The notes under the pieces were generated by a model. The model worked only from the letters and a program-made list of their open reading frames with translations, ran no database searches and was not told the DNA's origin. Positions 1 to 64,000 of a stretch of 64,000 bases of DNA are shown in pieces. The position numbers and the translations under genes are program-made. Every line of letters begins with the position of its first letter. The stretch's first letter is position 1. Origin of the DNA: a virus; IMG/VR virus record IMGVR_UViG_3300037882_001257, positions 1 through 64,000 of that record; one strand, given 5' to 3'.

Positions 1-75
1 ATTGAAGTTACTATAACTACTAGTGGTGGTCAAGAGTTAGAAGCAGATGGAATCTTGGTAGTTTCCGACACATAA
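1..75 (+). CDS. C-terminal end of an upstream virion gene (partial)
   Basis: Reading frame 1 is open from the window edge to TAA at 73-75 and encodes 24 residues ending VVSDT. The next gene begins 12 bases later on the same strand, so this is the tail of the gene preceding the head-tail connectors. By position it is probably a capsid or decoration protein, but the visible part is too short to assign. Confidence 0.55.
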   Translation: MEVTITTSGGQELEADGILVVSDT

Positions 76-87
76 AGGGTATATATA

Positions 88-630
88 GTGGCTTGGCAAG
101 ACGAAGCAATTCCTATGCTTAGAATCCTTATCAATGATATGGATACTACTGACCTTACGTACTCAGACGACCGACTAGAGCAGCTTTTAGTGGTTGCTAG
201 TCGCTACGTATTACACGACCTTCCACTAGATACTACTTATACTGTTAGCGTTTACGCAAGAAGTATTGACCCGGACCCAACTGACGAAGTTACATCCGAC
301 AATACGATGTTTATCAATATGATGGTTCTAAAGGCGGCTTGTCTAACGGACTGGTCTACTTTTAGAGCGAAGGCTCTGCTTGCTGGTGTGACAGCTCGCT
401 GCGGCCCTGGTAGTATTAGTGTATTACAAAACACCCCAGGTTTCAAGGAGCTATTGACTCTCGGCCCATGTGCTGCTTATCAAGCTATGATTAAGGATGT
501 CTTGTTTGATGGCGGCAGAATATGTCATGCGATTATGTCTCCATTTACCAGCAACAATTTTGACCCAGCTAATTTGGCTGGTCATTCTCATGGTCCTTTT
601 GAATTTTTCCCTAGAAGCACTCTTCGTTAA
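88..630 (+). CDS. putative head-tail connector/adaptor protein
   Basis: 180 residues starting at GTG 88, with an AAAGGG ribosome site just upstream. The N-terminal half is helical (YSDDRLEQLL, LKAACLTDW) and the C-terminal half has an alanine-rich helix followed by an FDGGR-like stretch. Size, helical character and position (first of a series of small genes before the tail tube) fit the adaptor that sits under the portal in long-tailed phages. Family assignment is inferred from order rather than from a diagnostic motif; it could be another small neck protein. Confidence 0.5.
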   Translation: MAWQDEAIPMLRILINDMDTTDLTYSDDRLEQLLVVASRYVLHDLPLDTTYTVSVYARSIDPDPTDEVTSDNTMFINMMVLKAACLTDWSTFRAKALLAGVTARCGPGSISVLQNTPGFKELLTLGPCAAYQAMIKDVLFDGGRICHAIMSPFTSNNFDPANLAGHSHGPFEFFPRSTLR

Positions 631-642
631 GAGGTTATAAGT

Positions 643-852
643 ATGGCAACTGATATTTTCAATGCAACAAATGGCGGAACAACCGGCACAGAAAAGCTAG
701 GTTATGTTCGTATTTTTCAACCTAACAGAATTGCTGGCGGCAGCAAGACTGACGCTCCCGGCGTGGAAACACCAGCCGTCTCTTCGATTGCTACTAAGTA
801 CGACAATAGATTCGACGACCCTAGATATTACTCAGGAGATACTGCCGCTTAA
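643..852 (+). CDS. small hypothetical protein of the connector region
   Basis: 69 residues, ATG 643 preceded by AGAGG. It is rich in Gly, Thr and Asp, with no membrane segment or cysteine. Its stop overlaps the next start by one base (TAATG), so it is co-translated with the neck genes and is probably a minor virion or assembly factor. I do not recognise the family. Confidence 0.55.
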   Translation: MATDIFNATNGGTTGTEKLGYVRIFQPNRIAGGSKTDAPGVETPAVSSIATKYDNRFDDPRYYSGDTAA

Positions 853-1382
853 TGCCTAATCCCTTTTTAAGCTTATCCTGGGACTTACTCAAAGAGACCC
901 ATCAAAATGCGATGGATGCCCTGTTTCTTAACATGTCTTTAGAGTGCCAAATCACATACGGTTCAACCAAATGGACCGATTGTGAAAATTGCATTTATGA
1001 CCCAGTGGGTAAAAAGTCCTCTAATCGTTATCAACCGGGGGGTCCAGTCCCATTTACCAACGGCCAGTGTCCTTACTGTGCTGGTTTAGGTAGAACTCCC
1101 GATGACTCTACAGAAGCCGTAGACTTGGTGGTTCTATGGAATCCTAAAGACTGGGTAAATGTTAGTCACAATAAAATTGCTGTCGCAGAAGGAAAAGTGC
1201 AAACTATCAGCTTCCTACCAACCTATGCTAAGCTGAAACAAGCTAAAGAAATAATAGTTGATGTCAGTCTCAATAATCTAAATAGACACGTTTACGTGCG
1301 CGATGGCGAGCCTGGGTGGATTGGTTTGGGCGAGTCCCGCTACGTCGTAACTATGTGGAAAGAGGCGGGAAGTGGCGGCTAG
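852..1382 (+). CDS. putative head-closure/neck protein with a four-cysteine site
   Basis: 176 residues. Two CxxC pairs (CENC near residues 41-44 and CPYC near 74-77) form a likely structural zinc site, followed by a beta-rich part (VVLWNPKDW, RHVYVRDGEPGW). Length and position between connector and tube suit a head-closure protein. The zinc-binding pairs are visible; the role is inferred from gene order. The end overlaps the following GTG start by 11 bases. Confidence 0.5.
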   Translation: MPNPFLSLSWDLLKETHQNAMDALFLNMSLECQITYGSTKWTDCENCIYDPVGKKSSNRYQPGGPVPFTNGQCPYCAGLGRTPDDSTEAVDLVVLWNPKDWVNVSHNKIAVAEGKVQTISFLPTYAKLKQAKEIIVDVSLNNLNRHVYVRDGEPGWIGLGESRYVVTMWKEAGSGG

Positions 1383-2022
1383 TACCAGCATCAAGATTCC
1401 GCTCACAATTAGGGTCAACTACCAGGAAATTAAGAACGGAATCGGCAAGATAGTAGCCGATGTAATGAACAAGGCTTTTACAGATAGTCAAAAGCCCATT
1501 CGTGCTTTTGTGAGTGTCTCAATTCGAGACGCGATTAAGTCGTCAGATGAATACCGGGAAATGGCGGCGGGAACCCTACAGCAAGAATTGGGCGTTCCAG
1601 ACTTACAAGCTCGCATCGACCGGATAATTGACTATTGGGCCAACATAAATATTAAGGTTATTCCAGCTAGAGTAGTTGGCACAAAGGTAGTGGGCGGCAT
1701 GAGGATAACGGCTGTGAGGGCCAACTTTCAGGATGTGTTAATCTCTCGTGATGCGACGTTCATCACTGAAAATGGCACGGTGCTTCCTTGGTTAGAGTGG
1801 ATGCTATTAAGGGGCAGTTCCGTTATTATCATGGACTACGAAATAGGCATTGGTTTGGGTAGAACCGGTAACAACGTGATGATTCACGCTCCTGGGAGCC
1901 ACTGGTCTATTCCTCCACAGTTTGCCGGTACTAAAGACGATAACTTTGTGACGCGGTCACTAGACAAGGTGCGCCAACAAATCGCTGATAAAATTGAAGA
2001 AGAGATTTTCAAGAGAATATAA
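1372..2022 (+). CDS. putative neck or tail-completion protein
   Basis: 216 residues from GTG 1372, overlapping the preceding stop. The N-terminus is helical; the centre and C-terminus contain LPWLEWMLLRGS followed by short strands, a pattern I associate with neck/tail-completion proteins of tailed phages. It ends with a charged helix (KIEEEIFKRI). The TAATG junction at 2020-2024 couples it to the next gene. The function rests on position. Confidence 0.5.
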   Translation: MAASTSIKIPLTIRVNYQEIKNGIGKIVADVMNKAFTDSQKPIRAFVSVSIRDAIKSSDEYREMAAGTLQQELGVPDLQARIDRIIDYWANINIKVIPARVVGTKVVGGMRITAVRANFQDVLISRDATFITENGTVLPWLEWMLLRGSSVIIMDYEIGIGLGRTGNNVMIHAPGSHWSIPPQFAGTKDDNFVTRSLDKVRQQIADKIEEEIFKRI

Positions 2023-2981
2023 TGGCCGTTGAATCTTACAATCCGAAATTTAAGCTGGCATCTCATTATGGAGATGACCACTATATTCAGCATTTAGAGA
2101 ACGGTCTAGTATCGTTCACTGAGTGGGGTCTGCTTAAAATTGGTGCGTGGCAAGAGGTTCCCCTTTCTACATCGGGGATTGGTGGCGGGGATTTTAGTAG
2201 ACTTCGACTCGGTGACGCCCCTGGATACTCTGCTGGTCAGGTGTGGGAAGGGGTCCGCAAACAGTGGGTGTATGAAACCGGTGTTAATCACATAGATGGC
2301 ACCGGTGGCACGCAAAACCCCCTTCCTGTGGGAACCCCCACAATAAATGGCGTTGCAGCAACAGGAGCATACCATGTGGACTATCCAAATGGTCGCATTA
2401 TCTTTGATACTGCCATCTCTTCTTCTGCGACAGTAAAAGTGGCCCATTCTTTCAAGAACGTCCAAATTTACAAAGCAGATGAGTGCCCTTGGTATAACGA
2501 GATTCAATATCGGTCTCAAAGTCCAGAGTCTACACACTTTCAACAGCAGGGTAGCGGAAACTGGTCTGTGGGTCCAAACCATCGTATTCAAATGCCTACC
2601 ATAGTCATAGGGGCCATTGCAAGAGGTAATACGGCTCCGTTTGAAATAGGCAACGGTAAGCTATGGGGCTATCAAGACGTTATGTTTCATGTGTTCGCTG
2701 AAAACCGGGCCGATAGGAACAAGTTGGCATCTATTTTGATGGCTCAAACCGAGCTTAATATATGGCTGTATGACTCTAATATTGTATCTGCTAGCGGAGC
2801 TTTTCCACTAGATTATAGGGGTGAATTTGTCGGCTCTAATATGTATCCTGATATAGTGTCGGAAACCAACTATAGATATAGACGGGCTAAGTTTAGAAGT
2901 GGGGTTTTACTAGGGGTAGAGTCCCGGCACCCCAATCTGCACGAGGGTTTGGTTAAAATGACTATGGAATTAGATTTGTAG
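2022..2981 (+). CDS. putative tail-completion/neck structural protein
   Basis: 319 residues, ATG overlapping the previous stop by one base. It is beta-rich with an aromatic N-terminus (HYIQHLENGLVSFTEWG) and a segment DVMFHVFAENRADRN followed by LNIWLYDSN, which resembles tail-completion proteins binding the end of the tube. It is the last gene before a likely late promoter and the tail-tube gene. The specific role is inferred; the virion role is well supported by context. Confidence 0.55.
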   Translation: MAVESYNPKFKLASHYGDDHYIQHLENGLVSFTEWGLLKIGAWQEVPLSTSGIGGGDFSRLRLGDAPGYSAGQVWEGVRKQWVYETGVNHIDGTGGTQNPLPVGTPTINGVAATGAYHVDYPNGRIIFDTAISSSATVKVAHSFKNVQIYKADECPWYNEIQYRSQSPESTHFQQQGSGNWSVGPNHRIQMPTIVIGAIARGNTAPFEIGNGKLWGYQDVMFHVFAENRADRNKLASILMAQTELNIWLYDSNIVSASGAFPLDYRGEFVGSNMYPDIVSETNYRYRRAKFRSGVLLGVESRHPNLHEGLVKMTMELDL

Positions 2982-2991
2982 GTGTATTATA
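2981..2991 (+). promoter_or_regulatory. GGTGTATTATA element, candidate late promoter of the tail-tube gene
   Basis: The 11-mer GGTGTATTATA starts right after the stop of the preceding gene and 45 bases before the tail-tube ATG. The identical 11-mer occurs on the - strand at 58051-58061 and 55302-55312. No -35 TTGxxx box lies at a normal distance, which suits a phage-specific late promoter. Function is inferred. Confidence 0.45.
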
Positions 2992-3036
2992 ACTACGCGG
3001 TATCAACCTTTGATAAAAGTGTTTCGGAGAAACTAA

Positions 3037-4230
3037 ATGGCTAATAAGAGAATTTACTTTGCAACTCACGCTGCTGCTATCAAGGGTGATGGCGGTTCTT
3101 ATGACTTTGTGGCTGCTGATATGCTGCATGGTTTGCAAAGCGCAGGTGTTACTTCTAACTTCAACATTACCCCTATCTTTACACTGGGGCAACTGGAAAC
3201 CTACGACAATGTCGAAGAAATTCCAGAAGTGGAAGTGTCTTTGCAGAAGGTGTTGGACGGTTATCCTTTGATTTACCATCACGCCACTCAAGACACCACA
3301 ACTGGTCCTACCCTTGCTAATAGAAGCACTTCTAAGTGCATGTTGGGTCTTGCTATCTATGAAGATACCAACGACTCCGCAATCGCTGGCGCGCAATCTG
3401 CCCCAAGCATTGCAGTGAACTCCGGTTTGTTCGTGGGCTCCTTGGCTTATAACTTCGGCCTAGACGGTGCGTTTACCGAAGATGTCACCCTTGTTGGTAA
3501 CCACCAAATCTGGAAGAACCAACCTGGACACGGCGCTGTTCTAAAGACTTTGCCAAGCCCATCTTTCGATACCGATGGAAGCAACCTAGATACAAACGAC
3601 GACTCTCCAATCGGTAATGGTGGTGTTAACACCAGAGAAGACATGTTGTTCGACTTCGTAGCGGCTTCCGGCACAGACGTTAACGGTGCTGTTGCCGACC
3701 CTGATGCTACCATTCTCCCGTTTGACGTTGAAGGTATCACCAACAGCGGTACAAACGAAGAAGGTCTTGATGGTTCTTTCGGCGCTCACTTGAGTTCTAT
3801 CTCTGTGTCCGCTGACCTTTCTCGTGAGCCTTTGACTGAACTTGGTCGCAGACTTCCATATACCCGTAACATCAACTTCCCAATTCAGGTCACCACTGAA
3901 ATTTCCGCTACTTCCCGTTCCGGTACTATGGTGTCCTTCATTGAAGAGGGTGTATACGGAACTGGTACGGGCGTTTGCGTGGCTGGTACTAACTTGCAAA
4001 ACCGCACTATCCGTATTGCGACTTGCGAAGGCACCAGAATTTACCTAGGTAAGAAGAATAAGCTTTCTGGTACTTCCTATTCCGGCGGTGACGCTGGTGG
4101 TGGTAACGTAACTGCAACTTATACCTACATTAACAACAACATTTTCACTGTTATGCACAGTGGCGAGTCTAACATCAATGCTTCGGCAGCTACTTGGTGG
4201 ACTCAACGTGGCGCTTATTTGGTAGACTAG
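3037..4230 (+). CDS. major tail (tube) protein
   Basis: 397 residues, ATG 3037 behind CGGAG. It lies between the neck genes and the tape measure, has its own upstream element (2981-2991) and a downstream terminator (4311-4350), and uses noticeably more uniform codons than its neighbours, as expected for an abundant protein. It is beta-rich throughout. A C-terminal segment, VSADLSREPLTELGRRLPY, is of the kind found in tail-tube proteins and is partly repeated in the next gene. No second large tail gene and no recognisable sheath lies nearby, which supports a siphovirus-type tube. Confidence 0.75.
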   Translation: MANKRIYFATHAAAIKGDGGSYDFVAADMLHGLQSAGVTSNFNITPIFTLGQLETYDNVEEIPEVEVSLQKVLDGYPLIYHHATQDTTTGPTLANRSTSKCMLGLAIYEDTNDSAIAGAQSAPSIAVNSGLFVGSLAYNFGLDGAFTEDVTLVGNHQIWKNQPGHGAVLKTLPSPSFDTDGSNLDTNDDSPIGNGGVNTREDMLFDFVAASGTDVNGAVADPDATILPFDVEGITNSGTNEEGLDGSFGAHLSSISVSADLSREPLTELGRRLPYTRNINFPIQVTTEISATSRSGTMVSFIEEGVYGTGTGVCVAGTNLQNRTIRIATCEGTRIYLGKKNKLSGTSYSGGDAGGGNVTATYTYINNNIFTVMHSGESNINASAATWWTQRGAYLVD

Positions 4231-4310
4231 TCACTAAGGCGGCTAGTTAAGGACATAATCTGTATAGGACTAAGAACCCAATGGAAAGGTTCTCAACAAG
4301 AATTTCTATT

Positions 4311-4350
4311 GGTCGGCTTAGTACCTTTGTGTATTAAGGCCGACCTTTTT
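4311..4350 (+). terminator. rho-independent terminator after the tail-tube gene
   Basis: GGTCGGC at 4311-4317 pairs with GCCGACC at 4339-4345 and is followed by TTTTT at 4346-4350. Extra TTA/TAA pairs extend the stem past one bulge. A weaker hairpin (AGAACC/GGTTCT, about 4273-4293) lies just upstream. It ends the highly expressed tube transcript. Confidence 0.75.
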
Positions 4351-4366
4351 GTTTACAGGGGCAGAT

Positions 4367-4774
4367 ATGTGTGATTTGAGGGAACCGCCCACTCATCGGC
4401 GGGACGAGAACGGTAAGTTGCAACCTATTAGTCTACAAGGCCATGTAGCATACAATCAAGACATTGCAGAGCATTTCGGCTATCCTACTAAAGACCAAAT
4501 TACCATCGAAGGCTTATATTTTGTATGTGCCACTGGCGCTGGATATGATTATTACGATGGTGAAAAGTGGACAGGATATGATGGTTTAGTTTTTGCTGAG
4601 AGCCCCACTCCTTCTTGCGGCGGGCATTATTCTACTATGCTTCAAAGTATCAATGTATCTGCGGACCTTAGCAGAGAATCACTTGATGAATTAGGAAGGC
4701 ACTCACCATATGTTAGAAATGTGACTTTTCCGATAGACTTACTAGGACCACCGGAGGAACTATTAAATGGATAA
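4367..4774 (+). CDS. minor tail protein sharing a motif with the tail tube
   Basis: 135 residues from ATG 4367, chosen because AGGGGC lies 5 bases upstream; an in-frame TTG at 4349 sits in the terminator tract. The N-terminal part (PTHRRDENGKLQ, GYPTKDQITIEG, YYDGEKWTGYDG) looks like a small beta-structured domain. The C-terminal third contains VSADLSRESLDELGRHSPY, nearly the same as a segment of the tube protein, but encoded with different codons. It may attach to the tube or be a remnant of a tube duplication. Its stop overlaps the next small gene by 8 bases. Confidence 0.6.
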   Translation: MCDLREPPTHRRDENGKLQPISLQGHVAYNQDIAEHFGYPTKDQITIEGLYFVCATGAGYDYYDGEKWTGYDGLVFAESPTPSCGGHYSTMLQSINVSADLSRESLDELGRHSPYVRNVTFPIDLLGPPEELLNG

Positions 4775-4931
4775 TGAGCTATATCTATATATAGGTCGAT
4801 TGTATGTTCAAGTTGTAAAAGACCAGGAACAGTTTGAGCAGGTGAAAGAAATCATCAAGAAAAAAGATGCTCAAATTGAAGAGTTACAAAAGCAACTAAA
4901 GACCAATGGAACTGAGCAAAAGCACGTATAG
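4767..4931 (+). CDS. small coiled-coil protein
   Basis: 54 residues, ATG 4767, with GGAGG about 10 bases upstream. It overlaps the previous gene by 8 bases and the next by 26. The C-terminal half is a strongly charged predicted coiled coil (IIKKKDAQIEELQKQL). The good ribosome site and overlaps on both sides argue that it is a real gene. No family recognised; probably a tail-assembly cofactor. Confidence 0.5.
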   Translation: MDNELYLYIGRLYVQVVKDQEQFEQVKEIIKKKDAQIEELQKQLKTNGTEQKHV

Positions 4932-5934
4932 AATATGCTGCGGTTACACACGTTGTTTTGTCGCAGATAAGACATACATAGTACATGCGCCAACATATGA
5001 TATTTTGTATCTAGCTGAGGAAGCCTACGAGAAAGCCCTCGATAATCAGCGGTTTTCTAGCTCCTTACACAAGCCGGATGCTGTGCGGTTTTTAGTGAGT
5101 CAGGGCATCTGGTATGTTGACGGCGAAAAGCAACTTACTAAAGTTGAAAAAGACATAGAAGATGTTAAGGTGAACATGTACCGGTCATATAGGATGGAGA
5201 CCAAGTACAAATCCTTACTAAAAGACCTGGGTAAACTAAATAGATTACAGCAGAATCTCTTAGAGCGCAAACATAAGTATGACCATACTACTAAAGAGGG
5301 GTTTGCAGACTATGTTAAGAGTAATTTCATACTGTTGAATTGTATTTATGGATTAGATGGTAATAGAGTTTGGAATAATATGGATGAGTGTAATCCTTCG
5401 TTATTAAACCAAATCTCTGTAGAGTTTAAGTCTAATCAACTGTCACACGATGAATTGAGATTATTAGCCCGAAGTGAGCCGTGGAAAACTATATGGCGCG
5501 TTGAGGGTATGAAGGTTTTCAAGAACACTTACTTAGACGATGAGCAAAGAAGTCTTGTGTTGTATTCCCAAATGTATGATAGCATATATGCTCATCCAGA
5601 GTGCCCCCCGGACGTAGTGATTAAAAACGATGATTTGCTAGATGGCTGGCTGATTTCTAACCGCAGAGAAGCGGAAAAGAACAGGGCAGACAAAGATAAG
5701 GATTCAAATGTTCCAGAAAATCTGAAAAACCACAAAGAGGTATTTTTGATGGCTCGGAACCAAAAGGAAGCTCAGGAAATTTTTGAGCTGAATGATGCAG
5801 AGTCGAGAGAGGTAGTGAAGGGGCGGCAGGCTATGGCAAAGAAGCACGGCGAAGTGAAGCTTTCTCAGATGCCTGATGTACAGATGGAATTAAGAAATCA
5901 GCTACAACAACAGTTACTAGCAAAAGGAAAATAA
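4906..5934 (+). CDS. putative tail assembly chaperone (paralogue of 6324-7166)
   Basis: 342 residues between the tube and the tape measure, the usual place for tail-assembly chaperones. Residues about 35-150 follow the same plan as the gene at 6324: an aromatic N-terminus, FLVSQGIW, an EKDIEDV helix, a long charged helical pair, then a FADYVKSNF-like helix and GNRVWN. The C-terminal 80 residues are highly charged and helical. No slippery frameshift signal of the lambda G/GT type is obvious; instead three separate genes appear to share the job. Confidence 0.5.
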   Translation: MELSKSTYRICCGYTRCFVADKTYIVHAPTYDILYLAEEAYEKALDNQRFSSSLHKPDAVRFLVSQGIWYVDGEKQLTKVEKDIEDVKVNMYRSYRMETKYKSLLKDLGKLNRLQQNLLERKHKYDHTTKEGFADYVKSNFILLNCIYGLDGNRVWNNMDECNPSLLNQISVEFKSNQLSHDELRLLARSEPWKTIWRVEGMKVFKNTYLDDEQRSLVLYSQMYDSIYAHPECPPDVVIKNDDLLDGWLISNRREAEKNRADKDKDSNVPENLKNHKEVFLMARNQKEAQEIFELNDAESREVVKGRQAMAKKHGEVKLSQMPDVQMELRNQLQQQLLAKGK

Positions 5935-5935
5935 A

Positions 5936-6337
5936 ATGACCGAAGAAGAATCTGGTGCATTAAGTGTGTTTCAAACACAGGAGATTATCCAAGAGCGTAA
6001 GAAGAAATTGGCTGAGAGAGAAGAAGCAGCCTCTAAGCAACGCCTAAAGAACGACATTCAAAAGAAAATGAAAACCACCATGATTGGTGCGTTAGCTTCT
6101 TTTGAAGAAACATTCGGCCACTTATGGGGACATAATAAGAGTGTGAGTAGCCTCACAAAGGACGAAAAACACATGCGGGAATTGTGGGACATAACAAGAA
6201 CGGAAATTCTCGACAAAGGAAATAATCAGGTGCGTATGGCATTGAGTGAAATCTCGCAATACTCACTTAAATGGAACAAGTATCACGTAGATTTAACCAT
6301 CAAGAAATTTGAGGAACCGAAAAATGAGCGCAACTAA
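5936..6337 (+). CDS. hypothetical tail-assembly protein
   Basis: 133 residues, ATG 5936 behind AGGAAAATAA. It is almost entirely helical and charged, with N-terminal coiled-coil character (EIIQERKKKLAEREEAA). It lies between the two paralogous chaperone-like genes and overlaps the second by 14 bases. Not recognised; by position a tail-assembly partner. Confidence 0.55.
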   Translation: MTEEESGALSVFQTQEIIQERKKKLAEREEAASKQRLKNDIQKKMKTTMIGALASFEETFGHLWGHNKSVSSLTKDEKHMRELWDITRTEILDKGNNQVRMALSEISQYSLKWNKYHVDLTIKKFEEPKNERN

Positions 6338-7166
6338 AGAGAAGAAACTGACTTTCAAGGCCACTGTTGGAGAACAAGAAGTTGAGTTGGCAATAACCGA
6401 CCCAACTTGGCAGGAACAGCTTGAGGCACAAGACAAGTATAATGAGACCTTTTTCCGGTCGTCTAAGACAGCCATGTTGCGTCCGAAGCTGGATGAGTTC
6501 CTGCGTACACAAGGGGTTTGGACGCCAGAAAAGGAAGCGGAACTAACCACACTTGAAAAAGAATTGGATGAAACCATATATTCTATGGTAAAAGGCAATA
6601 TTAAGCTGTCAGACCTTTTGAAGCTCCATTTGCGGGTTAGAGAGCTGAGAATAGAGATTAATCGTATTGCTAATATCAAGGAGCAATACATTTCCACAAC
6701 TGCGGAATCTCAAGCTGAAAACATGCGTTTTGCCTGTCTGGTTTCCTCTGCTACGGTGTATAATGACACGGGTAAAAGGTACTGGCCTACCACTGAAGCT
6801 TATTTAATTGAAGCTGGTTCTGAAGTTGCTAATTTAGCTGCTAATAAATATGCTGCTGCGGCTGTTGGAGCTGGTGAAAACCCACAGGCAGAAAGAACCG
6901 AGAATAAGATACTCATCAAGTATGGCCTGATGGATAAGAAATGTCGTTATATTGACAGCAATAAAAAGCCTTATTCATATGCCTATCTTGACAACACATG
7001 GAAGAAGTTACTCGTAGATGACGAGGGTAACTGGGTGAATGAGAAAGGTCAGTATGTCGATGATGAGGGGCGTCTCATTGACAAAAAGGGTCGCTTTGTA
7101 GAAGAAGAAGGTACTGTCTTTTACGATGACGAAGGCAACGTAGTAACGCCGGTAGCAATAGAGTAA
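6324..7166 (+). CDS. putative tail assembly chaperone with C-terminal heptapeptide repeats
   Basis: 280 residues from ATG 6324, selected over an upstream TTG because GAGG lies 9 bases before it. The first 170 residues parallel the 4906 gene (FLRTQGVW, TLEKELDET, helical pair, GKRYWP). The last 50 residues are six tandem repeats of seven residues built on [DEN]xxGxx[VIF]. It lies directly before the tape measure, as chaperones that coat the tape measure do. The role is inferred from position. Confidence 0.5.
   Translation: MSATKEKKLTFKATVGEQEVELAITDPTWQEQLEAQDKYNETFFRSSKTAMLRPKLDEFLRTQGVWTPEKEAELTTLEKELDETIYSMVKGNIKLSDLLKLHLRVRELRIEINRIANIKEQYISTTAESQAENMRFACLVSSATVYNDTGKRYWPTTEAYLIEAGSEVANLAANKYAAAAVGAGENPQAERTENKILIKYGLMDKKCRYIDSNKKPYSYAYLDNTWKKLLVDDEGNWVNEKGQYVDDEGRLIDKKGRFVEEEGTVFYDDEGNVVTPVAIE
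7017..7145 (+). repeat. six tandem 7-residue repeats
   Basis: Consecutive units DDEGNWV, NEKGQYV, DDEGRLI, DKKGRFV, EEEGTVF and (after one extra Tyr) DDEGNVV. Glycine is invariant at position 4 and a hydrophobic residue at position 7. The nucleotide copies differ, so this is selected protein repetition and not recent slippage. Confidence 0.8.
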
Positions 7167-7184
7167 AACTCAAATTACCTGGAT

Positions 7185-7237
7185 AATGGTCATACCGGAG
7201 AGTGCTTAACAGCGCTACTGGCATGACCATTTTTATT
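7185..7237 (+). terminator. rho-independent terminator before the tape measure
   Basis: AATGGTCAT at 7185-7193 pairs with ATGACCAT at 7223-7230, followed by TTTTATTT. An inner stem AGTGC/GCGCT lengthens the hairpin. It limits read-through from the chaperone genes into the tape measure. Confidence 0.7.
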
Positions 7238-7250
7238 TATAGGTGCAAAA

Positions 7251-10200
7251 TTGGCTAATAGTTTCAATATCAATGCTAACGTCAAGATGGGTGGACCAGC
7301 GGGTTTAGCTCAAATCGCTCGCTCTATTCAATCATCGTTGAGCAACATTAAAACAAACGTCCAGATTAATATAGACCCCAAAGCTGCGCCCGCTGTTTCC
7401 AAGCTGAATTCAGAACTTCGTAAGCTCAACCTTACGATGATGGATACTACCAAGAATATGCGAGCGATGACCAGCGCGCTCAATAATCTACAAAAAGCCG
7501 CCACTTCTGGAAACGCCGGCATTGCTGCCGTATCTAAAGCAGCAAACAATCAGGCTAAAAGTACCAAGAAAGCCGCAGACGAAACTGGAAAACTTACCTC
7601 GGAGATGGCAGAGTTCGGGCGTATCTCCGGTCTAGCTGTCCGTAGATTTGCTGGCTTTAGCATTGCCACCGGCCTTATCTTTGGCCTCATCGGCGCTATG
7701 AAGAGTGCCGGCAAGGAAGCCTTTGATTTCCAGGGCCAGCTAGTTAAGATTTCGCAGGTTGAAGGCAGCACTGTGAAAAGCCTTAGAGGGTTGCAGGACG
7801 AAGTTACTCGATTAGCAACCACGCTAGGTGTAAGTTCTAAAGACCTGATTAACACTGCTCAAATTTTAGCTCAGGCCGGTTTAAGTGCCAGAGATACTAA
7901 AGTCGCTATGGAAGCGTTAGCTAAAACAACTTTGGCTCCGACTTTTGAAAACATTAATAGCACGGTAGAAGGTTCTATCGCTATTATGTCTCAGTTCGGC
8001 ATCGCAACTAAAGACCTTGAAAAAGCCCTTGGCTCCACTAATAAAGTGGCGGCAGAATTCGCCGTGGAATCTGATGATATTATCCAGGCTGTTCGCAGGG
8101 CCGGTGGTGCTTTTGCGGCTGCGTCAGCGGGCGTTAGCCAGGGAACAGACGCATTCAATGAATTCATTGCTGTGTTTACTAGTGTTCGTGCTACTACCAG
8201 AGAAAGCGCGGAATCTATCGCAACCGGCTTACGTACAGTCTTTACCCGTTTGCAGCGCACTTCTACCATTGACCAACTTGAGGAGTTGGGCATTGCTATG
8301 TCCGATGTAGAGGGAAAATTTATTGGGCCGTTCAAGGCTATTAATAATATCGCTAAGGCATTAGAAAGTATTGACCCAAGAGATAGACGTTTCGCTGCGA
8401 TTGCTGAAGAACTTGGTGGTTTTAGACAAATTTCCAAAGTTATTCCATTGTTATTGCAAACAGAAACACGTATGAAGGCGTTGGCTGCTGCTCAGGCCGG
8501 TCAGACTTCTCTTAGCGAGGATGCTGCTAAAGCTCAAGAGGCTCTTTCTGTTCGTTTCACTAAGGTACGCGAAGAGTTTGTTGCTCTCATTAGAGAAATC
8601 ACGCAAACTGATACATTCAACGCTCTAGTAGATATAACCCTTGAGCTTGCTAAGAATCTAATCAACTTGGCTAGAGTATTCAAGCCGCTTATTCCGCTCA
8701 TCACTGCTTTTGCTGCGATAAAGCTTGGTTCTGGCTTTGTGCAGTTTGGTCAGGGCTTTAAGAAGGGTGTGACTGGTGCTGGTGGCTCTAATGGTATGGG
8801 CCTTGGCCTAGCTAATCTACTCGGTGGACAACGCTTTAATAGTGGTGGTTTGGTTCCAGGTAGAGGGCCAAACAAGGATAGTATTTATGCCCACTTGACT
8901 CCTGGTGAGTTCGTTATTCAGCGTCCTGCTGTGGACGCTTTGGGTGTGAGCTATCTCAATGCTATCAACCGTAACAAGGGTGGTATTGTACCTAAGTTTG
9001 CCACCGGTAGCACAGATAAATTCACCTTATCTAAGAGCCATATAAGCAACAACACGAAAATCCAAGATGAGTTTGGAAATCTTGAGCTAAGTCGTTCCGC
9101 TTCTAAGTCCTCAAAGGCATATAAGGCTGTCGCTCTATTCTTACAGCCACAAGGTATAGATAGACACATCTCTGGTAAACTGCCAATTTCTGCATTTGCG
9201 GGTAAAGAAGGTCTACCAAAAGGCTCTACCCAAAGAACCGAAAGAAGTCTAGTTGCTTCGCAATTTGGCGGCTCTGATGGTGTGCCATTTGAGATTATCT
9301 CTGCAAGTCTGACCAAGAACGCTTCTAGGGCTTTTGAGAGTCAACTTAAGACTGCTTTGACTGGATTCTTACGAAATCAAAGTTCTGGCTTGGTTGGTCC
9401 AGAATATGCGTTTTCTAAGCAGAAGATTAGACAGTCTTTGTCAGCGGGTCAATTTAACTTCCCAAGCATCTCTGGAAACATGTTTGAAGCGATGTTGGCT
9501 TCTTCTAGTCAACCATTTGATGATAAGAGGGCTTCTAATTCCACTTTTGACTTTGCTTCCACTTCGCCACAAGTTGCGAAGTCATTTGGTTTAAACACAG
9601 ACGAATCTACCTATCGAGGAGATGCGAAAAGAAGCTATAATGACGACGCTATCGGTTCTCTTTCCAAAAAAGTCAGAAACCAGATTCGCAATGATATTAA
9701 GCTATCCAGGAAAGCTGTCGGGGGTTCTGTAGGTGAAGATGAAGCTAACGCTATGGTTGCTCCTGGTGAGTATATCTTGGGTCGCCCTGCCGTGCAACGG
9801 CTTGGGGTTGGCGGCGCTAGAAAACTTAATAACGCTCACAAGAAGGGATTTGTTACGGGTGGTTTATTTGGTTCTTATCCAGGATTTGTTGACGGAGACG
9901 AGGTCAAAAAAAGACAGGAAGAAATCAAGAGACAGGCCGAAATTAGACAGAATCAACAACGCATAAGAGAAGAGGCTGCTCGAAAGAAAAGGGAAAGGGT
10001 GTTGGGACCAACGCCTAGAAATCCTACCCTGGCAGACATAAAGAACCGTGCAAATGCTAGAAAGTTAGGACAAGCGCCAAGAATTCCCGGTTCTATTCCG
10101 GGGGCTTTTAGGCCAGAACCTATCGTTCCGGTTGCCCCTATTATTGTACCTCCACTCGCAGATAGTGGTGTAAACCGAGCGGGTTCAAGTGTAGGTATAG

Positions 10201-13200
10201 ACTTAAGCAAACCCCTCGCTGTTGTCCCTCCACAACCAAATATTACAATCACCTCAGAACCAACAGGGGTAGTTCGCGCAAATCCTCCTCGCCCAACAGC
10301 GGCAGGGAGACCGATTCCATCATTTGCTGCAAGCAGACAACAAGCTAAATTTGCTGAAGCTGCTAAAGCTGCTAACGCTCCAGACCCACAATTACAAAAG
10401 CAGCTTGATGCTATTAAGAAAAATCCTGCCGCTAATGCTGCGTTTATCGAGGGGCCTCTAGGTGGTAATTTTACACCTAAGACAACAAAAGTAACGAGCC
10501 TAGACGCTAAGGCGGCTGCTGCGGCTGCTAAAGAGGCATCTCTAAGCAGTAGAGCGTTTAAAACTCTAGCTGGCAGTATGAAGAAAGCTAAAGACGGCAC
10601 ATCTAACATGGTTAGTGGTTTGGGCCAATACGTAGCAAAAGCTCAAGCAAAGGTCAAGGCAGAGGATGCGCTATTAGCTAAGATTTCTAGCGGTAAAGCT
10701 TCTGATAAAGAGATAGCTCAGGGCCAATCTATTACTCAGCGAAGGGAAGCTAAGTCAACCCGACGAGCTATAGCTTTAGCTGGTACTATTGCTGCCGCTG
10801 GTTTTCTTCAGCAGGGTTTACAAGCTGAAGGCGAAAGAACCGGTAACGCAAATCTTTCCGGTGTTGGTGCCGCCCTTGGTGGTGGTATAACAGGTGCCGC
10901 TCTTGGGGCACAAGTGGGTGGTCCGGTCGGCGCCATTATAGGTGGAACACTTGGTGCAGCATCGTCTGGTATTAGCGCGTTCAAGAATGCATTAGAAAGT
11001 ATAGCTAATAAAAAGCACGAAGATTCTATTAACAAACTTACCAATTCGTTGGATAAGCTGTCTTCATCTAGTACGGATTTTGCTGAAAACCTTAAGGGTG
11101 TTAGTGCAGCTATTGGACAAGCTAGAGAAAGCGCTATTAATGTTGCGGCTACTCGGAATCAAAATGAATTAGGAACTTTTGGACAACTTACTAATGTTGG
11201 CTTAGCTTTTGGTGCTTTTGGAGACACTCGTGAAGAAAACGATTCTTTCAAGACTGATAATAAATTAGCTGCTCTTGGTGGTGCTGGCTTTACCACATTT
11301 ATAGGTGAAAGAATCGGTAATATCTCTAGTAAAAGAGAAAGAAGAGAGGCGGCACGTAGAGGTCGTTCACTTCTTGGTGGAGAAGTCTTAGAGGGTCACA
11401 GGGTCGAAATCGGCGCAGCAGAAAATAGCGTACAAGAAGCACTAAAGAGAGGCGTCTCGCTTGACGACCTTCTAAAAGATAGAGATTTGGTAGCTGGCCT
11501 AGCATTTAAAGATAAGAAAGCCGGTGAAGCGTTTTCTTTGCAGGACAGAATAGATGACTTAGATGTAACGCCCGCTGAAAGACTCACCATTCTATACAAA
11601 GAGGGGGAGCCAGCCCTACGGAAATATGCTGAAGAATCGTTAAAACGAATCACTCTTGAGAAAAAACTAGCTGACGCTTCTAAATTAGCGGCTGAGTCTG
11701 TTGATTTAATGATTAAGAGATTCACAGATTTGAATTCTAGAATTCAGGCCAGCAACGAACAGCTAAGCTACTTTTTTATAGAGAGTCAAGCAAATTTGGC
11801 TGCTTTAAGAGGCGAATTTGAAGCCAAGCAAGAACCAGTCAATGTATTCAAAAACATCAGAGGGTTTTCCGAAGATAGAGTTAATCAAGAAGCTGCAAGT
11901 CTTGCCAAGGTATTAAACCGCGCTGGTAAAACACAAGAAGCTAATGATATTACCACTAGCGTTTCTGTTGCTAAGCAATTGCAGACAGTTCTTCCAAAAG
12001 CTATTGGCGATGTATTAAATACTGGCTTGTTAGAGGGGAGTAGCGCCACTGAGGTCTTTAGCACCATCGAAGATGCTTTAACTAGTCGTTTAGGTGTAGC
12101 TGAGCTACCAAAAGCAATTAGAGATAGCTTGCGTAGCCAAGTATTTAAAACCTTAGAAGGAGACAGACAACAGCAGGTTGGAGCAGAAGAAAAAATACAA
12201 GAGCTGCGGGACATTGATACCACTTCTATAACTGAAGCTGCTCTCTCTAACGCCGCAACTCTTGCTGACGGCCTTGCCGCTTTCAATAAGAAGTTTTCCG
12301 ATGTTCTAACTCAAAGACTAGAAATAGAGAGACGTATCACCGATGGTGTTAATCAAGCAGCCGCCGGGAGAATTGATGCAGATGCGAAAATCTCTGCTTT
12401 GTTAGACAAGGATACTCCTGATAATATCCGCGCGTTTGGAAGAAGACGAGCCAGTGTCTTTACGGGTGGTGAAACAGACCCATCTAAGATTTTAGCAACT
12501 ATAAAAGCACAGGGTACTCAACTACAAGCAGCTAGGGATTCGTTCTCTAGTAATCCTAAAGATATTGTAGCTTTTACTGAAATAGCCAGACTTACTAATG
12601 AAATGGCTAAGAATAGAGAGGCTCTAAAAGCACTGACTGATACAAGTGCTGAGCTAGAAGCTACTCAAAAGGAATTAGCGGAGCTTGACAGAAAGAAAGA
12701 AACAGCGGGTAAAACCCTAAAGCAATTAGCTACTGGCGGTCCAGAGGAACAACTGGAATTCAGACGTAGATTAGCTCTAGGTGGTAGATTAGCAGCGGGT
12801 GGTCAACTAAGGGGTGATGCTCTTGGGCAAGGTCTAGCTGGATTAGAGGAATTCGGAGACCTACTAGAAAGCCTCGATATAATTAAGAAAGACAAACGTA
12901 AGAATCTAGACAGGGCTGGTAACGAGGCTATCGTCGGTGCCCTACCTCAAGATTTAAGGGACTTCTTTGCTAAGCAAGGAAAGAGCGAGGATTTTATTGC
13001 AGATAGACTATCTGGAGACGATAGAGGTACTGTCGTTGAAAAGCTTAAAGAAGCCCAAGACAAAGCTTTGATAGCACAAGGTGCGCTAACACAAGCAACA
13101 GATTTGAATCGAGAGGCTCTCGATGCTAATACCAACGCACTAAGAAGATTATTTGCTTCTCGACCAACAGAGGAAATTGGTAAGTCTGCTGGTGGTCGCA

Positions 13201-15431
13201 TTTTTGGTTACGGAAACAAAGACAGTGTAAGAGCTAGGTTAACTCCGGGTGAATATGTTGTAAACAAAGCATCGGCTAGTAAGTACATGCCTCTATTGGC
13301 TGCTATAAATGCCGGTGCTGTGCCCTCTCAGAAAATGGCTAGTGGTGGTGTTGCTCAGCGGCGATATATTAATGAATATTCATCTGGAGGACAGCAGCGG
13401 GGCTATAATTCTGAAATCGAATACCAATACGCAAACACAAACGCTGTTGACAAAGTTTTAAATAGGGGCTTTAACGATGATAGCCTACCCTTCAATCAGA
13501 GATTTGTTCCTGGCGTGGGAGCGGCTGGTCCTTATGACATTATGCAGGACGGTGTTCTTTATAGAGCTACGCCAGCAGAAATAGCCCAAAGAGAACAAGC
13601 TGATGCCGTTGAGCGTGCAGAAGAAGAAGCAAAAAGACGTAATTCAGATTCGTATCGAAACAGACGAGACCCTGTACGTCCACCTGTTCCGGTGGCAAGA
13701 GGAGCTAGCGATTTTATCAGTGGTATTGTCTCTAGAGGGGGGGTTGCTCTATCGGATGGCATATCTAACGCAGCAACCAATATAGCAAATGGTATTCAAA
13801 GCCCAAATCAAGTTTCTGGTGGCTATTTGCCTCCTGGCTTAAAACTAGACACTGAAACGCAAAACCAAATAGTGGCAGATGCTCGACTAGCTGCGGGTTA
13901 CCCTGGCCCAGGAGCGCATTTACCAGCCGGTCCTCAAACAGCACCTATTGTATCTGGTAGAAAACTTACACCGCAAGAAATGTTAGATAATCGTGCGGCT
14001 CGTAGATACAATAGCCAGACTCCATTGTTTAGAGCAGCTAATACTTTTGACCAATTCCAAGAACAGATTAAGGCTGGCCCAGTAGGTGCTATCGCTTCTA
14101 GAACGAATAGAAGAACGGCAGAACAGGAAAAGAGAAAGCAAAGAGCCGCAACTAGACTATCCAATGACTCTAAAGTAGGAAGTACTAAGCCCGCTGCGAA
14201 TAGGCTAAGTCGAGATGAAATAGCGGCTAAGGTAGCTGCTGCTAAACAAGCTGGTTTTGGTGCTGGAACAGGGGCGGCCGGTAAGGCCGCCGGTAAGGCC
14301 GTCTATAAGACATCTATTAGCGGTGACGGCACTGAAACTGTTACGTATCAAGATGGTTCTACTGAAGTGCGTAGAAGAACAGCCTTAAATAACAGAAGTG
14401 GTCAAGCTTCTCGTTTTGATGGTACGGCTTTAGCTGCCGCTAGAGAAGCTACTATAGCTGGTGATGAAAGACGAGCAAAAGAAGCGGCAGACGCTCCTGG
14501 TCGTAGACAGAAAACGGCTGCTCAAGCAGCAGCTATTAGGAACGCTAGAGCTACACTGAAGGGTGTTGCTACTTTCGGGTTTACTCCTTCTCAAAAAGCC
14601 GCAGCGCGTAGTGCAAGACAACTGTTGTTAGATAACGGCTTGGTAAGAGAAGCAGAACAATTTACCAATGCTGGTAGACGACTTCAAGAGACTAACCAAG
14701 AAAGAGCTTCTAATAAATCGTTTCAAGCGCTCTATCCGGGCTATGACTCATCTTCGCCAGAAGAAAGACGAAGCAAAGACATTGTGACTATAAATTACCT
14801 AGGCACTGGATATTCTAGTAAAGAAGAAGGAGAAGCTAAGCTTAAAGGCTTACGCAGTCAATTGGAAGAAGCCAACAAACCTAAGAAACCACAATCTGTC
14901 AACGGTTTTAGAACTAGAACCAGACCAAGAGGTTACGCACTTGGTGGTGGTGTTCCAGGTATTGGCAACAGCGATATTGTTCCTGCAATATTAACACCAG
15001 GAGAATTCGTTCTAAACAAAAAGGCTGTTCAAGCCCTTGGTATGAATAACCTACACACCTTTAACAACAAGTTTAACAAGGGTGGCTCGGTTGTGCCACA
15101 AAGACTTAATAGTGGCGGTGCTGCATCTGGAGGGTGGAACTTCTCTGGTCTGGAAAGAATATTGCCGAGTTTTGCTACTTCTATAACATTAGCAAGTGAC
15201 ACACTCACAAAAACCGTAGATGCACTAAATAAATTAAGCGGTTTGAAAGTCACGCACGAAGTTACTATTGCAAGACAAGAAGTGGTGGTTTCTACTCCTG
15301 ACCTACAGGGAAATTTTGAGGCTCAGATATTGGATAGAGTTACTACTATGATTCAACAAGTAGTTGGTCAACAGCAAGTGCTAGAGAATGCCCCAGGCGG
15401 TGTCGAGAATATTCCAGGTAGGAGCGCATAA
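7251..15431 (+). CDS. tail tape measure protein
   Basis: 2,726 residues, start TTG 7251 with AGGTG 6 bases upstream. It sets tail length and occupies the tube lumen. Residues about 150-350 form the TP901-type minor-tail domain (FDFQGQLVKISQVEG, TRLATTLGVSSKDL, TTRESAESIATGL). Hydrophobic segments lie at about 122-150, 1170-1190 and 1205-1245 (glycine zipper). Four copies of an LTPGEF/Y-type motif lie near residues 550, 836, 1998 and 2582, each preceded by a GG-rich turn. Long coiled-coil stretches fill the rest. Residues about 585-825 look different and carry nuclease-like residues (separate entry). At about 0.15 nm per residue, the general rule, the tail would be near 400 nm. Confidence 0.93.
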   Translation: MANSFNINANVKMGGPAGLAQIARSIQSSLSNIKTNVQINIDPKAAPAVSKLNSELRKLNLTMMDTTKNMRAMTSALNNLQKAATSGNAGIAAVSKAANNQAKSTKKAADETGKLTSEMAEFGRISGLAVRRFAGFSIATGLIFGLIGAMKSAGKEAFDFQGQLVKISQVEGSTVKSLRGLQDEVTRLATTLGVSSKDLINTAQILAQAGLSARDTKVAMEALAKTTLAPTFENINSTVEGSIAIMSQFGIATKDLEKALGSTNKVAAEFAVESDDIIQAVRRAGGAFAAASAGVSQGTDAFNEFIAVFTSVRATTRESAESIATGLRTVFTRLQRTSTIDQLEELGIAMSDVEGKFIGPFKAINNIAKALESIDPRDRRFAAIAEELGGFRQISKVIPLLLQTETRMKALAAAQAGQTSLSEDAAKAQEALSVRFTKVREEFVALIREITQTDTFNALVDITLELAKNLINLARVFKPLIPLITAFAAIKLGSGFVQFGQGFKKGVTGAGGSNGMGLGLANLLGGQRFNSGGLVPGRGPNKDSIYAHLTPGEFVIQRPAVDALGVSYLNAINRNKGGIVPKFATGSTDKFTLSKSHISNNTKIQDEFGNLELSRSASKSSKAYKAVALFLQPQGIDRHISGKLPISAFAGKEGLPKGSTQRTERSLVASQFGGSDGVPFEIISASLTKNASRAFESQLKTALTGFLRNQSSGLVGPEYAFSKQKIRQSLSAGQFNFPSISGNMFEAMLASSSQPFDDKRASNSTFDFASTSPQVAKSFGLNTDESTYRGDAKRSYNDDAIGSLSKKVRNQIRNDIKLSRKAVGGSVGEDEANAMVAPGEYILGRPAVQRLGVGGARKLNNAHKKGFVTGGLFGSYPGFVDGDEVKKRQEEIKRQAEIRQNQQRIREEAARKKRERVLGPTPRNPTLADIKNRANARKLGQAPRIPGSIPGAFRPEPIVPVAPIIVPPLADSGVNRAGSSVGIDLSKPLAVVPPQPNITITSEPTGVVRANPPRPTAAGRPIPSFAASRQQAKFAEAAKAANAPDPQLQKQLDAIKKNPAANAAFIEGPLGGNFTPKTTKVTSLDAKAAAAAAKEASLSSRAFKTLAGSMKKAKDGTSNMVSGLGQYVAKAQAKVKAEDALLAKISSGKASDKEIAQGQSITQRREAKSTRRAIALAGTIAAAGFLQQGLQAEGERTGNANLSGVGAALGGGITGAALGAQVGGPVGAIIGGTLGAASSGISAFKNALESIANKKHEDSINKLTNSLDKLSSSSTDFAENLKGVSAAIGQARESAINVAATRNQNELGTFGQLTNVGLAFGAFGDTREENDSFKTDNKLAALGGAGFTTFIGERIGNISSKRERREAARRGRSLLGGEVLEGHRVEIGAAENSVQEALKRGVSLDDLLKDRDLVAGLAFKDKKAGEAFSLQDRIDDLDVTPAERLTILYKEGEPALRKYAEESLKRITLEKKLADASKLAAESVDLMIKRFTDLNSRIQASNEQLSYFFIESQANLAALRGEFEAKQEPVNVFKNIRGFSEDRVNQEAASLAKVLNRAGKTQEANDITTSVSVAKQLQTVLPKAIGDVLNTGLLEGSSATEVFSTIEDALTSRLGVAELPKAIRDSLRSQVFKTLEGDRQQQVGAEEKIQELRDIDTTSITEAALSNAATLADGLAAFNKKFSDVLTQRLEIERRITDGVNQAAAGRIDADAKISALLDKDTPDNIRAFGRRRASVFTGGETDPSKILATIKAQGTQLQAARDSFSSNPKDIVAFTEIARLTNEMAKNREALKALTDTSAELEATQKELAELDRKKETAGKTLKQLATGGPEEQLEFRRRLALGGRLAAGGQLRGDALGQGLAGLEEFGDLLESLDIIKKDKRKNLDRAGNEAIVGALPQDLRDFFAKQGKSEDFIADRLSGDDRGTVVEKLKEAQDKALIAQGALTQATDLNREALDANTNALRRLFASRPTEEIGKSAGGRIFGYGNKDSVRARLTPGEYVVNKASASKYMPLLAAINAGAVPSQKMASGGVAQRRYINEYSSGGQQRGYNSEIEYQYANTNAVDKVLNRGFNDDSLPFNQRFVPGVGAAGPYDIMQDGVLYRATPAEIAQREQADAVERAEEEAKRRNSDSYRNRRDPVRPPVPVARGASDFISGIVSRGGVALSDGISNAATNIANGIQSPNQVSGGYLPPGLKLDTETQNQIVADARLAAGYPGPGAHLPAGPQTAPIVSGRKLTPQEMLDNRAARRYNSQTPLFRAANTFDQFQEQIKAGPVGAIASRTNRRTAEQEKRKQRAATRLSNDSKVGSTKPAANRLSRDEIAAKVAAAKQAGFGAGTGAAGKAAGKAVYKTSISGDGTETVTYQDGSTEVRRRTALNNRSGQASRFDGTALAAAREATIAGDERRAKEAADAPGRRQKTAAQAAAIRNARATLKGVATFGFTPSQKAAARSARQLLLDNGLVREAEQFTNAGRRLQETNQERASNKSFQALYPGYDSSSPEERRSKDIVTINYLGTGYSSKEEGEAKLKGLRSQLEEANKPKKPQSVNGFRTRTRPRGYALGGGVPGIGNSDIVPAILTPGEFVLNKKAVQALGMNNLHTFNNKFNKGGSVVPQRLNSGGAASGGWNFSGLERILPSFATSITLASDTLTKTVDALNKLSGLKVTHEVTIARQEVVVSTPDLQGNFEAQILDRVTTMIQQVVGQQQVLENAPGGVENIPGRSA
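9000..9720 (+). other. candidate PD-(D/E)XK-like domain inside the tape measure
   Basis: Tape measure residues about 585-825, between the first and second PGEF/Y motifs, form a compact mixed alpha/beta segment. In order it contains GNMFE (E746), TFDF (D767) and GDAK (D791-x-K793), the order and spacing of catalytic residues in PD-(D/E)XK nucleases. The residues are visible; the fold and any activity are inference. It might have a role during DNA ejection or be an inert insertion. Confidence 0.35.
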
Positions 15432-16978
15432 TGGCTATAACTTTAACATATGGTTCATATAACTTCTCTCCAATCCCAATGATTTCCTACAATAAGGAAT
15501 ACATTAAGAGCGGGGATGGTACTCATATTGGTACTACTTATAGTGGTTCTTTGACAGGAACTTTACAGCTACCGTCTGGTACAAGTGGTATCACATCCCT
15601 TATTGCGCTACAAGACAGCTTGAGAGAGGCATTCTCCCAAGAGGGCAAGTGTTTAATTCTGACTTGCGACGCCACAGTATTATTGCAAGTGGCCCCACGT
15701 ATTACTAGTATATCGTTTAGTGAATCCAACAATAATTGGGTTATTAACATGCCTTATACTATTACATTAGAGTGGGACGAGGAGCCTTCATCTGGTGGTG
15801 AAGATGGAGACTTGATGCCTCCATATATCCAGAGTATTACTAGCGACTGGAATATTGAATTTTTAGAAGATAGTAACTACCACACTTGGACACTAGAAGA
15901 TGGTGGGAACACCGTAGATACGATTCCGTATGTGGCTCGTATTTCACAGACTTGCAGCGCAGTCGGAAAGAGGCACTATGAATGCACCGGAACCGGGGCG
16001 GGTTTATCCTCTACCGGTTGGGAACAGGCTCGCACCTGGGTTCTAGCTAACTTACCAGCAACTCCAACGACTGCGTATGTAGTTCAATCTGGCATCATTA
16101 ACCTAGACATTGACGAGATGGGGTTTTTCAACCATACCAGAAGTGTTGTGCTGAATGAACATGCGGGCGAAATAAGTGTGGCTCAGTCCTGGCTAGTGTT
16201 TCCAAGTGGATTAAATGGCGTTCCAGGTAATGCTTTAGAAGATTATAGCGTAGAGATAGGAAGTTCTATAGATGGCGGCACTTCTAGCGTGAGCATCAAC
16301 GGCACTATCAACGGATTAGAAACTAGAAGCTATGGCTCTAGCCCTGGTGATTTTACCGTAACAGCCACGAAGTATGATAGGGCACTCACCTATTGGAATG
16401 CCATGCAAAGCCGCCTATATTGGAGAGCGCAAAAAGCCCTCGAAAATAGCGGGGCCACCATTTACAACCCTCTTAACCTATCAGCACTAAACACTTCGTT
16501 AGGTCATAATCCAAAAGCGGGGACAATTACATACTCATATCAATACGACACGCGGCCATGTAATTATGTGACCGGTGCCCTAATTGAAAACATTACAATG
16601 GATGACCAGCATCCTACAGATGTAATTGCAGAGATAGTGGTTCCTGGTAGAAGCCGTGGTCCAATCTTGCAAGAGATTTCCACTGTTACCGCTGGAAGCC
16701 GCTCTGTTAGTGTCGATGTAGTAATGGCACCAACAAGCGGCAATTGCACCAGTGCATCAACTCTGTTTTCCTCATTGATTAGTAAGGACAATGCACCGGT
16801 TGCTCAAGTGGAAGGTTTGATGTGCGCCCTAGAGACAGAACTAGTGGCAGCATATAGTCAAGTGTTTAAGGTTAGCGACACGGACAATTGGCAACCAAAG
16901 TCTAGTAGATACACTAGAAATGTTACATGGCAGTTTACCAACTGTTCTGGTACTCCACCAAGCACATCGTTTTGTTAA
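15431..16978 (+). CDS. distal tail/baseplate-type protein
   Basis: 515 residues, ATG overlapping the tape measure stop by one base. It is beta-rich and contains many Ser/Thr/Gly loops, with no transmembrane or enzymatic motif. The N-terminal 130 residues (SGSLTGTLQLPSG, ISFSESNNNWVINMPY) look like a compact domain of the kind that caps the tube end; the rest is an elaborated beta structure. Position directly after the tape measure is that of the distal tail protein. The product name is inferred from position. Confidence 0.6.
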   Translation: MAITLTYGSYNFSPIPMISYNKEYIKSGDGTHIGTTYSGSLTGTLQLPSGTSGITSLIALQDSLREAFSQEGKCLILTCDATVLLQVAPRITSISFSESNNNWVINMPYTITLEWDEEPSSGGEDGDLMPPYIQSITSDWNIEFLEDSNYHTWTLEDGGNTVDTIPYVARISQTCSAVGKRHYECTGTGAGLSSTGWEQARTWVLANLPATPTTAYVVQSGIINLDIDEMGFFNHTRSVVLNEHAGEISVAQSWLVFPSGLNGVPGNALEDYSVEIGSSIDGGTSSVSINGTINGLETRSYGSSPGDFTVTATKYDRALTYWNAMQSRLYWRAQKALENSGATIYNPLNLSALNTSLGHNPKAGTITYSYQYDTRPCNYVTGALIENITMDDQHPTDVIAEIVVPGRSRGPILQEISTVTAGSRSVSVDVVMAPTSGNCTSASTLFSSLISKDNAPVAQVEGLMCALETELVAAYSQVFKVSDTDNWQPKSSRYTRNVTWQFTNCSGTPPSTSFC

Positions 16979-16987
16979 AGGTTTTAT

Positions 16988-17359
16988 ATGGCAGCAACTA
17001 AAGCAACATCTACACTATTTAGTAATCAGGTTCTCACCGGTGGTACAGGAACTACTACGAGTAGCGCAGCGACAATAAGCACGTCGTTTGGTGCCTCTAT
17101 GTTCTTGAAAATTACCAATGGGGCAACTGCGCCCGCCACTGGTGCCGCTATGACCATAGAGGTAAGCCCGGACGGTAGTAACTACTATAAATTCACCGGA
17201 AGTGCCGACCTGCAAGGAAGCACAGTAAATAGCGCTGTTGTATCCAAGCAGGTAGAGCTACCAATTGGCGTAGGATATGTTCGAGTCCAGGCGGACCACG
17301 GCAACAGTCAAAATGTCACCATAAGGGCTGAAGTAACCCATATTACAGCAATCACTTAA
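16988..17359 (+). CDS. small beta-structured tail protein
   Basis: 123 residues, ATG 16988 with AAAGG upstream. It is composed almost entirely of Thr/Ser/Ala/Gly-rich strands (TIEVSPDGSNYYKF, VGYVRVQADHG), like a jelly-roll or Ig-like decoration domain. The stop overlaps the next ATG (TAATG). Probably a tail-tip or decoration protein; no specific family. Confidence 0.6.
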   Translation: MAATKATSTLFSNQVLTGGTGTTTSSAATISTSFGASMFLKITNGATAPATGAAMTIEVSPDGSNYYKFTGSADLQGSTVNSAVVSKQVELPIGVGYVRVQADHGNSQNVTIRAEVTHITAIT

Positions 17360-18813
17360 TGAGCATTGTACACTACATGGCGGCAGTCCTTCGAGATTCT
17401 GTCTCGCGGGGCCGCTTAATTCACCACTACGATATGTTAGAGGAATCGGGAGCTATATCCCATGATGATGTTGGCTTATTGGACGCGGTCATAGATGGGG
17501 CCACATGGGACGCTAATGCGCCCTCTTTTGCTGCGACATCCTCCCTGTTGTTTGACGGAACGAATGATTATTTGTCTATAGCTCAAAGTGATACAGTTTG
17601 GGATTCGGCTGAAGAACGCTCTATCAGCTTTTGGGTGAAGAGTGATGAAATTGGTGGTGTGTCTAGCCCTCACGAATTCCCTTTTATTGTAATGCTTAAG
17701 AGTGATAGAACAGACCCGTTTTCTGTGTGGCTGGATGCCTCTGGATTAAACTTTGGGTATTATAGTGACTTCAAGAAGGTGGCTAGTAGTTATGTCACCT
17801 TCCAAAACAACTGGGTAAATGTTGTTATTACATATGACGGCACAGGGGCAACCGATGTCTCTAACTATGTAGTCTATGTGAGTGGAGTGTCTGTTGCTAT
17901 TAGTGCTGGGGGCACTTGGCCCGTTACTTCTCAGGTGACGCAGATAGGAAAAGGTGGTGTGCCAGAAAGCTACTTTGATGGGCGGCTATTTGACATACGC
18001 ATATACGACAAGATTTTAACGGCTAGTGAAGCCTATGCTTTGGCGAACGGCTACACAAACGCCTGGGTGGGTTCTCAGGGCGACGGCACTTGGGAAGATG
18101 AGGATTGTTGGCCTTTGAGTGGGCTTCCAACATCTAGTGATACCGTGATATTTAGTGGCGACGATACTAATTGTACAGTTGTAAGCACCAATCAAATTGT
18201 CTTGGCCGGTTTGTATGTCGATGGGGGTTACCTGGGGACATTAGATTTAACATTCTGCTACCTTACGGTTAACGGCGACTTTAACCACCTAGGGGCAGCG
18301 ATAGTGGCTTATCCACAAGTTCTCAAAGTGAGCGGGGACTGCATAGTGACCGCTGTAGATGTGATTGACAATATAAAGAGAACCACTATAGAATTGTTTG
18401 GCGACACCAATGCAAACTTTGGTCTACCAGACAACAACGTAGAAATTTTCGGGGTTATCGTTTCGGCTGATAGCGGAGTAACTAAAACCCTGACCGGAAC
18501 CAATACTCACTTACAAACAAGAAGCCTGCATGTGTCGAGTGGTATCTTAGATATAAACGACAAGTATATAACCGTAGCTAATGATTTTACCGTAATTGGT
18601 GGGTCGTTTGTTAATCCTTCTGCGTATGTAAGCCATACTATTAGTGGTAACGCTTTGTGGTACGGACAGAGTAAGCTTAACAAGCTGGACTTAGACTTTG
18701 ATAGTATTGTTACGTTTGACGTGAGTGGAGCCTTTTTAATTAGGAACGCAATAGTGGGAAACCTTAATGATGCGGGTACAACCGCGAAATGTTTGAATTG
18801 CGAGGAGGCTTAG
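17359..18813 (+). CDS. tail protein with a concanavalin A-like (LamG) lectin domain
   Basis: 484 residues. Residues about 55-230 have the LamG/laminin-G plan: SLLFDGTNDYLSI, SISFWVKSDE, FQNNWVNVVITYDGTG, and FDGRLFDIRIYDKILTASEAYALANG at the end, which is typical of carbohydrate-binding jellyroll domains. The C-terminal 240 residues are repetitive short strands (GDFNHLG, GDCIVT), suggestive of a beta-helix. Together this looks like a receptor-binding or saccharide-binding tail component. Lectin assignment is from motif pattern; the ligand is unknown. Confidence 0.65.
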   Translation: MSIVHYMAAVLRDSVSRGRLIHHYDMLEESGAISHDDVGLLDAVIDGATWDANAPSFAATSSLLFDGTNDYLSIAQSDTVWDSAEERSISFWVKSDEIGGVSSPHEFPFIVMLKSDRTDPFSVWLDASGLNFGYYSDFKKVASSYVTFQNNWVNVVITYDGTGATDVSNYVVYVSGVSVAISAGGTWPVTSQVTQIGKGGVPESYFDGRLFDIRIYDKILTASEAYALANGYTNAWVGSQGDGTWEDEDCWPLSGLPTSSDTVIFSGDDTNCTVVSTNQIVLAGLYVDGGYLGTLDLTFCYLTVNGDFNHLGAAIVAYPQVLKVSGDCIVTAVDVIDNIKRTTIELFGDTNANFGLPDNNVEIFGVIVSADSGVTKTLTGTNTHLQTRSLHVSSGILDINDKYITVANDFTVIGGSFVNPSAYVSHTISGNALWYGQSKLNKLDLDFDSIVTFDVSGAFLIRNAIVGNLNDAGTTAKCLNCEEA

Positions 18814-18814
18814 G

Positions 18815-21800
18815 ATGCCTAGTTTTACAACTTTAAATCAACCAGTACAGAACCTATGTTCTCCGGCAACTGTCTATGGTGGATACGACCAAACCCTGTT
18901 CTTAGGGTGTAGTGTGCGCTCGTTCTCTACCAGCCTAGGATGGGACGAACAGGTTAGCGAAATAACCGTGGAATTGGTAAGAGACCCATGCCCTGCTCTT
19001 GAGGCAAAGCCAAAAACCTATTGGGATGCGTCTCTAAATAAGCAAACCACTATAGCCGTAGACCCAGGTTTTATTGGGTACGATGTTCCGTTAAGTGGTC
19101 GCCCTGTCTTCTTTAGGATGGGAGAGTTTGAATTTTCCGGCATCTTACAGGACTGGACCGAAACCGAGGGCACTGGTGGCTATCCAGTATATACTGTCAA
19201 GCTTATTGACCCGCGCTCTATCTTAAGCGGCGTCCATCTAATCACAGGTGACTACGCAGGAAGTGTCGGTTCCCAGTTCAACATTTTCAATTGCTATGGG
19301 TATCTAGAAAGCCTTGGTTCTGCTTGTCCGTTGACGGATATTAACGGTGGTACATTTGGAAGTCCCGCTGGTGGATTCGGTGGCGCTAACACTACCGGTG
19401 GCGGTATGCAAGTCAGCTCTATCGTAGCTGCCTTTAATGTATTAGCTAACGGCGTGCCTCGCGTTGTTAATCAATTCTCACCATATGGGCGCGTTCTATA
19501 CAACGGTACAACCGGCGGTAGCTATGGTTCATTAAACGAAGACCTAAATTTGTTCGGGTCTTCATTCTCTGAGTATTTTATTGATTTGAGTGAGCTACCA
19601 ACTACCCCAACCTATTATAGATTGCCGGGTCCTAGTGTGACTCTTCTAGAGTTCGTAAGTCAAATATGTGTAGACTGTGGATATAGCTTCTATTGGGAAA
19701 TGATTCCTATCAAGAATGCCAGTTCTCTTGCTGGTAGTGGCATTGCTAAGTTTCTCAAGCTCCGCACGGTATCTCGCCTGACTCAACCGGCCTTTGGCGC
19801 TATTGAAAACTTTGTAAGTGGTGTTGAAGGTGCAATCTCTACATCTGTTGGTAGAGAGACAGTGCAAGAGCAAACCGCATCTTTTATCATCGGTGGGCCG
19901 GTTGAAAGCATCTATCAGGCGGAACAAAACACCGATGTTCCTTTTGATGGAGACCCTCTATGTGACGAAGAAGATAATATGATTCTTCCTTACGTTGGAT
20001 TAGACGCTAATAACGACCTTATTATTCCGTGCTTAGATGATGACGACCTCTGGGAATTTGACTTAGATACCGCTGATATAAACGCTACGTTAACACATGT
20101 GGCGTTACCAGCTACGGTTACAATCAAAGAGAAAGAATTGCTGGCTGTTGCAGGTGGAGAAAGCACATGGTTAGCATGGGAGGGGTCTATCTATGATGGT
20201 GGTAATCCCACTACTGATATTGGCGCTGAGCTGTTTGGTCCCGGTAAGATTTTCCCAGGTGGTAAAATCAATGTAAATGCTATCATTGACCGCGCTAAGA
20301 CCGGCAAGCCAATGCACCCCCATGAAATTGCCAATCCTCACGATGGGTTCATGGGGGTGGTTACAGATATAGAGCAACAGAATGATGTCCGGTTAATCTA
20401 TGATTGGCTCAATTCATATGCTCAGGGTTTCGGCACAAAATACATGGTGCGTGTTCCTTACACATGTGCTAAAAGAGACACCGACACTAACTTAATCATT
20501 ACAAGCGAAGTTCCCCAACAGGATGGGTGGACCGATTACGCATCTGTTCTTGGTCTAGCTACTGACGCTCTTGCTATGGAATTGTTCCGTAATGACAGTG
20601 GTAAGATTGAAGCAATGGTTCGTTATGACGGAATAGCCAACCTAAGCATCGCGGACCTTAATCCTGGCGAATACGCAGTCGCCCTTGATGAAGAACCAGA
20701 GGACGAAGAAGATACTAGTAAGGTATGGATAAAAGCGTCCGTGGAGCCGAAATATGTCTACCACGACTCTAGCACATTGTTCGTGCCTCGCGCCGTTGTT
20801 ACTATTTCAACTCCAATTCGTGAAAGCGTTAACAATCCTCAGCCGTACATTATGGGTTTAGCTGAGTTGATTCGGGCTGCTGCCGAGGGGCCTCCTGCTG
20901 ATATTGATACTGCTATTCCTGGTGTGCCCGCAGAATTAAACACTGCTAGAAAGCTGGCACAAAACCTAATAGGAAAGGCCGGTGGGGACGAACTATTCTT
21001 CGATTTTCCTGATTTGTCAAAAACACCTGATGCTGTCTCCTTTGGGTTGAAAAGCACTGTAACTACCTATGGTCCTTGGACAGTGGTTGGTTTGCCAGGG
21101 CAAATCAAAGTAGAGACTGACCCTTCACTAGTTCCGTGGGAGTTCGGCAGCACTGCCAATATGAATCTTGCGGGCAACGCTCTTGCTGCGGAAGGTGTCA
21201 TAGGTATGAAGGTTGCCGAAAGTGGTTCTGTACAAGTTCCTGGCTATCCAACGATACCTCTTGGAGCGGAATTAGGCGCTTACGCTGGTGGATTTTTTGG
21301 TGGTGGTTCTCATCTAGTTGAAAATAGAACACATAGCGAAGGTGGTGGTTCTGCTCACTTTAATTATAGTGGTAACTGGACCGGTTTGTATGGGCCGAAC
21401 ATTACCAATATCAGCATGTCCAATGGGGCGCAAGGGGCTACTACTAACTACGAATTCAGAACTTACACACCCCGTAGAGGTACGTTTGCTAAGCTGAATG
21501 CAGACCGGCTTCGTAACCAAGGCAGAATGAGAATTGCCGCCCTTAGAGAAGCTAGGCTTAAGGCTCTTTCTAAGGTAAGTGCGAGACTAGATGTGGCTGT
21601 TGGTAATAGAGAAACTAGAAAAAAATACGCAGAGCAATTTAAGAAGCACTCTAGCTCTACATTCTTAGTGGCTGACTATGGGGAAAGTGCTTATCCTACC
21701 GTCACATTAAAAAGCAGTACCTATATCGAAAATGATATGGGTGCTTCTGGAATCGAGCGCCGTTCTTTGGTGGGGTTAGATAGCGTCTTTACCCCTGTTT

Positions 21801-23401
21801 CCTTACGGCCTCAAGGTGGTGTTGGTCCATATGGTACAGGTCTACCTAATTTGGTCGGTAACTTAGCAGGATGGGAAGATTCTTTTAGAAACTTTACCAG
21901 GGCAGCACTTCCATTGGCTATCAACGAAACAGGAGGGCAAAGCTGGGGTCGAGCCATTGGAGGAAGGCATTCCAACCCTTGGTCTAATCCAACGGGAGGA
22001 TTTGAAAACGATGAAGTAATGAACTATCAACTAAGTGGCAAGGGTAGCGGGCACAATAACACTTATGCCGTAAGAGACAATCAAAGTGGCCTGACTTTGT
22101 CTATGTATAATGAAGCGTCTGGTGACAAGACATATAGTAACACATATAACGTAGTTGCCCTAAAGGGCCCAATAATCATTCAACAGTGGGGATATGACAC
22201 AGATGGTAAGCCAGTACCTAATGCCGCAGATGATGAAGCGGCTTGCTTAGAAGGTACATTTGAACATGAATTTCTTACTGATAATTTTATGCCTGGGTGG
22301 CTACAAAAACCAAAAACTTGGCCGGTTGCCCCTCTTGATGTTAGATTAGACCGTATGAGGGGTGTGTGGGTTGCTCCTCCTCCAAGAAGTAAGTTAACCG
22401 TTGTATTAGAAGCCTGCTTGAGCCCCTATGAAGTAGTTACTGCTTTAATCACGGGTTATAACGATAGTGACCCAAGCCCTATTATCTACGATTCTGGCGG
22501 TATGATAGTAGACCAGCCTCGTATCCATGTATATGATAATGTTGGTTCATACTATGCAAGCGGCACGCGCCTATATGTAGATTTTGATAGCACTCAAAAT
22601 AGATACTATCCTGTACAAGCGCGTAACGGCTTTAACGCAATGGGTACAACGTGGGTCAGTGGTAATAATAGTGAATATCAAATTTATACTACAGGAACGT
22701 GGACTCCACTCACTTACTTTGCCGAAGGGGTAAGTAGCGGTGTCAGTGTAAACTGCAAGCATATAACCAATTTGCTTGCTGGACCGGGAATTATTTTTGA
22801 AGAAGAGGTTCTCGATGATTTTATTACTGACTTCAGAGACCGCTGCGGGGAATCAGGTTCGGGTTGCGGGTGGGAACAATCAATAAGAATAACAGCTCAA
22901 AATTATGTTACAAATTCAGGCGGCTGGGTTGGCAATTCAGGAATGAGCTTCGGTGGAGAAAGATACAATGGCGGTTTAATTTTTGGGAATAATATTTCTA
23001 CCAGCGGATTTGAGGAAAGTTCCCCGATGGGTAACGTCGTACATATGACTGCCATAGGGGCTCACATGACCTACGGTTGGGTGACCGGTGTACCTACCGG
23101 GGCTATGGACCCGTCATCTGATTTTTCTCCAACTAGAAACGCAGTGCGAATAGGTTCTTTCTATGTAGACAACTCAGTTTTCTCTATGAAGATTGGCAGT
23201 TACGACTATGATGGAGCCGGATGGAGTGACGGTGTATGCACTGGTTATCTTGGACTCACAGAACTACATCCTCCAACGGGAACCGGCATTGAGGTTGTAA
23301 CTAGCGTGGTGTGTAACACAGGTTCTGGCGAGTCAGGTATTACCGTGTCATATAAAACTCTAAACTTTGACGCTTACGGCAGACTGACGAGCGTATCATA
23401 A
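18815..23401 (+). CDS. large tail-tip/baseplate hub-type protein
   Basis: 1,528 residues, the second largest protein here. The N-terminal 450 residues carry EFEFSGILQDW, TVKLIDPRSILSG and LEFVSQICVDCGYSFYW, resembling hub proteins that assemble the tail tip. The centre has a long charged helical segment (RNQGRMRIAALREARLKAL), and the C-terminal third is Gly/Ser/Asn-rich beta structure typical of fibre-like regions. No peptidoglycan hydrolase motif is obvious. The stop overlaps the next ATG by one base. Confidence 0.6.
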   Translation: MPSFTTLNQPVQNLCSPATVYGGYDQTLFLGCSVRSFSTSLGWDEQVSEITVELVRDPCPALEAKPKTYWDASLNKQTTIAVDPGFIGYDVPLSGRPVFFRMGEFEFSGILQDWTETEGTGGYPVYTVKLIDPRSILSGVHLITGDYAGSVGSQFNIFNCYGYLESLGSACPLTDINGGTFGSPAGGFGGANTTGGGMQVSSIVAAFNVLANGVPRVVNQFSPYGRVLYNGTTGGSYGSLNEDLNLFGSSFSEYFIDLSELPTTPTYYRLPGPSVTLLEFVSQICVDCGYSFYWEMIPIKNASSLAGSGIAKFLKLRTVSRLTQPAFGAIENFVSGVEGAISTSVGRETVQEQTASFIIGGPVESIYQAEQNTDVPFDGDPLCDEEDNMILPYVGLDANNDLIIPCLDDDDLWEFDLDTADINATLTHVALPATVTIKEKELLAVAGGESTWLAWEGSIYDGGNPTTDIGAELFGPGKIFPGGKINVNAIIDRAKTGKPMHPHEIANPHDGFMGVVTDIEQQNDVRLIYDWLNSYAQGFGTKYMVRVPYTCAKRDTDTNLIITSEVPQQDGWTDYASVLGLATDALAMELFRNDSGKIEAMVRYDGIANLSIADLNPGEYAVALDEEPEDEEDTSKVWIKASVEPKYVYHDSSTLFVPRAVVTISTPIRESVNNPQPYIMGLAELIRAAAEGPPADIDTAIPGVPAELNTARKLAQNLIGKAGGDELFFDFPDLSKTPDAVSFGLKSTVTTYGPWTVVGLPGQIKVETDPSLVPWEFGSTANMNLAGNALAAEGVIGMKVAESGSVQVPGYPTIPLGAELGAYAGGFFGGGSHLVENRTHSEGGGSAHFNYSGNWTGLYGPNITNISMSNGAQGATTNYEFRTYTPRRGTFAKLNADRLRNQGRMRIAALREARLKALSKVSARLDVAVGNRETRKKYAEQFKKHSSSTFLVADYGESAYPTVTLKSSTYIENDMGASGIERRSLVGLDSVFTPVSLRPQGGVGPYGTGLPNLVGNLAGWEDSFRNFTRAALPLAINETGGQSWGRAIGGRHSNPWSNPTGGFENDEVMNYQLSGKGSGHNNTYAVRDNQSGLTLSMYNEASGDKTYSNTYNVVALKGPIIIQQWGYDTDGKPVPNAADDEAACLEGTFEHEFLTDNFMPGWLQKPKTWPVAPLDVRLDRMRGVWVAPPPRSKLTVVLEACLSPYEVVTALITGYNDSDPSPIIYDSGGMIVDQPRIHVYDNVGSYYASGTRLYVDFDSTQNRYYPVQARNGFNAMGTTWVSGNNSEYQIYTTGTWTPLTYFAEGVSSGVSVNCKHITNLLAGPGIIFEEEVLDDFITDFRDRCGESGSGCGWEQSIRITAQNYVTNSGGWVGNSGMSFGGERYNGGLIFGNNISTSGFEESSPMGNVVHMTAIGAHMTYGWVTGVPTGAMDPSSDFSPTRNAVRIGSFYVDNSVFSMKIGSYDYDGAGWSDGVCTGYLGLTELHPPTGTGIEVVTSVVCNTGSGESGITVSYKTLNFDAYGRLTSVS

Positions 23402-23850
23402 TGAGAACAGTAGAAATTCCTAATTGTATATGCTGTGGACCTGCTGCTGCCCCGTGCGAAGAGTGTGTGGCTTGTAGTGAAGGTGAAGTATCAAGCACCA
23501 TAGACGTAACTATTGCCGGGGTTACGGGCATAGATGCCGCTGATTGGAATACAACCCATACTATAGATTGGTCACCAGGAACATATGATTGCCAATGGTA
23601 TAAGAGCTTCACCGGTTCCGGCTCAGGTCAAACATTGCAAATAATTGTTGGTGTTTATTTGACTACCTTTCCTGATGAGTTTAACATTATCTGTCAATGT
23701 ATTGATAATGGTGTGTACAATGGATTTCTTTCAACAGCGGCAGGAACTAGTGGTACATGTGTGTGGACTTCTAAAAATCTACCCAAAATATATAATAACG
23801 ACCCCACTTTTGCGGCGGCTACAGTAGCGGTAACTTCAACAGCGTGTTAA
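23401..23850 (+). CDS. cysteine-rich tail-module protein
   Basis: 149 residues. The first 30 contain CICC, C, CxxC and C (six cysteines), suggesting a metal site or disulfide knot; a beta-rich domain follows with four more cysteines. It lies at the end of the tail genes and just before the glycosyltransferase. No family recognised; possibly a tip or fibre accessory. Confidence 0.5.
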   Translation: MRTVEIPNCICCGPAAAPCEECVACSEGEVSSTIDVTIAGVTGIDAADWNTTHTIDWSPGTYDCQWYKSFTGSGSGQTLQIIVGVYLTTFPDEFNIICQCIDNGVYNGFLSTAAGTSGTCVWTSKNLPKIYNNDPTFAAATVAVTSTAC

Positions 23851-23855
23851 GACAA

Positions 23856-24479
23856 ATGGAAAAGAAAATACATCAGGTATGGCTACACGAAGAGCCGTCT
23901 CCCAAATATAAGAAATTTGCAGAAAAATGGCAAGCCCTACATCCAGATTGGCTATATCAAACATGGTCGGCTAAAAATCTACCAAAGCTAGTTAATCAAC
24001 ATTTGTATGACCATGCTATAGACTTTGCACGATTCGATTGCGTGTATCAGATGAGAGCAGATATTGTTAGGTATGAAATTCTAGCAGAACACGGTGGGTT
24101 TTATTGTGATTACGACACCGAACCATTAAAACCCATAGACAAGCATGTGCTACCACATAAACTATGGGGTGCTGAATACATGCACCACGTAGACCCGGCG
24201 TATTTAGGTTGCGAAGCCCATCACCCTGCTATGGTTGCCATAGTAAATGACTTAGAGGCTTCTGTCGTTTCCCATAAAAAGCGCATTTCCGTTTCAGCAT
24301 TAACCGGGATGGGCTACATCACTCCGTACTGGATAAACTACGATGGCTATGTTGCTGAACAAGCTCTGTGGTATCCCTTTAACCACAGCGACGTTAGAAA
24401 GCTAAACTTTATACCAAACATTAGCGATGAAGTTATAGCTATCCACCACTGGGCTAGTCAGCAGTTAATTAAGGAGTAA
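23856..24479 (+). CDS. GT32-type glycosyltransferase (DXD sugar-binding)
   Basis: 207 residues from ATG 23856 (an in-frame GTG at 23844 would overlap the upstream gene). It opens with KKIHQVWLHEE and W..LHPDWLYQTW, then RADIVRYEILAEHGG followed by YCDYD (D85, D87), the metal-binding DXD of the Gly_transf_sug family that moves hexoses from nucleotide sugars. A late HHWASQ matches the family C-terminus. It is the only glycosyltransferase on the late strand, next to tail genes, so a virion protein is a plausible acceptor. The acceptor is inferred. Confidence 0.8.
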   Translation: MEKKIHQVWLHEEPSPKYKKFAEKWQALHPDWLYQTWSAKNLPKLVNQHLYDHAIDFARFDCVYQMRADIVRYEILAEHGGFYCDYDTEPLKPIDKHVLPHKLWGAEYMHHVDPAYLGCEAHHPAMVAIVNDLEASVVSHKKRISVSALTGMGYITPYWINYDGYVAEQALWYPFNHSDVRKLNFIPNISDEVIAIHHWASQQLIKE

Positions 24480-24483
24480 GAAT

Positions 24484-24828
24484 ATGGATGACGAACAGCC
24501 TAAAAGTATATTAGACAAAGTTAGTGCATACAACGAGGCGCGTAAAAAGTGGGTAAAAGCTGGTAAGCCATTACGCAGCAAGAAAGATATACTAGACATA
24601 TACGAGAACACATGTAAGCCCTGTGAGCATTTCGAGGGTAATTCATGCGGGCTTTGCGGGTGCCGTCTATCTACTGATAGGACCAGTTTTAATAAGATAG
24701 CGATGGCTACAGAAGAGTGCCCGATTGGGAAATGGCTGGCAACCGAGAAAGAGCCGGAAGCGGCCCTAGGGGAGAAGCGAAATGGGCGCGAGAGGGGCGG
24801 TAGCTGCGGTTGTGGCGGGTCTAAATAA
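24484..24828 (+). CDS. cysteine-rich zinc-ribbon-like protein
   Basis: 114 residues, ATG 24484 behind AAGGAG. The central cysteine cluster has the form CxxC-x7-CxxCxC followed by ECPIGKW, a pattern I associate with small phage proteins (DUF6171-like) found beside glycosyltransferases. It ends with a Gly/Cys tail (SCGCGG). Probably binds zinc or an iron-sulfur cluster; function unknown. Last gene of the + strand operon. Confidence 0.6.
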   Translation: MDDEQPKSILDKVSAYNEARKKWVKAGKPLRSKKDILDIYENTCKPCEHFEGNSCGLCGCRLSTDRTSFNKIAMATEECPIGKWLATEKEPEAALGEKRNGRERGGSCGCGGSK

Positions 24829-24830
24829 AA

Positions 24831-24852
24831 AAGGCGGGACTTTACCCGCCTT
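24831..24852. terminator. bidirectional terminator between convergent operons
   Basis: AAGGCGGG at 24831-24838 and CCCGCCTT at 24845-24852 form an 8-bp stem with a 6-base loop. The upstream side is A-rich (AATAAAAAA), giving a U-run for - strand transcripts; the other side has TTAGTTT for + strand transcripts. It sits exactly where the late + genes meet the early - genes. Confidence 0.8.
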
Positions 24853-24860
24853 AGTTTAAA

Positions 24861-24986
24861 TCATCGGTCTCTGCGCCTGATGTCTCGAATAGCAGTCCAA
24901 AATTCGATGCCTAACCCCATCACGATTGTTGATACCAGTATGGTAAACATCACAATGAGCATAACGCCTAAAATCCAGTCGGCCAT
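24861..24986 (-). CDS. 41-residue single-pass membrane protein
   Basis: Starts at ATG (complement of 24984-24986), 2 bases beyond the stop of the preceding gene. One hydrophobic helix fills residues 4-27 (WILGVMLIVMFTILV), followed by a basic tail (RDIRRRDR), giving an N-out/C-in prediction. A GGGGAAA site lies upstream. Last gene of the - strand operon; function unknown. Confidence 0.5.
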   Translation of the reverse strand: MADWILGVMLIVMFTILVSTIVMGLGIEFWTAIRDIRRRDR

Positions 24987-24988
24987 TA

Positions 24989-25345
24989 TTATGCCATTTC
25001 CCCAGTTTCCTGGTTGTACTGCAACCAACCATTATCCTTGAGCCATACCTTCTTGCCATCGACAATAAGTGGCTCAGTTCCGTTCATCTTATAGCGGCGT
25101 GGATAGATACCAGCATCAGACTGTCCAAATTGTAGCACGGCCTTGCAGTCCTTACAGCGTATTTCATAGTAGGTGAATTTGCCTACTGTTCTCACTTGAA
25201 ATACCACGTTGTTCTTCTTACACTTACCACAGGTGTTTTCACCTAGAATTTCCTGTAGTTTGGCTAGATTTGAGAAGATGTCTTTTTGGTCGCCGGCCTC
25301 AAATTCAATGCATACTTCTGGACTTGGCTTATAAGATACTTTCAT
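24989..25345 (-). CDS. zinc-ribbon protein next to the putative annealing protein
   Basis: 118 residues from ATG 25345 (a TTG two codons upstream is possible). CGKCKKNN and RCKDCKAVL form a four-cysteine zinc ribbon near residues 39-75; FGQSDAGIYPRR follows. It directly follows the gene at 25352 and is likely co-translated with it, which suggests DNA-binding accessory work in recombination. Function is inferred. Confidence 0.55.
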   Translation of the reverse strand: MKVSYKPSPEVCIEFEAGDQKDIFSNLAKLQEILGENTCGKCKKNNVVFQVRTVGKFTYYEIRCKDCKAVLQFGQSDAGIYPRRYKMNGTEPLIVDGKKVWLKDNGWLQYNQETGEMA

Positions 25346-25351
25346 TTGCAA

Positions 25352-26200
25352 CTAACCTTTCAATTCATTTTTCCAGCCTGAGTCGTAACCTAACATTTCT
25401 TCGGGCACTCCCATCTGCTGATAAACCTGTAGAGTTCTAAACAGGTCCAAGGCATCAGAGTGCCGCAAGGTATCTATATTATGGCAGTCTGGAAAGAATT
25501 TGTGGACTAATTTCGCCACGTTTACGTTCAGTTTGTCCCTACACAATGTCTCCAAGTGTATGAGCTGAGGTTGACTGATATTGCCGACGTTTTCCCCTAA
25601 GATGTTATCTTCCAGCTTATCCACTTTTTCATCTGCGGTAAGAACGTCAATGTTCAACAGCTTCTTAAGCGCCCTACCTTCTGCTTTTGTTTCAGCGGTC
25701 GCAACTGGGTGATTACGGTATGGTTTATCGGTGTTGCCCCAGTATGTATCTGATGCTCCATCGGCCCTGACATACACCTCACCATCTAAAACAGTAACAG
25801 CAACAACAACAGACGCCCTCTGTTCGTTTTCAGGGGTTGGGCACTGAGCAATGTGCGTAGTAGTCGTCACAATTGGACCAAGGAACTTTTTCACCATGCG
25901 TCTAAGCCCCGGTATGCGTGGATACTTACCCTCCGACTTTTCTTTGTCAGTAAGTAGAGACATTACATAATCGGTCCATCCCTCGTCATCTTGGCAAAGC
26001 ACAACTGGTTTCTCAGTGTCTACGGGCGCGGCCACTTCTATCAGTTCTGGAGAATCACTAGCTATATCTTCCGAAATAGCATCTAGGTTCTTCTCTTGTT
26101 CTAATAGCGAGGTCGCTAGTTCTTCGTCTGTGAGTTTGTTAAGGCTTCTCTTAACGTAGCCGTGTGACACCAATTCAGCAATCATTTCAGTCCTATTCAT
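25352..26200 (-). CDS. putative single-strand annealing-type recombination protein
   Basis: 282 residues, ATG 26200 behind GGAG, overlapping the upstream stop by 8 bases. Residues about 85-190 have GLRRMVKKFLG, ASVVVAVTVLDGEVYVRADG and ATAETKAEGRALKKLLNI. The pattern of an aromatic/charged strand followed by AETxAxGRALR is seen in phage Rad52/ERF-like and related annealing-gene products. A helical C-terminal region (residues 200-282) may bind partners. Assignment is tentative: no diagnostic active site exists for these proteins, and the neighbour is a zinc ribbon. Confidence 0.4.
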   Translation of the reverse strand: MNRTEMIAELVSHGYVKRSLNKLTDEELATSLLEQEKNLDAISEDIASDSPELIEVAAPVDTEKPVVLCQDDEGWTDYVMSLLTDKEKSEGKYPRIPGLRRMVKKFLGPIVTTTTHIAQCPTPENEQRASVVVAVTVLDGEVYVRADGASDTYWGNTDKPYRNHPVATAETKAEGRALKKLLNIDVLTADEKVDKLEDNILGENVGNISQPQLIHLETLCRDKLNVNVAKLVHKFFPDCHNIDTLRHSDALDLFRTLQVYQQMGVPEEMLGYDSGWKNELKG

Positions 26201-27050
26201 CTTTATCTCCTAGAATGATGTACCGATGTTCCCGCTCAGGAAACTTCGCTTGAATTTCCACCAACTTGTCGTGCAACTCTTTCCACAAATCCCGCTTATA
26301 CTTCTCGGTCAAACCCCGTGAATGTCTAAGCCTAATAACACACAATCCTGCTCCCAGCAGGAGACCGTTCTTAACTTGGTCTGACCGCTGATTCTTAGCC
26401 AACATGTCAGCGCCCCAAATCGGCAGAAAGTGACTTGGCCCGTCTACTTCAATAGCTACTTTGTCGTGAGGTAGCACAATATCAATTTGAAGGTTCTCGT
26501 TCTTAATGGTCCGCTCAACATGGAATTGTGGGCGGAATCCATGTTCTACTAATTTCCCGAATAGAAACCGCTCCAACTTAGACCCTTCTTTTGCTGCGAC
26601 ACGAACCGCATCGCCTGCCTTAGCGGACATTTCCGTTTTTTCTTCTACACTCATACTGTCCCAATGGTCTTTACCTATCTGCTTACGACGTTCCAATTCC
26701 TCGTCAGATAACGCAGCCCAAGAAGCTGACACTTTTTCGCTAATCTTGTATTTAACTTCCTCTGAGCGGTGTTTCCCCTTGGTTGGATGTTGTTTGGTCC
26801 CATCTGCAAGGGCTTTCTTTTGAGCCTCAGAGCGGGTTCTGATGGGAACTTTAAGCTTCAGTGCGTGGCGACGAATAGTATTACCATATTCTCCGCACAA
26901 GTCCCCTATAGCAGCCCAAGTCATACCTTGTATAAAGTGGGCATCATAAAGGAAATCGTATTTAGCTTTATCATCAAGTCCTTTATAGTTTGCCGCTTTC
27001 TTTTTTAATAAAGGCATTGAGGTCGGTTGCAGAGAAATTTTCAATGACAT
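26193..27050 (-). CDS. free-standing homing-type endonuclease (PD-(D/E)XK/Vsr-like)
   Basis: 285 residues, ATG 27050 (an internal ATG at 27017 is possible but has no ribosome site). Residues 40-75 form a helix-turn-helix. KGKHRSEEVKYKISE (91-105) is a NUMOD3-type DNA-binding helix. Residues 155-260 carry the nuclease: KLE (E160), QIDIVLP (D190), AIEVDGPSHF (E201, D203, H207). This fits EDxHD/Vsr-type homing endonucleases. It sits between a sugar-transfer gene and a recombination gene, overlapping both, as a mobile gene would. Activity is inferred. Confidence 0.65.
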   Translation of the reverse strand: MSLKISLQPTSMPLLKKKAANYKGLDDKAKYDFLYDAHFIQGMTWAAIGDLCGEYGNTIRRHALKLKVPIRTRSEAQKKALADGTKQHPTKGKHRSEEVKYKISEKVSASWAALSDEELERRKQIGKDHWDSMSVEEKTEMSAKAGDAVRVAAKEGSKLERFLFGKLVEHGFRPQFHVERTIKNENLQIDIVLPHDKVAIEVDGPSHFLPIWGADMLAKNQRSDQVKNGLLLGAGLCVIRLRHSRGLTEKYKRDLWKELHDKLVEIQAKFPEREHRYIILGDKDE

Positions 27051-27483
27051 AAGTAGGCTCTTTCCAATAGCGTTTTAACACATTAGCGTGTTGTGTGGTT
27101 CTAGCAATTAACTCTACCTTATCGTTAAGATAAGCAGGGCTAATGTAATCATACATAAACTGTGTATATATCCACTCCAGGTTCCACACGTAGAAAAACT
27201 TTTTATGAGCGGACGGAATAGATAGCATCGTGTGGGTAGTTTCAATGTCGGTAGACACAAGTATGCCGTCGAAGCCCCGCAGTTGCGCTGTTTGCATCAT
27301 CGCAAAAGCTGTGGGTTCTGGAATAATGTCTAGCTCATTATAGAACACCGTTAATCGAGGCGCGTTAGGCAGTTTCAGCAGTTTATTGCCCTCTATGTTG
27401 AGATAGCAACCAAGCTGATTCATTCCTATTCGTTGGGTGATTATACCAAGAGTGTTTTGTGCTTTTGTGCTTCGGCTTTCCAT
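26983..27483 (-). CDS. hypothetical protein of the sugar-transfer cluster
   Basis: 166 residues, overlapping its neighbours by 43 and 68 bases. LTVFYNELDIIPEP, FDGILVSTDIETT and FYVWNLEWIYT suggest an alpha/beta Rossmann-like fragment, similar in flavour to the N-terminal half of GT-B enzymes but without a sugar-nucleotide site. It may pair with the adjacent 27441-28295 product. Not confidently assigned. Confidence 0.45.
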   Translation of the reverse strand: MESRSTKAQNTLGIITQRIGMNQLGCYLNIEGNKLLKLPNAPRLTVFYNELDIIPEPTAFAMMQTAQLRGFDGILVSTDIETTHTMLSIPSAHKKFFYVWNLEWIYTQFMYDYISPAYLNDKVELIARTTQHANVLKRYWKEPTYVIENFSATDLNAFIKKESGKL

Positions 27484-28295
27484 TGGCTCTCTTGTAGTGC
27501 GGCACCAAGTTCCATAACGCGGTCTAAGTAAGTATGTTCAGAAATAACAGCTTTGTGCGCTTTCTTTGTGATATTGCGACGGGCGCGCTCATTAGGAAGA
27601 AAATCATTCAGTAAAGAAAACAACTCTTTAGTGTTGTTGTAATGGGGGAATAGGGGGTTTGCGACATTACTCAATACGAAAGTTTTATGAGCTGCACACT
27701 CCAATAATAAGTCAGTATCGGAGTCCAAGTAAATTTTGGTACTTGCTAAGAAACTGGCAATTTTCCCAGGTTGGATAACTCCTAGATATGCAGGAGTTGG
27801 ATAGGACACGTCTCCCAAGATTTTCAATTTGTACATAAAGAGGTCGCGGCTCAATACGTTTACCATTTTAGGATTTGGAGACAACGACAAGTAACCAATA
27901 TCTGTTTCGTACTGGGCATCAAAAGTTCCTGGTGGGAACCTGAAGGTGTCTGCTGCCTTATGGAGAATCATCTTATTGTGGTCGATGTTGTTGAATATCA
28001 CCTTTGGTACTATGTCGTTGACCAGTACCAGCTTTACATACTGCTTGATACTGTCGGGGGCCTCAACGCCATAGATAATAACCGCTGGCTTGAATTCATT
28101 AATAGCTAAAATAGTGTCTTTTTGTATATCTTCTCTAGTAAGTATCACGTAGTCTGGTTTTTGCTCCTCGAACATATCGAACGTGGGCTTTCGTGTTTTA
28201 TCCCACAGTATGATATTCATGCCGGGCAACACAGATAACGCTGTGATGAGACCGGTCATGTTTCTATCTATTTTACTACTAACTGTGATGTTCAC
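27441..28295 (-). CDS. putative GT-B fold glycosyltransferase
   Basis: 284 residues from GTG 28295, chosen because AGGAAGG lies about 8 bases upstream; the longer frame begins inside the previous gene. The N-terminal half is a Rossmann-like domain (PGMNIILWD, PDYVILTRED, AVIIYGVEAP). The C-terminal half has IYLDSDTDLLLECAAHKTF then FVLSNVANPLFP, like the donor-binding half of GT-B enzymes with a final helix (KKAHKAVISEHTYLDRV). The family number and sugar cannot be read. Confidence 0.5.
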   Translation of the reverse strand: MNITVSSKIDRNMTGLITALSVLPGMNIILWDKTRKPTFDMFEEQKPDYVILTREDIQKDTILAINEFKPAVIIYGVEAPDSIKQYVKLVLVNDIVPKVIFNNIDHNKMILHKAADTFRFPPGTFDAQYETDIGYLSLSPNPKMVNVLSRDLFMYKLKILGDVSYPTPAYLGVIQPGKIASFLASTKIYLDSDTDLLLECAAHKTFVLSNVANPLFPHYNNTKELFSLLNDFLPNERARRNITKKAHKAVISEHTYLDRVMELGAALQESQWKAEAQKHKTLLV

Positions 28296-29022
28296 TTTTA
28301 AAGACCTTCCTAACGAATGCGTAGTCCTTGGAGCAGTCAATATCAAAAGCAAACATAGACGGGTCTGGAGAATAGACTCTAAATTTTCCGCCCTTGTCTA
28401 TAATCTTGTTGACAATCTCAAAACTAAATAGGTGGGCATTCTCTTTCTTCCATGTTATCTGCCGCAGTAGGTCGGCCTCTTTGCCCGTGAAGTATGCTAT
28501 CTGTGCCCACTTGTTCGGCAGGCCATAGAACATCTGCTCAACGTATGTTTTGCCACTGGTGAACCCGATTTCATTTTCCTTAAGGTGTTCAGACGTATTA
28601 GCTACTATACAAGATTCTCGGTCGAAAGGCAAATTCAGAGCAGTCTTGTTAAAAGCTAAATCGCCCTGGATAGTTATTATACGGTCTGTTGTCGCAGCGC
28701 GCAGACCTAGGCCGATACTTCTTGCTATATTTGTGTCTGCGTAACCTTCGTTTTCGACTTTAATGACCTCTTTAGGGGCGTGGTTCATAACCTTGTCTGA
28801 CTCGAAGCCTGTGACCAAGATAATTTCCACCACTGGAAACACCGAATGTATATGCTTGACTTGTTCATCTATAAGCAGGTTATCGCCTATTGGAGCCAAC
28901 GACCGCGCACCAAACGTGGTCATTCTATTGCCTGAGCCAGCAGCCAGTAGTATAACGCTGTACTTTTGGTTGACATGCGGCACCTTGATAAGTGACACGT
29001 TCTTTATAGCTTTGTTAGACAT
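28279..29022 (-). CDS. sugar-phosphate nucleotidyltransferase-like protein
   Basis: 247 residues. It opens with YSVILLAAGSGNRM (glycine-rich nucleotide loop), then APIGDNLLIDEQV, EIILVTGFE, ITIQGDLAFN (GD metal site) and FAFDIDCSKDY, the order expected for NTP-transferases that make NDP-sugars from sugar phosphates. The lysine usually found in the signature before L.PI is replaced (ARSLAPI). It probably supplies activated sugars to the surrounding glycosyltransferases. Confidence 0.75.
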   Translation of the reverse strand: MSNKAIKNVSLIKVPHVNQKYSVILLAAGSGNRMTTFGARSLAPIGDNLLIDEQVKHIHSVFPVVEIILVTGFESDKVMNHAPKEVIKVENEGYADTNIARSIGLGLRAATTDRIITIQGDLAFNKTALNLPFDRESCIVANTSEHLKENEIGFTSGKTYVEQMFYGLPNKWAQIAYFTGKEADLLRQITWKKENAHLFSFEIVNKIIDKGGKFRVYSPDPSMFAFDIDCSKDYAFVRKVFKSEHHS

Positions 29023-29558
29023 TCTCTCACAACCTTTATTTCTTCCGTAATATTGCCGTTGGTGTGTTCACTACTCAGTAACGGTATTGCTACGTGGTGC
29101 AATAGGTGCCTCATGCCGTACTGTAACAAGAATTGGAAGTGGTATAAAACCTTGAGTTCCTCATTAAACTTTATCAGTGGGTCCGGCTTGAATAGTAAAG
29201 GTGTATTGACAATTTTACCACTAGTAACTACGTCAAAGGACCAGTATGGATAGTATTGTATTATGTCTCCGGCAATATTATCGCAGTACACTCCCTTATT
29301 TAGATTATACTCAATAAGAGGTATTATGAGTTCCTCTAAAGAATGCTCACTGACGAAATCATCCTCTTTAGACAAGCATATCACGTAATCAGAGAATTCT
29401 ACATTCCTAAGCCCTTCATTGAATACCAACGGGGCGTTTTCATTCGAGTTATAGAGCATGTCATAGTTGGGATACTTTTGCTTAATAAATGACCCATTGG
29501 TAATGACAGTTACTCTGGGAAATTTTGCACTACTTTGGTCACCGGTATTGTCGGGCAT
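29004..29558 (-). CDS. GT-A-like glycosyltransferase fragment
   Basis: 184 residues. VTVITNGSF, LVFNEGLRNVEFSDYVICLSKEDDF match the second half of a GT2 catalytic domain (N.Gl..a..dyi.flD.DD), with KEDD in place of the DXD. HLLHHVAIPLLSSEHTNG forms the C-terminus. The N-terminal strand set is short, and the gene overlaps the upstream GT-like gene by 49 bases, so the two may be halves of one enzyme or may act together. Confidence 0.5.
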   Translation of the reverse strand: MPDNTGDQSSAKFPRVTVITNGSFIKQKYPNYDMLYNSNENAPLVFNEGLRNVEFSDYVICLSKEDDFVSEHSLEELIIPLIEYNLNKGVYCDNIAGDIIQYYPYWSFDVVTSGKIVNTPLLFKPDPLIKFNEELKVLYHFQFLLQYGMRHLLHHVAIPLLSSEHTNGNITEEIKVVRECLTKL

Positions 29559-30280
29559 CCTAATTCTTTCAATTTGACTGGTAGAGGAAATTGCTTGTTA
29601 CCCATGAAATAATCATACATAATTCGCGGTACAGTCCATCCGTTACCGGTGGAGTTTGGAGTGAGAGCTGTGAATTCTAAGAACTCATTGTTCACTTGTT
29701 TGTTTATATCCTCACCGAAGGTCTCTGGAACAATAAACCCCGCTTGGAATGTAGAGTAGAAGTTTGCATCCTTGTAAGCTGGCGAACTCACAATCAAATC
29801 TTCCCATAGGCACTGTTCTAGGTCGGGGTCGTCGATACGTTGTACCCGCCACGGAATAGGTATGTGCTGTAATAGAGTAGCTAGATGCCTCAAGCTATAC
29901 TTTGCCATCGGAGGGCGAACCACCCCAATGTACTTAGGTGGTAGTGTTTGGTTAACTAGCGAATCTACAGTTAGCTTGATAGAATCGTACTCGTCATTAT
30001 TACCAAAAACAATGTCTATGAAGCGGAGCGCAATTTCTTTCTGGATAAGCCCTAGCCGCTTTGGCAGGGATTTTTCTTCTGCATGAATCCAGTTCTTAGT
30101 GCGCTTAGACATACAGATACGGTCAGGAATCACATAAAACTCTTTTTCTTCGTCGTAGCATTCCATAATTGGTAAGCCCTTTGACCTGTACTTATCCAGT
30201 ATATTCAGGTCGCACCCAGTTTGGGTAATGTCTTCATAGGTTGCAAAGATACAGTCTTTACACGATGTAAAATTACGCAT
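29510..30280 (-). CDS. GT2-like protein with an N-terminal cysteine cluster
   Basis: 256 residues from ATG 30280 (an upstream frame extends to 30349 inside the previous gene). Residues 1-60 hold FTSCKDCIFATYE, QTGC, MEC and DRIC, five cysteines, a domain often fused to phage GT2 enzymes. Next comes IVFGNNDEYDSIKLTVDSL with QTLPPKYIGVV, the start of a GT-A fold. The catalytic DXD region is not obvious here, and the following gene carries a matching continuation. Confidence 0.5.
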   Translation of the reverse strand: MRNFTSCKDCIFATYEDITQTGCDLNILDKYRSKGLPIMECYDEEKEFYVIPDRICMSKRTKNWIHAEEKSLPKRLGLIQKEIALRFIDIVFGNNDEYDSIKLTVDSLVNQTLPPKYIGVVRPPMAKYSLRHLATLLQHIPIPWRVQRIDDPDLEQCLWEDLIVSSPAYKDANFYSTFQAGFIVPETFGEDINKQVNNEFLEFTALTPNSTGNGWTVPRIMYDYFMGNKQFPLPVKLKELGCPTIPVTKVVQNFPE

Positions 30281-30677
30281 GTTTAAATTTCTTGGCTGAT
30301 ATAACGTATTGTTGATGATAGATTTCGGAAGTGGCAACAGTAAAGCCACGACTATTCAATTGGTCAATTAGGGTACTCATACACGTAGCTGATTTATGAT
30401 TGTTGCTAAAAAGGGTCTGAATGGCTTTTTGGCTATTGATAACACCAAAGGTCAGGGAGTGCGCTATTTGATATATGTCTACACCAGCAAAGTGAACAGT
30501 GCCGCCATACCGAACCTTACTTAGTATAGTATCTAGTACGGTCATTTGAGATTCGTATTCTACATGGTCTAATAGGTCCCCAACTCTAATTTCTGAACAA
30601 GAGCCGTCCACAATGTCGGGAATTTGGTTAATGTCTATCTCTTGTTGACCCTCTAAACCCGTGATGTTGATTTTCAT
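30273..30677 (-). CDS. truncated methyltransferase-like protein
   Basis: 134 residues. VGDLLDHVEYESQMTVLD, ILSKVRYGGTVHFAGVD and a C-terminal GFTVATSEIYHQQYVISAKK resemble the second half of class I SAM-dependent methyltransferases (post-motif II 'GG.l.i...D' segment). The N-terminal SAM loop GxGxG is missing. It lies between glycosyltransferases and overlaps both neighbours. Probably a non-catalytic relic or a partner subunit. Confidence 0.45.
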   Translation of the reverse strand: MKINITGLEGQQEIDINQIPDIVDGSCSEIRVGDLLDHVEYESQMTVLDTILSKVRYGGTVHFAGVDIYQIAHSLTFGVINSQKAIQTLFSNNHKSATCMSTLIDQLNSRGFTVATSEIYHQQYVISAKKFKHA

Positions 30678-31546
30678 GCTAAGAATACCTCATATCTGTG
30701 CTTTTCTAAAATGGTGTTCCATGTATCGACAAATTCCTTGATAGGCCCGTGGTGAGTGTGGACGTACTCCAAGGCTTGCTTTTGCAAGAACGGAACTTCG
30801 TCTTTTATGCTATTCACAACCGCAGGAGCTTCCGCGACCGAATTGAAAAATCGCACGTTGTCTTTCAGGGTCTTGCTGAGGTAGTCTGTTCTATTACTAA
30901 CAATAGCGCAGCCACTTTTCATAGCGGTCACAAGACTATCAGATATGTGGTTAAGAGACGACAGATTGACGAATATCTTGGCTCGCGCAAACAGGTTGTA
31001 GTGTTCCTTGTCGTATAGCTGAGTAGACAGTCCAGGATTATTGCCGGAGATTACCAAGCTCGGTATTGCGGCTTGTAAGCTGCGTAGTAGATTGTAGTCC
31101 TCTGGCAAAAAGTGCCCATGCACCAATACTATGTCTTTTTCCTCTGCTGCATACGCTTCATCTGAATATGCTCTAGGTATAATAACAGAGTCGTTGATTA
31201 CGGATGTTAGTTCATTATCTGATATGGATGCCACTATTGATGGAATGGCCCTGTAATTCATTTCCTGTATCGCGCGGGCTGGTAGTGCCTCGTGAGACAC
31301 CATAATAGTCGGTAGATGCAATCCTAAGCCAAACTTTTTAACAAAGTCCTGATGTACGGGAGATTGATTAATCAGTAGATGGAAAGGCGTCGTATCTCGC
31401 CAGTTGTAGGTTGACGGGTCTATTAGATGAATATTATCAGGTACGTTTTTTGTGGTTGGATACCAGCCAGCAGGAGCGTAGCTGGCCGCCCCGTAAATGT
31501 TGTGGCCGGTTTTGGCTAAATCTAAGCAATAACACCCGTCATACAA
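30674..31546 (-). CDS. GT-B glycosyltransferase with an uncertain start
   Basis: 290 residues from TTG 31546, the only usual start available. The C-terminal half is a clear GT-B donor domain: DIVLVHGHFLPEDY, YNLFARAKIFVNLSSLNHISDSLVTAMKSGCAIVSN. The frame stays open upstream, and the residues there complete a normal first Rossmann strand (NILCYLYDG), but no ATG, GTG or further TTG precedes it. Translation may begin at a rare codon or arise by frameshift from the upstream glycosyltransferase. Confidence 0.6.
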   Translation of the reverse strand: MYDGCYCLDLAKTGHNIYGAASYAPAGWYPTTKNVPDNIHLIDPSTYNWRDTTPFHLLINQSPVHQDFVKKFGLGLHLPTIMVSHEALPARAIQEMNYRAIPSIVASISDNELTSVINDSVIIPRAYSDEAYAAEEKDIVLVHGHFLPEDYNLLRSLQAAIPSLVISGNNPGLSTQLYDKEHYNLFARAKIFVNLSSLNHISDSLVTAMKSGCAIVSNRTDYLSKTLKDNVRFFNSVAEAPAVVNSIKDEVPFLQKQALEYVHTHHGPIKEFVDTWNTILEKHRYEVFLA

Positions 31547-31605
31547 ATAGCAGAGTATATTGAGCGGGCTAGTGTGCTTAACACACTTATTTACCAGGTT
31601 TTTGA

Positions 31606-32757
31606 TTATACTAATGGTAGGCCATCCACTCTTCCATCAATGATGGATAAATGCTGGTTAATTAACGTAGCAATACTGTCGCAGGAAAAAGAGTCGAGGC
31701 GATGCTGTGCCTTCTCTCTGCGGGCTGTTCGCGCTTCGTCCGAGCTTTCATACGCTGCCCGCATCTGTCTTTGTAGGTCAATAATACTTGGTTCTCTCCA
31801 AGTTTCCCACGAAGTGTAAAGATTAGCAAGTGGCGGGTCTGGAACATAAACGGGAGTCTCGTGGCTTTCTACAAGAAAACCGCAGTCTCCTACCAAGTCG
31901 GCCATACCAGTATCATTGGTCACAATCACATCGTTACCCATGTACATAGCTTCCATGACCGGTCTTGACAGTGACTCACCCCGACTTGGAAGTACTAAGC
32001 AATCACCTAGTTTATGTAATCCAGCTAGTTCCTGTTGATTGAGAAAATCCGTAATGAGGAATTCTGATGCATACAGGTCTTCGTTCTGATACAGCCTCAT
32101 TTTGGATTTAATGTCTGATATTTGTTGCTGCATTACAACAGACAACTCTTCAGACGAATGCAACAACTTAGTTGTTTTAATAACGAGCTTCACTGGTTCA
32201 TTCTTGGTGAACTCTCGATGGAAAGCTATTATTAGCCCTTCAATGTTTTTTCTATGAATCATTTCACCTATGTAGTAGAATACATAAGAGTCGTCAATGT
32301 TTGGGATGTCAAGCGGCGCTGCGTCCTTAGATAGCCACGATGTATCTATAGGCATTGGAACAATTGAAATGCGTGTCTTAACCCCGCTCTTGCGTAGTAT
32401 GTTCTCTTCGGCTTTACTAGACACCCATATCTCATCCATTAGGTTGCAATAGCTGTGCCAATTAATCTGTGTCCATTTCGCAGATTCAAAATAGGCAATG
32501 CCGATGTTCCAACAGTCAGGCTGGCGACTAAAATAGTGAGGTAGGGCATTCTGAATAACAACATCTGGATATGTGTCTAATACATTGCTTTCAGCTTCGT
32601 ATAGTTCTGCCGGTAAAGTGGCTTCAATGTTGGCGGCCATAAACAGGGGCTTAGCAGATATATTGTGGCCGGTCTTTACTAAGGACTGTAGGTAACTCTG
32701 GCTAGATTTTCCCCAGCCGTCCCGCTGTCTAAAAGGCCCTATGAATACTATGTTCAT
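31606..32757 (-). CDS. GT4-type glycosyltransferase
   Basis: 383 residues, ATG 32757 overlapping the upstream stop by 4 bases. N-terminal IVFIGPFRQRDGWGKSSQSYLQSL and IGIAYFES are the acceptor domain. FYYIGEMIHRKNIEGLIIAF and CLVLPSRGESLSRPVMEAMYMGNDVIVTN are the GT4 donor domain, with an E-x7-E-like motif in the latter. It retains donor sugar from an NDP-sugar to an unknown acceptor. One of several GT-B enzymes in tandem. Confidence 0.8.
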   Translation of the reverse strand: MNIVFIGPFRQRDGWGKSSQSYLQSLVKTGHNISAKPLFMAANIEATLPAELYEAESNVLDTYPDVVIQNALPHYFSRQPDCWNIGIAYFESAKWTQINWHSYCNLMDEIWVSSKAEENILRKSGVKTRISIVPMPIDTSWLSKDAAPLDIPNIDDSYVFYYIGEMIHRKNIEGLIIAFHREFTKNEPVKLVIKTTKLLHSSEELSVVMQQQISDIKSKMRLYQNEDLYASEFLITDFLNQQELAGLHKLGDCLVLPSRGESLSRPVMEAMYMGNDVIVTNDTGMADLVGDCGFLVESHETPVYVPDPPLANLYTSWETWREPSIIDLQRQMRAAYESSDEARTARREKAQHRLDSFSCDSIATLINQHLSIIDGRVDGLPLV

Positions 32758-34391
32758 TTGTTCGCGTACTCAATATAGTCGGTGTGTGGAGGCTTCAAAA
32801 TACCACAGCGGATTTTCTCACACAATATCTTGTTCTCTGCGACAGCCCTAAATAGCTCAAAAATTTCCTGCGGGGTAACAGGTTGCATTCTGCCACCGTC
32901 AGTTACAAAACCCAAATTTAAATCCTTAGTTAAGTTGAGGGCTTCAACGCTATTAATACGATGAGGCTCACGAATAACCTCCATGTATAGCCAGTTTACA
33001 AAACCCTTAGTGGTGTTGATGCTGCCTGGGATTTTATTTGGAACACGATATAGCTCAGGCGGGGAATCCCAGCGACCTTGTCTATTTTCTAGGACCAAGC
33101 TATCAAAGTGTTGAATGAGCTTGTCCCCTGTCTTGTCCCAGTCGAAATACTTTTCGGCGGCCTTACGTGAATTTTTACTGTAGATTGACCGCTGTTCCTT
33201 GGTCATGTTGACAAACCTAGCAAATGTATCAGCACAGTAATCATCATCTGGTAAAGCTCGAATAGCACCGGTGCCGTGGTCGAAAAACATACGCTCTACC
33301 TTGAGCGGAAAACCCTTGGTCTTAGCCACTATATCAGCCATTCCACTATAGTCTACAGCCATCAGTGGAAGCCCACACGCCGCCGCCTCTAGTTGAGGCA
33401 TTCCAGCCCCCTCGCAGGTAGCGTATTGAATATATGCGTCAAACAGGTTGTACATATCCCCCATTTGTTCTTCCGTGTATCCATAAGATACCGTTGGTAG
33501 AACTCCGGTCGCAGCGTTGGAGTATGGTGAATATGTCTTAGAGTCTTGGAACTTAGAAGCGAACGGTAGACGGGTCTGCATACATACGTAGCTAAATAGA
33601 ACGCGGTCTTCTACTCCAAAGAACTTCAACCAATATGGAATATCCCATCCGGCTGTGTCTGGATAAGCAACGTGGCAATACAAATAGACATTATCACTGA
33701 TTTCAGGATATTTATCTAAGAAGAGACGTAGAGCGTGGAATAGGTCTGGATAGAGCTTTCTCATCTGATTTCTCATCACTGTCCCGATGATGATAGCGTC
33801 CTCGTTAAACCCGTGGGCTTTACGGTGTGCTTTCTTGTCTGCGACAGGTTTGAGAACATCAAGATTAACACCGGGAGAAGCAGACCCTATATACTTGATG
33901 GTGCCGTGGCTTTGCTTACGCATGATTTCGCCACCCCAGTCGGTATATGCAAATACTGAATCAGCAGTCTCAAACATTTCAATCCATTGCTCGCGTATGG
34001 GCGCTGAATCACAAGTAGGCATGATACTCCAATGGTAGTACTTACGCAGCGGAGAGATAGCCTCAAACGTGAAGTTGTAGGGGTCTCTTGGGTCAAAGAC
34101 TATATCGGCATGATAGTCTAGCAAAACTCTATTGAAACGCCACTCTCCAAAGTGGTTGTTCCTGTTTTGCATGAACTCTCGATAGCGCCCGTCACTCTCT
34201 TGGACGTTATTAGCATAGACTCTCCACGGGACAGGATTAGCTCTAACATGCTCTAGCGATGCACCAATAGCAAATTCAGCAATTTCAAACTTGTTGCTCT
34301 TGTACAGTCTCGATAGAATCTCTTTGCCGTAGGTGCCAAAGCCCGACAGGACAGATGAAGATTCATTAACGAATAATATCTTTTTCTTCAT
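32754..34391 (-). CDS. large GT-B (GT4-like) glycosyltransferase
   Basis: 545 residues from ATG 34391 (a longer frame starts within the sigma gene). ILFVNESSSVLSGFGTYGKEIL is the first Rossmann strand and glycine loop; HWSIMPTCDSAPI and SPGVNLDVLKPV lead into the donor domain, with YIQYATCEGAGMPQLEAAACGLPLMAV as the E-x7-E region. An extra 130-residue C-terminal region follows, longer than normal GT4 enzymes, and may bind the acceptor. Confidence 0.75.
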   Translation of the reverse strand: MKKKILFVNESSSVLSGFGTYGKEILSRLYKSNKFEIAEFAIGASLEHVRANPVPWRVYANNVQESDGRYREFMQNRNNHFGEWRFNRVLLDYHADIVFDPRDPYNFTFEAISPLRKYYHWSIMPTCDSAPIREQWIEMFETADSVFAYTDWGGEIMRKQSHGTIKYIGSASPGVNLDVLKPVADKKAHRKAHGFNEDAIIIGTVMRNQMRKLYPDLFHALRLFLDKYPEISDNVYLYCHVAYPDTAGWDIPYWLKFFGVEDRVLFSYVCMQTRLPFASKFQDSKTYSPYSNAATGVLPTVSYGYTEEQMGDMYNLFDAYIQYATCEGAGMPQLEAAACGLPLMAVDYSGMADIVAKTKGFPLKVERMFFDHGTGAIRALPDDDYCADTFARFVNMTKEQRSIYSKNSRKAAEKYFDWDKTGDKLIQHFDSLVLENRQGRWDSPPELYRVPNKIPGSINTTKGFVNWLYMEVIREPHRINSVEALNLTKDLNLGFVTDGGRMQPVTPQEIFELFRAVAENKILCEKIRCGILKPPHTDYIEYANK

Positions 34392-34839
34392 ATTGACCGT
34401 CTTGAATTTTGACAATAGCCGAATGGAAAACTTTATTGGCCCAAAACCGCGTCTTACCGAATGAGTCGCCTATAGCACTAAAGCTGTGGTTCGCTAACCT
34501 CATTTTGATAATCTGGCGCTCGGTATCTGTGAGAGAATTGGGTAGAGCATCTTCAATAGATTCGGCAGGGATATTAATCTCTTCTGCTACCGAATCTAGC
34601 GAACACATAACGTGCTTATTCTCTTTCGTTATGTAACGCGCTATCTCCCCGTGAATATAATACCATGCATAGGTACTCAATTTCCCTATGGATGGATTAT
34701 ACCTTCGTATAGCCTTTAACAAACCAATCCTACCTAATTGGACGTATTCATCCAACTCCGTAGGATTGCGAGGTTTGAAATTTTTTGCTATCTTAACAAC
34801 TAAACCAGTGTTAGATAGGATTAATTCCTGTTCAGTCAT
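34366..34839 (-). CDS. phage sigma70-family factor
   Basis: 157 residues. Residues 8-75 are sigma region 2 (LVVKIAKNF, LDEYVQLGRIGLLKAIRRYNPSIG, STYAWYYIHGEIARYI). Residues about 100-150 are region 4 (LTDTERQIIKMRL then a helix-turn-helix AIGDSFGKTRFWANKVF). Regions 1 and 3 are absent, as in small phage or alternative sigma factors. It overlaps ssb by one base and is driven by the promoter at 35316-35343. It likely redirects host RNA polymerase to phage late promoters. Confidence 0.85.
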   Translation of the reverse strand: MTEQELILSNTGLVVKIAKNFKPRNPTELDEYVQLGRIGLLKAIRRYNPSIGKLSTYAWYYIHGEIARYITKENKHVMCSLDSVAEEINIPAESIEDALPNSLTDTERQIIKMRLANHSFSAIGDSFGKTRFWANKVFHSAIVKIQDGQYEEKDIIR

Positions 34840-35270
34840 TAGAACGGGATTTCTTCGCCGCTCTTTGGTTCTTCTGCTGGCGCTTCAGCAGGGGCACTAT
34901 TTTCTTCCTCGCTTGGTGGTGAGTTGTCAGGCGACGGCTTACCGGACTTAGGACGCACTACATCGAAGCGTTCTACCGAAACGAACGTCTCATTACGCGG
35001 TGTTCCATCTTCTGCGGTCCACTTGTTATTCTTGAGTCTGCCATAGACCAAGACTCCGTCTCCCTTTGCAGCGCGAGCCACAATGCGTTCAGCTACACTG
35101 TTCCATGCTTCACATCGAACAAATGTTGCAACATTTTCCCATTCACCAGCCGCGTTTTTGCGGCCTTCGTTGATAGCTACCGTGAACTTTGTCAGAGGGC
35201 TTTTTTGCGCCCCAACGTGCTTCAATTCCGGGTCCGCTGTCAAATTTCCGTTTCCAAACCAACCTTGCAT
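34839..35270 (-). CDS. ssb: single-stranded DNA-binding protein
   Basis: 143 residues, ATG 35270 with GGAGG upstream. Residues 1-105 are the OB fold (GNGNLTADPELKHVG, TKFTVAINEGRKN, FVRCEAWNSVAERI, GVLVYGRLKNNKW). A disordered Pro/Glu linker leads to the acidic tip EEIPF, the site by which SSB recruits replication partners. It protects single-stranded DNA during replication and recombination. First gene of the operon that includes the sigma factor and the sugar-transfer cluster. Confidence 0.92.
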   Translation of the reverse strand: MQGWFGNGNLTADPELKHVGAQKSPLTKFTVAINEGRKNAAGEWENVATFVRCEAWNSVAERIVARAAKGDGVLVYGRLKNNKWTAEDGTPRNETFVSVERFDVVRPKSGKPSPDNSPPSEEENSAPAEAPAEEPKSGEEIPF

Positions 35271-35315
35271 TGTCTTACCTCCGGTTTTCGTACTGTAAAA
35301 ATCTCGCTACCATAT

Positions 35316-35343
35316 ACTATACAGGGCGACTGCCACAAGGCAA
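35316..35343 (-). promoter_or_regulatory. sigma70-type promoter of ssb
   Basis: TTGCCT (complement of 35338-35343), 16-base spacer, TATAGT (35316-35321). It lies 46 bases upstream of the ssb ATG, between the polymerase gene and ssb. Four other promoters in the window share the 16-base spacing. Confidence 0.7.
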
Positions 35344-35348
35344 GCCCG

Positions 35349-37073
35349 TTAAAGCTGTAAAGCCGTATCGACCTGGAAAACCCCGTCCCGCCCGCGATTG
35401 CCGGTCAAGAGCAGGGTATTGCTTTCAATCATCAGGTGTTGAAACTCCTTCCATATTTCTGGAAAAATTACCACGGATTCTAGTACACCCGTAATGTCAC
35501 TTATTTGTAAGAAAGCCATCTCTTGTCCAGGGTTCTTGCCCTTTTTGGTTTTCACCCTACGTACAGAATCTAGGTCGCAGGCAATCCTAATAGATTCCGC
35601 AAAGAACCCGTCCATGTATGCTCTGATAGTGCAATTTGCCTTATCAGCGTCGGCACACGCTTCGACTGCTGTACATGAAATCGGTATGCCTAACAGGCCA
35701 GTCTCAATACTAGCAATCCACCGAATATCATCTGATAGCTTGTGTGGTGGGTTTTCCAGTGTAAATAGTAGGTTCTTAATCTTATCTAAGCGTGACGCAT
35801 TAAAACATATAGCATCTTTACCTGTGCCCTTAGCGACTATAAATTGCAGAACTTCTCTCAGGGTTTTCATCGGATACTTTGCCGACGTTCTATGTCCCTC
35901 TTCATCGTAGTTATACAGCAGCAATAGTCGCTCTAATTTCGGCAGTTCTGTCTTGTTGATTTCGCTAAATACTTTGTACTGAAAAAGCATCTCGGTGCGA
36001 GACACCCCCATATATGACAAAGCCCCCGATTTAATCATAGCCTCTATACAGGTCTTAGACACTTTAGGCGTTAGATAGAGCAAGAATTCCAGCCAAGTCC
36101 ACTCTTTACGAGATTTCCCCAGCACCTTTTCGACTGCGTTAGTACGTTGGACCATTTTATCATAGACCTTAACCCCCACACCTTTAATGTCTACAAACCC
36201 AAAGTAAATATCACCATCAATAATCTTGAAGTGATTATTCATCTTTCGATAGTCTGGTGCTAGTACATTGATTCTAGCGTTTTTGGCGTCGGACACTAAT
36301 TCCCTAATCTCTACTTGCGGCTTTTGCTTAGCCTTCGCATAAAACAAGTATGAACAATAGAATGTTCTTGGAAAGTGGGCCTTAGTATACGCTGATAAAT
36401 ATCCATTAATAGCATACGTCACAGCGTGCGATTTGTTAAAACTGTAACGCTGAGACTTTTCTATCCAGTCGAAGATTTGTTCTGCTTCTTCTAGGGTGAC
36501 AATCTGAGTTTTGATACAACCTTCTATAAACTCCTTTTTGACCTTTGCCATAAGAGCGGGCAATTTCTTACCCATCGCCTTGCGTAGAACGTCAGCCTGT
36601 TGTAGATTAAATCCTGCTATGTCTCTCGCAATTTGCATAGCCTGTTCTTGGTATATCATCTCACCGTAGGTAGGTGATAAGCTAGCTTCTAAAGCAGGAT
36701 GATAATACGTCACAGCCTCTTTATTATTCTTACGGTCAATGTAGTGTTGAGTCACACTTTTCTCTGGACCGTCACCATCCTTACGCAAAACTTCGCTGGA
36801 ACCGGGGCGAATAATAGCCGCCAACGCAGCCAACTGCTCTATATTCTCAGGTTGTAGTTTCGCAGCAAGAGACTGTCCTAGTCTGCTTTCAAGCTGAAAG
36901 ACACCCTTAGTCTTGCCAGAGGCGATGAGGGCCCATGTGCGGGGGCAATCCAGAGGAATTTCACTTACGTCGGGATTTAATAGGATGACCGGCTTTCCAT
37001 TAACCTCCCCTTTACGGTGAAATTCGCACCCGCACCCAGGGAATTTATATAGCTTTTCCTCGACCGTACTCAT
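35349..37073 (-). CDS. dnaE: DNA polymerase III alpha subunit, C-terminal half (split DnaE)
   Basis: 574 residues from ATG 37073 (M of MSTVEEKL). It begins with the segment leading to SGKTKGVFQLES, then the fingers (AAIIRPGSS, MIYQEQAMQIARDIAGF, ADVLRKAMGKK, RYSFNKSHAVTYA), the helix-hairpin-helix region and a C-terminal OB fold. The catalytic aspartates are missing; they lie in the separate gene at 37896-39878. No intein motif is seen at the start. The two halves together (about 1,230 residues) match a complete DnaE and probably assemble as two subunits. Confidence 0.88.
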   Translation of the reverse strand: MSTVEEKLYKFPGCGCEFHRKGEVNGKPVILLNPDVSEIPLDCPRTWALIASGKTKGVFQLESRLGQSLAAKLQPENIEQLAALAAIIRPGSSEVLRKDGDGPEKSVTQHYIDRKNNKEAVTYYHPALEASLSPTYGEMIYQEQAMQIARDIAGFNLQQADVLRKAMGKKLPALMAKVKKEFIEGCIKTQIVTLEEAEQIFDWIEKSQRYSFNKSHAVTYAINGYLSAYTKAHFPRTFYCSYLFYAKAKQKPQVEIRELVSDAKNARINVLAPDYRKMNNHFKIIDGDIYFGFVDIKGVGVKVYDKMVQRTNAVEKVLGKSRKEWTWLEFLLYLTPKVSKTCIEAMIKSGALSYMGVSRTEMLFQYKVFSEINKTELPKLERLLLLYNYDEEGHRTSAKYPMKTLREVLQFIVAKGTGKDAICFNASRLDKIKNLLFTLENPPHKLSDDIRWIASIETGLLGIPISCTAVEACADADKANCTIRAYMDGFFAESIRIACDLDSVRRVKTKKGKNPGQEMAFLQISDITGVLESVVIFPEIWKEFQHLMIESNTLLLTGNRGRDGVFQVDTALQL

Positions 37074-37737
37074 CTGATAGTTCTTTCCATGTAGTAACCT
37101 TAGAAGCACATTCTCTATGCAGCTTCATAAAGCGTATGATTAATTCTGCCTCGTCCCGAACGTCTTTAAGGGCATCGTGCCCGCCATCTGTTTCCATTTT
37201 GAAGAATTGCCGGAGCGTATCCATCTTATAGTTTACCGGACCAAAAGTAAGGCCCTCAAACCACAAGAATATCATATCCTTCAGGTCCACCTTATCACGA
37301 CCGTTAAACATGGTATTCACACCGTATTTAGCATTCAGTCTATCAGCTATAATAAGGTCGAAGTCTTTTAGGTTTACACCGGCAGCAATAGGGGCTGTGT
37401 GCATACTCTTAGTTGGATTGTGCTTATTAATGTAGTCTGAGAATAGCCCCCAGGCGAATCTAGTGTCAGCCCCTCTTTTCCAGGTAGCTATAACATCTTC
37501 CCTGGTGATGTTCATAACCCTGGCATGGAAGTTGATAGTATCACTAATCTGCTCAGTGATGTATTCCGGCTTCTCAATCCCAGGCGGCTTGACCCTAATG
37601 TTGAACTCACTATCAGGTATAATCTCCAGCTTGATAGGGTTGATTGCCACAGCCCCTATTTGCACGATGTTACAGATAGAGGGGTCTGTTGAGTCTGTTT
37701 CAAGGTCAAATACTACTATTGTTTTCTTGTTCGCCAT
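37045..37737 (-). CDS. DnaQ-type 3'-5' exonuclease (proofreading)
   Basis: 230 residues. IVVFDLETDSTDP (DxE, motif I), ITREDVI and GVNLKDFDLIIADRL (motif II), and GGHDALKDVRDEAELI (HxxxxxD, motif III) are the DEDDh exonuclease signature. It removes mismatched nucleotides for the polymerase. It sits between the two halves of the split DnaE and overlaps the C-half by 29 bases, so all are translated together. Confidence 0.88.
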   Translation of the reverse strand: MANKKTIVVFDLETDSTDPSICNIVQIGAVAINPIKLEIIPDSEFNIRVKPPGIEKPEYITEQISDTINFHARVMNITREDVIATWKRGADTRFAWGLFSDYINKHNPTKSMHTAPIAAGVNLKDFDLIIADRLNAKYGVNTMFNGRDKVDLKDMIFLWFEGLTFGPVNYKMDTLRQFFKMETDGGHDALKDVRDEAELIIRFMKLHRECASKVTTWKELSDEYGRGKAI

Positions 37738-37909
37738 ATGGTTCGACTAGCATTATATGCCCGCATAGTATTCCACTACCATCCACTTCATCCAGCGCGT
37801 TCCATTCGGCCTGACAGCACTTGTCTTTAAAAAACGGCTCGGTCTTACGATATACGCGCCCGCCATACAAAAACAACCCGTCAATAGGAAGCTCGCTAAA
37901 ACGAATCAT
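37706..37909 (-). CDS. small hypothetical protein within the polymerase operon
   Basis: 67 residues, ATG 37909 overlapping the DnaE N-half stop by 14 bases and the exonuclease start by 32. FSELPIDGLFLYGGRVYRK is a beta-structured pattern common in small phage proteins. No catalytic residues. It may be a polymerase accessory, but there is nothing to show this beyond location. Confidence 0.5.
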   Translation of the reverse strand: MIRFSELPIDGLFLYGGRVYRKTEPFFKDKCCQAEWNALDEVDGSGILCGHIMLVEPYGEQENNSSI

Positions 37910-39878
37910 AAAACGCCTCGTCTATAGACTCTCTTTCGTCTGCAATAATATCTCCGAATTCTAGTATTTGTTGCGCACCCATAATCTTGTCAAGAAGAGT
38001 CAGACCTAGAATATCCATTTTAACCATTCCTATAGCTTCCAGGTCATTCATTTCCATACCAGCTACAACCGTCTTTTTCTTGGGGTCGTAAACCATTGGA
38101 CAGCATTGAGATAGGGGTTCTTGAGAAATGATAACACCAGCAGCGTGCTTTGACTGGATAATCTTTGTGCCTTCCAGTCGCATAGCTTGCTCGAAGCGGT
38201 GTGCTAAAGGCCCTTGCAAAACCCCGTTGTCATTCATGGTACACCACTCAGCAAAGTCGCCAGCTTTCTCTTCCAGGGCAAATCTAATAAGAGAAGCTTC
38301 GCCGGTTTCTTCCTTCATATGTTGAAGTTCACCAGCTACCTTAGAAGGTTCCGGGATAAGCTTTGTAATGCGATTTATCTCGTCAAATGTCATATCCCCA
38401 TAAGCGGAGAATACATCCTTAAGAGCCGCTCTACCTTTCATGGTTTGCAGCGTAATCATTTGACAAACTTTATCATGTCCATACTGTTGCTTGATATAGT
38501 CAATCACAGCATCTCTCTTGGTAGCTGGAACGTCCATATCAATATCAGGCAGTGAAATATTTTCCGCCGTATTACGACCCGCATTGTAGAACCTTTCAAA
38601 TAACAAATCGTACTTAATAGGGTCTACGCTTGTAATGCCTGTGAGGCGCGATATGATGCTGCCGCCGCAACTGCCCCTAGAGCTACCCGCCAACCACCCG
38701 TTCTTTCTAATGAAATTAAGAATGTCTTGGCAAATGAGAAAATAACCCGATAGGTTAGCGCCCTCAACCACGTCTAATTCGTGCTTTACTCTGTCTCCAT
38801 AAAGCCCGTACTTGCTCTTATCAATTCTCTTGGCTAATCCACCCCATCCCTCTCGGCACAAGTATCTTAGGTACTCTTTAGGTTGCCCCTCATACGGAGC
38901 AGGACAAGCGAACGGCGGCAACTGCGGGTTCTTGGTAATCTCATAAGACTCAATCTTATCTGCTATTTCTAGCGTGTTATCTAGTTCTTCCTCGGTGTGC
39001 CCGAACCCTATCATTTCTTCTGCGGAAGGAATGTAGAATGCGTCACTGTTAAAGAACGAATTAAGTTGAAAGTCTGGTTTCTTGCCACGAGCTATCGTCA
39101 CGCCCATGCTGCGGCACAATAAGATAGCTTGGTCACTAGCTTGTTCTTGAAAGGCGTAGTGTGCATCGGGGGTGCAAATTACCGGAATACCAGTCAATTG
39201 TGATAGCTTAGTAATGCAATCTGACAATTGAATTTGTATGGGAATAATACGCTTAGCATACCTTTGAGATTCCAAATAGAAGTTTCCCTTGCCAAACAAA
39301 ACCTGTAGATAGTTGGCAAGAATGACCGCATCCTTTTCCCAGTTGGGCTTTATCTTATCATCCTCAACTATAGCGTTGGCGATATGAGAACCTAAGTGCC
39401 CACTGAAGCCTATGATAGAACCATCTAAGTAGGTGGCAAGCTGTTCCAGAGAGAGACGAGGGTGATAATAGAAGTGGTCAGGGTCATTAGACGCCGATGT
39501 AATCTGGATGAGCTGTTTCCATCCGTGATAACTTTTGCTTAAGACCGGTATATGAGCCAGCTTTTTGTTCTCTGGAACTTTTAGCTTGGCATCATCTTTA
39601 CTGATGTATAGCTCACAACCAATAATAGGTTTTAGTTTCGCAGGAGAAAAGGTCTCCATTGAACAAGTTAATGTAGGATGGTCATCCTTTTGCTTGCCGC
39701 ACTGACACACGTTTTTGATGGCTTTGTGGAACTGGACCACGCCTGAAACAGTGCCGTGGTCCGTAAGCGCACAACTCCCGGAACCTATCTCAACCGTTCT
39801 CGCAGCCATATGTTTAGGCTGAGAGAGTCCATCCAGCAAACTAAAATGGCTATGAGCATGTAGGGGAACGTATTTCAT
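37896..39878 (-). CDS. dnaE: DNA polymerase III alpha subunit, N-terminal half with catalytic palm
   Basis: 660 residues. The PHP domain is intact (LHAHSHFSLLDG, LTDHGTVSG, GCELYI, PDAHY). The palm has RGSCGGSIISRLTGIT, LPDIDMDV (two catalytic Asp near residue 444) and VKMDILGL (third Asp near 619). The protein ends 40 residues later, just before the segment GKTKGVFQLES that opens the next half at 35349-37073. It copies phage DNA together with that half. The ATG overlaps the upstream membrane-protein stop by 4 bases. Confidence 0.9.
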   Translation of the reverse strand: MKYVPLHAHSHFSLLDGLSQPKHMAARTVEIGSGSCALTDHGTVSGVVQFHKAIKNVCQCGKQKDDHPTLTCSMETFSPAKLKPIIGCELYISKDDAKLKVPENKKLAHIPVLSKSYHGWKQLIQITSASNDPDHFYYHPRLSLEQLATYLDGSIIGFSGHLGSHIANAIVEDDKIKPNWEKDAVILANYLQVLFGKGNFYLESQRYAKRIIPIQIQLSDCITKLSQLTGIPVICTPDAHYAFQEQASDQAILLCRSMGVTIARGKKPDFQLNSFFNSDAFYIPSAEEMIGFGHTEEELDNTLEIADKIESYEITKNPQLPPFACPAPYEGQPKEYLRYLCREGWGGLAKRIDKSKYGLYGDRVKHELDVVEGANLSGYFLICQDILNFIRKNGWLAGSSRGSCGGSIISRLTGITSVDPIKYDLLFERFYNAGRNTAENISLPDIDMDVPATKRDAVIDYIKQQYGHDKVCQMITLQTMKGRAALKDVFSAYGDMTFDEINRITKLIPEPSKVAGELQHMKEETGEASLIRFALEEKAGDFAEWCTMNDNGVLQGPLAHRFEQAMRLEGTKIIQSKHAAGVIISQEPLSQCCPMVYDPKKKTVVAGMEMNDLEAIGMVKMDILGLTLLDKIMGAQQILEFGDIIADERESIDEAFYDSF

Positions 39879-40435
39879 TCATAGTCTTTCTTTATGTTTG
39901 GCTGTAAACCCGGAACTCTTTGCCCTAGAACGCTTTCGTCTAATTGACCTTCCTCTCCCTTTGGTTTGGGTTTCTGTTCGCCTTCCTTTGGTGGTAGCTT
40001 CTTTTCCATGACAATAGCTTGCCCCTCACCGAGTCCCTTCATCATAGCTTGGACCTTTTTGTGGGTGTCTCTTGAGTAGGGGATTTTGTAGACGCGAGGC
40101 TCCCGCTTTTTAATGCCGAAACCGGCAATCGTAATTACATCCTTTTGCTGTACAGAAAGGTCTGAAGCGGTTAGATAGATTTGCCCTAAGCCGGTAGTTG
40201 GCCCTGGTTCCACTACAGAAGCGCCGAAGAACCTATACTTTTGTGGTAGTGGGTCATCTATGGGCCAGCCTTTAATTTCCTGGATGGAGAACCACACGAA
40301 CACACTCAAGAACGCTGTGGCCGCACACGCCCCTATCTTCAATAGCCAGTGAGTGCTGGACCCGTGGAAAATAAGCCACAGTAACAAAAGAATTACTGCG
40401 CTGATTGTGATTGGAATAATCATGGACTCAATCAT
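39875..40435 (-). CDS. two-helix membrane protein of the channel module
   Basis: 186 residues. Transmembrane helices at about 5-24 and 30-51, then a 135-residue soluble part with short strands (DVITIAGFGIKKREPRV) and a Pro/Lys/Glu-rich tail. ATGA overlaps join it to the MotB-like gene before it and the polymerase gene after it. No family recognised. Its coupling to the channel pair suggests a third subunit of the same complex. Confidence 0.6.
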   Translation of the reverse strand: MIESMIIPITISAVILLLLWLIFHGSSTHWLLKIGACAATAFLSVFVWFSIQEIKGWPIDDPLPQKYRFFGASVVEPGPTTGLGQIYLTASDLSVQQKDVITIAGFGIKKREPRVYKIPYSRDTHKKVQAMMKGLGEGQAIVMEKKLPPKEGEQKPKPKGEEGQLDESVLGQRVPGLQPNIKKDYE

Positions 40436-41052
40436 GGCTGTAGGCCCTCATTGATTGCTGTGAACGACTTAGGTACGGTCTTTGTTATCTCTGCTACGTT
40501 GCCAGCCCTGTCTAGTGTAAAGCGACAAACGTGCTTTTCGTCTTTCTCTGCTGATAGAATTAGTTTGTCCTCAAAGACAGTCCTTACACTAGGATTCAAC
40601 TGTTCAATTCTCACCTGCACCGGGGTATCGCCAAGGTGGAGTTTTTTAGCATAGAGCTGAACATTAAAGATGTACTCTCCCGGCAGGAACCCTCGTATGG
40701 TAAGAGTTTCCTTATTCTCTTTGAAAATCTTTCGTTCTCCATCGACAGTTATATATTGGTCGCTACTATCACCAATATCGTCCCTATCCAGGTGCATTAA
40801 GCCGGCGTCTTTCTTGCCAAACCACGCAATGTTATGAGCAGGGTCTTCCACGTAAGTATCGACATCTACATTGATGTTTTCCGGCCATTCAACCGTAATC
40901 ATGTAGTCTGCCTTGACCACTATCTTGCGGTCCTGTTCTATCTTCTTTTGAAAGCTGACAAACGCCATGACTACTAGAAAACATATCATCCAGTACATGC
41001 TAAGATTGGTCATAATATCGACCATTGCTGTGTCGTCGTCATTCTTATACAT
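40432..41052 (-). CDS. MotB/ExbD-like channel partner with a beta-rich periplasmic domain
   Basis: 206 residues, ATG 41052 behind GGAGG. Residues 10-34 are a single transmembrane helix with a leading aspartate (MVDIMTNLSMYWMICF, D12), aligning with the proton-binding Asp of MotB (ADFMT) and ExbD (IDVML). After a short linker, residues about 50-200 form a beta-rich domain (ITVEWPENINVDVDTYVEDP, IRGFLPGEYIFNVQLYAKK) that recalls DUF2135/YfaP-type folds. No OmpA-like peptidoglycan-binding motif is present. The Asp and helix are visible; ion flow is inferred. Confidence 0.65.
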   Translation of the reverse strand: MYKNDDDTAMVDIMTNLSMYWMICFLVVMAFVSFQKKIEQDRKIVVKADYMITVEWPENINVDVDTYVEDPAHNIAWFGKKDAGLMHLDRDDIGDSSDQYITVDGERKIFKENKETLTIRGFLPGEYIFNVQLYAKKLHLGDTPVQVRIEQLNPSVRTVFEDKLILSAEKDEKHVCRFTLDRAGNVAEITKTVPKSFTAINEGLQP

Positions 41053-41578
41053 CCTTTTCCTCCCTGTCTAGAATCTCACGGACTTTCAAAGCCTTTTCTA
41101 GATTAAAAGTTTGCAGAACGAGAAACATATTGATGACCAAACCGGCAATGGTAGTATACAGGGCAGTCGTAACGCCGACACCGGTTTCATTAAGAACGAG
41201 CCGCAGGCTGTCGGGGTTTGCAGTATCTAGCTTAGAGAATGCTTCTAAAGCCATCACGATGCCAATACCTGTTCCTAAGAACCCTAATTTAGATGCTATA
41301 CTAGCACCTAGCCAGCCCTCTTCTTTGGCGTTCTGGTAGATACTGACTAACTTAGACTTTTTATCTGTAATGTAATGCTTACCCATCGCATACAGATAAG
41401 TGATAACACCGAGTCTCAATGATAGTGCAGTACCACCAACGATAATGCCCCATGTTATAAACGTAGGGTCATTCTTGTTGATTAGGGTTGACAGTCCCGA
41501 CAAGTGCCCTACAATAAACACAGTTATCATACCAACAAATACCAACAGCCATCTCAAAAACACGATTGGGTTTTTCAT
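41045..41578 (-). CDS. MotA/TolQ/ExbB-family proton-channel protein
   Basis: 177 residues with four helices at about 6-27, 40-64, 97-115 and 133-156. The signature lies in the last two: KLGFLGTGIGIVMALEAF and GVGVTTALYTTIAGLVINM, the polar-threonine lines of MotA/ExbB pores. The cytoplasmic loop is only about 30 residues, far shorter than in MotA (about 295 residues in all) or ExbB (about 240). Starts right after the nuclease gene and overlaps the MotB-like gene by 8 bases, the usual order for such pairs. Family assignment is good; the phage role is unknown. Confidence 0.78.
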   Translation of the reverse strand: MKNPIVFLRWLLVFVGMITVFIVGHLSGLSTLINKNDPTFITWGIIVGGTALSLRLGVITYLYAMGKHYITDKKSKLVSIYQNAKEEGWLGASIASKLGFLGTGIGIVMALEAFSKLDTANPDSLRLVLNETGVGVTTALYTTIAGLVINMFLVLQTFNLEKALKVREILDREEKDV

Positions 41579-42640
41579 CTAAATACTCCCTGGGTTCCTA
41601 TACTCCGTAAAGTCGTATCCATCCTTCTTCATATGTTGAATAACCTTATCCATTGGTCTGTGCTTCAAAGCAAAGTGAATCTGGTCACACTGATTCATAA
41701 AATTACCATTGGAATACGTTAGCGGGACCACGTTGGTTCCCTCGAAGGTATTTTTATTAAGCGGGCAAAATGCACACGGTGACTTAAACAAGGGGACGTT
41801 TCTGTGAATGTCCTTGAATCGGAGAGGATTTGTAGTAGCCTTAATAATTTCAATCTTCTCTCGAATCTGTTGCAGGGTGCCTACTATATCGTTCTTTTCA
41901 AAAAACATGGTAAAAGGTCCACCGTCTTTGATGTAAAAAACGGTGACTACCAAGTGTTCTATTTCTGGAAACAATTTAAAAACAGCTAAGTGGTATAATC
42001 TCAACTGCAAATCAACTAGAAAATCATCGTAGGTCTTTTCCGGTCTACCTACTTTACCCCAATTCACACGCGAGCCAGTTTTCCAGTCTACAATCTCATA
42101 GACACCCTTAGATATTTCCCGTATGAAGTCTATGCTTCCCATTGCGGCAATAGTGCCGTCAAGTATCGTTCCATCTACTAACTCATAGCGATATTTAGCC
42201 CATTCTTCTGGCAGCGGAAAGTCGAACTTCCCTTCGGTTCTAATGATGTGGCTTTTTCTAGGGTCATAAGCTCCGTTCTTATAAGAGACTGCTTCATGGG
42301 CCCACTTCTTACAGTCTCTCTTGTCGGCCTTAGCCCACTTGTGATGTGAGAAAGCGGTGCTATAATAGTCATAGACTTCGTCAATCAAGGGGTCTAATTT
42401 TATCTTCTCGACCTTGGACGTTACCTCTCCAAAGACTTCATCTTCAAAGTGTGGCAGTCCGTCCTGTTGAGCTTTCTTAGCACTGGCAAGAATCTCCATC
42501 ACTTTGTGTACAATGGTGCCTTTGTCTGCGGCCTTATTAGAGGGCCCAGCCCATCCTAAAATGTACTCTCCAAACATTTTCATTTGGCACATTTCGTGAG
42601 TGCCATACATGGAGGAGCGTAAGTAAGTAATGGGAATCAT
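41579..42640 (-). CDS. Cas4/RecB-like PD-(D/E)XK nuclease with a probable Fe-S cluster
   Basis: 353 residues. KGTIVHKVMEIL (H45), GSIDFIRE (D171), YEIVDWKTG (D185, K187) and QLRLYHL (Q212, Y216) are motifs of the RecB/Cas4 nuclease group. Cysteines C18, C289, C292 and C318 are placed like the four ligands of the AddB/Cas4 iron-sulfur cluster. It likely resects or trims DNA ends during recombination and replication, next to primase and polymerase genes. Confidence 0.82.
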   Translation of the reverse strand: MIPITYLRSSMYGTHEMCQMKMFGEYILGWAGPSNKAADKGTIVHKVMEILASAKKAQQDGLPHFEDEVFGEVTSKVEKIKLDPLIDEVYDYYSTAFSHHKWAKADKRDCKKWAHEAVSYKNGAYDPRKSHIIRTEGKFDFPLPEEWAKYRYELVDGTILDGTIAAMGSIDFIREISKGVYEIVDWKTGSRVNWGKVGRPEKTYDDFLVDLQLRLYHLAVFKLFPEIEHLVVTVFYIKDGGPFTMFFEKNDIVGTLQQIREKIEIIKATTNPLRFKDIHRNVPLFKSPCAFCPLNKNTFEGTNVVPLTYSNGNFMNQCDQIHFALKHRPMDKVIQHMKKDGYDFTEYRNPGSI

Positions 42641-43309
42641 TTACCGGTTCTTCCGAAGGTATGTAGTGAACCAGTCGAACACCATCGTATTCTTTTCCAA
42701 AAGGGTTAGTGACTCGTTCTCTATCACTAGGTCAAAGTTTCTCCAGCTAAAATTATGTTGGTCAAGCGCAGTCTCAGAGTGATGGTCAGATTGGTAGGGG
42801 TCTCTACAAAGCCTAATAACAATGCCTCCCTTGTCTTTAATGCCGTGTACTTCGTTAGGGAAACGAACATCAGGTATGAAGATTATATCAACAGAGGGTT
42901 TCTTGGCGATTGTTCTGAATGCTGTCTCTACCCATATGTTGGGGTTCATCTTGCGAAAGATTTCAGTGCCAACATATTGCATGACTTCGCGTGCAGTCAT
43001 AGCTCCGCTATCGTGAGGGACTAAGTCCCAATCGTAACAAATGTTGCCCCATTTATCTTCAAAAGAAGGGTTAACAACCCCTGGCATATCCTCCCACTTG
43101 TACTGCGTAGCAGTATTCTTTTGCTCGTCAGTCCCATAAACCTGTTCATGGGTCAACCCCATAACATTCTTGATTAAATCCTTCAGAGGTTCTGCAAACG
43201 TAAAGATGTCACACTTGTCGTGTAACTCGTTAACCAAAAACTCCGCTGTCGAACTCTTACCTGATTGTTTTCGGCCTGAAATGCCAACTATTAATGGTTT
43301 GCCGCTCAT
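42641..43309 (-). CDS. deoxynucleoside monophosphate kinase
   Basis: 222 residues from ATG 43309, chosen for the ATGA overlap with the primase stop. GISGRKQSGKSS (Walker A, residues 9-20), DIIFIPDVRFPNE and VIRLCRDP fit the phage dNMP kinase family (T4 gene 1 type). It phosphorylates dNMPs to dNDPs and works with ThyA, dCMP deaminase and ribonucleotide reductase encoded to the right. Confidence 0.82.
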   Translation of the reverse strand: MSGKPLIVGISGRKQSGKSSTAEFLVNELHDKCDIFTFAEPLKDLIKNVMGLTHEQVYGTDEQKNTATQYKWEDMPGVVNPSFEDKWGNICYDWDLVPHDSGAMTAREVMQYVGTEIFRKMNPNIWVETAFRTIAKKPSVDIIFIPDVRFPNEVHGIKDKGGIVIRLCRDPYQSDHHSETALDQHNFSWRNFDLVIENESLTLLEKNTMVFDWFTTYLRKNR

Positions 43310-44475
43310 GTATTCAAATAGCCTCCATAAACATCTAGTTTTTGTAGTATTGGCCTTAACCAATCGTTTACGTCCGAAGGACTCATATCTCCAACATCCG
43401 ACTTATTAGGCTTGATGCCAATAATATTGTATTGGTCGTTACACTTCTTCTTTACGTCTGCAATTAGAGTGTCCCCACCGGCGTCGTTATCGCCTACTAC
43501 TAATATACTGAGCGCACCGCTGCCGTCAAGCAACCTTTTCTGGCCGCTCGACAAGCTAGTACCAAAAGTAGCCACGGAATTGCAAATCTCCGCTTCCTCA
43601 ATTCTCCATACGTTTCCAGGGCTTTCTACCACGATTACGATACCGCTTCTCTTAATGCAGACTTTCGCAGAAGAAAAGTTGTATAGCGTGTTCTCCCCAT
43701 CAAACCCCTTAGAGTGTTTCCATTTTGAGTATAACCACCGCTTTTCGACTGCCGGGCATTCCCCTTCGTGGTAAGATTGGCACTTTGGGCACTCACTGAA
43801 CAAACTCCGACCTGTGCAACCCACCAAAAAATGCCCTGTGGCGTCGTACACGGGCACTACGGCGCGTTTATAAAAGGGTTTGGCCGGATTGAGGCACGTT
43901 CCTACGTCGTATTTAACCAAGACCTCTGGCGAATAGCGACGATTTAGGTAGTAGGGGCACGGAATAACTAACCCCGACTTTAACACGTCGTCTCTAGTGG
44001 CCTCGTACTGTTTTAACTGATGTTGCCCAGTAATCTTACTTAGGCTCGTAAACTTCTTCTTTTCTACTTCTTCTTCCGTTACAGAGTGTAAGGAATAGTC
44101 TTTGTTTAAGATAGAGGTGCAATAGTCAACAGCATCCTGAAATGATACTGCCTCATCACCGGGAAATTCCCAGTTGTGCCTAACATGTGATAAAACCCCT
44201 CTAATGAACCCGATTGCTGTTGCTACAAATTCCTTTTCGCAACCACGAGTATTACATCTCCAATTACCCTTGTATGTTTCCCCGGTCAGATAAAGATTGA
44301 CCGCGCTGTTCTTATCCCCGCCATGAACAGGACAAGGCCCGATTAGCATTTTGCCAATGGGCCTGATGTCTATATTCAGAGCATGTATAAACAAGTCTAT
44401 GTTATCGACTATGTCATTGCCAAGCTCATATAGCTGTTCTTGATTTAGATTAGGTTTCCCAGGCGATTTTGTCAT
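43306..44475 (-). CDS. DnaG-type primase
   Basis: 389 residues. CHC2-type zinc finger at C48/H51/C74/C79 (CPVHGGDK, WRCNTRGCE). The primase core includes AVVPVYDATGHFLVGCTGRS, and the Toprim part has IVIVVESPGNVWRIEEAE and LVVGDNDAGGDT. It makes RNA primers for the DnaB/DnaE-type replisome. Its start overlaps the helicase stop by 26 bases. Shorter than bacterial DnaG because the helicase-binding domain is missing. Confidence 0.88.
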   Translation of the reverse strand: MTKSPGKPNLNQEQLYELGNDIVDNIDLFIHALNIDIRPIGKMLIGPCPVHGGDKNSAVNLYLTGETYKGNWRCNTRGCEKEFVATAIGFIRGVLSHVRHNWEFPGDEAVSFQDAVDYCTSILNKDYSLHSVTEEEVEKKKFTSLSKITGQHQLKQYEATRDDVLKSGLVIPCPYYLNRRYSPEVLVKYDVGTCLNPAKPFYKRAVVPVYDATGHFLVGCTGRSLFSECPKCQSYHEGECPAVEKRWLYSKWKHSKGFDGENTLYNFSSAKVCIKRSGIVIVVESPGNVWRIEEAEICNSVATFGTSLSSGQKRLLDGSGALSILVVGDNDAGGDTLIADVKKKCNDQYNIIGIKPNKSDVGDMSPSDVNDWLRPILQKLDVYGGYLNT

Positions 44476-45916
44476 CGTCCGCTATTTCTGTAGAGAATCC
44501 CTTAGCACTCTTTTTTCCTGCCTGAGATTTCAGCCCCAGCTCTTTAATCTGACCACACCACAGCCTAGCATCTACATTGATATAGTCACCAAACATCATA
44601 CCGCTGCCGTGGCGAGCGTCAGTAACGACCATCTTATGTGTGCCATTCTCAGGACCGTCCTCAGCTATTTCTTCGTCGGACTTACGCTTGAAGATGGTGA
44701 AATTGCTACACAACCAAACAATACGGTCAGAACCCGCCGCTGCGCTGTTCTTCTCGCTGTCAATACCGTCTCTATTGAGTTGCATCAATGTAAGAAACGG
44801 TACGTCATACCTGACAGAAAAATTATGTAAGGCGGTCATCATAAAACCTAAGAGTTGGTATTCCTTAATGTCGCCCTTTATCTCACTAGCATCCATGAGC
44901 TTGAGATAGTCATAGATAATAACACAGGGCTTAGCTTTGCCCTCACCATCTAAACCCACTTCCTTAACAATCCACCGTCTCATCGTAGCGATAATTTCTT
45001 CAAACGGTGCGCCGGCAATGGACTTGTGGAAATAGGGGATTGATTTAAAACCTTTTGCGGCCTCTCTGACCTTGGTAAGTTTATAAGGGTCTTTCCCTAT
45101 TTGACCGGTTTCAATGTCGTTGATAGCTACCCCACTTAACATCGCCAAGGTGCGGTCTTTGTGGTCTGACCCCTGCATTTCAGTGTCGAGGTTTAACACT
45201 GGCATATCATATGTTTTAGCTATATGATAACCCATGCTGTCAGTGAGGAATGTTTTACCGGTCTTAGTTCTAGCACCAATGATATTAACAGTGCCACGTC
45301 TTAGACCACCACCAATGGCCCTGTCATACTCTGGAAAACCCGTTGGTATACCCAACTGAGTGACCGGATTATCTATTAGGTGCTGTAGATAATCTTCAAT
45401 GCCCTCACCTAGCTTTTTCGGCTCGTTGTCATTATCATTGAGCAGCGAAGAAAAATCAAAGATAGCATCTTCTGCAATGCCTAGAATTTGCACCACTGGC
45501 TCAGTGCCCTGAATCTCTAGGATGCGCCCCTGTGCCCCCTCTAATTGTTCATGGAGCAACCGAGCAATCTGTAGCTTGCGAATCTTTGCCGCAAACATAC
45601 GCACGTTCTGTATGCTGACCGGAAACTGAGCAATGGCATTCATATGCTCTAGTTCTGTCTGTTTCTCGAAAAGCCCCTCCAACCCCAACTCTTTTGCTGC
45701 GGAAAGAACAGAGGGCAAATCGGGTACGAAGTTCTTGTTAGACTCGAACTTGTGCTTGAGACACTGATAGATAACAGTGTTAGAATTAATCGTAAAAGTG
45801 TCTGGATTGAGCAAGTCTACAACATCGTAAAACGCCTCTTCTCCAAACTTAAAAATGCCCGCTAGTACCGCACGTTCAGCCGCCTTATCCCGTAACGCTG
45901 CTGTGACTGCTGACAT
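44450..45916 (-). CDS. dnaB: replicative DNA helicase (DnaB family)
   Basis: 488 residues from ATG 45916 (TAATG overlap, GGGAGAGG upstream). Residues 1-115 form the N-terminal domain (RAVLAGIFKFGEEAF). The RecA-type motor follows: Walker A GARTKTGKT (214-222), DTEMQGSDHKDR (motif H1a), PCVIIYDYLKLMDA (Walker B) and LMQLNRDG (H4 region). It unwinds DNA ahead of the polymerase and recruits the primase encoded next. Confidence 0.9.
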   Translation of the reverse strand: MSAVTAALRDKAAERAVLAGIFKFGEEAFYDVVDLLNPDTFTINSNTVIYQCLKHKFESNKNFVPDLPSVLSAAKELGLEGLFEKQTELEHMNAIAQFPVSIQNVRMFAAKIRKLQIARLLHEQLEGAQGRILEIQGTEPVVQILGIAEDAIFDFSSLLNDNDNEPKKLGEGIEDYLQHLIDNPVTQLGIPTGFPEYDRAIGGGLRRGTVNIIGARTKTGKTFLTDSMGYHIAKTYDMPVLNLDTEMQGSDHKDRTLAMLSGVAINDIETGQIGKDPYKLTKVREAAKGFKSIPYFHKSIAGAPFEEIIATMRRWIVKEVGLDGEGKAKPCVIIYDYLKLMDASEIKGDIKEYQLLGFMMTALHNFSVRYDVPFLTLMQLNRDGIDSEKNSAAAGSDRIVWLCSNFTIFKRKSDEEIAEDGPENGTHKMVVTDARHGSGMMFGDYINVDARLWCGQIKELGLKSQAGKKSAKGFSTEIADDDKIAWET

Positions 45917-46302
45917 TAACCTCTCCCTCGGACACACTTGTTACAAATATACCCAACATCCTTACTCTCATCGTCTCGAATCAAGAACTTAGGATGTACG
46001 CTCTTTTCAGTTCCACACCGGAGACATTTACTTAGAACAAATTGCACCTTGGGCCGTCTTTGGGTGGGCTTCTTCTTGTTCTTGTAGATAGGGTCAATCT
46101 TCTTTTGCCAAGCAGTATCAGCCTTGAACATATCCTTGACATCCATATCATCAAAGAGATTGGGTCGTACCGCTGGCTCGGCCACCTTTTTCTTAGGTCT
46201 ACCGCGCCCCTTCTTTACAGGGGTTTCATCTGCAATGATTTCCTGTATATCGTCCTCTGTTAACTCCGCTAGAAGTTTCAATAATAGTTCTTTCTTACTC
46301 AT
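45916..46302 (-). CDS. AT-hook and zinc-ribbon DNA-binding protein
   Basis: 128 residues. KKGRGRPKKK (about 30-39) is an AT-hook that binds the minor groove of A/T-rich DNA. Two CxxC pairs (CLRC about 93-96; CNKC about 119-122) form a zinc ribbon. It directly precedes the helicase with a one-base overlap, so it could mark the origin or help load the helicase. Motifs are visible; role is inferred. Confidence 0.6.
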   Translation of the reverse strand: MSKKELLLKLLAELTEDDIQEIIADETPVKKGRGRPKKKVAEPAVRPNLFDDMDVKDMFKADTAWQKKIDPIYKNKKKPTQRRPKVQFVLSKCLRCGTEKSVHPKFLIRDDESKDVGYICNKCVRGRG

Positions 46303-46787
46303 CTGTTTTCAAAAGCCTTTGCTCGTTGATTGTTTTCAAAAGACCGCGACAAAGATTGTAAACTGTCCGCTAGGCTCTTAAGCCTGAGAGACCGCTGCTT
46401 GGACTGGCTGTGTAATTTCAAAAGCTCTTGCAATGGAGCATTGTCCTTTGCAATCATAAAAGCTTTGACTTCGTGCTTACCGTAGACATCCTTATAGGAT
46501 AGCCATTGCTTAGCGACTATATCGTTTGCCGCATCATCCGACCACTGGGCCGTCGCGGTCTCTCTATTATACATGCGCTGGATGTGAAAAGCAAAGGCCG
46601 ACAGGCGAGCGGCAATTGCCGAGCATTGAGAGGGGGTTAAAGCCTCTATATCGGTTCTAGAAAGATTGAGGTAAGCCTGAAGCTCGTCCTCACTTCCAGG
46701 TGGAAAAGCAATCGGTAATCCAGTCTTAACTTCGTACAGGTCTAAAGCCTTCTGTACATCCTCGTTCCTATCAGATATGTTCTTCAT
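46299..46787 (-). CDS. hypothetical helical protein between recombination genes
   Basis: 162 residues, nearly all helical: LTPSQCSAIAARLSAFAFHIQR, a central conserved-looking WLSYKDVYGKHEVKAFM, and a C-terminal coiled-coil (SLRLKSLADSLQSLSRSF). Four-base overlap with the next gene. A recombination-mediator role (UvsY-like) would fit the neighbourhood, but no motif proves it. Confidence 0.5.
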   Translation of the reverse strand: MKNISDRNEDVQKALDLYEVKTGLPIAFPPGSEDELQAYLNLSRTDIEALTPSQCSAIAARLSAFAFHIQRMYNRETATAQWSDDAANDIVAKQWLSYKDVYGKHEVKAFMIAKDNAPLQELLKLHSQSKQRSLRLKSLADSLQSLSRSFENNQRAKAFENR

Positions 46788-47178
46788 TAAACTTATCTCT
46801 CCATTCCTCTATGCTCTCGTTATAGTTCAAAGATATAACTTGAATGTTGTTCAGTTCGCACCACTGTATTTTTTGTGCGTCCCTTTGCCTGTGTTGGAGA
46901 AACCCGTAAGCTGTCCCATGAAAGAAAGGCACAAACTTGAAATGCTGTTCTCCGTGTACTTCAACGGCGGTCCCTAACACAGGTATGTAAAAGTCCAGAT
47001 ACAGTCTGTCCTTTTTAGAAATGGGTATAGTTACCTCTTCTAAAATCATCACTGTAGGAAATATCTGATGTAGAAACTGGCGTGCCAGATTATGCCACTG
47101 ACTACATTTAGTCTTAGCATTGCTCTTAGCCACGGGATTCCATTCTACTGAAACCCCGTCTATTGTTTGTACTTTCAC
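46771..47178 (-). CDS. PD-(D/E)XK endonuclease-like protein
   Basis: 135 residues. RLYLDFYIP (D62), AVEVHGEQHF (E73, H75, E77, H79) and RQRDAQKIQWCELNNIQVISL make a compact Vsr/DUF559-like nuclease: an Asp, an acidic/His strand and a basic helix before the last strand. Located between recA and the helicase cluster, it may resolve or nick recombination intermediates. Substrate is not readable. Confidence 0.6.
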   Translation of the reverse strand: MKVQTIDGVSVEWNPVAKSNAKTKCSQWHNLARQFLHQIFPTVMILEEVTIPISKKDRLYLDFYIPVLGTAVEVHGEQHFKFVPFFHGTAYGFLQHRQRDAQKIQWCELNNIQVISLNYNESIEEWRDKFNEEHI

Positions 47179-48230
47179 TTCATTCCTAGCATTTCTTGTA
47201 GCTGCTGGTAATAATGGTCGAACAAATTGTTGGCCCTGATGTATTCAACTAGATTCTCTAGCCCCTGGACCTTGCTACCGTCAGGCATAGTAAACCACGA
47301 ACCTCCCTTTTCAAACATACCTAAGTCTTTACCCAGGTCTGCCAGTTCAAAGACCTTATCTATACCGTGGTTGTATCTAAGGAAGGAAGCTCCTTTGCGC
47401 CCTGGCGGTCCTAACGCAGAAGTAAAGCACTCCCAGTGAACTATTTGACCTATCGGATTCCCTTCTTTAGGGTAAAATTCCCGATACTTAGCGTTCAACT
47501 TTACATCCATCTGATACTGGATTTTTCTACCACTAGCTTCTGACCAAGGGCTTTGACCGGCCATCGCCGCCTGATTAGCAATCATGTGGGTTACACCCAA
47601 CAAGATACACTTATTAACAGGAAGAACATTAGAGACCTTCTTGCAGAAATCCGCCAACATTAGCGGAACATCGTCTCTGAAACGGGTGGCGTAGTCACTG
47701 CCGAACCTAGCACCACTGCACAACTGAGAGAATGAGTCTATGACAAATATAGCTCCCGGCTTAGTATGTATATAGGACTCAAGGATTTCAAGATACTCTT
47801 CAGCCTTTAGAATGTGCCCAGGCTCCGATTTAATACAAGTGAACCTATCTTCTGCTAGGTTAAGTGTTTTAATACCGGCGAGGTCTCTATCTGAGATACG
47901 ACCTTCGATATTGAAGAAGTAAACGTGTCTACCTTTTGGGCATAAATCAGTAGCATACTTCATATCTTGGGCTGTGCCAGCGAAGTCGAGCCAGAGAGTT
48001 GTCTTACCAACTTTTGGGGGGCCAGTAGACACACAGAAAGACCCCTCTGGAATACCACCATTCAGCATCATATCCAATACGGGACTAACGGGAATTACCA
48101 TGCGGGGGTTTTCAAGGATAGAAGCCCCACTTACAAAGATACCTTGTCCGAACTTTTTCCGCAGATGAGCATCTACATTCGCCGGAGTCAAGTCAACAAT
48201 TGATTCAGCAGCTTCCTTTTTCTTTGCCAT
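47175..48230 (-). CDS. recA: RecA-family recombinase
   Basis: 351 residues. VLDMMLNGGIPEG, Walker A GPPKVGKTT (70-78), FFNIEGRISDRDL, GAIFVIDSFSQLC (Walker B) and SEASGRKIQYQMDVKL make the RecA/UvsX ATPase core. The C-terminus (YRANNLFDHYYQQLQE-like) is short. It catalyses strand exchange, and together with SSB, nucleases and the putative annealing protein supports recombination-dependent replication. ATG overlaps the upstream stop (TAATG). Confidence 0.85.
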   Translation of the reverse strand: MAKKKEAAESIVDLTPANVDAHLRKKFGQGIFVSGASILENPRMVIPVSPVLDMMLNGGIPEGSFCVSTGPPKVGKTTLWLDFAGTAQDMKYATDLCPKGRHVYFFNIEGRISDRDLAGIKTLNLAEDRFTCIKSEPGHILKAEEYLEILESYIHTKPGAIFVIDSFSQLCSGARFGSDYATRFRDDVPLMLADFCKKVSNVLPVNKCILLGVTHMIANQAAMAGQSPWSEASGRKIQYQMDVKLNAKYREFYPKEGNPIGQIVHWECFTSALGPPGRKGASFLRYNHGIDKVFELADLGKDLGMFEKGGSWFTMPDGSKVQGLENLVEYIRANNLFDHYYQQLQEMLGMK

Positions 48231-48676
48231 TATAACCCCTCTAATTTATCGAGAATGGATTTACCCTTATTCAAGGGTTTCCTTATTGTGAAACCTGCGG
48301 TTTCTTCCTTGACCTCAACCTGTGATAATTTCTCTAGATTTTCCTGCTCTTGATTGAGCAGAGCTTGCTTTTCGACTATTATATTTACAAGCCAAGGTGC
48401 CATGAGACTGTAAGTTTTTTTTGAGCGGGGGTCTTTCAAGGCTCTGATGATAGCCTTCTCATCAAACTGTTTGAGTAATTTGTGGCAAGCCCGTAGTTGC
48501 ATCTTGTAGTATTTTGCCCATTGCTCATTAAGCCAAAAGCGGACAGGTAAATCTCTACCTTCCGCTTTAGCCTTGTGTTCGCAAATTACTTCAATGATGT
48601 ATTGGGCGGCAGTAACCCAGCCCTGTGGACTGTATAAAGACGGATAGTTACTTTTGGTTGTTCTCTGCTTGGGCAT
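48230..48676 (-). CDS. hypothetical protein upstream of recA
   Basis: 148 residues, mainly helical. LPVRFWLNEQWAKYYKMQLRACHKLLKQF and AIIRALKDPRSKKTYSLMAPWLV look like a DNA- or protein-binding helical bundle; the C-terminus ends with KSILDKLEGL. It is translationally coupled to recA. Not recognised. Confidence 0.55.
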   Translation of the reverse strand: MPKQRTTKSNYPSLYSPQGWVTAAQYIIEVICEHKAKAEGRDLPVRFWLNEQWAKYYKMQLRACHKLLKQFDEKAIIRALKDPRSKKTYSLMAPWLVNIIVEKQALLNQEQENLEKLSQVEVKEETAGFTIRKPLNKGKSILDKLEGL

Positions 48677-49106
48677 AATCAGGGTCGTATGCTACTTGTG
48701 GAATGTATCCACAGGGAGAGGGTAATTCTAGAGCGTCCCAAAACGATTGGGGAACCCCACGAAGATATTCTTCTCTGTATACATGTGGGTTTGTTAAGTA
48801 ATCAGCAAACCTTTGTTTCATATTGTTGGCTACTTTTAGAACATCAAGTAGCTCCATCTCGTTGTGAGCTACTAAAGCATCTACTCTCACGTCAATCGCA
48901 GAACCAAAAGTATTACTTTCTGTGTTGGGTGATTGATGGGTCGCAAAAGCGTACCAACCCCTGCGTCGTTGGCGTCTCAGGGTCTCATCGTAATAAAACT
49001 CAAAGTATGTAATATCTTCGGGCTTTATCTTATGGTCTTCGACATAGCGAACCATAGCTGCCACTAAGATTCTTTCCAACTCATTAATGATGGGTGTGCT
49101 ACTCAA
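48648..49106 (-). CDS. hypothetical protein
   Basis: 152 residues from TTG 49106, preferred because GGGAG lies 6 bases upstream; an ATG at 49127 gives 7 more residues. The N-terminal helix ELERILVAAMVRYVEDH is followed by a mixed strand/helix segment (FEFYYDETLRRQRRRGWYAF). No motif recognised. Overlaps both neighbours, so part of the same operon. Confidence 0.5.
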   Translation of the reverse strand: MSSTPIINELERILVAAMVRYVEDHKIKPEDITYFEFYYDETLRRQRRRGWYAFATHQSPNTESNTFGSAIDVRVDALVAHNEMELLDVLKVANNMKQRFADYLTNPHVYREEYLRGVPQSFWDALELPSPCGYIPQVAYDPDYAQAENNQK

Positions 49107-49572
49107 GTGATTCTCCCGTCTTAGCATTAAACAAAGTACCCCTTGTCATTCTGTTGGTAGAGAGGGATTTCTTCTTACCTTCGTCTCCCCTTGCAGACGC
49201 AGCCTCAGTCATAATAGCAACCCCACCATTACCTTCGCCGGTATTGGTAATCATAATTTCCTGTGGGCCTATTTCCTTAGAGGCTAGTCTAGCTAGATGC
49301 TTCGCAGATGGAATGTCTCCCGTTGACTTTCTAAGGGCTTTAGCTACCAAGTCCTTAGCTTTCTTCAAATTGAAGCCTGTACTTTGTCTAACAAGATTGA
49401 CTGCGTCTCGCACAATGTCGGGGTTTGTCACAGTTACCTCTTGGGTCGGGGCTTGCTTCTGTATGGTAGTAACGGGTACGTCAAACTGCTTGGCAATTTG
49501 CTCCGGTGTGAAGCCTTGGTCAGTCAGCGTTCCTATCATTTCCTTTTGGACTTTCGTAAGTCTCTTGCTCAT
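49099..49572 (-). CDS. putative helix-turn-helix DNA-binding protein
   Basis: 157 residues from ATG 49572 (TAATG overlap). LTKVQKEMIGTLTDQGFTPEQIAKQFDVPVTTI (first 40 residues) is a helix-turn-helix of the resolvase/MarR-like type. The rest is charged and includes DAVNLVRQSTGFNLKKAKDLVAKALRKS. May regulate the early operon or assist replication; target unknown. Confidence 0.55.
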   Translation of the reverse strand: MSKRLTKVQKEMIGTLTDQGFTPEQIAKQFDVPVTTIQKQAPTQEVTVTNPDIVRDAVNLVRQSTGFNLKKAKDLVAKALRKSTGDIPSAKHLARLASKEIGPQEIMITNTGEGNGGVAIMTEAASARGDEGKKKSLSTNRMTRGTLFNAKTGESLE

Positions 49573-49994
49573 TATACTAGCTCCCTTTCGGCGTGGCTTA
49601 ACCACATTACTGTTTTTGTACGTAGAAACTGCAAATAAAAATCAAACACCTTCTGGTTGACTTTTCTCCATTTAGCCTCGGCAATACCCATTCTCACCTT
49701 ATTATGGCGGAACTGATTAGACCCGGAAACAGGATTGTAAATATGACCGTCACTAGTCAGTTTTAGAAAATACATATCCCGGCCATCAACCTTAGTCTTA
49801 TAAGCGAAAGCCCTGTCTTTAGCGACGGGATTCTCATCTATGACTAGCGGGTTTTTCTTGCGGTCAAGCGCGTCATGCAACCCTATAACAGTGTACACGA
49901 TAAGCGAATCTTCCACATCTTCTAATATGGGAACATTTGCGTTTCTAATAGGAGAGCAAGCCGCCTCCGCTTCACTCTTAGTTGGCCTCGGCAT
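49572..49994 (-). CDS. hypothetical protein
   Basis: 140 residues from ATG 49994 within the preceding gene's end. ILEDVEDSLIVYTVIGL and DGHIYNPVSGSNQFRHN are alternating strands and loops; the C-terminus is basic and aromatic (WRKVNQKVFDFYLQFL). No family recognised. Confidence 0.5.
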   Translation of the reverse strand: MPRPTKSEAEAACSPIRNANVPILEDVEDSLIVYTVIGLHDALDRKKNPLVIDENPVAKDRAFAYKTKVDGRDMYFLKLTSDGHIYNPVSGSNQFRHNKVRMGIAEAKWRKVNQKVFDFYLQFLRTKTVMWLSHAERELV

Positions 49995-50178
49995 TTTTAA
50001 CATCCTCTATGAATTTTACCACTTGTTTAACAACTTCTTCTCGGTCCTTACCCTCAAACACTCTTAGCTGACTAGGATACTTTTGCATCTTAGCATTAGA
50101 GGCGTCGATAGTATTGTCAATAGTTAACTCACTAACAACACACTCAAATCGCACATTTAGAATAGCCTGATACATCAC
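49978..50178 (-). CDS. small hypothetical protein
   Basis: 66 residues, ATGA overlap with the upstream stop. Alternating strand pattern (YQAILNVRFECVVSE) with a C-terminal charged helix (REEVVKQVVKFIEDVKN). Not recognised. Confidence 0.5.
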   Translation of the reverse strand: MMYQAILNVRFECVVSELTIDNTIDASNAKMQKYPSQLRVFEGKDREEVVKQVVKFIEDVKNAEAN

Positions 50179-50522
50179 TTAACCTTTCGGTTTTGTATAG
50201 AATGAGAATGGGTTCCTCGCGTAGGCTTACCCAGTCCCGGAATCTCAATGTCCTTTTTGATGTTCAGCTCTTTGTCTCTAGTGTCTATAAGATGCTGTTT
50301 TTTATCCTCGCTAAACCGGTCTGTGTTTCTGTCTGCGCGACCACCTAGTGTCTTAGGGGTTGCGTCTACCCCTCTAATAGAAATGCACTCGTTGTAGTTA
50401 CGAGTGCATCGTCGCTTGCCGCAAGCTGGACAAGAAGGACGAGCCACTAAAGATAGGCTCATCGGTACAGATTTTTCAAAGATGCTATTGCATCGACTAC
50501 AATCGAATATGTAAACGGGCAT
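50175..50522 (-). CDS. FmdB-like zinc-ribbon protein
   Basis: 115 residues. MPVYIFDCSRCNSIFEKSV and CPACGKRRCTR (two CxxC pairs within 40 residues) match the FmdB/putative regulatory zinc-ribbon family. The rest is charged and probably disordered. May bind nucleic acid or a protein partner. Confidence 0.65.
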   Translation of the reverse strand: MPVYIFDCSRCNSIFEKSVPMSLSLVARPSCPACGKRRCTRNYNECISIRGVDATPKTLGGRADRNTDRFSEDKKQHLIDTRDKELNIKKDIEIPGLGKPTRGTHSHSIQNRKVK

Positions 50523-50987
50523 TTACGCCAGTTCTCCAATAGCTTTAACTAGGTCAAGCGCTGTAGGGTACTTGATAGATGTGCCACCCTTTGGCAACAG
50601 TGAGTGCATTGCGTGGTCCAGGACTACCTGCCCCTTATCAGTCGTGAAGTATATACGACCGAAAGATGTAGAGACCTTCAATTCTGATAAAGGTTTATAT
50701 GCGACAACATTTGTTTGTTGTCTGACTACTTTATAGCCCTCATCATTAAATGCCTTTTCCAGGGTTTTAACCACTGAAATTGGCAACACATTAGTATCTA
50801 CTATCTTAGTAGGCAACTTCTCTAGGCGAGAGGTTTTATCCTTGATGAATCTACGATAGCTTTGACGGTTAATATCAAAACCCTCAATCGCATCACTGTC
50901 CTCTTTAGACACTAGCAAATAGCGTCTTTCTCCAGGTGAGTTACCACCACTATACACAAACGAGACTACTTGAGCTTCCTCTGACAT
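50523..50987 (-). CDS. hypothetical protein with a WYL-like beta domain
   Basis: 154 residues. VVSFVYSGGNSPGERRYLLVS, AIEGFDINRQSYRRFIKDK (about 1-50) resembles the SH3-like WYL domain that senses nucleic acids or ligands in regulators; the second half is alpha/beta and unassigned. Starts 25 bases after the stop of a small membrane protein, and is separated from it by a GGAAA site. Confidence 0.45.
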   Translation of the reverse strand: MSEEAQVVSFVYSGGNSPGERRYLLVSKEDSDAIEGFDINRQSYRRFIKDKTSRLEKLPTKIVDTNVLPISVVKTLEKAFNDEGYKVVRQQTNVVAYKPLSELKVSTSFGRIYFTTDKGQVVLDHAMHSLLPKGGTSIKYPTALDLVKAIGELA

Positions 50988-51012
50988 AATTTCCTTTTCC
51001 TTTCAAGATAAC

Positions 51013-51138
51013 TTAACTAACCAACATAGCTCCACATAGACACAACACACCTACACCAATCGGCAAGGCAGTGAAAAACGATACAACAGTGAATACAACA
51101 GCTAAAACAACAAGAGCAGTCTTTAGATTAGCACCCAT
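51013..51138 (-). CDS. 41-residue two-helix membrane protein
   Basis: ATG (complement of 51136-51138) with TTGGAG 7 bases upstream. Two short hydrophobic helices (VVLAVVFTVVSFF and IGVGVLCLCGAMLV) with a Thr-Ala-Leu-Pro turn form a hairpin. It is the first gene after promoter 51188-51215. Size and hairpin suit a holin-like or membrane-modulating peptide, but there is no proof. Confidence 0.5.
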   Translation of the reverse strand: MGANLKTALVVLAVVFTVVSFFTALPIGVGVLCLCGAMLVS

Positions 51139-51156
51139 AAAATCTCCAATAAAAGA

Positions 51157-51184
51157 AACAGAAGCGGGAGGAATCTCCCGCTCC
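51157..51184 (-). terminator. GC-rich hairpin at the 5' end of the transcript from P(51188-51215)
   Basis: Read on the - strand: GGAGCGGGAG, loop ATTC, CTCCCGCTTC, then TGTTTCTTTT. Ten pairs including one G-T. It is placed 4 bases after the -10 box, so transcripts from that promoter begin with this hairpin; for transcripts arriving from the HNH gene it is a terminator. Confidence 0.6.
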
Positions 51185-51187
51185 TAT

Positions 51188-51215
51188 AGTATACACCCCG
51201 AATCCGCTAAGGCAA
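51188..51215 (-). promoter_or_regulatory. sigma70-type promoter before the 41-residue membrane gene
   Basis: TTGCCT (51210-51215), 16-base spacer, TATACT (51188-51193). It overlaps the stop end of the HNH gene. Drives the operon from the small membrane protein through recA and dnaB towards the polymerase genes. Confidence 0.65.
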
Positions 51216-51806
51216 GTCGATTCCCTCGCGCAACTTCAAGATTTCGTGATACGACCTCGGCAAATAAGGCTCCCATTCTGGCTCAATTAGATGCCAAGGC
51301 TTTAGACCGAGAACATAATGAGCAGCCGGTGGTTGCACCGGAGCCTTCTTGAGCTTTAGTCCACACTTTTCTAGCGTGGTATCAGCTTTCTTTCTATTGC
51401 AAGCATAGCAACAGGTTACAATGTTAGTCCAGTGCGTAGGACTTCCCTTACGCTTTTCTTTGCACCACTGGGCACGCGATATAACGTGGTCAAAGGTTAG
51501 GCTACCCATTGTAGGGTCAACTACACCACAATACTGACACTTTAGCCGGTCTCTGATATAAATGTTAGACCGGGAAAAGGCAACCTTGTCCTTGCGCTTG
51601 ACGTATTCAGGTACTCTGACTACGGCAGGCACAGGAAACTTTCTATCGTTAGTAGCTTTAACGAAATCATTCTTAAAGAAGTCTACTACCTGATAAGCAG
51701 GGTTTTCAATAGCTCGTTTCCACGAAACCATAGACATAGCACTAAAGTCCGCATTTAGTACAAGGGCTCTTTTGTGAAGATGTCCTAGTTTGTTCTTCTT
51801 CATCAT
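51207..51806 (-). CDS. HNH endonuclease
   Basis: 199 residues. ALVLNADFSAMSMVSW opens the common HNH fold protein; the core is KCQYCG (C90, C93), SLTFDHVISR (D106, H107), HWTNIVTCCYACNRKK (N128, C133, C136, N137). Metal-dependent DNA cleavage is expected. It overlaps phoH by 65 bases. May act as a homing or packaging-related nuclease. Confidence 0.82.
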   Translation of the reverse strand: MMKKNKLGHLHKRALVLNADFSAMSMVSWKRAIENPAYQVVDFFKNDFVKATNDRKFPVPAVVRVPEYVKRKDKVAFSRSNIYIRDRLKCQYCGVVDPTMGSLTFDHVISRAQWCKEKRKGSPTHWTNIVTCCYACNRKKADTTLEKCGLKLKKAPVQPPAAHYVLGLKPWHLIEPEWEPYLPRSYHEILKLREGIDLP

Positions 51807-52473
51807 ATTTTTCCATTGCGTTTACAATGGCCTCTACTAAGGGGTCTCTGACAATATCCTTGTTTGCCAACTGAACGAACGCGACGTTTTCAATGTCTTT
51901 CAATGCACTACCAAAGTAGCTCAAAGAACCCCTCTTATGCATCGGTAAGTCAGATTGTGATTCATCACCGTTAATAATCAGCTTACTACCAGGGCCTATG
52001 CGTGTCGTTAGCATTTTAACCTGTTCTTGAGTAGCATTCTGTATTTCATCTGCAATAATGAAAGCCTTCTTAAATGTTCGACCTCTCATATATGCAAATG
52101 GACATATTTCTATAATATTCGCTTCTTTTAGTAGGCTTATCTGTTGTAAACTGAGATAGTTCTCCATCTCATCGTAAATAGGTCTCAAGAACGGATAGCT
52201 CTTAGAGTTAGTGTCACCTGGAAGAAACCCCAAATCTTCACCTGCGGTAACAAGGGGTCTCGTAATAATAATCTTGTTGAATTCGCCTTTGGCCCAAGCT
52301 AAAACCCCCAACGACGTTGCTAGAAATGTTTTACCTGTTCCGGCAGGACCGGTGCAGAACACCATTCTATTTGTTTGTATCGCCTGAATATACTCCTTTT
52401 GGCCCTCGCTCAAACCCTTGACTGAATACTGCTTTAGAGGTACCGTTACCTCGCTTGCCCTGGCTTTACGCAT
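51742..52473 (-). CDS. phoH: PhoH-like ATPase
   Basis: 243 residues. Walker A GPAGTGKT (42-49), IIITRPLVTAGEDLGFLPG, AYMRGRTF, AFIIADEIQNAT (Walker B) and INGDESQSDLP match the PhoH family of RNA/DNA-processing ATPases common in phages. Expressed from the consensus promoter at 52517-52544. Its role in phage growth is not established. Confidence 0.88.
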   Translation of the reverse strand: MRKARASEVTVPLKQYSVKGLSEGQKEYIQAIQTNRMVFCTGPAGTGKTFLATSLGVLAWAKGEFNKIIITRPLVTAGEDLGFLPGDTNSKSYPFLRPIYDEMENYLSLQQISLLKEANIIEICPFAYMRGRTFKKAFIIADEIQNATQEQVKMLTTRIGPGSKLIINGDESQSDLPMHKRGSLSYFGSALKDIENVAFVQLANKDIVRDPLVEAIVNAMEKYDEEEQTRTSSQKSPCTKCGL

Positions 52474-52516
52474 AATCTAAAGCCCCTTTATTAAATTGTC
52501 AATCGTAAGTTCCTAC

Positions 52517-52544
52517 ATTATACTCCCAAAAATTTCTGTGTCAA
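52517..52544 (-). promoter_or_regulatory. consensus sigma70 promoter of phoH
   Basis: TTGACA (52539-52544), 16-base spacer, TATAAT (52517-52522): both hexamers are perfect. It overlaps the stop codon of the ribonucleotide reductase gene. Predicted start of transcription is about 35-40 bases before the phoH ATG. Confidence 0.85.
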
Positions 52545-54886
52545 GCCCTTTCGCACGAACCGCCCGTGCAGGCTACAGCTTGAGAAATCGTGGTGTTGTC
52601 CTCAGTCTCAATCATCATTTGGTAATCAACGGTTGCCAGCGAGGACGCCAAATCACAATACAGCTTCCAATTATACACATCTTTCATGCAGTATGTGAGT
52701 TTTTTCACATCTGAACCCATGTATTTATTGGCAAACTTAATCATCTTATGAAGAAATTCCACCTTTTGGTGTGACAAACGGTTAAATTCCAAGAATTGTT
52801 CGGGTGTTTCTGCCTTCCAGTTAAAAGCACTTTTCCAGTCATTATCTACGGCAAACTTGCAGGCTTCCCACAGATTATCCTCGAAAGCCCCCAAAGCATC
52901 GCTAATTAAACCGCTGGTCCAAATGGCGGCATCGCCGTATTCCTTCACAATCTCTTTGGTAGTCAAAACCGCCACAAACGGAGCCTGCGGATAGTCCTTA
53001 TCGCCTGACTGAGGCAGCAAAGAAATACCACAGAACATATCTCTATGGTCATAGATATACTCAGTAACTTCCGCCCACTCGTGAGGCATAACAGTGATAG
53101 TGTTACTTACATTGTGTCTAAGCCACGGTTGAGTACATAAGTCCAAGTTAGTGCCAGCACAAACCCAGTTTTCTTGAGTGGATTTTACAACCCCTAATAG
53201 TTCTATAGCACCAATTTGATTCTTGAGTTTACTACCATCAGGAACTTCAATAGGGAACGTGATAATATCATCAGTCTTAGCAGATGACCACACAGACTCT
53301 TCACAATGATTAGGGTTGACATTCTTGAAATACTGATAGACTACTTCATCCTTATTCGCCTGCATACGACGCAGGTATCGCTTGGCGTGATGAGGATGAA
53401 TTCCAGAACTAGTGCCCAACAGACACGAGGTAGTACCTTCTGGCTTACACACAGTTGTTCTAGCAGCAGGGTTAATACCAATCAAAGCCGCCACTCTCTT
53501 ATTGACAGCCTTAACGTGTTCCGCTACTTTTCTTTGATTCTCAGGGTCTAATACAATCTCTGGCTTCTCCATCACGCCAGTCATAGAAACCCCTAAGAGG
53601 GCTTCTCGTTTGCAAATAGCTTCTGAAACAGGACCAAGGTAATCAAACTTTGTATATCCGGCCTGTAGCGTCCCGATAATAGCAGCGGCCTCTCCGCGCT
53701 CCATAAAGTCCTCAACACTTTTAATTGATGAGGCATTAATCGTGGACAGGTTGCAAAATTCCCAGCCGGATGCAAGTCCAATATCTTTGAGGGGTTTTCT
53801 ATATCCATTCCCGTCATATGTCTCCATGAACTTAGAATATTTGTCCTGGTCCACAATTTGGTAGCACCAGAATTCTACTTCCACACACGGATTGAAATTT
53901 GCCTCCGGGTCATCTGCCCATACGAACCCAGGCTCGCCCCACTGTTTAGTATTTTCTATCAGCGCTTGGAACTGCTCAAAGGAGGTTTTATCACGCAGCA
54001 ACAGAACAGAGTTGTTTGAGCGCGCCCGCTGTGGATTTTCTATCATCCAATTCCCTGTTTTTGCCTGCAACATTTCAATGTCATCTGCACTGAAAATGGC
54101 AATGGTGGCTGAGCGGCGAACACCACCGGAGAGAACCGCATCGGACGCGAACATTGTAATGTCGTAAGCATCAATGGGGCGAAGTCTAGTTTGGCCCTTA
54201 ATCACACAGCGGTCCAGCAACTTACGAATTTCTTCTATGGAGGTCTTAAGACCACCTGGACCTGGGGCTTTACCGACACCGGAACTAAGTACAGAACCCT
54301 TTGGGCGGATTAGAGAATAGTCGAACTTTACAAAGTCTACGTTAGCATATTCTGCAAATGCTTCCATCCCAGGCTGCACACCAAAATAATAGGTGAGCAG
54401 TACGCCTAAAGCGTCAGCCCAGCCTTCAATAGTATCTGGTATTACAAATGTTTTTTCTACTAAACAATCAGTTACAAAAAATCCTGGTAACCTACGAGCT
54501 TGGAATTCTGGCAACTTCGCTACGTGATGCTTCTGCACAGAAAAACCGGTTCCGCAGCCACAGAGAAGTAGCCAGAAAGTTTCTTGAAAGAAACGAAGGC
54601 GGTCACAGTATGACGCACAACAATTGTAGCCCCTGGCGTTAGTCTTAAGCATGGGAGCGCCCCCGTATTGGAGGGCTCTTTGTGAGCCTAATACCTTCTT
54701 CTTGAGCATCATGTCGTATGCGAAGTCAATGTCAGCATCGACACCCTTAGAGGCATAGGTGTCAACCATCATACCCTTCACTCTACTGACCGCCTCTTTC
54801 CACTCTTCTCTTCTATACTCACTTTTCAACCATCTTGCATACTTAGATGTAAAAGTATAATCCATCATCTCGTTCAATGCCGACAT
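52541..54886 (-). CDS. nrdJ: class II (adenosylcobalamin-dependent) ribonucleotide reductase
   Basis: 781 residues, ATG 54886 with GGAG upstream. Monomeric RTPR-type: NCCASYC and CGCGTGFSV near residues 88-113, FNPCVEVEF (radical cysteine and glutamate, about 331-337), WEFCNLSTINAS (second active-site Cys), and a C-terminal redox pair C773/C778 (ACTGGSC). No R2-type partner is encoded nearby, consistent with a B12 enzyme that makes deoxynucleotides with or without oxygen. The host must supply cobalamin. Confidence 0.9.
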   Translation of the reverse strand: MSALNEMMDYTFTSKYARWLKSEYRREEWKEAVSRVKGMMVDTYASKGVDADIDFAYDMMLKKKVLGSQRALQYGGAPMLKTNARGYNCCASYCDRLRFFQETFWLLLCGCGTGFSVQKHHVAKLPEFQARRLPGFFVTDCLVEKTFVIPDTIEGWADALGVLLTYYFGVQPGMEAFAEYANVDFVKFDYSLIRPKGSVLSSGVGKAPGPGGLKTSIEEIRKLLDRCVIKGQTRLRPIDAYDITMFASDAVLSGGVRRSATIAIFSADDIEMLQAKTGNWMIENPQRARSNNSVLLLRDKTSFEQFQALIENTKQWGEPGFVWADDPEANFNPCVEVEFWCYQIVDQDKYSKFMETYDGNGYRKPLKDIGLASGWEFCNLSTINASSIKSVEDFMERGEAAAIIGTLQAGYTKFDYLGPVSEAICKREALLGVSMTGVMEKPEIVLDPENQRKVAEHVKAVNKRVAALIGINPAARTTVCKPEGTTSCLLGTSSGIHPHHAKRYLRRMQANKDEVVYQYFKNVNPNHCEESVWSSAKTDDIITFPIEVPDGSKLKNQIGAIELLGVVKSTQENWVCAGTNLDLCTQPWLRHNVSNTITVMPHEWAEVTEYIYDHRDMFCGISLLPQSGDKDYPQAPFVAVLTTKEIVKEYGDAAIWTSGLISDALGAFEDNLWEACKFAVDNDWKSAFNWKAETPEQFLEFNRLSHQKVEFLHKMIKFANKYMGSDVKKLTYCMKDVYNWKLYCDLASSLATVDYQMMIETEDNTTISQAVACTGGSCERA

Positions 54887-54888
54887 TA

Positions 54889-55131
54889 CTACTCCGTATC
54901 GTTATCTCTAGTCTGTTGCTTTTCTTCTGCGTAAGTCCCAACGTCTTTAGCCAGCTTCTCAGCTTCCGACGCAGATGGTAAAGCCCGTTCGACTTTCTTC
55001 TTGCGTGGCTTTCTGGTTTGATGCCGGTCCCAAAAATCAGAAAGTGTATCAGCGCTATCAGTCTTGATAACTTTCTTTTTGCCAGTTGGTTCACCTTTAG
55101 CATTCCGAATCTCAATTGCTAGTTCAAACAT
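54889..55131 (-). CDS. small hypothetical protein preceding the ribonucleotide reductase
   Basis: 80 residues. FELAIEIRNAKGEPTGKKKVIKT at the N-terminus, then a lysine-rich centre (RKPRKKKVE) and an acidic C-terminus. Commonly one meets such a small protein before phage nrdJ. It is preceded by the terminator at 55162-55197, so it starts a separate transcript or relies on read-through. Function unknown. Confidence 0.5.
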   Translation of the reverse strand: MFELAIEIRNAKGEPTGKKKVIKTDSADTLSDFWDRHQTRKPRKKKVERALPSASEAEKLAKDVGTYAEEKQQTRDNDTE

Positions 55132-55161
55132 TTCATTGTCCTTGTTAAGAAAAACCCACTG

Positions 55162-55247
55162 AAAAAAAAGACCCGTCTACAACAAAGTAAACGGGTCGTG
55201 ATTGTCTCAGCGACACTTTAATAAGTGGCTTGTCGGAGGTGTCGCTG
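55162..55247 (-). terminator. hairpin plus rho-independent terminator; possible small RNA
   Basis: On the - strand a 9-bp perfect inverted repeat (CAGCGACAC/GTGTCGCTG, 55208-55216 and 55239-55247) is followed by GACCCGT/ACGGGTC (55170-55197) and eight U. The 150-base gap 55132-55282 has no gene. Either a terminator of dCMP deaminase with an extra stem, or a short structured RNA started at the GGTGTATTATA element 55302-55312. Confidence 0.6.
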
Positions 55248-55282
55248 TAACTTAAATGATGCCACGCAGGGCACAAAGTTCT

Positions 55283-55861
55283 TTATTCCGACCCACTACT
55301 ATATAATACACCGGAGAGGTCAAGCTCTCTAAATTTCAAACGGCCACCGGCCACGAATTGAAATATCTCGAAGAGCGTATCATACTCTTCATTGTGGTAT
55401 TTGTTTTTCAATTCAGCATCTTTAGGAAAGACCGCTTCTTTGACACCAGCTTGCCACAAAAATAATGTGCATTGTGAACATGGTTTGTGGGTGCAATATA
55501 GAACCGTGTCTTTGGTGGAATTACCAGCCCTGGCAGCATTCAATAAAGTGTTGATTTCGCTATGAATCATCCACTGGTATTTGTGCCCATTTGGGTCTCT
55601 AACATTGGGCAAATACCGGTCATCTATGTCACGAGGAAACCCGTTATACCCCTGGGCTATCACTTGATGGTCCCGCACTAAAACTGCACCCACTTGCGTA
55701 CTGGCATCGTGGCTACGCTTAGCAGCGTCAAATGCCTGCCTTATAAAGAAGGTGTCCCAGGAGTCTCTCGATTCTAAACGAGCCTCGTCACGAAGTGCCT
55801 GATACTCTCTGAGGCGTTCTCTGGCGGCACCGCTTAGCAAAAGGTCTTGGGAGATTCGCAT
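55283..55861 (-). CDS. dCMP deaminase
   Basis: 192 residues. Zinc site H100-x-E102 (HSEINTLLNAA) and PCSQC (C128, C131), preceded by STQVGAVLV, are the cytidine/dCMP deaminase signature. It makes dUMP for ThyA. No ribosome site precedes the ATG; instead the -10 box of the promoter 55867-55894 ends 5 bases upstream, so the messenger may be leaderless. The C-terminal codons SGVLY include the GGTGTATTATA element. Confidence 0.85.
   Translation of the reverse strand: MRISQDLLLSGAARERLREYQALRDEARLESRDSWDTFFIRQAFDAAKRSHDASTQVGAVLVRDHQVIAQGYNGFPRDIDDRYLPNVRDPNGHKYQWMIHSEINTLLNAARAGNSTKDTVLYCTHKPCSQCTLFLWQAGVKEAVFPKDAELKNKYHNEEYDTLFEIFQFVAGGRLKFRELDLSGVLYSSGSE
55302..55312 (-). promoter_or_regulatory. 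GGTGTATTATA element inside the end of the dCMP deaminase gene
   Basis: Same 11-mer as 2981-2991 (+) and 58051-58061 (-). Here it lies within the last codons of the gene and reads towards the structured gap 55132-55282. Candidate late promoter; weaker case than the other two because a terminator follows immediately. Confidence 0.3.
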
Positions 55862-55866
55862 ACCAT

Positions 55867-55894
55867 ATTATACGGGTGGGTGATAGGTAGGCAA
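55867..55894 (-). promoter_or_regulatory. sigma70-type promoter of dCMP deaminase
   Basis: TTGCCT (55889-55894), 16-base spacer, TATAAT (55867-55872). The ATG of the gene begins 6 bases after the -10 box, at the expected transcription start. Confidence 0.75.
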
Positions 55895-55901
55895 CAGGAT
55901 T

Positions 55902-56651
55902 TTATTTCTTCACGGTGACGATGGCTTCTCCCGTGTCAACCGGAGCCACCACAATCACAGCCGGTTCCTCGGCTATCACAGGGGTCACAATTTCTTTTGG
56001 TGTTTCTGTCTGGTCAAATTCGCCTAGGGTAAACAGATAATTAAGGCGGGCTGACTTTGATATATCAGAAGGCTCAGTCCATTCGTCCGAGCGGTTTTTA
56101 ATCAGGTCGAAGTTGAATAAGCTAAAGCAATAGGAAACCACGTTACTGCATACCGGATACACTATATGCTTCACGGTATCATCAGTCAGAATTCCAATAG
56201 GAATGAGATACCGAATAAAGGGCATCTTAAAGACAGCAATCCACAAGATACGCAGCCAGCCGTAAGGCAGTCCGGTCATGCGTCTCATTTTGTTTGTAAC
56301 CTTATTTGGTTCAAACGGTATGCGCTTAAAATTAACCTCGTCTGTAGTTTCGTCAAAGTTTAAATCGCTAAAGAACGGGACTGGACGATATACGTCGATA
56401 GAACCCTTGTAATTTTCGGCATAGTAATCTAGATTGATAGCCCGTCCACCACGCCATTCTTTAAACTCAACACATTCCAGCAGCCCCTCTGGTGTATTTG
56501 GGGGACCAACCCAGGAGGCAATTCCCACATGAGAATATTGACCGACAGAAGCTCTTTTAATCAAGAACGAATAAATAGCCGTTCCTTTAAAGAGCAATAC
56601 GTCACCTTCTTGAATAAGCTGCCGAGCGCGTGAGTAGTTCAGTATTGGCAT
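55902..56651 (-). CDS. permuted papain-like (YiiX/NlpC-P60-type) hydrolase
   Basis: 249 residues. EGDVLLFKGTAIYSFLIK and YSHVGIA (H41) followed by a late YPVCSNVVSY (C168) are the order of the permuted papain-fold amidases (YiiX/C92 type). Two mildly hydrophobic stretches lie at about 132-155. The C-terminal 40 residues are Pro/Val-rich. It may cleave a peptide or lipid bond at the envelope during lysis or entry. The catalytic pair is visible; substrate is not. Confidence 0.65.
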   Translation of the reverse strand: MPILNYSRARQLIQEGDVLLFKGTAIYSFLIKRASVGQYSHVGIASWVGPPNTPEGLLECVEFKEWRGGRAINLDYYAENYKGSIDVYRPVPFFSDLNFDETTDEVNFKRIPFEPNKVTNKMRRMTGLPYGWLRILWIAVFKMPFIRYLIPIGILTDDTVKHIVYPVCSNVVSYCFSLFNFDLIKNRSDEWTEPSDISKSARLNYLFTLGEFDQTETPKEIVTPVIAEEPAVIVVAPVDTGEAIVTVKK

Positions 56652-57106
56652 TATTCAGACAACCCTTCTAGCTTTGCTATTCTTGCAGACAGTGCTGATA
56701 TGTCTTTGTGGAGGCTACTACCTTCCATATCAAGCTTTGCTTTTAACATGCTAAGCTCTTGTGACATATAGGCATTTTGCAGTTCCAGTGTTTTGGCGGT
56801 AGTAATACTAAGAGAGTGCAGCTCACTCACAGCAGAAGAATACTCTCTCTCTGTTACTGCCCACCTGTCATTATTTTCTCTGGAAGTTTGCTCTTGTCTC
56901 TCATATCTAGCATTGTCGTTTTGGATATATTGATTTACCGGAGCCATAATCAAACTACTGTGGTACAAAACCACGCTAAGCATCAACGCTGCTATGGTAG
57001 CCATCTGACCATAATTGGTCTTGGTCGCAGCAGCAACTCTTTCTTGAGTGTCGCGGTTTTGTTGCAAGAGGGCTTCCATGCTTTCAGTTGTAAGTTGAGT
57101 GGACAT
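56651..57106 (-). CDS. membrane-anchored coiled-coil protein
   Basis: 151 residues, ATG overlapping the hydrolase stop. An N-terminal helix (residues 35-56, MATIAALMLSVVLYHSSLIM) anchors a long periplasmic or cytoplasmic coiled coil (RYERQEQTSRENNDRW, LEGLSE end). The ribosome site TTTGGAG lies in the U-run of the upstream terminator. Coupling to the hydrolase suggests a lysis or envelope function. Confidence 0.6.
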   Translation of the reverse strand: MSTQLTTESMEALLQQNRDTQERVAAATKTNYGQMATIAALMLSVVLYHSSLIMAPVNQYIQNDNARYERQEQTSRENNDRWAVTEREYSSAVSELHSLSITTAKTLELQNAYMSQELSMLKAKLDMEGSSLHKDISALSARIAKLEGLSE

Positions 57107-57116
57107 TTTATATCTC

Positions 57117-57155
57117 CAAAAAAAAACGACGCAAGAGACTAACTCCTGCGTCGCT
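57117..57155 (-). terminator. strong rho-independent terminator after the 57175 gene
   Basis: GCGACGCAGGAG and CTCTTGCGTCG pair around loop TTAGT, followed by nine T in the - strand (A-run at 57118-57126). It confines transcription of the gene at 57175-57996. Confidence 0.8.
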
Positions 57156-57174
57156 ATTTGTTAAGCCTAGGTTA

Positions 57175-57996
57175 TTAAGCCACGCCGGAACGTGCTGGGT
57201 AGTTACCCTGAACTGGGACTGGCTTACCAGTCTTGTAGATGATTTCGCCAGGGACAGAAGCGGTTGGGTTGGCGGCTTCGTCAGTACCAATGGTTTCCCA
57301 AGTGGAAATGTCGTTAGCCAGAGTTGGCGCAGTAGACCAAGTGCCGTCGTAGATGGAATAGTAACCAGCTCTAATAGCGGTTGCTACTCTACGAGTGCGA
57401 ACACTTTCTACCTGATGGATGCTTCTGCGGTTTCCAAAGTTAGAAGCACCGGTCAGCAACACGGTGTTAGCAACGCCAGCGAGACTTGTGGTAACTCTGC
57501 GTATCACGTAAGAGCCGGCTGTCAACGTCGCAAAGTTACCGGAAGCGGGATAATAGGTCACAGTACCAGCACCAGAAGTATAAGCCTTGGTGGTGGTGAA
57601 AGTATTAGTATCCTTTGCGGTAATTCTTTGAGTACCGTTAACCTTAGAGTTGGTGTCTGTTACATTAACCACAGCACCGACAAGCAAACCGTGAGAGTTC
57701 TTGGTGTATACGGCAAAGCCAGAAGCGGCAGCCACAGACACACCAGCGGATACGTTAGTACCCCACTGAGCAGAACCAATGTCATTACCTGTGACAACTT
57801 GGGAGGCAAAGACACCTAGATTAGGTGTACCAGCGGCGACCTTACCCATGTTGGCGCTAGTGGTAGCAGAAGAACCACCCAAAGCAGTAGCGCGGCCATT
57901 GTTTACGGCTGGCTGAGAAGCAGCACCTACAGCAGCACCCGCGACTGTGAAATAGTCGTTACCAGCAGCAGGATTTACAACAAGATATTGACCCAT
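57175..57996 (-). CDS. beta-rich structural-type protein, single-gene transcription unit
   Basis: 273 residues of Ala/Gly/Thr/Ser/Val-rich sequence with no charged helices (VVTGNDIGSAQWGTNVSAG, VTDTNSKVNGTQRITAKDT), like capsid decoration or fibre-type domains. It has its own upstream element (58051-58061) and strong terminator (57117-57155), and codons are more uniform than in the surrounding early genes. An abundant virion protein transcribed late from the early strand fits best. A head-decoration role is inferred from these features only. Confidence 0.6.
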   Translation of the reverse strand: MGQYLVVNPAAGNDYFTVAGAAVGAASQPAVNNGRATALGGSSATTSANMGKVAAGTPNLGVFASQVVTGNDIGSAQWGTNVSAGVSVAAASGFAVYTKNSHGLLVGAVVNVTDTNSKVNGTQRITAKDTNTFTTTKAYTSGAGTVTYYPASGNFATLTAGSYVIRRVTTSLAGVANTVLLTGASNFGNRRSIHQVESVRTRRVATAIRAGYYSIYDGTWSTAPTLANDISTWETIGTDEAANPTASVPGEIIYKTGKPVPVQGNYPARSGVA

Positions 57997-58049
57997 TTAT
58001 AGTGTTCCATTATAAGGTGTGTTTGAGACAGCAAGCCACTGCTCATACT

Positions 58050-58694
58050 CTATAATACACCAAGTACAGTTTCGGCACTAAAAACGGAGTCAGCAAAGCC
58101 GTAGTAGATGGCTTCCTCTGCGGTCAACCACCAATCGCTCTTTTCCTTGATTTTGGCGTCTAAGAACTGGCGAGCAGCCCTTTCATTCTTGAATAGGTTA
58201 GTTTTCATGGTGGAAGCCACATAAATATCCAACATTCTTTCCCTACATTTAATGGCATATTCACCATATGACATAGCTTCGGTATGTGTACCGAACATAC
58301 TTTCATAACCGTAGTGGATTAGAAAGGACGTGTGAGGCATAAGAATGCGATTATCAGCGGCCTGCATGATAATGGTTGCCATAGAACCAATCAATCCATA
58401 GCCCAACATAGTAACTGGCACCGGACAGGTGGCAATAGCATCGTAAATGCCCATACCATCATAATAGCTGCCGCCCACGCTATTGAAATGGATTGTGATT
58501 GGCTGAGTATTAGACAAACCCAACAAAACCCGCAACCCCTTCATAAAGGTGTCGGCCTGCCTATAGTCAATGGCAGGGTCTTCGTCGGCGTAGTGACTGT
58601 GTAGAAAAATCTCTCTAGTGTCGATTGAGACACTGTTTTGAAAGACTTCGTCAAGCAACAGGCTTTTTTGATTGCGGGTTATTCGCTTCGACAT
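58050..58694 (-). CDS. ClpP-like serine protease
   Basis: 214 residues from ATG 58694 (GGTGG just upstream). The ClpP fold is clear: FNSVGGSYYDGMGIYDAI, GLIGSMATIIM (Ser104), TSFLIHYG (His127), EKSDWWLTAEEA (Asp187). The catalytic triad is intact. Phage proteins of this type act as prohead proteases or unclear regulatory proteases. Here it is not beside capsid genes but next to a structural-type gene, so either role is possible. Confidence 0.82.
   Translation of the reverse strand: MSKRITRNQKSLLLDEVFQNSVSIDTREIFLHSHYADEDPAIDYRQADTFMKGLRVLLGLSNTQPITIHFNSVGGSYYDGMGIYDAIATCPVPVTMLGYGLIGSMATIIMQAADNRILMPHTSFLIHYGYESMFGTHTEAMSYGEYAIKCRERMLDIYVASTMKTNLFKNERAARQFLDAKIKEKSDWWLTAEEAIYYGFADSVFSAETVLGVL
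58051..58061 (-). promoter_or_regulatory. GGTGTATTATA element upstream of the 57175 structural-type gene
   Basis: The 11-mer lies at the stop of the ClpP-like gene, 54 bases before the 57996 ATG. A TATAAT at 58009-58014 also lies between, but its best -35 is at a 14-base spacing. The shared element with the tail-tube gene suggests both are late genes. Confidence 0.45.
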
Positions 58695-59188
58695 TCCACC
58701 AACCAAGGTGCTTTTTCTAGTAGGCTCTTATCGGCTAGAATTTGCCCGATAAATCTCTTAGGGGGTTTCGTATCAATAATCTTCAATTCCCCAAAATAGT
58801 CATTGACATTTTGAGAAATCAGATTCATAGTCTGTCCGGGTTGATAGAGCGTTGCTACAGCGACCCTCATTCGATATGGGGAAATTACCTCGAAAGACTC
58901 AACTCCGTCTGTTTCACCTATAATGCGACAGATAGGATTGTTGAGCTTGAAGTTCGTTTGACCAATCCAAAAATTCATCAACTCCTCGATTGCTCTTGGA
59001 GTCATTAAGGTGACAGCGCCCATTGGGCTTACCAGTACCTTTTGGCCGGTTTGCTTCTTGTGGGCGTGTTCTTCAAAGGAGTCTTTGTATGGTTTATCCT
59101 CTTGTTCTTCGTCGTCCTCTTCATAATTGGTATAGTCGTTATCCCAAGGATTGTACCACTTACTCCAGGAAATAGTCTTTGCGGTCAT
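58679..59188 (-). CDS. hypothetical protein paired with the ClpP-like protease
   Basis: 169 residues, ATG 59188 with GGAGAG upstream. An acidic, Tyr/Asp-rich N-terminus (YTNYEEDDEEQED) precedes a mixed domain (TPRAIEELMNFWIGQTNFKL, SPYRMRVAVATLY). Its stop overlaps the protease start by 16 bases; they are probably partners. Not recognised. Confidence 0.55.
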   Translation of the reverse strand: MTAKTISWSKWYNPWDNDYTNYEEDDEEQEDKPYKDSFEEHAHKKQTGQKVLVSPMGAVTLMTPRAIEELMNFWIGQTNFKLNNPICRIIGETDGVESFEVISPYRMRVAVATLYQPGQTMNLISQNVNDYFGELKIIDTKPPKRFIGQILADKSLLEKAPWLVECRSE

Positions 59189-59200
59189 ATGTACTCTCCA

Positions 59201-60124
59201 TTAGACAGAGATAGGGAACTGTATCTTTTCGTGATGCTGATAGTTCGTGATGTTTATTTGGTGGCTCTGCCACTCGTAAATACTAAAGGGTTTGTTAGGA
59301 GGATGAACAATTTCAAGTTCTGGTAAGGCTTTTGGCTCTCTTGTTAGTTGGAGCTTAGCCCCTTCAACATGGTCCTCGTATATGTGGCAGTCACAAAGTG
59401 TGCCACTTAAGTTTCCTGGCGTAAGCCCCGATTCTTCACATAGTAAGAGTAATAATGTTGCATAGCTTGCTATATTAAAAGGCACACCTAACATCAGGTC
59501 ACAAGAGCGCTGCGTCCAGTGTAGGCTTAATGTTCCTTGAATATGAGTCAATATCCACATCAAGTGGCACGGAGGCAAGGCCATCCTACTAAATTGTCTT
59601 GGATTCCACGCACTCACCACCATTCGGCGGTCGTCAGGATTGGTTTTCAGAGTGTCTACGACATTCTTGAACTGGTCTATACCTTTGACTGCGCCATCGT
59701 CATCTTCGTCGTAAGCCTCATCAAACCTACGCCATTGGTAGCCGTAGATTGGTCCTAAGTCATCGCAAAGTTTTTGCATTAATTTTCTATCTGGCTCTAC
59801 CGGTGGCTCAATAGGCCATTCACAAACAGGATTCAGAAGGTAGTATATATCCTGGTCTATAGACCGTGGATTCGCCCAGTCATCCCATATGTGACATTTG
59901 CGCTCCTTATACCAATTCTTATTGGTAATCCCCTTGATAAACCCCTCTAACTCGACAAGCATGGCATTGACCGCCATTTTCTTAGTCGTCAACAGAGGAA
60001 AACCATCCTTCATATCATGCGAGAAGAATTGATTTGCAACCGTTAAGGCCCTAGTCCCTGTCCTGTTGTTTTTCCATCTTCCCTTGCCTAAAACTGCCTC
60101 TACAATATCCAAGTAAGCCTTCAA
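59201..60124 (-). CDS. thyA: thymidylate synthase
   Basis: 307 residues from TTG 60124 with GGAGAGG 6 bases upstream. ALPPCHLMW carries the catalytic Cys186; DRRMVVSAWNP, QRSCDLMLGVPFNIASYA and a C-terminal folate-binding region complete the family. It converts dUMP to dTMP using methylene-tetrahydrofolate, after the dCMP deaminase. No base-modification variant is suggested; the residues are those of ordinary ThyA. Confidence 0.92.
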   Translation of the reverse strand: MKAYLDIVEAVLGKGRWKNNRTGTRALTVANQFFSHDMKDGFPLLTTKKMAVNAMLVELEGFIKGITNKNWYKERKCHIWDDWANPRSIDQDIYYLLNPVCEWPIEPPVEPDRKLMQKLCDDLGPIYGYQWRRFDEAYDEDDDGAVKGIDQFKNVVDTLKTNPDDRRMVVSAWNPRQFSRMALPPCHLMWILTHIQGTLSLHWTQRSCDLMLGVPFNIASYATLLLLLCEESGLTPGNLSGTLCDCHIYEDHVEGAKLQLTREPKALPELEIVHPPNKPFSIYEWQSHQINITNYQHHEKIQFPISV

Positions 60125-60141
60125 AAGTCCTCTCCTATGGT

Positions 60142-60603
60142 TTATTGTTGGTTGGCTTGTGATTCGTACAACATCTTACGAAGCGTTAGATGAGACGGAA
60201 CAGCCGCTACATCAGCCTCTTCTTCGGACGCTTCATCCCACGCCGACAATATGTGTTTAATAGCAGCCTGCTTGTTGGGGAACTGATTGCCGTGATTCAT
60301 TAGGATGTTGAAAATACTCTCGACGTACACACCATGTGTAACATCGTTAATCATGGAGCCAAGCCCCTCCAAGACTTGCTCAGAAGCCCGACTTTCATCC
60401 CAATCAATCAAAATACGTGGCCGCCCATCATCATCGGCAAAAAACTTAAGGCAGTACAAATCCTTTTTCTTCGGTTGTTGTGACTGGGCGCGCGCCTGCA
60501 TTCTCTGTTCAAGCTTAAACTCTTGAATTCGTTCCTCTTGTTCAGCCTCTATTTCATCAGCACTAGGTATGCTGATTCCTCTAAACAGATTACACCAATG
60601 CAT
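60142..60603 (-). CDS. hypothetical protein
   Basis: 153 residues, ATG 60603 behind GGAGATTT. A charged N-terminal helix (EIEAEQEERIQEFKLEQRM) and a mixed alpha/beta C-terminus (DLYCLKFFADDDGRPRILIDW). Not recognised. Situated between ThyA and a nuclease. Confidence 0.5.
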   Translation of the reverse strand: MHWCNLFRGISIPSADEIEAEQEERIQEFKLEQRMQARAQSQQPKKKDLYCLKFFADDDGRPRILIDWDESRASEQVLEGLGSMINDVTHGVYVESIFNILMNHGNQFPNKQAAIKHILSAWDEASEEEADVAAVPSHLTLRKMLYESQANQQ

Positions 60604-61080
60604 TTAAATCTCCTGTTGCTGTGCTAGTTTGTTTACGACTTCTATTGTCATTTCCTGGAATATGGCCGCCAAAAGTACGTCCGCTTTATACAGGTATAAA
60701 GTTGCATTATCATCGCCACCGGCAGCTATGATTCTATCTGGTGGATTCTTCTCAATGTACTCACGTAATGATTTAGTTAAAGTAATGTAACACCTATCAG
60801 TATTGTGAACCCAAAATAGCGCTTCTGTGGCCCCTAATCCGCTCGGCTTACAACTCTTAGGATTAAACACTTCGATAGCGATATTGCCGCTTTTATTGGC
60901 ATAAATATCGTTCTTAACCTCAAATGTGAGTGGCTCTTCTATATCAGGGTGTTCCGCTAGAATATCATACTCTTTTTCCTTACAGATAGTCACACTGAAA
61001 CCGCACTCAGTTAGAAGCTTAGACACTTGTTGCTCTATAGCTTTGCCCAGGGCTAAATCACGCACAAATGTTTTTCTCAC
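60604..61080 (-). CDS. PD-(D/E)XK nuclease-like protein
   Basis: 158 residues from GTG 61080. KEYDILAEHP (D39) and LTFEVKND (E54, K56) form the Dx..ExK core, preceded by a Glu-bearing helix. SGLGATEALFWVHN and CYITL follow. It looks like a Holliday-junction resolvase or restriction-type single-domain nuclease. Overlaps the end of the sigma-like gene by 23 bases. Confidence 0.6.
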   Translation of the reverse strand: MRKTFVRDLALGKAIEQQVSKLLTECGFSVTICKEKEYDILAEHPDIEEPLTFEVKNDIYANKSGNIAIEVFNPKSCKPSGLGATEALFWVHNTDRCYITLTKSLREYIEKNPPDRIIAAGGDDNATLYLYKADVLLAAIFQEMTIEVVNKLAQQQEI

Positions 61081-61687
61081 GAGCTAGTTCCCTAAGTTTG
61101 TTGATGCCATTCTTGATAGAAATCCTAACAGCCTCTTTCGTGGCACCGGTTTCATTGGCTATTACCTGCAAGGTTTTTCCCTGAATATAATACTCCATAA
61201 TAAAGTGGTGCTGCTTATTGGTTATCACATCCGAGTCCATAAGCGACTTTAGTTCCTCCATGCGTTCGGCATACTGCATGGATTCACTCGCATCTGGCTC
61301 TAACGAGGCCATTTCCGGTAGAATATCGCCCAGGATGTTGCCAAATTCTAGTTCGTGGCTAAGGGATACCTTTTTCTTGTTGTATGCTGCCTTAGAACGG
61401 TTTAGATAGTGCTGTATTCGCCACTTAATAGCCTGCTTGCGAAAGCCCTCTTTCTTACCCCTACCATCAAACTGCCAATCTGCCATCATAAGCTCGGTAG
61501 CAAGATTAGACACAATATCTTCACTTTGCATAAGCCTATGGATGGTTTTAGCCCCGAAGATATGGGCCAGAGAATAGGCTATCTTTTTAGTGATTACCAA
61601 GTAGTCTGATAAGGACTCACAAACTTGGTCATTATGAAGCGTCTTACTCTTGTCGGGGATGTGCAGATTTACAATGTCCACCGTCAT
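61058..61687 (-). CDS. second sigma70-like factor
   Basis: 209 residues, ATG 61687 behind TTTAGGAGA. Region 2-like segment: IVSNLATELMMADWQF...RKQAIKWRIQHYLN. Region 4: ITNKQHHFIMEYYIQG then VIANETGATKEAVRISIKNGINKL, a helix-turn-helix. The first 40 residues differ from the 34366 factor. It is expressed from a near-consensus promoter (61727-61754), so it may be the earlier of two phage sigma factors. Confidence 0.75.
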   Translation of the reverse strand: MTVDIVNLHIPDKSKTLHNDQVCESLSDYLVITKKIAYSLAHIFGAKTIHRLMQSEDIVSNLATELMMADWQFDGRGKKEGFRKQAIKWRIQHYLNRSKAAYNKKKVSLSHELEFGNILGDILPEMASLEPDASESMQYAERMEELKSLMDSDVITNKQHHFIMEYYIQGKTLQVIANETGATKEAVRISIKNGINKLRELAREKNICA

Positions 61688-61726
61688 TTGGTTGTCTCCT
61701 AAAGGAAAATTTCTTCACTTTTCCCC

Positions 61727-61754
61727 ATTATACACTCAAATTTTGCAGATACAA
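61727..61754 (-). promoter_or_regulatory. sigma70-type promoter of the second sigma factor
   Basis: TTGTAT (61749-61754), 16-base spacer, TATAAT (61727-61732). The -10 box includes the stop codon of the preceding glycosyltransferase. The predicted leader contains AGGAGA before the ATG at 61687. Confidence 0.7.
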
Positions 61755-62798
61755 GAGGAGCTTGCTGGCAATTTTCCCCCAGGTGAGCTGTTCGGCGGTT
61801 TCGACACCTGCGGTGTTTGCTGGCCTGTTCTTATAGCAATATCTCATGTGTTCTATCAATTGTTCTTCCTCTTCGTAGTCGAGAGTCATCCAACTGCCCA
61901 CACCGCTCTTGAAAAACGCCCCATCTTGCGCAATTTCCAGGCCATTTTGCGGCTCGATAAGATAGGCGTTTTCTTTGGTGCAATACTCTGTATGAGCAGA
62001 ATAATTTGTGGTAATAACAGGCTTACCACAGGCCATAGACTCCAAGAGTTCCATATTCCAGCCCTCGGCCCGCGCTGGAAAAACCCCGCAATCTGCCTCT
62101 TGTATAAACGCCGCTATGTCTCGGTGGGAACTAAGTGGACCAATAAACTCAATCTTACTAGCAAGCTTTAACTGTCTGTACTGGTTTATCCACTTGAAGT
62201 TACCATCTTGCCCGATGAAGACATTGTAGTTAGCCATTCTAAGCTTAACTTTATCCTTCATAGTAAACGCCTTATCAAAGCATCTACCTATAATGTCGTG
62301 ACCCTTGCGCTTCTCCCACTTCCCTGTGTTGAAGAACACATACTCACCGGCCTTGTTTTCTTGTAACGCAGGACAGAAAATGGTAGTGTCCACACCAAGC
62401 GGAAAGGTGCTGGCAAAACGCTGGGTATCCTTGTTTACTACAGTCTGTGCCCATTTAGAGCAAACTATCAACTCATCGGGGGCCGTTAGGTGTATCTTTT
62501 CGACTGCGTTAAATTCATCTAGCTCGAAGATGGGCCAGCCAATATAAGGGCCTTTACCAACGTGTTCCAAGAGGTCATGCTGATGCCAGATTTTAAGGAA
62601 GGGGGCATTTAGATTACACGAGGTAATTCTATCTACCATCGGCTGAAAGCATGTAAGCTCTTCTGGTCTATTGACACCGAGCGGACCCTTTGGAATCAAC
62701 GTAATTTCTACGCCGAGCTTATCCAGTTCGGTTGTGATGTACTTAGTTGCTATACCATAGCCGGTATTGCTGATACTACCGTTGATAATTAGATGCAT
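61728..62798 (-). CDS. GT4-type glycosyltransferase
   Basis: 356 residues from ATG 62798 (AGGGC upstream; the longer frame overlaps the previous gene). NGSISNTGYGIATKYITTEL opens the acceptor domain; FFNTGKWEKRKGHDII and ADCGVFPARAEGWNMELLESMACGKPVITTN form the donor domain with the E-x7-E motif. It is separate from the main sugar cluster, beside small membrane proteins, so it may act on host envelope or on tail components. Confidence 0.8.
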   Translation of the reverse strand: MHLIINGSISNTGYGIATKYITTELDKLGVEITLIPKGPLGVNRPEELTCFQPMVDRITSCNLNAPFLKIWHQHDLLEHVGKGPYIGWPIFELDEFNAVEKIHLTAPDELIVCSKWAQTVVNKDTQRFASTFPLGVDTTIFCPALQENKAGEYVFFNTGKWEKRKGHDIIGRCFDKAFTMKDKVKLRMANYNVFIGQDGNFKWINQYRQLKLASKIEFIGPLSSHRDIAAFIQEADCGVFPARAEGWNMELLESMACGKPVITTNYSAHTEYCTKENAYLIEPQNGLEIAQDGAFFKSGVGSWMTLDYEEEEQLIEHMRYCYKNRPANTAGVETAEQLTWGKIASKLLLYLQNLSV

Positions 62799-62964
62799 AA
62801 TATGCCCTGGTAAAACAATAGCCAATAAACCAAGCGGAAAATAACAATATTGACCCTAAAAGAAAATGGGCATAATTAGGTATGATATATGATGTAAACC
62901 ATAATAAAATACCAACACCAACACTAACCAATCCGCCGATTACTGCTTTTATATGGTCGCTCAT
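62776..62964 (-). CDS. small two-helix membrane protein
   Basis: 62 residues. Two hydrophobic helices (AVIGGLVSVGVGILLWFTSY, HFLLGSILLFSAWFIGYCF) with short tails. Size and topology fit a holin or envelope peptide; function unknown. Confidence 0.6.
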   Translation of the reverse strand: MSDHIKAVIGGLVSVGVGILLWFTSYIIPNYAHFLLGSILLFSAWFIGYCFTRAYYASNYQR

Positions 62965-62967
62965 TCG

Positions 62968-63273
62968 TTAATCCTGGCTCTCCGGTGGCGGAAACGCAGG
63001 TATCACTTCCTCAAGTTGATTGAACTGGTCCCTTAGAATGTCTGTTCGTCTCAAGGCTTCTCTTAACCCGTTGTTATTGTTGAGGCACTGAGCTTCTATG
63101 TTCGCCAAAAATTTTTGATTTTCATCTACAGATTTTTGCAGAGCAAACACTTCCTTCTGGAATTCCTTGACTGTGGCATTATCGTTACCGAATTTGCGTT
63201 CGACCTCACGGTAGCTCAGTAATCCAAGGGCTACCGTTTCAAAAATGATTACCAGTGTAAGAAATAGTTTCAT
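62968..63273 (-). CDS. membrane-anchored coiled-coil protein
   Basis: 101 residues: an N-terminal helix (residues 2-20, KLFLTLVIIFETVALGLL) followed by a coiled coil (KEFQKEVFALQKSVDENQKFL). Resembles the inner-membrane spanin plan, but no lipoprotein partner is seen in the window. Overlaps the upstream stop by 4 bases. Confidence 0.55.
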   Translation of the reverse strand: MKLFLTLVIIFETVALGLLSYREVERKFGNDNATVKEFQKEVFALQKSVDENQKFLANIEAQCLNNNNGLREALRRTDILRDQFNQLEEVIPAFPPPESQD

Positions 63274-63638
63274 TGATTTACTCCCTTTTGTCTTTCAGAC
63301 TCAGCTAAAACTTGTTCGTAGGTACGGATACCCTTACCCCACAGACTCTCATTATCGTCCTCTTGGGCCTCAATCATCAAATCTAAGTCAGACTGTGATA
63401 GCTCTGGCTCTAAGGATTCAATCCGCTTTATGGCATTCTTTATGTCGTCCACTGGGGGATTACTCACAAGTATGCGCTGATGTAGAGACACCCACTTCTT
63501 AAGCGCGTATGCATGGAAGTGCCGGTCGTCAACATCGGAGCGCTCAGTCAAACCCGCCAACTTCTTAATGTAGTACCTACAGTTAATAGATACATACGAA
63601 TCTGCCGTTTCAATATCTTCAATCTCATCTGGATTCAC
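63270..63638 (-). CDS. hypothetical helical protein
   Basis: 122 residues, mostly charged helices (INCRYYIKKLAGL, DDIKNAIKRIESL). Overlaps its neighbours by 4 bases on both sides. Not recognised. Confidence 0.5.
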   Translation of the reverse strand: MNPDEIEDIETADSYVSINCRYYIKKLAGLTERSDVDDRHFHAYALKKWVSLHQRILVSNPPVDDIKNAIKRIESLEPELSQSDLDLMIEAQEDDNESLWGKGIRTYEQVLAESERQKGVNQ

Positions 63639-64000
63639 TTGTGTAACCCTCCTAATTCAAAAGTGGCGGTTAAGTAATTAACTACCTTCTCGTATATCCC
63701 CTTAGACGTTTGCTCTGAATTACCCGCCACGTTAAGCGTTTTGATATGCTTATCTACCAACCACTTAAGTAAATCACCGGGATTGACCTCTAAGTTTAAG
63801 TCTACATCAAAATGTGGTCTGCCATGAGCATTGATAGCATTTAGTGTGCATCTTTCACCAGGGGAATACTGCTTTGTGAAGAAGCGAACAGTTCCATCAG
63901 AAATAAAGACATTATCCCAGGTTCGCTCTTGATAGCCTTGACTACTATGCTCTTGTAAATTGTATAGCTTAGCAAGGTCTGGTCTGAACCCGCTCAAAGT
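63635..64000 (-). CDS. LOG/molybdenum-carrier-like nucleotide-binding protein (5'-incomplete)
   Basis: At least 121 residues; the frame is open to the window edge, and the only visible start is TTG 63997. TLNVAGNSEQTSKGIYEKV resembles the loop and helix of Rossmann-type DprA/LOG 'MoCo carrier' proteins often found in phages. Start and family both tentative. Confidence 0.4.
   Translation of the reverse strand, partial: TLSGFRPDLAKLYNLQEHSSQGYQERTWDNVFISDGTVRFFTKQYSPGERCTLNAINAHGRPHFDVDLNLEVNPGDLLKWLVDKHIKTLNVAGNSEQTSKGIYEKVVNYLTATFELGGLHK

Follow-up and report, generated by a model that had tools for sequence, protein, structure and literature searches.

A three-gene module resembling 5:2 ion-driven motors in tailed phages and on proteobacterial chromosomes

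Ion-driven motors of the 5:2 kind power motility, the uptake of nutrients and the upkeep of the envelope, and in Zorya they serve defence against phages; the MotA/MotB, ExbB/ExbD and Zorya ZorA/ZorB pairs harvest ion flow. The tail of ZorA is needed for Zorya defence (PMC11890865). The generic ion transporters (GIT), which are non-flagellar relatives of MotAB whose cytoplasmic domains are condensed and which carry extra domains specific to a lineage, resemble the locus described here in these respects, but the accessible portion of that account names neither the present three-gene set nor a B subunit of DUF2135 type, and in that portion phages appear only for Zorya (PMC12505986). A search of the open-licence literature gave no account of a complex of the 5:2 ion-driven motor class encoded by a phage. 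The window, meaning the whole 64,000-nucleotide stretch of viral DNA that was analysed, carries three genes (the triad) that are best described, judging from their sequences, as a further branch of this kind of motor. The triad and its surroundings are as follows:

41579..42640, minus strand: PD-(D/E)XK (RecB/Cas4-like) nuclease, upstream flank, outside the module (PF12705, 42.8 bits; phrog_69 exonuclease)
41045..41578, minus strand: MotA/ExbB/TolQ-type channel subunit, 177 aa (PF01618, hydropathy, PDB profile matches)
40432..41052, minus strand: MotB/ExbD-type subunit, 206 aa (AlphaFold2, family conservation, DUF2135 profile link)
39875..40435, minus strand: third subunit, 186 aa (AlphaFold2, charge topology, homology to other third genes)
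37896..39878, minus strand: DNA polymerase III alpha, N-terminal half (PHP, NTPase/palm), downstream flank (PF02811, PF07733)
35349-37109: DNA polymerase III alpha, second half (PF17657 finger, HHH_6)

The three ORFs lie exactly where the original prediction of a coupled gene set placed them: the start of the MotB-like ORF overlaps the MotA-like ORF by 8 bases, with a strong Shine-Dalgarno sequence (AGGGAGGAAAAGG) ahead of the 41052 start, and the third gene overlaps its neighbours by 4 bases on either side, the MotB-like gene through ATGA and, downstream, the polymerase ORF (37896-39878). The predicted site between a Cas4-like nuclease and the polymerase is borne out by the PF12705 and DNA polymerase III alpha flanks, and the DnaE polymerase proves to be split over two ORFs. 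Hydropathy gives four hydrophobic segments in the MotA-like protein, one in the MotB-like protein and two in the third. The GC content of the triad (44.5%) is the same as that of the window, so composition is uninformative on recent transfer, and a case for such transfer on this ground was dropped. No tool named the triad as a set, and all annotated phage records examined give its genes as hypothetical.

The MotA-like protein scores 28.7 bits against PF01618 (MotA_ExbB; Pfam cut-off 22.9), and its family profile matches solved Aquifex MotA (6e-8) as well as TolQ, PomA and ZorA in the PDB, which upholds the prediction of a 177-residue protein of MotA/ExbB type with four helices and assigns it by sequence to the MotA/TolQ/ExbB proton-channel superfamily. 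Four hydrophobic segments are also present in 95 of 142 relatives, most of the others having five by a crude scan. The four-helix A subunit, with Aquifex MotA as its best PDB profile match, is shared with the MotAB/PomAB stators, whereas ExbB and TolQ have three helices; unlike the stators, it has no large FliG-facing torque loop between helices 2 and 3, where the loop is about 30-33 aa in the window protein (family mean about 21 aa in phages versus 52 aa in cells), and the C-terminus ends about 20 aa past helix 4, leaving no cytoplasmic tail. Conserved in the family are L98-G99-x-x-G102-T103 of helix 3 and T143/G146 of helix 4, with T103 in at least 90% of sequences and T143 in 70 of 70. From the profile alignment, T103 and T143 presumably correspond to ExbB Thr148 and Thr181. 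These two threonines are conserved in Escherichia coli ExbB (PMC12215075). Conserved helix threonines in a channel of the MotA_ExbB family are common to the triad, ExbBD-TonB and TolQR-TolA. Used directly as the only query, the MotA-like protein matched nothing among viral contigs and phages, and relatives of the triad were gathered instead through the MotB-like protein.

The MotB-like protein consists of an acidic N-terminus, one membrane helix bearing Asp12 and Asn16, a short linker and a beta-sandwich of about residues 50-191. An AlphaFold2 model (pLDDT 86.8) places Asp12 within a confident helix (residues 5-42) that is followed by an all-beta domain (50-191), and Asp12 is present in 91 of 92 family ORFs checked, the lone exception being a frame artefact; together with the PF01618 and PDB profile matches of its partner, this supports the original prediction of a MotA/ExbB plus MotB/ExbD pair with a pore aspartate in a helix. 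An Asp-bearing B helix is shared with the stators, and ExbBD-TonB and TolQR-TolA likewise have a one-helix partner in which a short linker joins the pore-Asp helix to a periplasmic domain. The periplasmic domain itself was expected to be beta-rich and unlike OmpA, and it is all-beta in the model and has no Pfam OmpA match, so that the OmpA-like peptidoglycan-binding domain of MotAB/PomAB is missing. Neither Pfam nor PDB sequence searches matched an ExbD/TolR-type domain, and none stands among the best 50 Foldseek PDB matches of the model. Beyond what had been predicted, the domain appears DUF2135-like: the family profile matches the DUF2135 (YfaP-type) region of VIT-domain proteins (7e-8 and 4e-7), with W56, D63, D65, R90, D91, E115, G125 and Y127 in common, while a direct match of the window protein to Pfam PF09906 (DUF2135) is lacking and one relative gives a weak match (E 0.06). 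By these profile matches the periplasmic domain appears to be related to DUF2135, and it is unlike the domains of MotB/ZorB or ExbD/TolR; in contrast to the VIT-domain architectures, it is joined here to a MotB/ExbD-type membrane helix. DUF2135 was not found as a separate gene in ten triad-bearing genomes.

The third protein, predicted to be a two-helix membrane protein, indeed has two hydrophobic segments and two helices (2-25 and 30-55) in an AlphaFold2 model of moderate confidence (pLDDT 67), which adds a small beta-beta-beta-alpha module (93-134) and a Pro/Lys/Glu-rich C-terminal tail; charge counts over the family, by the positive-inside rule, put the C-terminal part in the periplasm. Its homologues are the third genes of triads in phages and on chromosomes. 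A third membrane protein within the same operon is a further likeness to ExbBD-TonB and TolQR-TolA and a difference from MotAB/PomAB, but this protein departs from TonB and TolA in its two helices, and no TonB/TolA domain could be detected in it. It matched nothing in Pfam, the PDB or fold searches, and the PDB profile and fold searches gave no relative with a tested function. A holin reading was rejected, its matches being sub-threshold and coming from a relative, and an FYxLPxPxLPPK-like C-terminal motif was discarded as a general feature since it occurs in 49 of 74 cellular proteins and only 12 of 69 phage proteins.

Zorya and the triad have a remotely similar A subunit in common, and such motors occur in a setting of defence or of phages. 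The triad differs in having no long cytoplasmic tail on its A subunit, no peptidoglycan-binding domain on its B subunit and no effector gene for a helicase or nuclease that constantly accompanies it; genes for ZorC/D or ZorE are absent immediately next to the window triad, and PADLOC gave no match for the MotB-like and third proteins. Membership of Zorya is ruled out by the missing tail, the different periplasmic domain and the lack of effector genes.

The reading to which we assign a probability of about 0.5 is that the triad forms a small motor in the inner membrane, driven by ions and of the 5:2 kind (MotAB/ExbBD/TolQR/ZorAB), with periplasmic output and a role in the envelope. That it is an ion-driven motor or channel of some sort is very probable, and output on the periplasmic side is likely; that its function is specifically superinfection exclusion or envelope protection is a tentative proposal and rather doubtful. 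Five copies of the MotA-like protein would ring two MotB-like helices, and ions, most likely protons, would pass by way of Asp12 of the MotB-like protein and the threonines of helices 3 and 4 of the MotA-like protein. The resulting movement would be delivered just above the membrane through the DUF2135-like beta-sandwich and received by the third protein, the second half of which is also predicted to face the periplasm. A flagellar-type rotor or a cytoplasmic Zorya-type effector is unlikely to be the driven target, because the MotA-like loop is only about 30 aa long and there is no tail; the same unusually short loop makes a non-motor channel possible. The roles proposed at the outset were superinfection exclusion, interference with host ZorAB/ExbBD, collapse of the membrane potential, or the powering of a DNA or sugar process. 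Made together with the replication genes, the triad would have the infected cell's envelope as its target, and the best single guess is that it protects or remodels the envelope so as to exclude or disarm further phages.

The full triad is present in 136 of 151 loci retrieved by similarity to the MotB-like protein alone, more than chance co-occurrence would give, so the triad is a real and widespread unit; the search for it in other phage genomes that had been proposed at the outset found it as such in dozens of phages. Among its carriers are bacterial chromosomes, large phage contigs from the environment and isolated rhizobial phages such as 16-3 and RL38J1, and its three genes stay together even in loci that have taken up homing-type endonucleases between them. 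The expectation that it would always sit beside replication genes held in the window and in several unrelated phages, where it lies in neighbourhoods of clamp loader, SbcCD, topoisomerase and polA genes, but failed in sister phages, where it lies among glycosyltransferase genes, and in one relative, where it adjoins UDP-glucose dehydrogenase and epimerase; adjacency to the polymerase is not a conserved feature. In 21 of 22 loci of temperate 16-3-type phages, a secreted trypsin-like protease (PF13365) is encoded directly upstream on the same strand, which points to a periplasmic job for the triad; in phage 16-3 this protease is p036. Such a neighbour is rare elsewhere, at 4 of 26 loci in the phage group that holds the window triad and 2 of 78 cellular loci, and the phage of the window yielded none.

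The original prediction had not foreseen that the triad also occurs as a stand-alone unit on the chromosomes of Proteobacteria, Azospirillum and Mesorhizobium among them. One scan gave 80 chromosomal loci, mostly in Alphaproteobacteria, and besides the query genome a full match was found in 12 of 299 sampled Pseudomonadota genomes; in three Pseudomonadota triads that were read out, the flanking genes are ordinary chromosomal ones as judged by eye. Clustering of flanking ORFs over the 80 loci returned only genus-specific neighbours, and hence no constant partner that could name a function. A phage-only origin, suggested by two tree runs that gave a fully supported all-phage clade of 26 members, was withdrawn when the wider 299-genome sample placed 10 of the 12 chromosomal triads in one clade with the window triad (UFBoot 100), the inner order of which is not resolved. 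The window proteins align with those of a chromosomal triad at 37% (1e-39) for the MotB-like, 27% (9e-13) for the third and 28% (6e-6) for the MotA-like protein. The wide chromosomal occurrence, the shared clade and these alignments all favour a cellular envelope motor that phages took over as an auxiliary set and that does the job of the host version, for example envelope upkeep under stress, with no anti-phage role; this is nevertheless rather unlikely, as the large separate phage groups and their shorter MotA-like proteins suggest that the triad has long been adapting to life in phages.

The channel-type fold, the conserved pore Asp and the small membrane partner without a known fold match would also suit a regulated ion leak gated by the third protein, in which a late drop in membrane potential times lysis or blocks the entry of DNA from other phages. 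Where the context was read, however, the triad lies outside lysis cassettes and near early or replication-type genes, a conserved periplasmic domain of 140 aa would be superfluous for a mere leak, and the chromosomal copies could hardly be constitutive leaks, which makes this account improbable. Least probable of all is counter-defence, in which subunits made by the phage would enter a host 5:2 complex (such as ZorAB, TolQR or ExbBD) or poison it: the remote similarity of the MotA-like protein to ZorA models favours it, but the triad also resides on chromosomes, its periplasmic domains are unlike those of ZorB, TolR or ExbD, and the retention of Asp12, of the two channel threonines and of the whole gene set is what an active machine would show, by which conservation a pure decoy or poison role likewise appears less likely.

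For the preferred reading of an envelope motor, the broader proposition, held at slightly less than even odds, is that tailed phages, some of them very large, encode and have long kept their own ion-driven motor of the 5:2 type for work on the envelope, and that the same motor is chromosomal in Proteobacteria. If this is true, it would be a viral rotary motor powered by ion flow and not by ATP, and a further branch of the 5:2 motors, marked by a periplasmic domain of its own and by a third subunit that is new, would be common to phages and chromosomes. The machine would be open to testing in the well-studied phage 16-3 of Sinorhizobium meliloti, which carries it as p038/p040/p042.

An ORF check of the window, which is the first 64 kb of an IMG/VR virus record of 126,482 bases, agreed with the original prediction on three overlapping genes of a MotA/MotB-like module, including their lengths and overlaps:

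39875-40435, minus strand: third protein with two helices (186 aa)
40432-41052, minus strand: MotB/ExbD-like protein (206 aa)
41045-41578, minus strand: MotA/ExbB-like protein (177 aa)

The triad is a real unit, and the expectation that it would be found in other phage genomes was borne out among rhizobial phages and viral contigs. In a tblastn search of 50,697 phage records, the 206-aa protein had matches in Rhizobium and Sinorhizobium phages only (26 records, best E 4e-21). The short MotA-like and two-helix proteins adjoin the MotB-like gene in all eight phage records that were read out, with annotations that are hypothetical or numbered only (p038, p040 and p042 in Sinorhizobium meliloti phage 16-3), and a ninth (RHph_X2_25) has the same layout as judged by gene size, its flanking proteins being unscored. 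Of 151 loci fetched via conserved MotB-like peptides, 136 carry the complete triad according to profiles of the three families; with loci chosen in this way, distribution figures are not frequencies, except in the sample of 299 genomes described below. These loci include rhizobial phages of ~60-170 kb, viral contigs of up to 342 kb and chromosomes; gene calls in the environmental loci are mechanical, and IMG/VR is the source of the contigs' viral labels. NV1.1.1, RHph_TM3_3_14B and R. esperanzae (L023) have a gene for a homing-type endonuclease inserted between their MotA-like and MotB-like genes, and all three triad genes are still open. One chromosomal locus (L085, 4372-6122) has a single MotA-like gene between two MotB-like genes, a possible tandem duplication. 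Because all isolate relatives infect rhizobia, an alphaproteobacterial host is plausible for the window phage.

The 177-aa protein exceeds the cut-off of PF01618 (28.7 versus 22.9 bits), and its family profile matches the solved structures of Aquifex MotA (6e-8), TolQ (9e-5), PomA (4e-4) and ZorA (0.001-0.006), which upholds its predicted MotA/ExbB type and assigns it by sequence to the MotA/TolQ/ExbB superfamily. It has four hydrophobic segments, the second and third of which are separated by a loop of ~30 aa; from its charge (a mean of 3.2 K/R in phages and 9.5 in cells), this loop is predicted to be cytoplasmic. Among 70 MotA-like proteins, T103 is conserved in at least 90% and T143 without exception; in the alignment from the structure profile search these residues align with Thr148 and Thr181 of ExbB, their probable equivalents. 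Thr148 and Thr181 are conserved threonines of ExbB (PMC12215075).

The 206-aa protein has no family match in Pfam, PHROG, NCBIfam or PADLOC and no sequence match in PDB. Its AlphaFold2 model (75-sequence alignment, pLDDT 86.8) consists of a single helix (5-42) containing Asp12, as the original prediction had it, followed by an all-beta domain. Asp12 is present in 91 of 92 MotB-like ORFs checked, the remaining one having been read in the wrong frame. When 299 Pseudomonadota genomes were searched with the profile, two large proteins were matched over the beta domain alone (7e-8 and 4e-7), in addition to full MotB-like proteins; both of the large proteins have VIT domains and exceed the cut-off for DUF2135 (PF09906) within the matched region. 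Thirteen residues, including W56, D63, D65, R90, D91, E115, R120, G125 and Y127, are invariant across these two proteins and five motor proteins, and Foldseek gave borderline matches only, the best being DUF4425 and TTHA1873. On these grounds the periplasmic domain, correctly foreseen as beta-rich and unlike the OmpA-like domain of MotB, is most likely a DUF2135-type beta-sandwich, neither OmpA-like nor ExbD/TolR-like. Its conserved acidic residues would be compatible with binding of a metal or ligand, and since the linker from the helix is short, the domain is expected to lie near the membrane.

The AlphaFold2 model of the third protein, of moderate confidence, has two helices followed by a small beta-beta-beta-alpha module and a tail that is disordered; a fold search gave no match. 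Its C-terminal half is probably periplasmic, because the short loop carries more positive charge than the sequence following the second helix (charge counts of 1.7 versus 0.8 in phages, 2.9 versus 1.8 in cells).

The triad is commonly found among genes of early or middle type, and none of its neighbours is constant outside the 16-3-type group of temperate phages. In the window, the triad abuts a PD-(D/E)XK nuclease gene (41579-42640) and overlaps the gene of DNA polymerase III alpha (37896-39878). It is absent from the corresponding place in the syntenic viral contigs L008 and L010; L008 has a complete triad ~2 kb after dnaE between two glycosyltransferase-like genes, and the ORF sizes of L107 are arranged likewise. 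Other triads are near topoisomerase, late sigma factor and SbcCD genes (RL38J1, RHph_N34), a clamp loader (L137), polA and an exonuclease (RHph_N3_19, L021) or sugar-nucleotide genes (L132). The proposed placement beside replication genes holds for the window and for several unrelated phages (clamp loader, SbcCD, topoisomerase and polA neighbourhoods), but not for L008 or L132. In 21 of 22 loci of 16-3-type phages, a trypsin-like protease whose hydrophobic N-terminus resembles a signal sequence is encoded directly upstream on the same strand, the strongest clue to a task in the periplasm. The immX immunity genes of phage 16-3 (L014, 896-1330) are ~4-5 kb upstream of its protease-MotA-MotB-third set.

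Several other features of the phage and its relatives were observed. DNA polymerase III alpha is split in two ORFs (window 35349-39878), with a PHP+NTPase half (37896-39878) and a finger+HHH half (35349-37109) separated by a 3'-5' exonuclease gene (37045-37737) and a small ORF, and is split likewise in L008 (5070-6932, 7114-7785, 7782-9425). In L010 (1-2025), a DnaB-like helicase is apparently interrupted by an intein at the Walker A region (...GARPK CQPLDAKILTPEGW ... TKNTGKT...). The window has no tRNA genes, and ~34 are in the second half of the record (L002 and L003, record 64001-104000); the phage also carries a one-piece tmRNA gene (L004, 7984-8333, minus strand, record ~111984-112333; Rfam RF00023, 89.4 bits; ARAGORN tag AGDLWRDISARSPA). 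Several glycosyltransferase genes, a MobA-like nucleotidyltransferase and a sigma-70-type factor (window 25352-35000 and 61728-62825) suggest glycosylation of phage DNA or surface.

In trees of MotB-like and MotA-like sequences from 120 loci, the window's triad is inside a 26-member all-phage clade (UFBoot 100), next to two further groups, one of 16-3 type (UFBoot 98-100 for 21 to 19 members) and one that is mainly cellular. The phage-only reading was tested with the unselected sample of 299 Pseudomonadota genomes, of which 15 matched: one was the query genome, two had the beta domain only, in VIT proteins, and 12 remained. Ten of these 12 chromosomal triads join the 26 phages (UFBoot 100, with relevant inner nodes of only 41-74), which overturns a phage-only clade. 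In three triads whose surroundings were read, the flanking ORFs resemble, by eye, genes usual on chromosomes (adenylosuccinate lyase, ABC transporter, CoA transferase), and each of the three window proteins aligns with chromosomal triads. Phages and chromosomes have therefore shared the module over a long period or on more than one occasion, and either direction is compatible with these data.

The evidence supports a pair of inner-membrane ion-channel proteins, of the same kind as MotAB, ExbBD and TolQR, in which the pore residues are kept. The MotA-like and MotB-like subunits would form a 5:2 assembly, in which proton flow would produce motion passed to the periplasm via the third protein and the DUF2135-like domain, and the machine may be used on the envelope of the infected cell. 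The open-licence papers searched cover the Ton, Tol, Mot and Zorya motors in reviews and structures, but no phage-encoded complex of this class was found in them; p036-p042 do not appear in the main text of the AP-16-3 paper. Envelope protection or superinfection exclusion is ranked first among possible roles. A cellular envelope motor carried over into phages is ranked second and an ion leak third, with the poisoning of host motors last.
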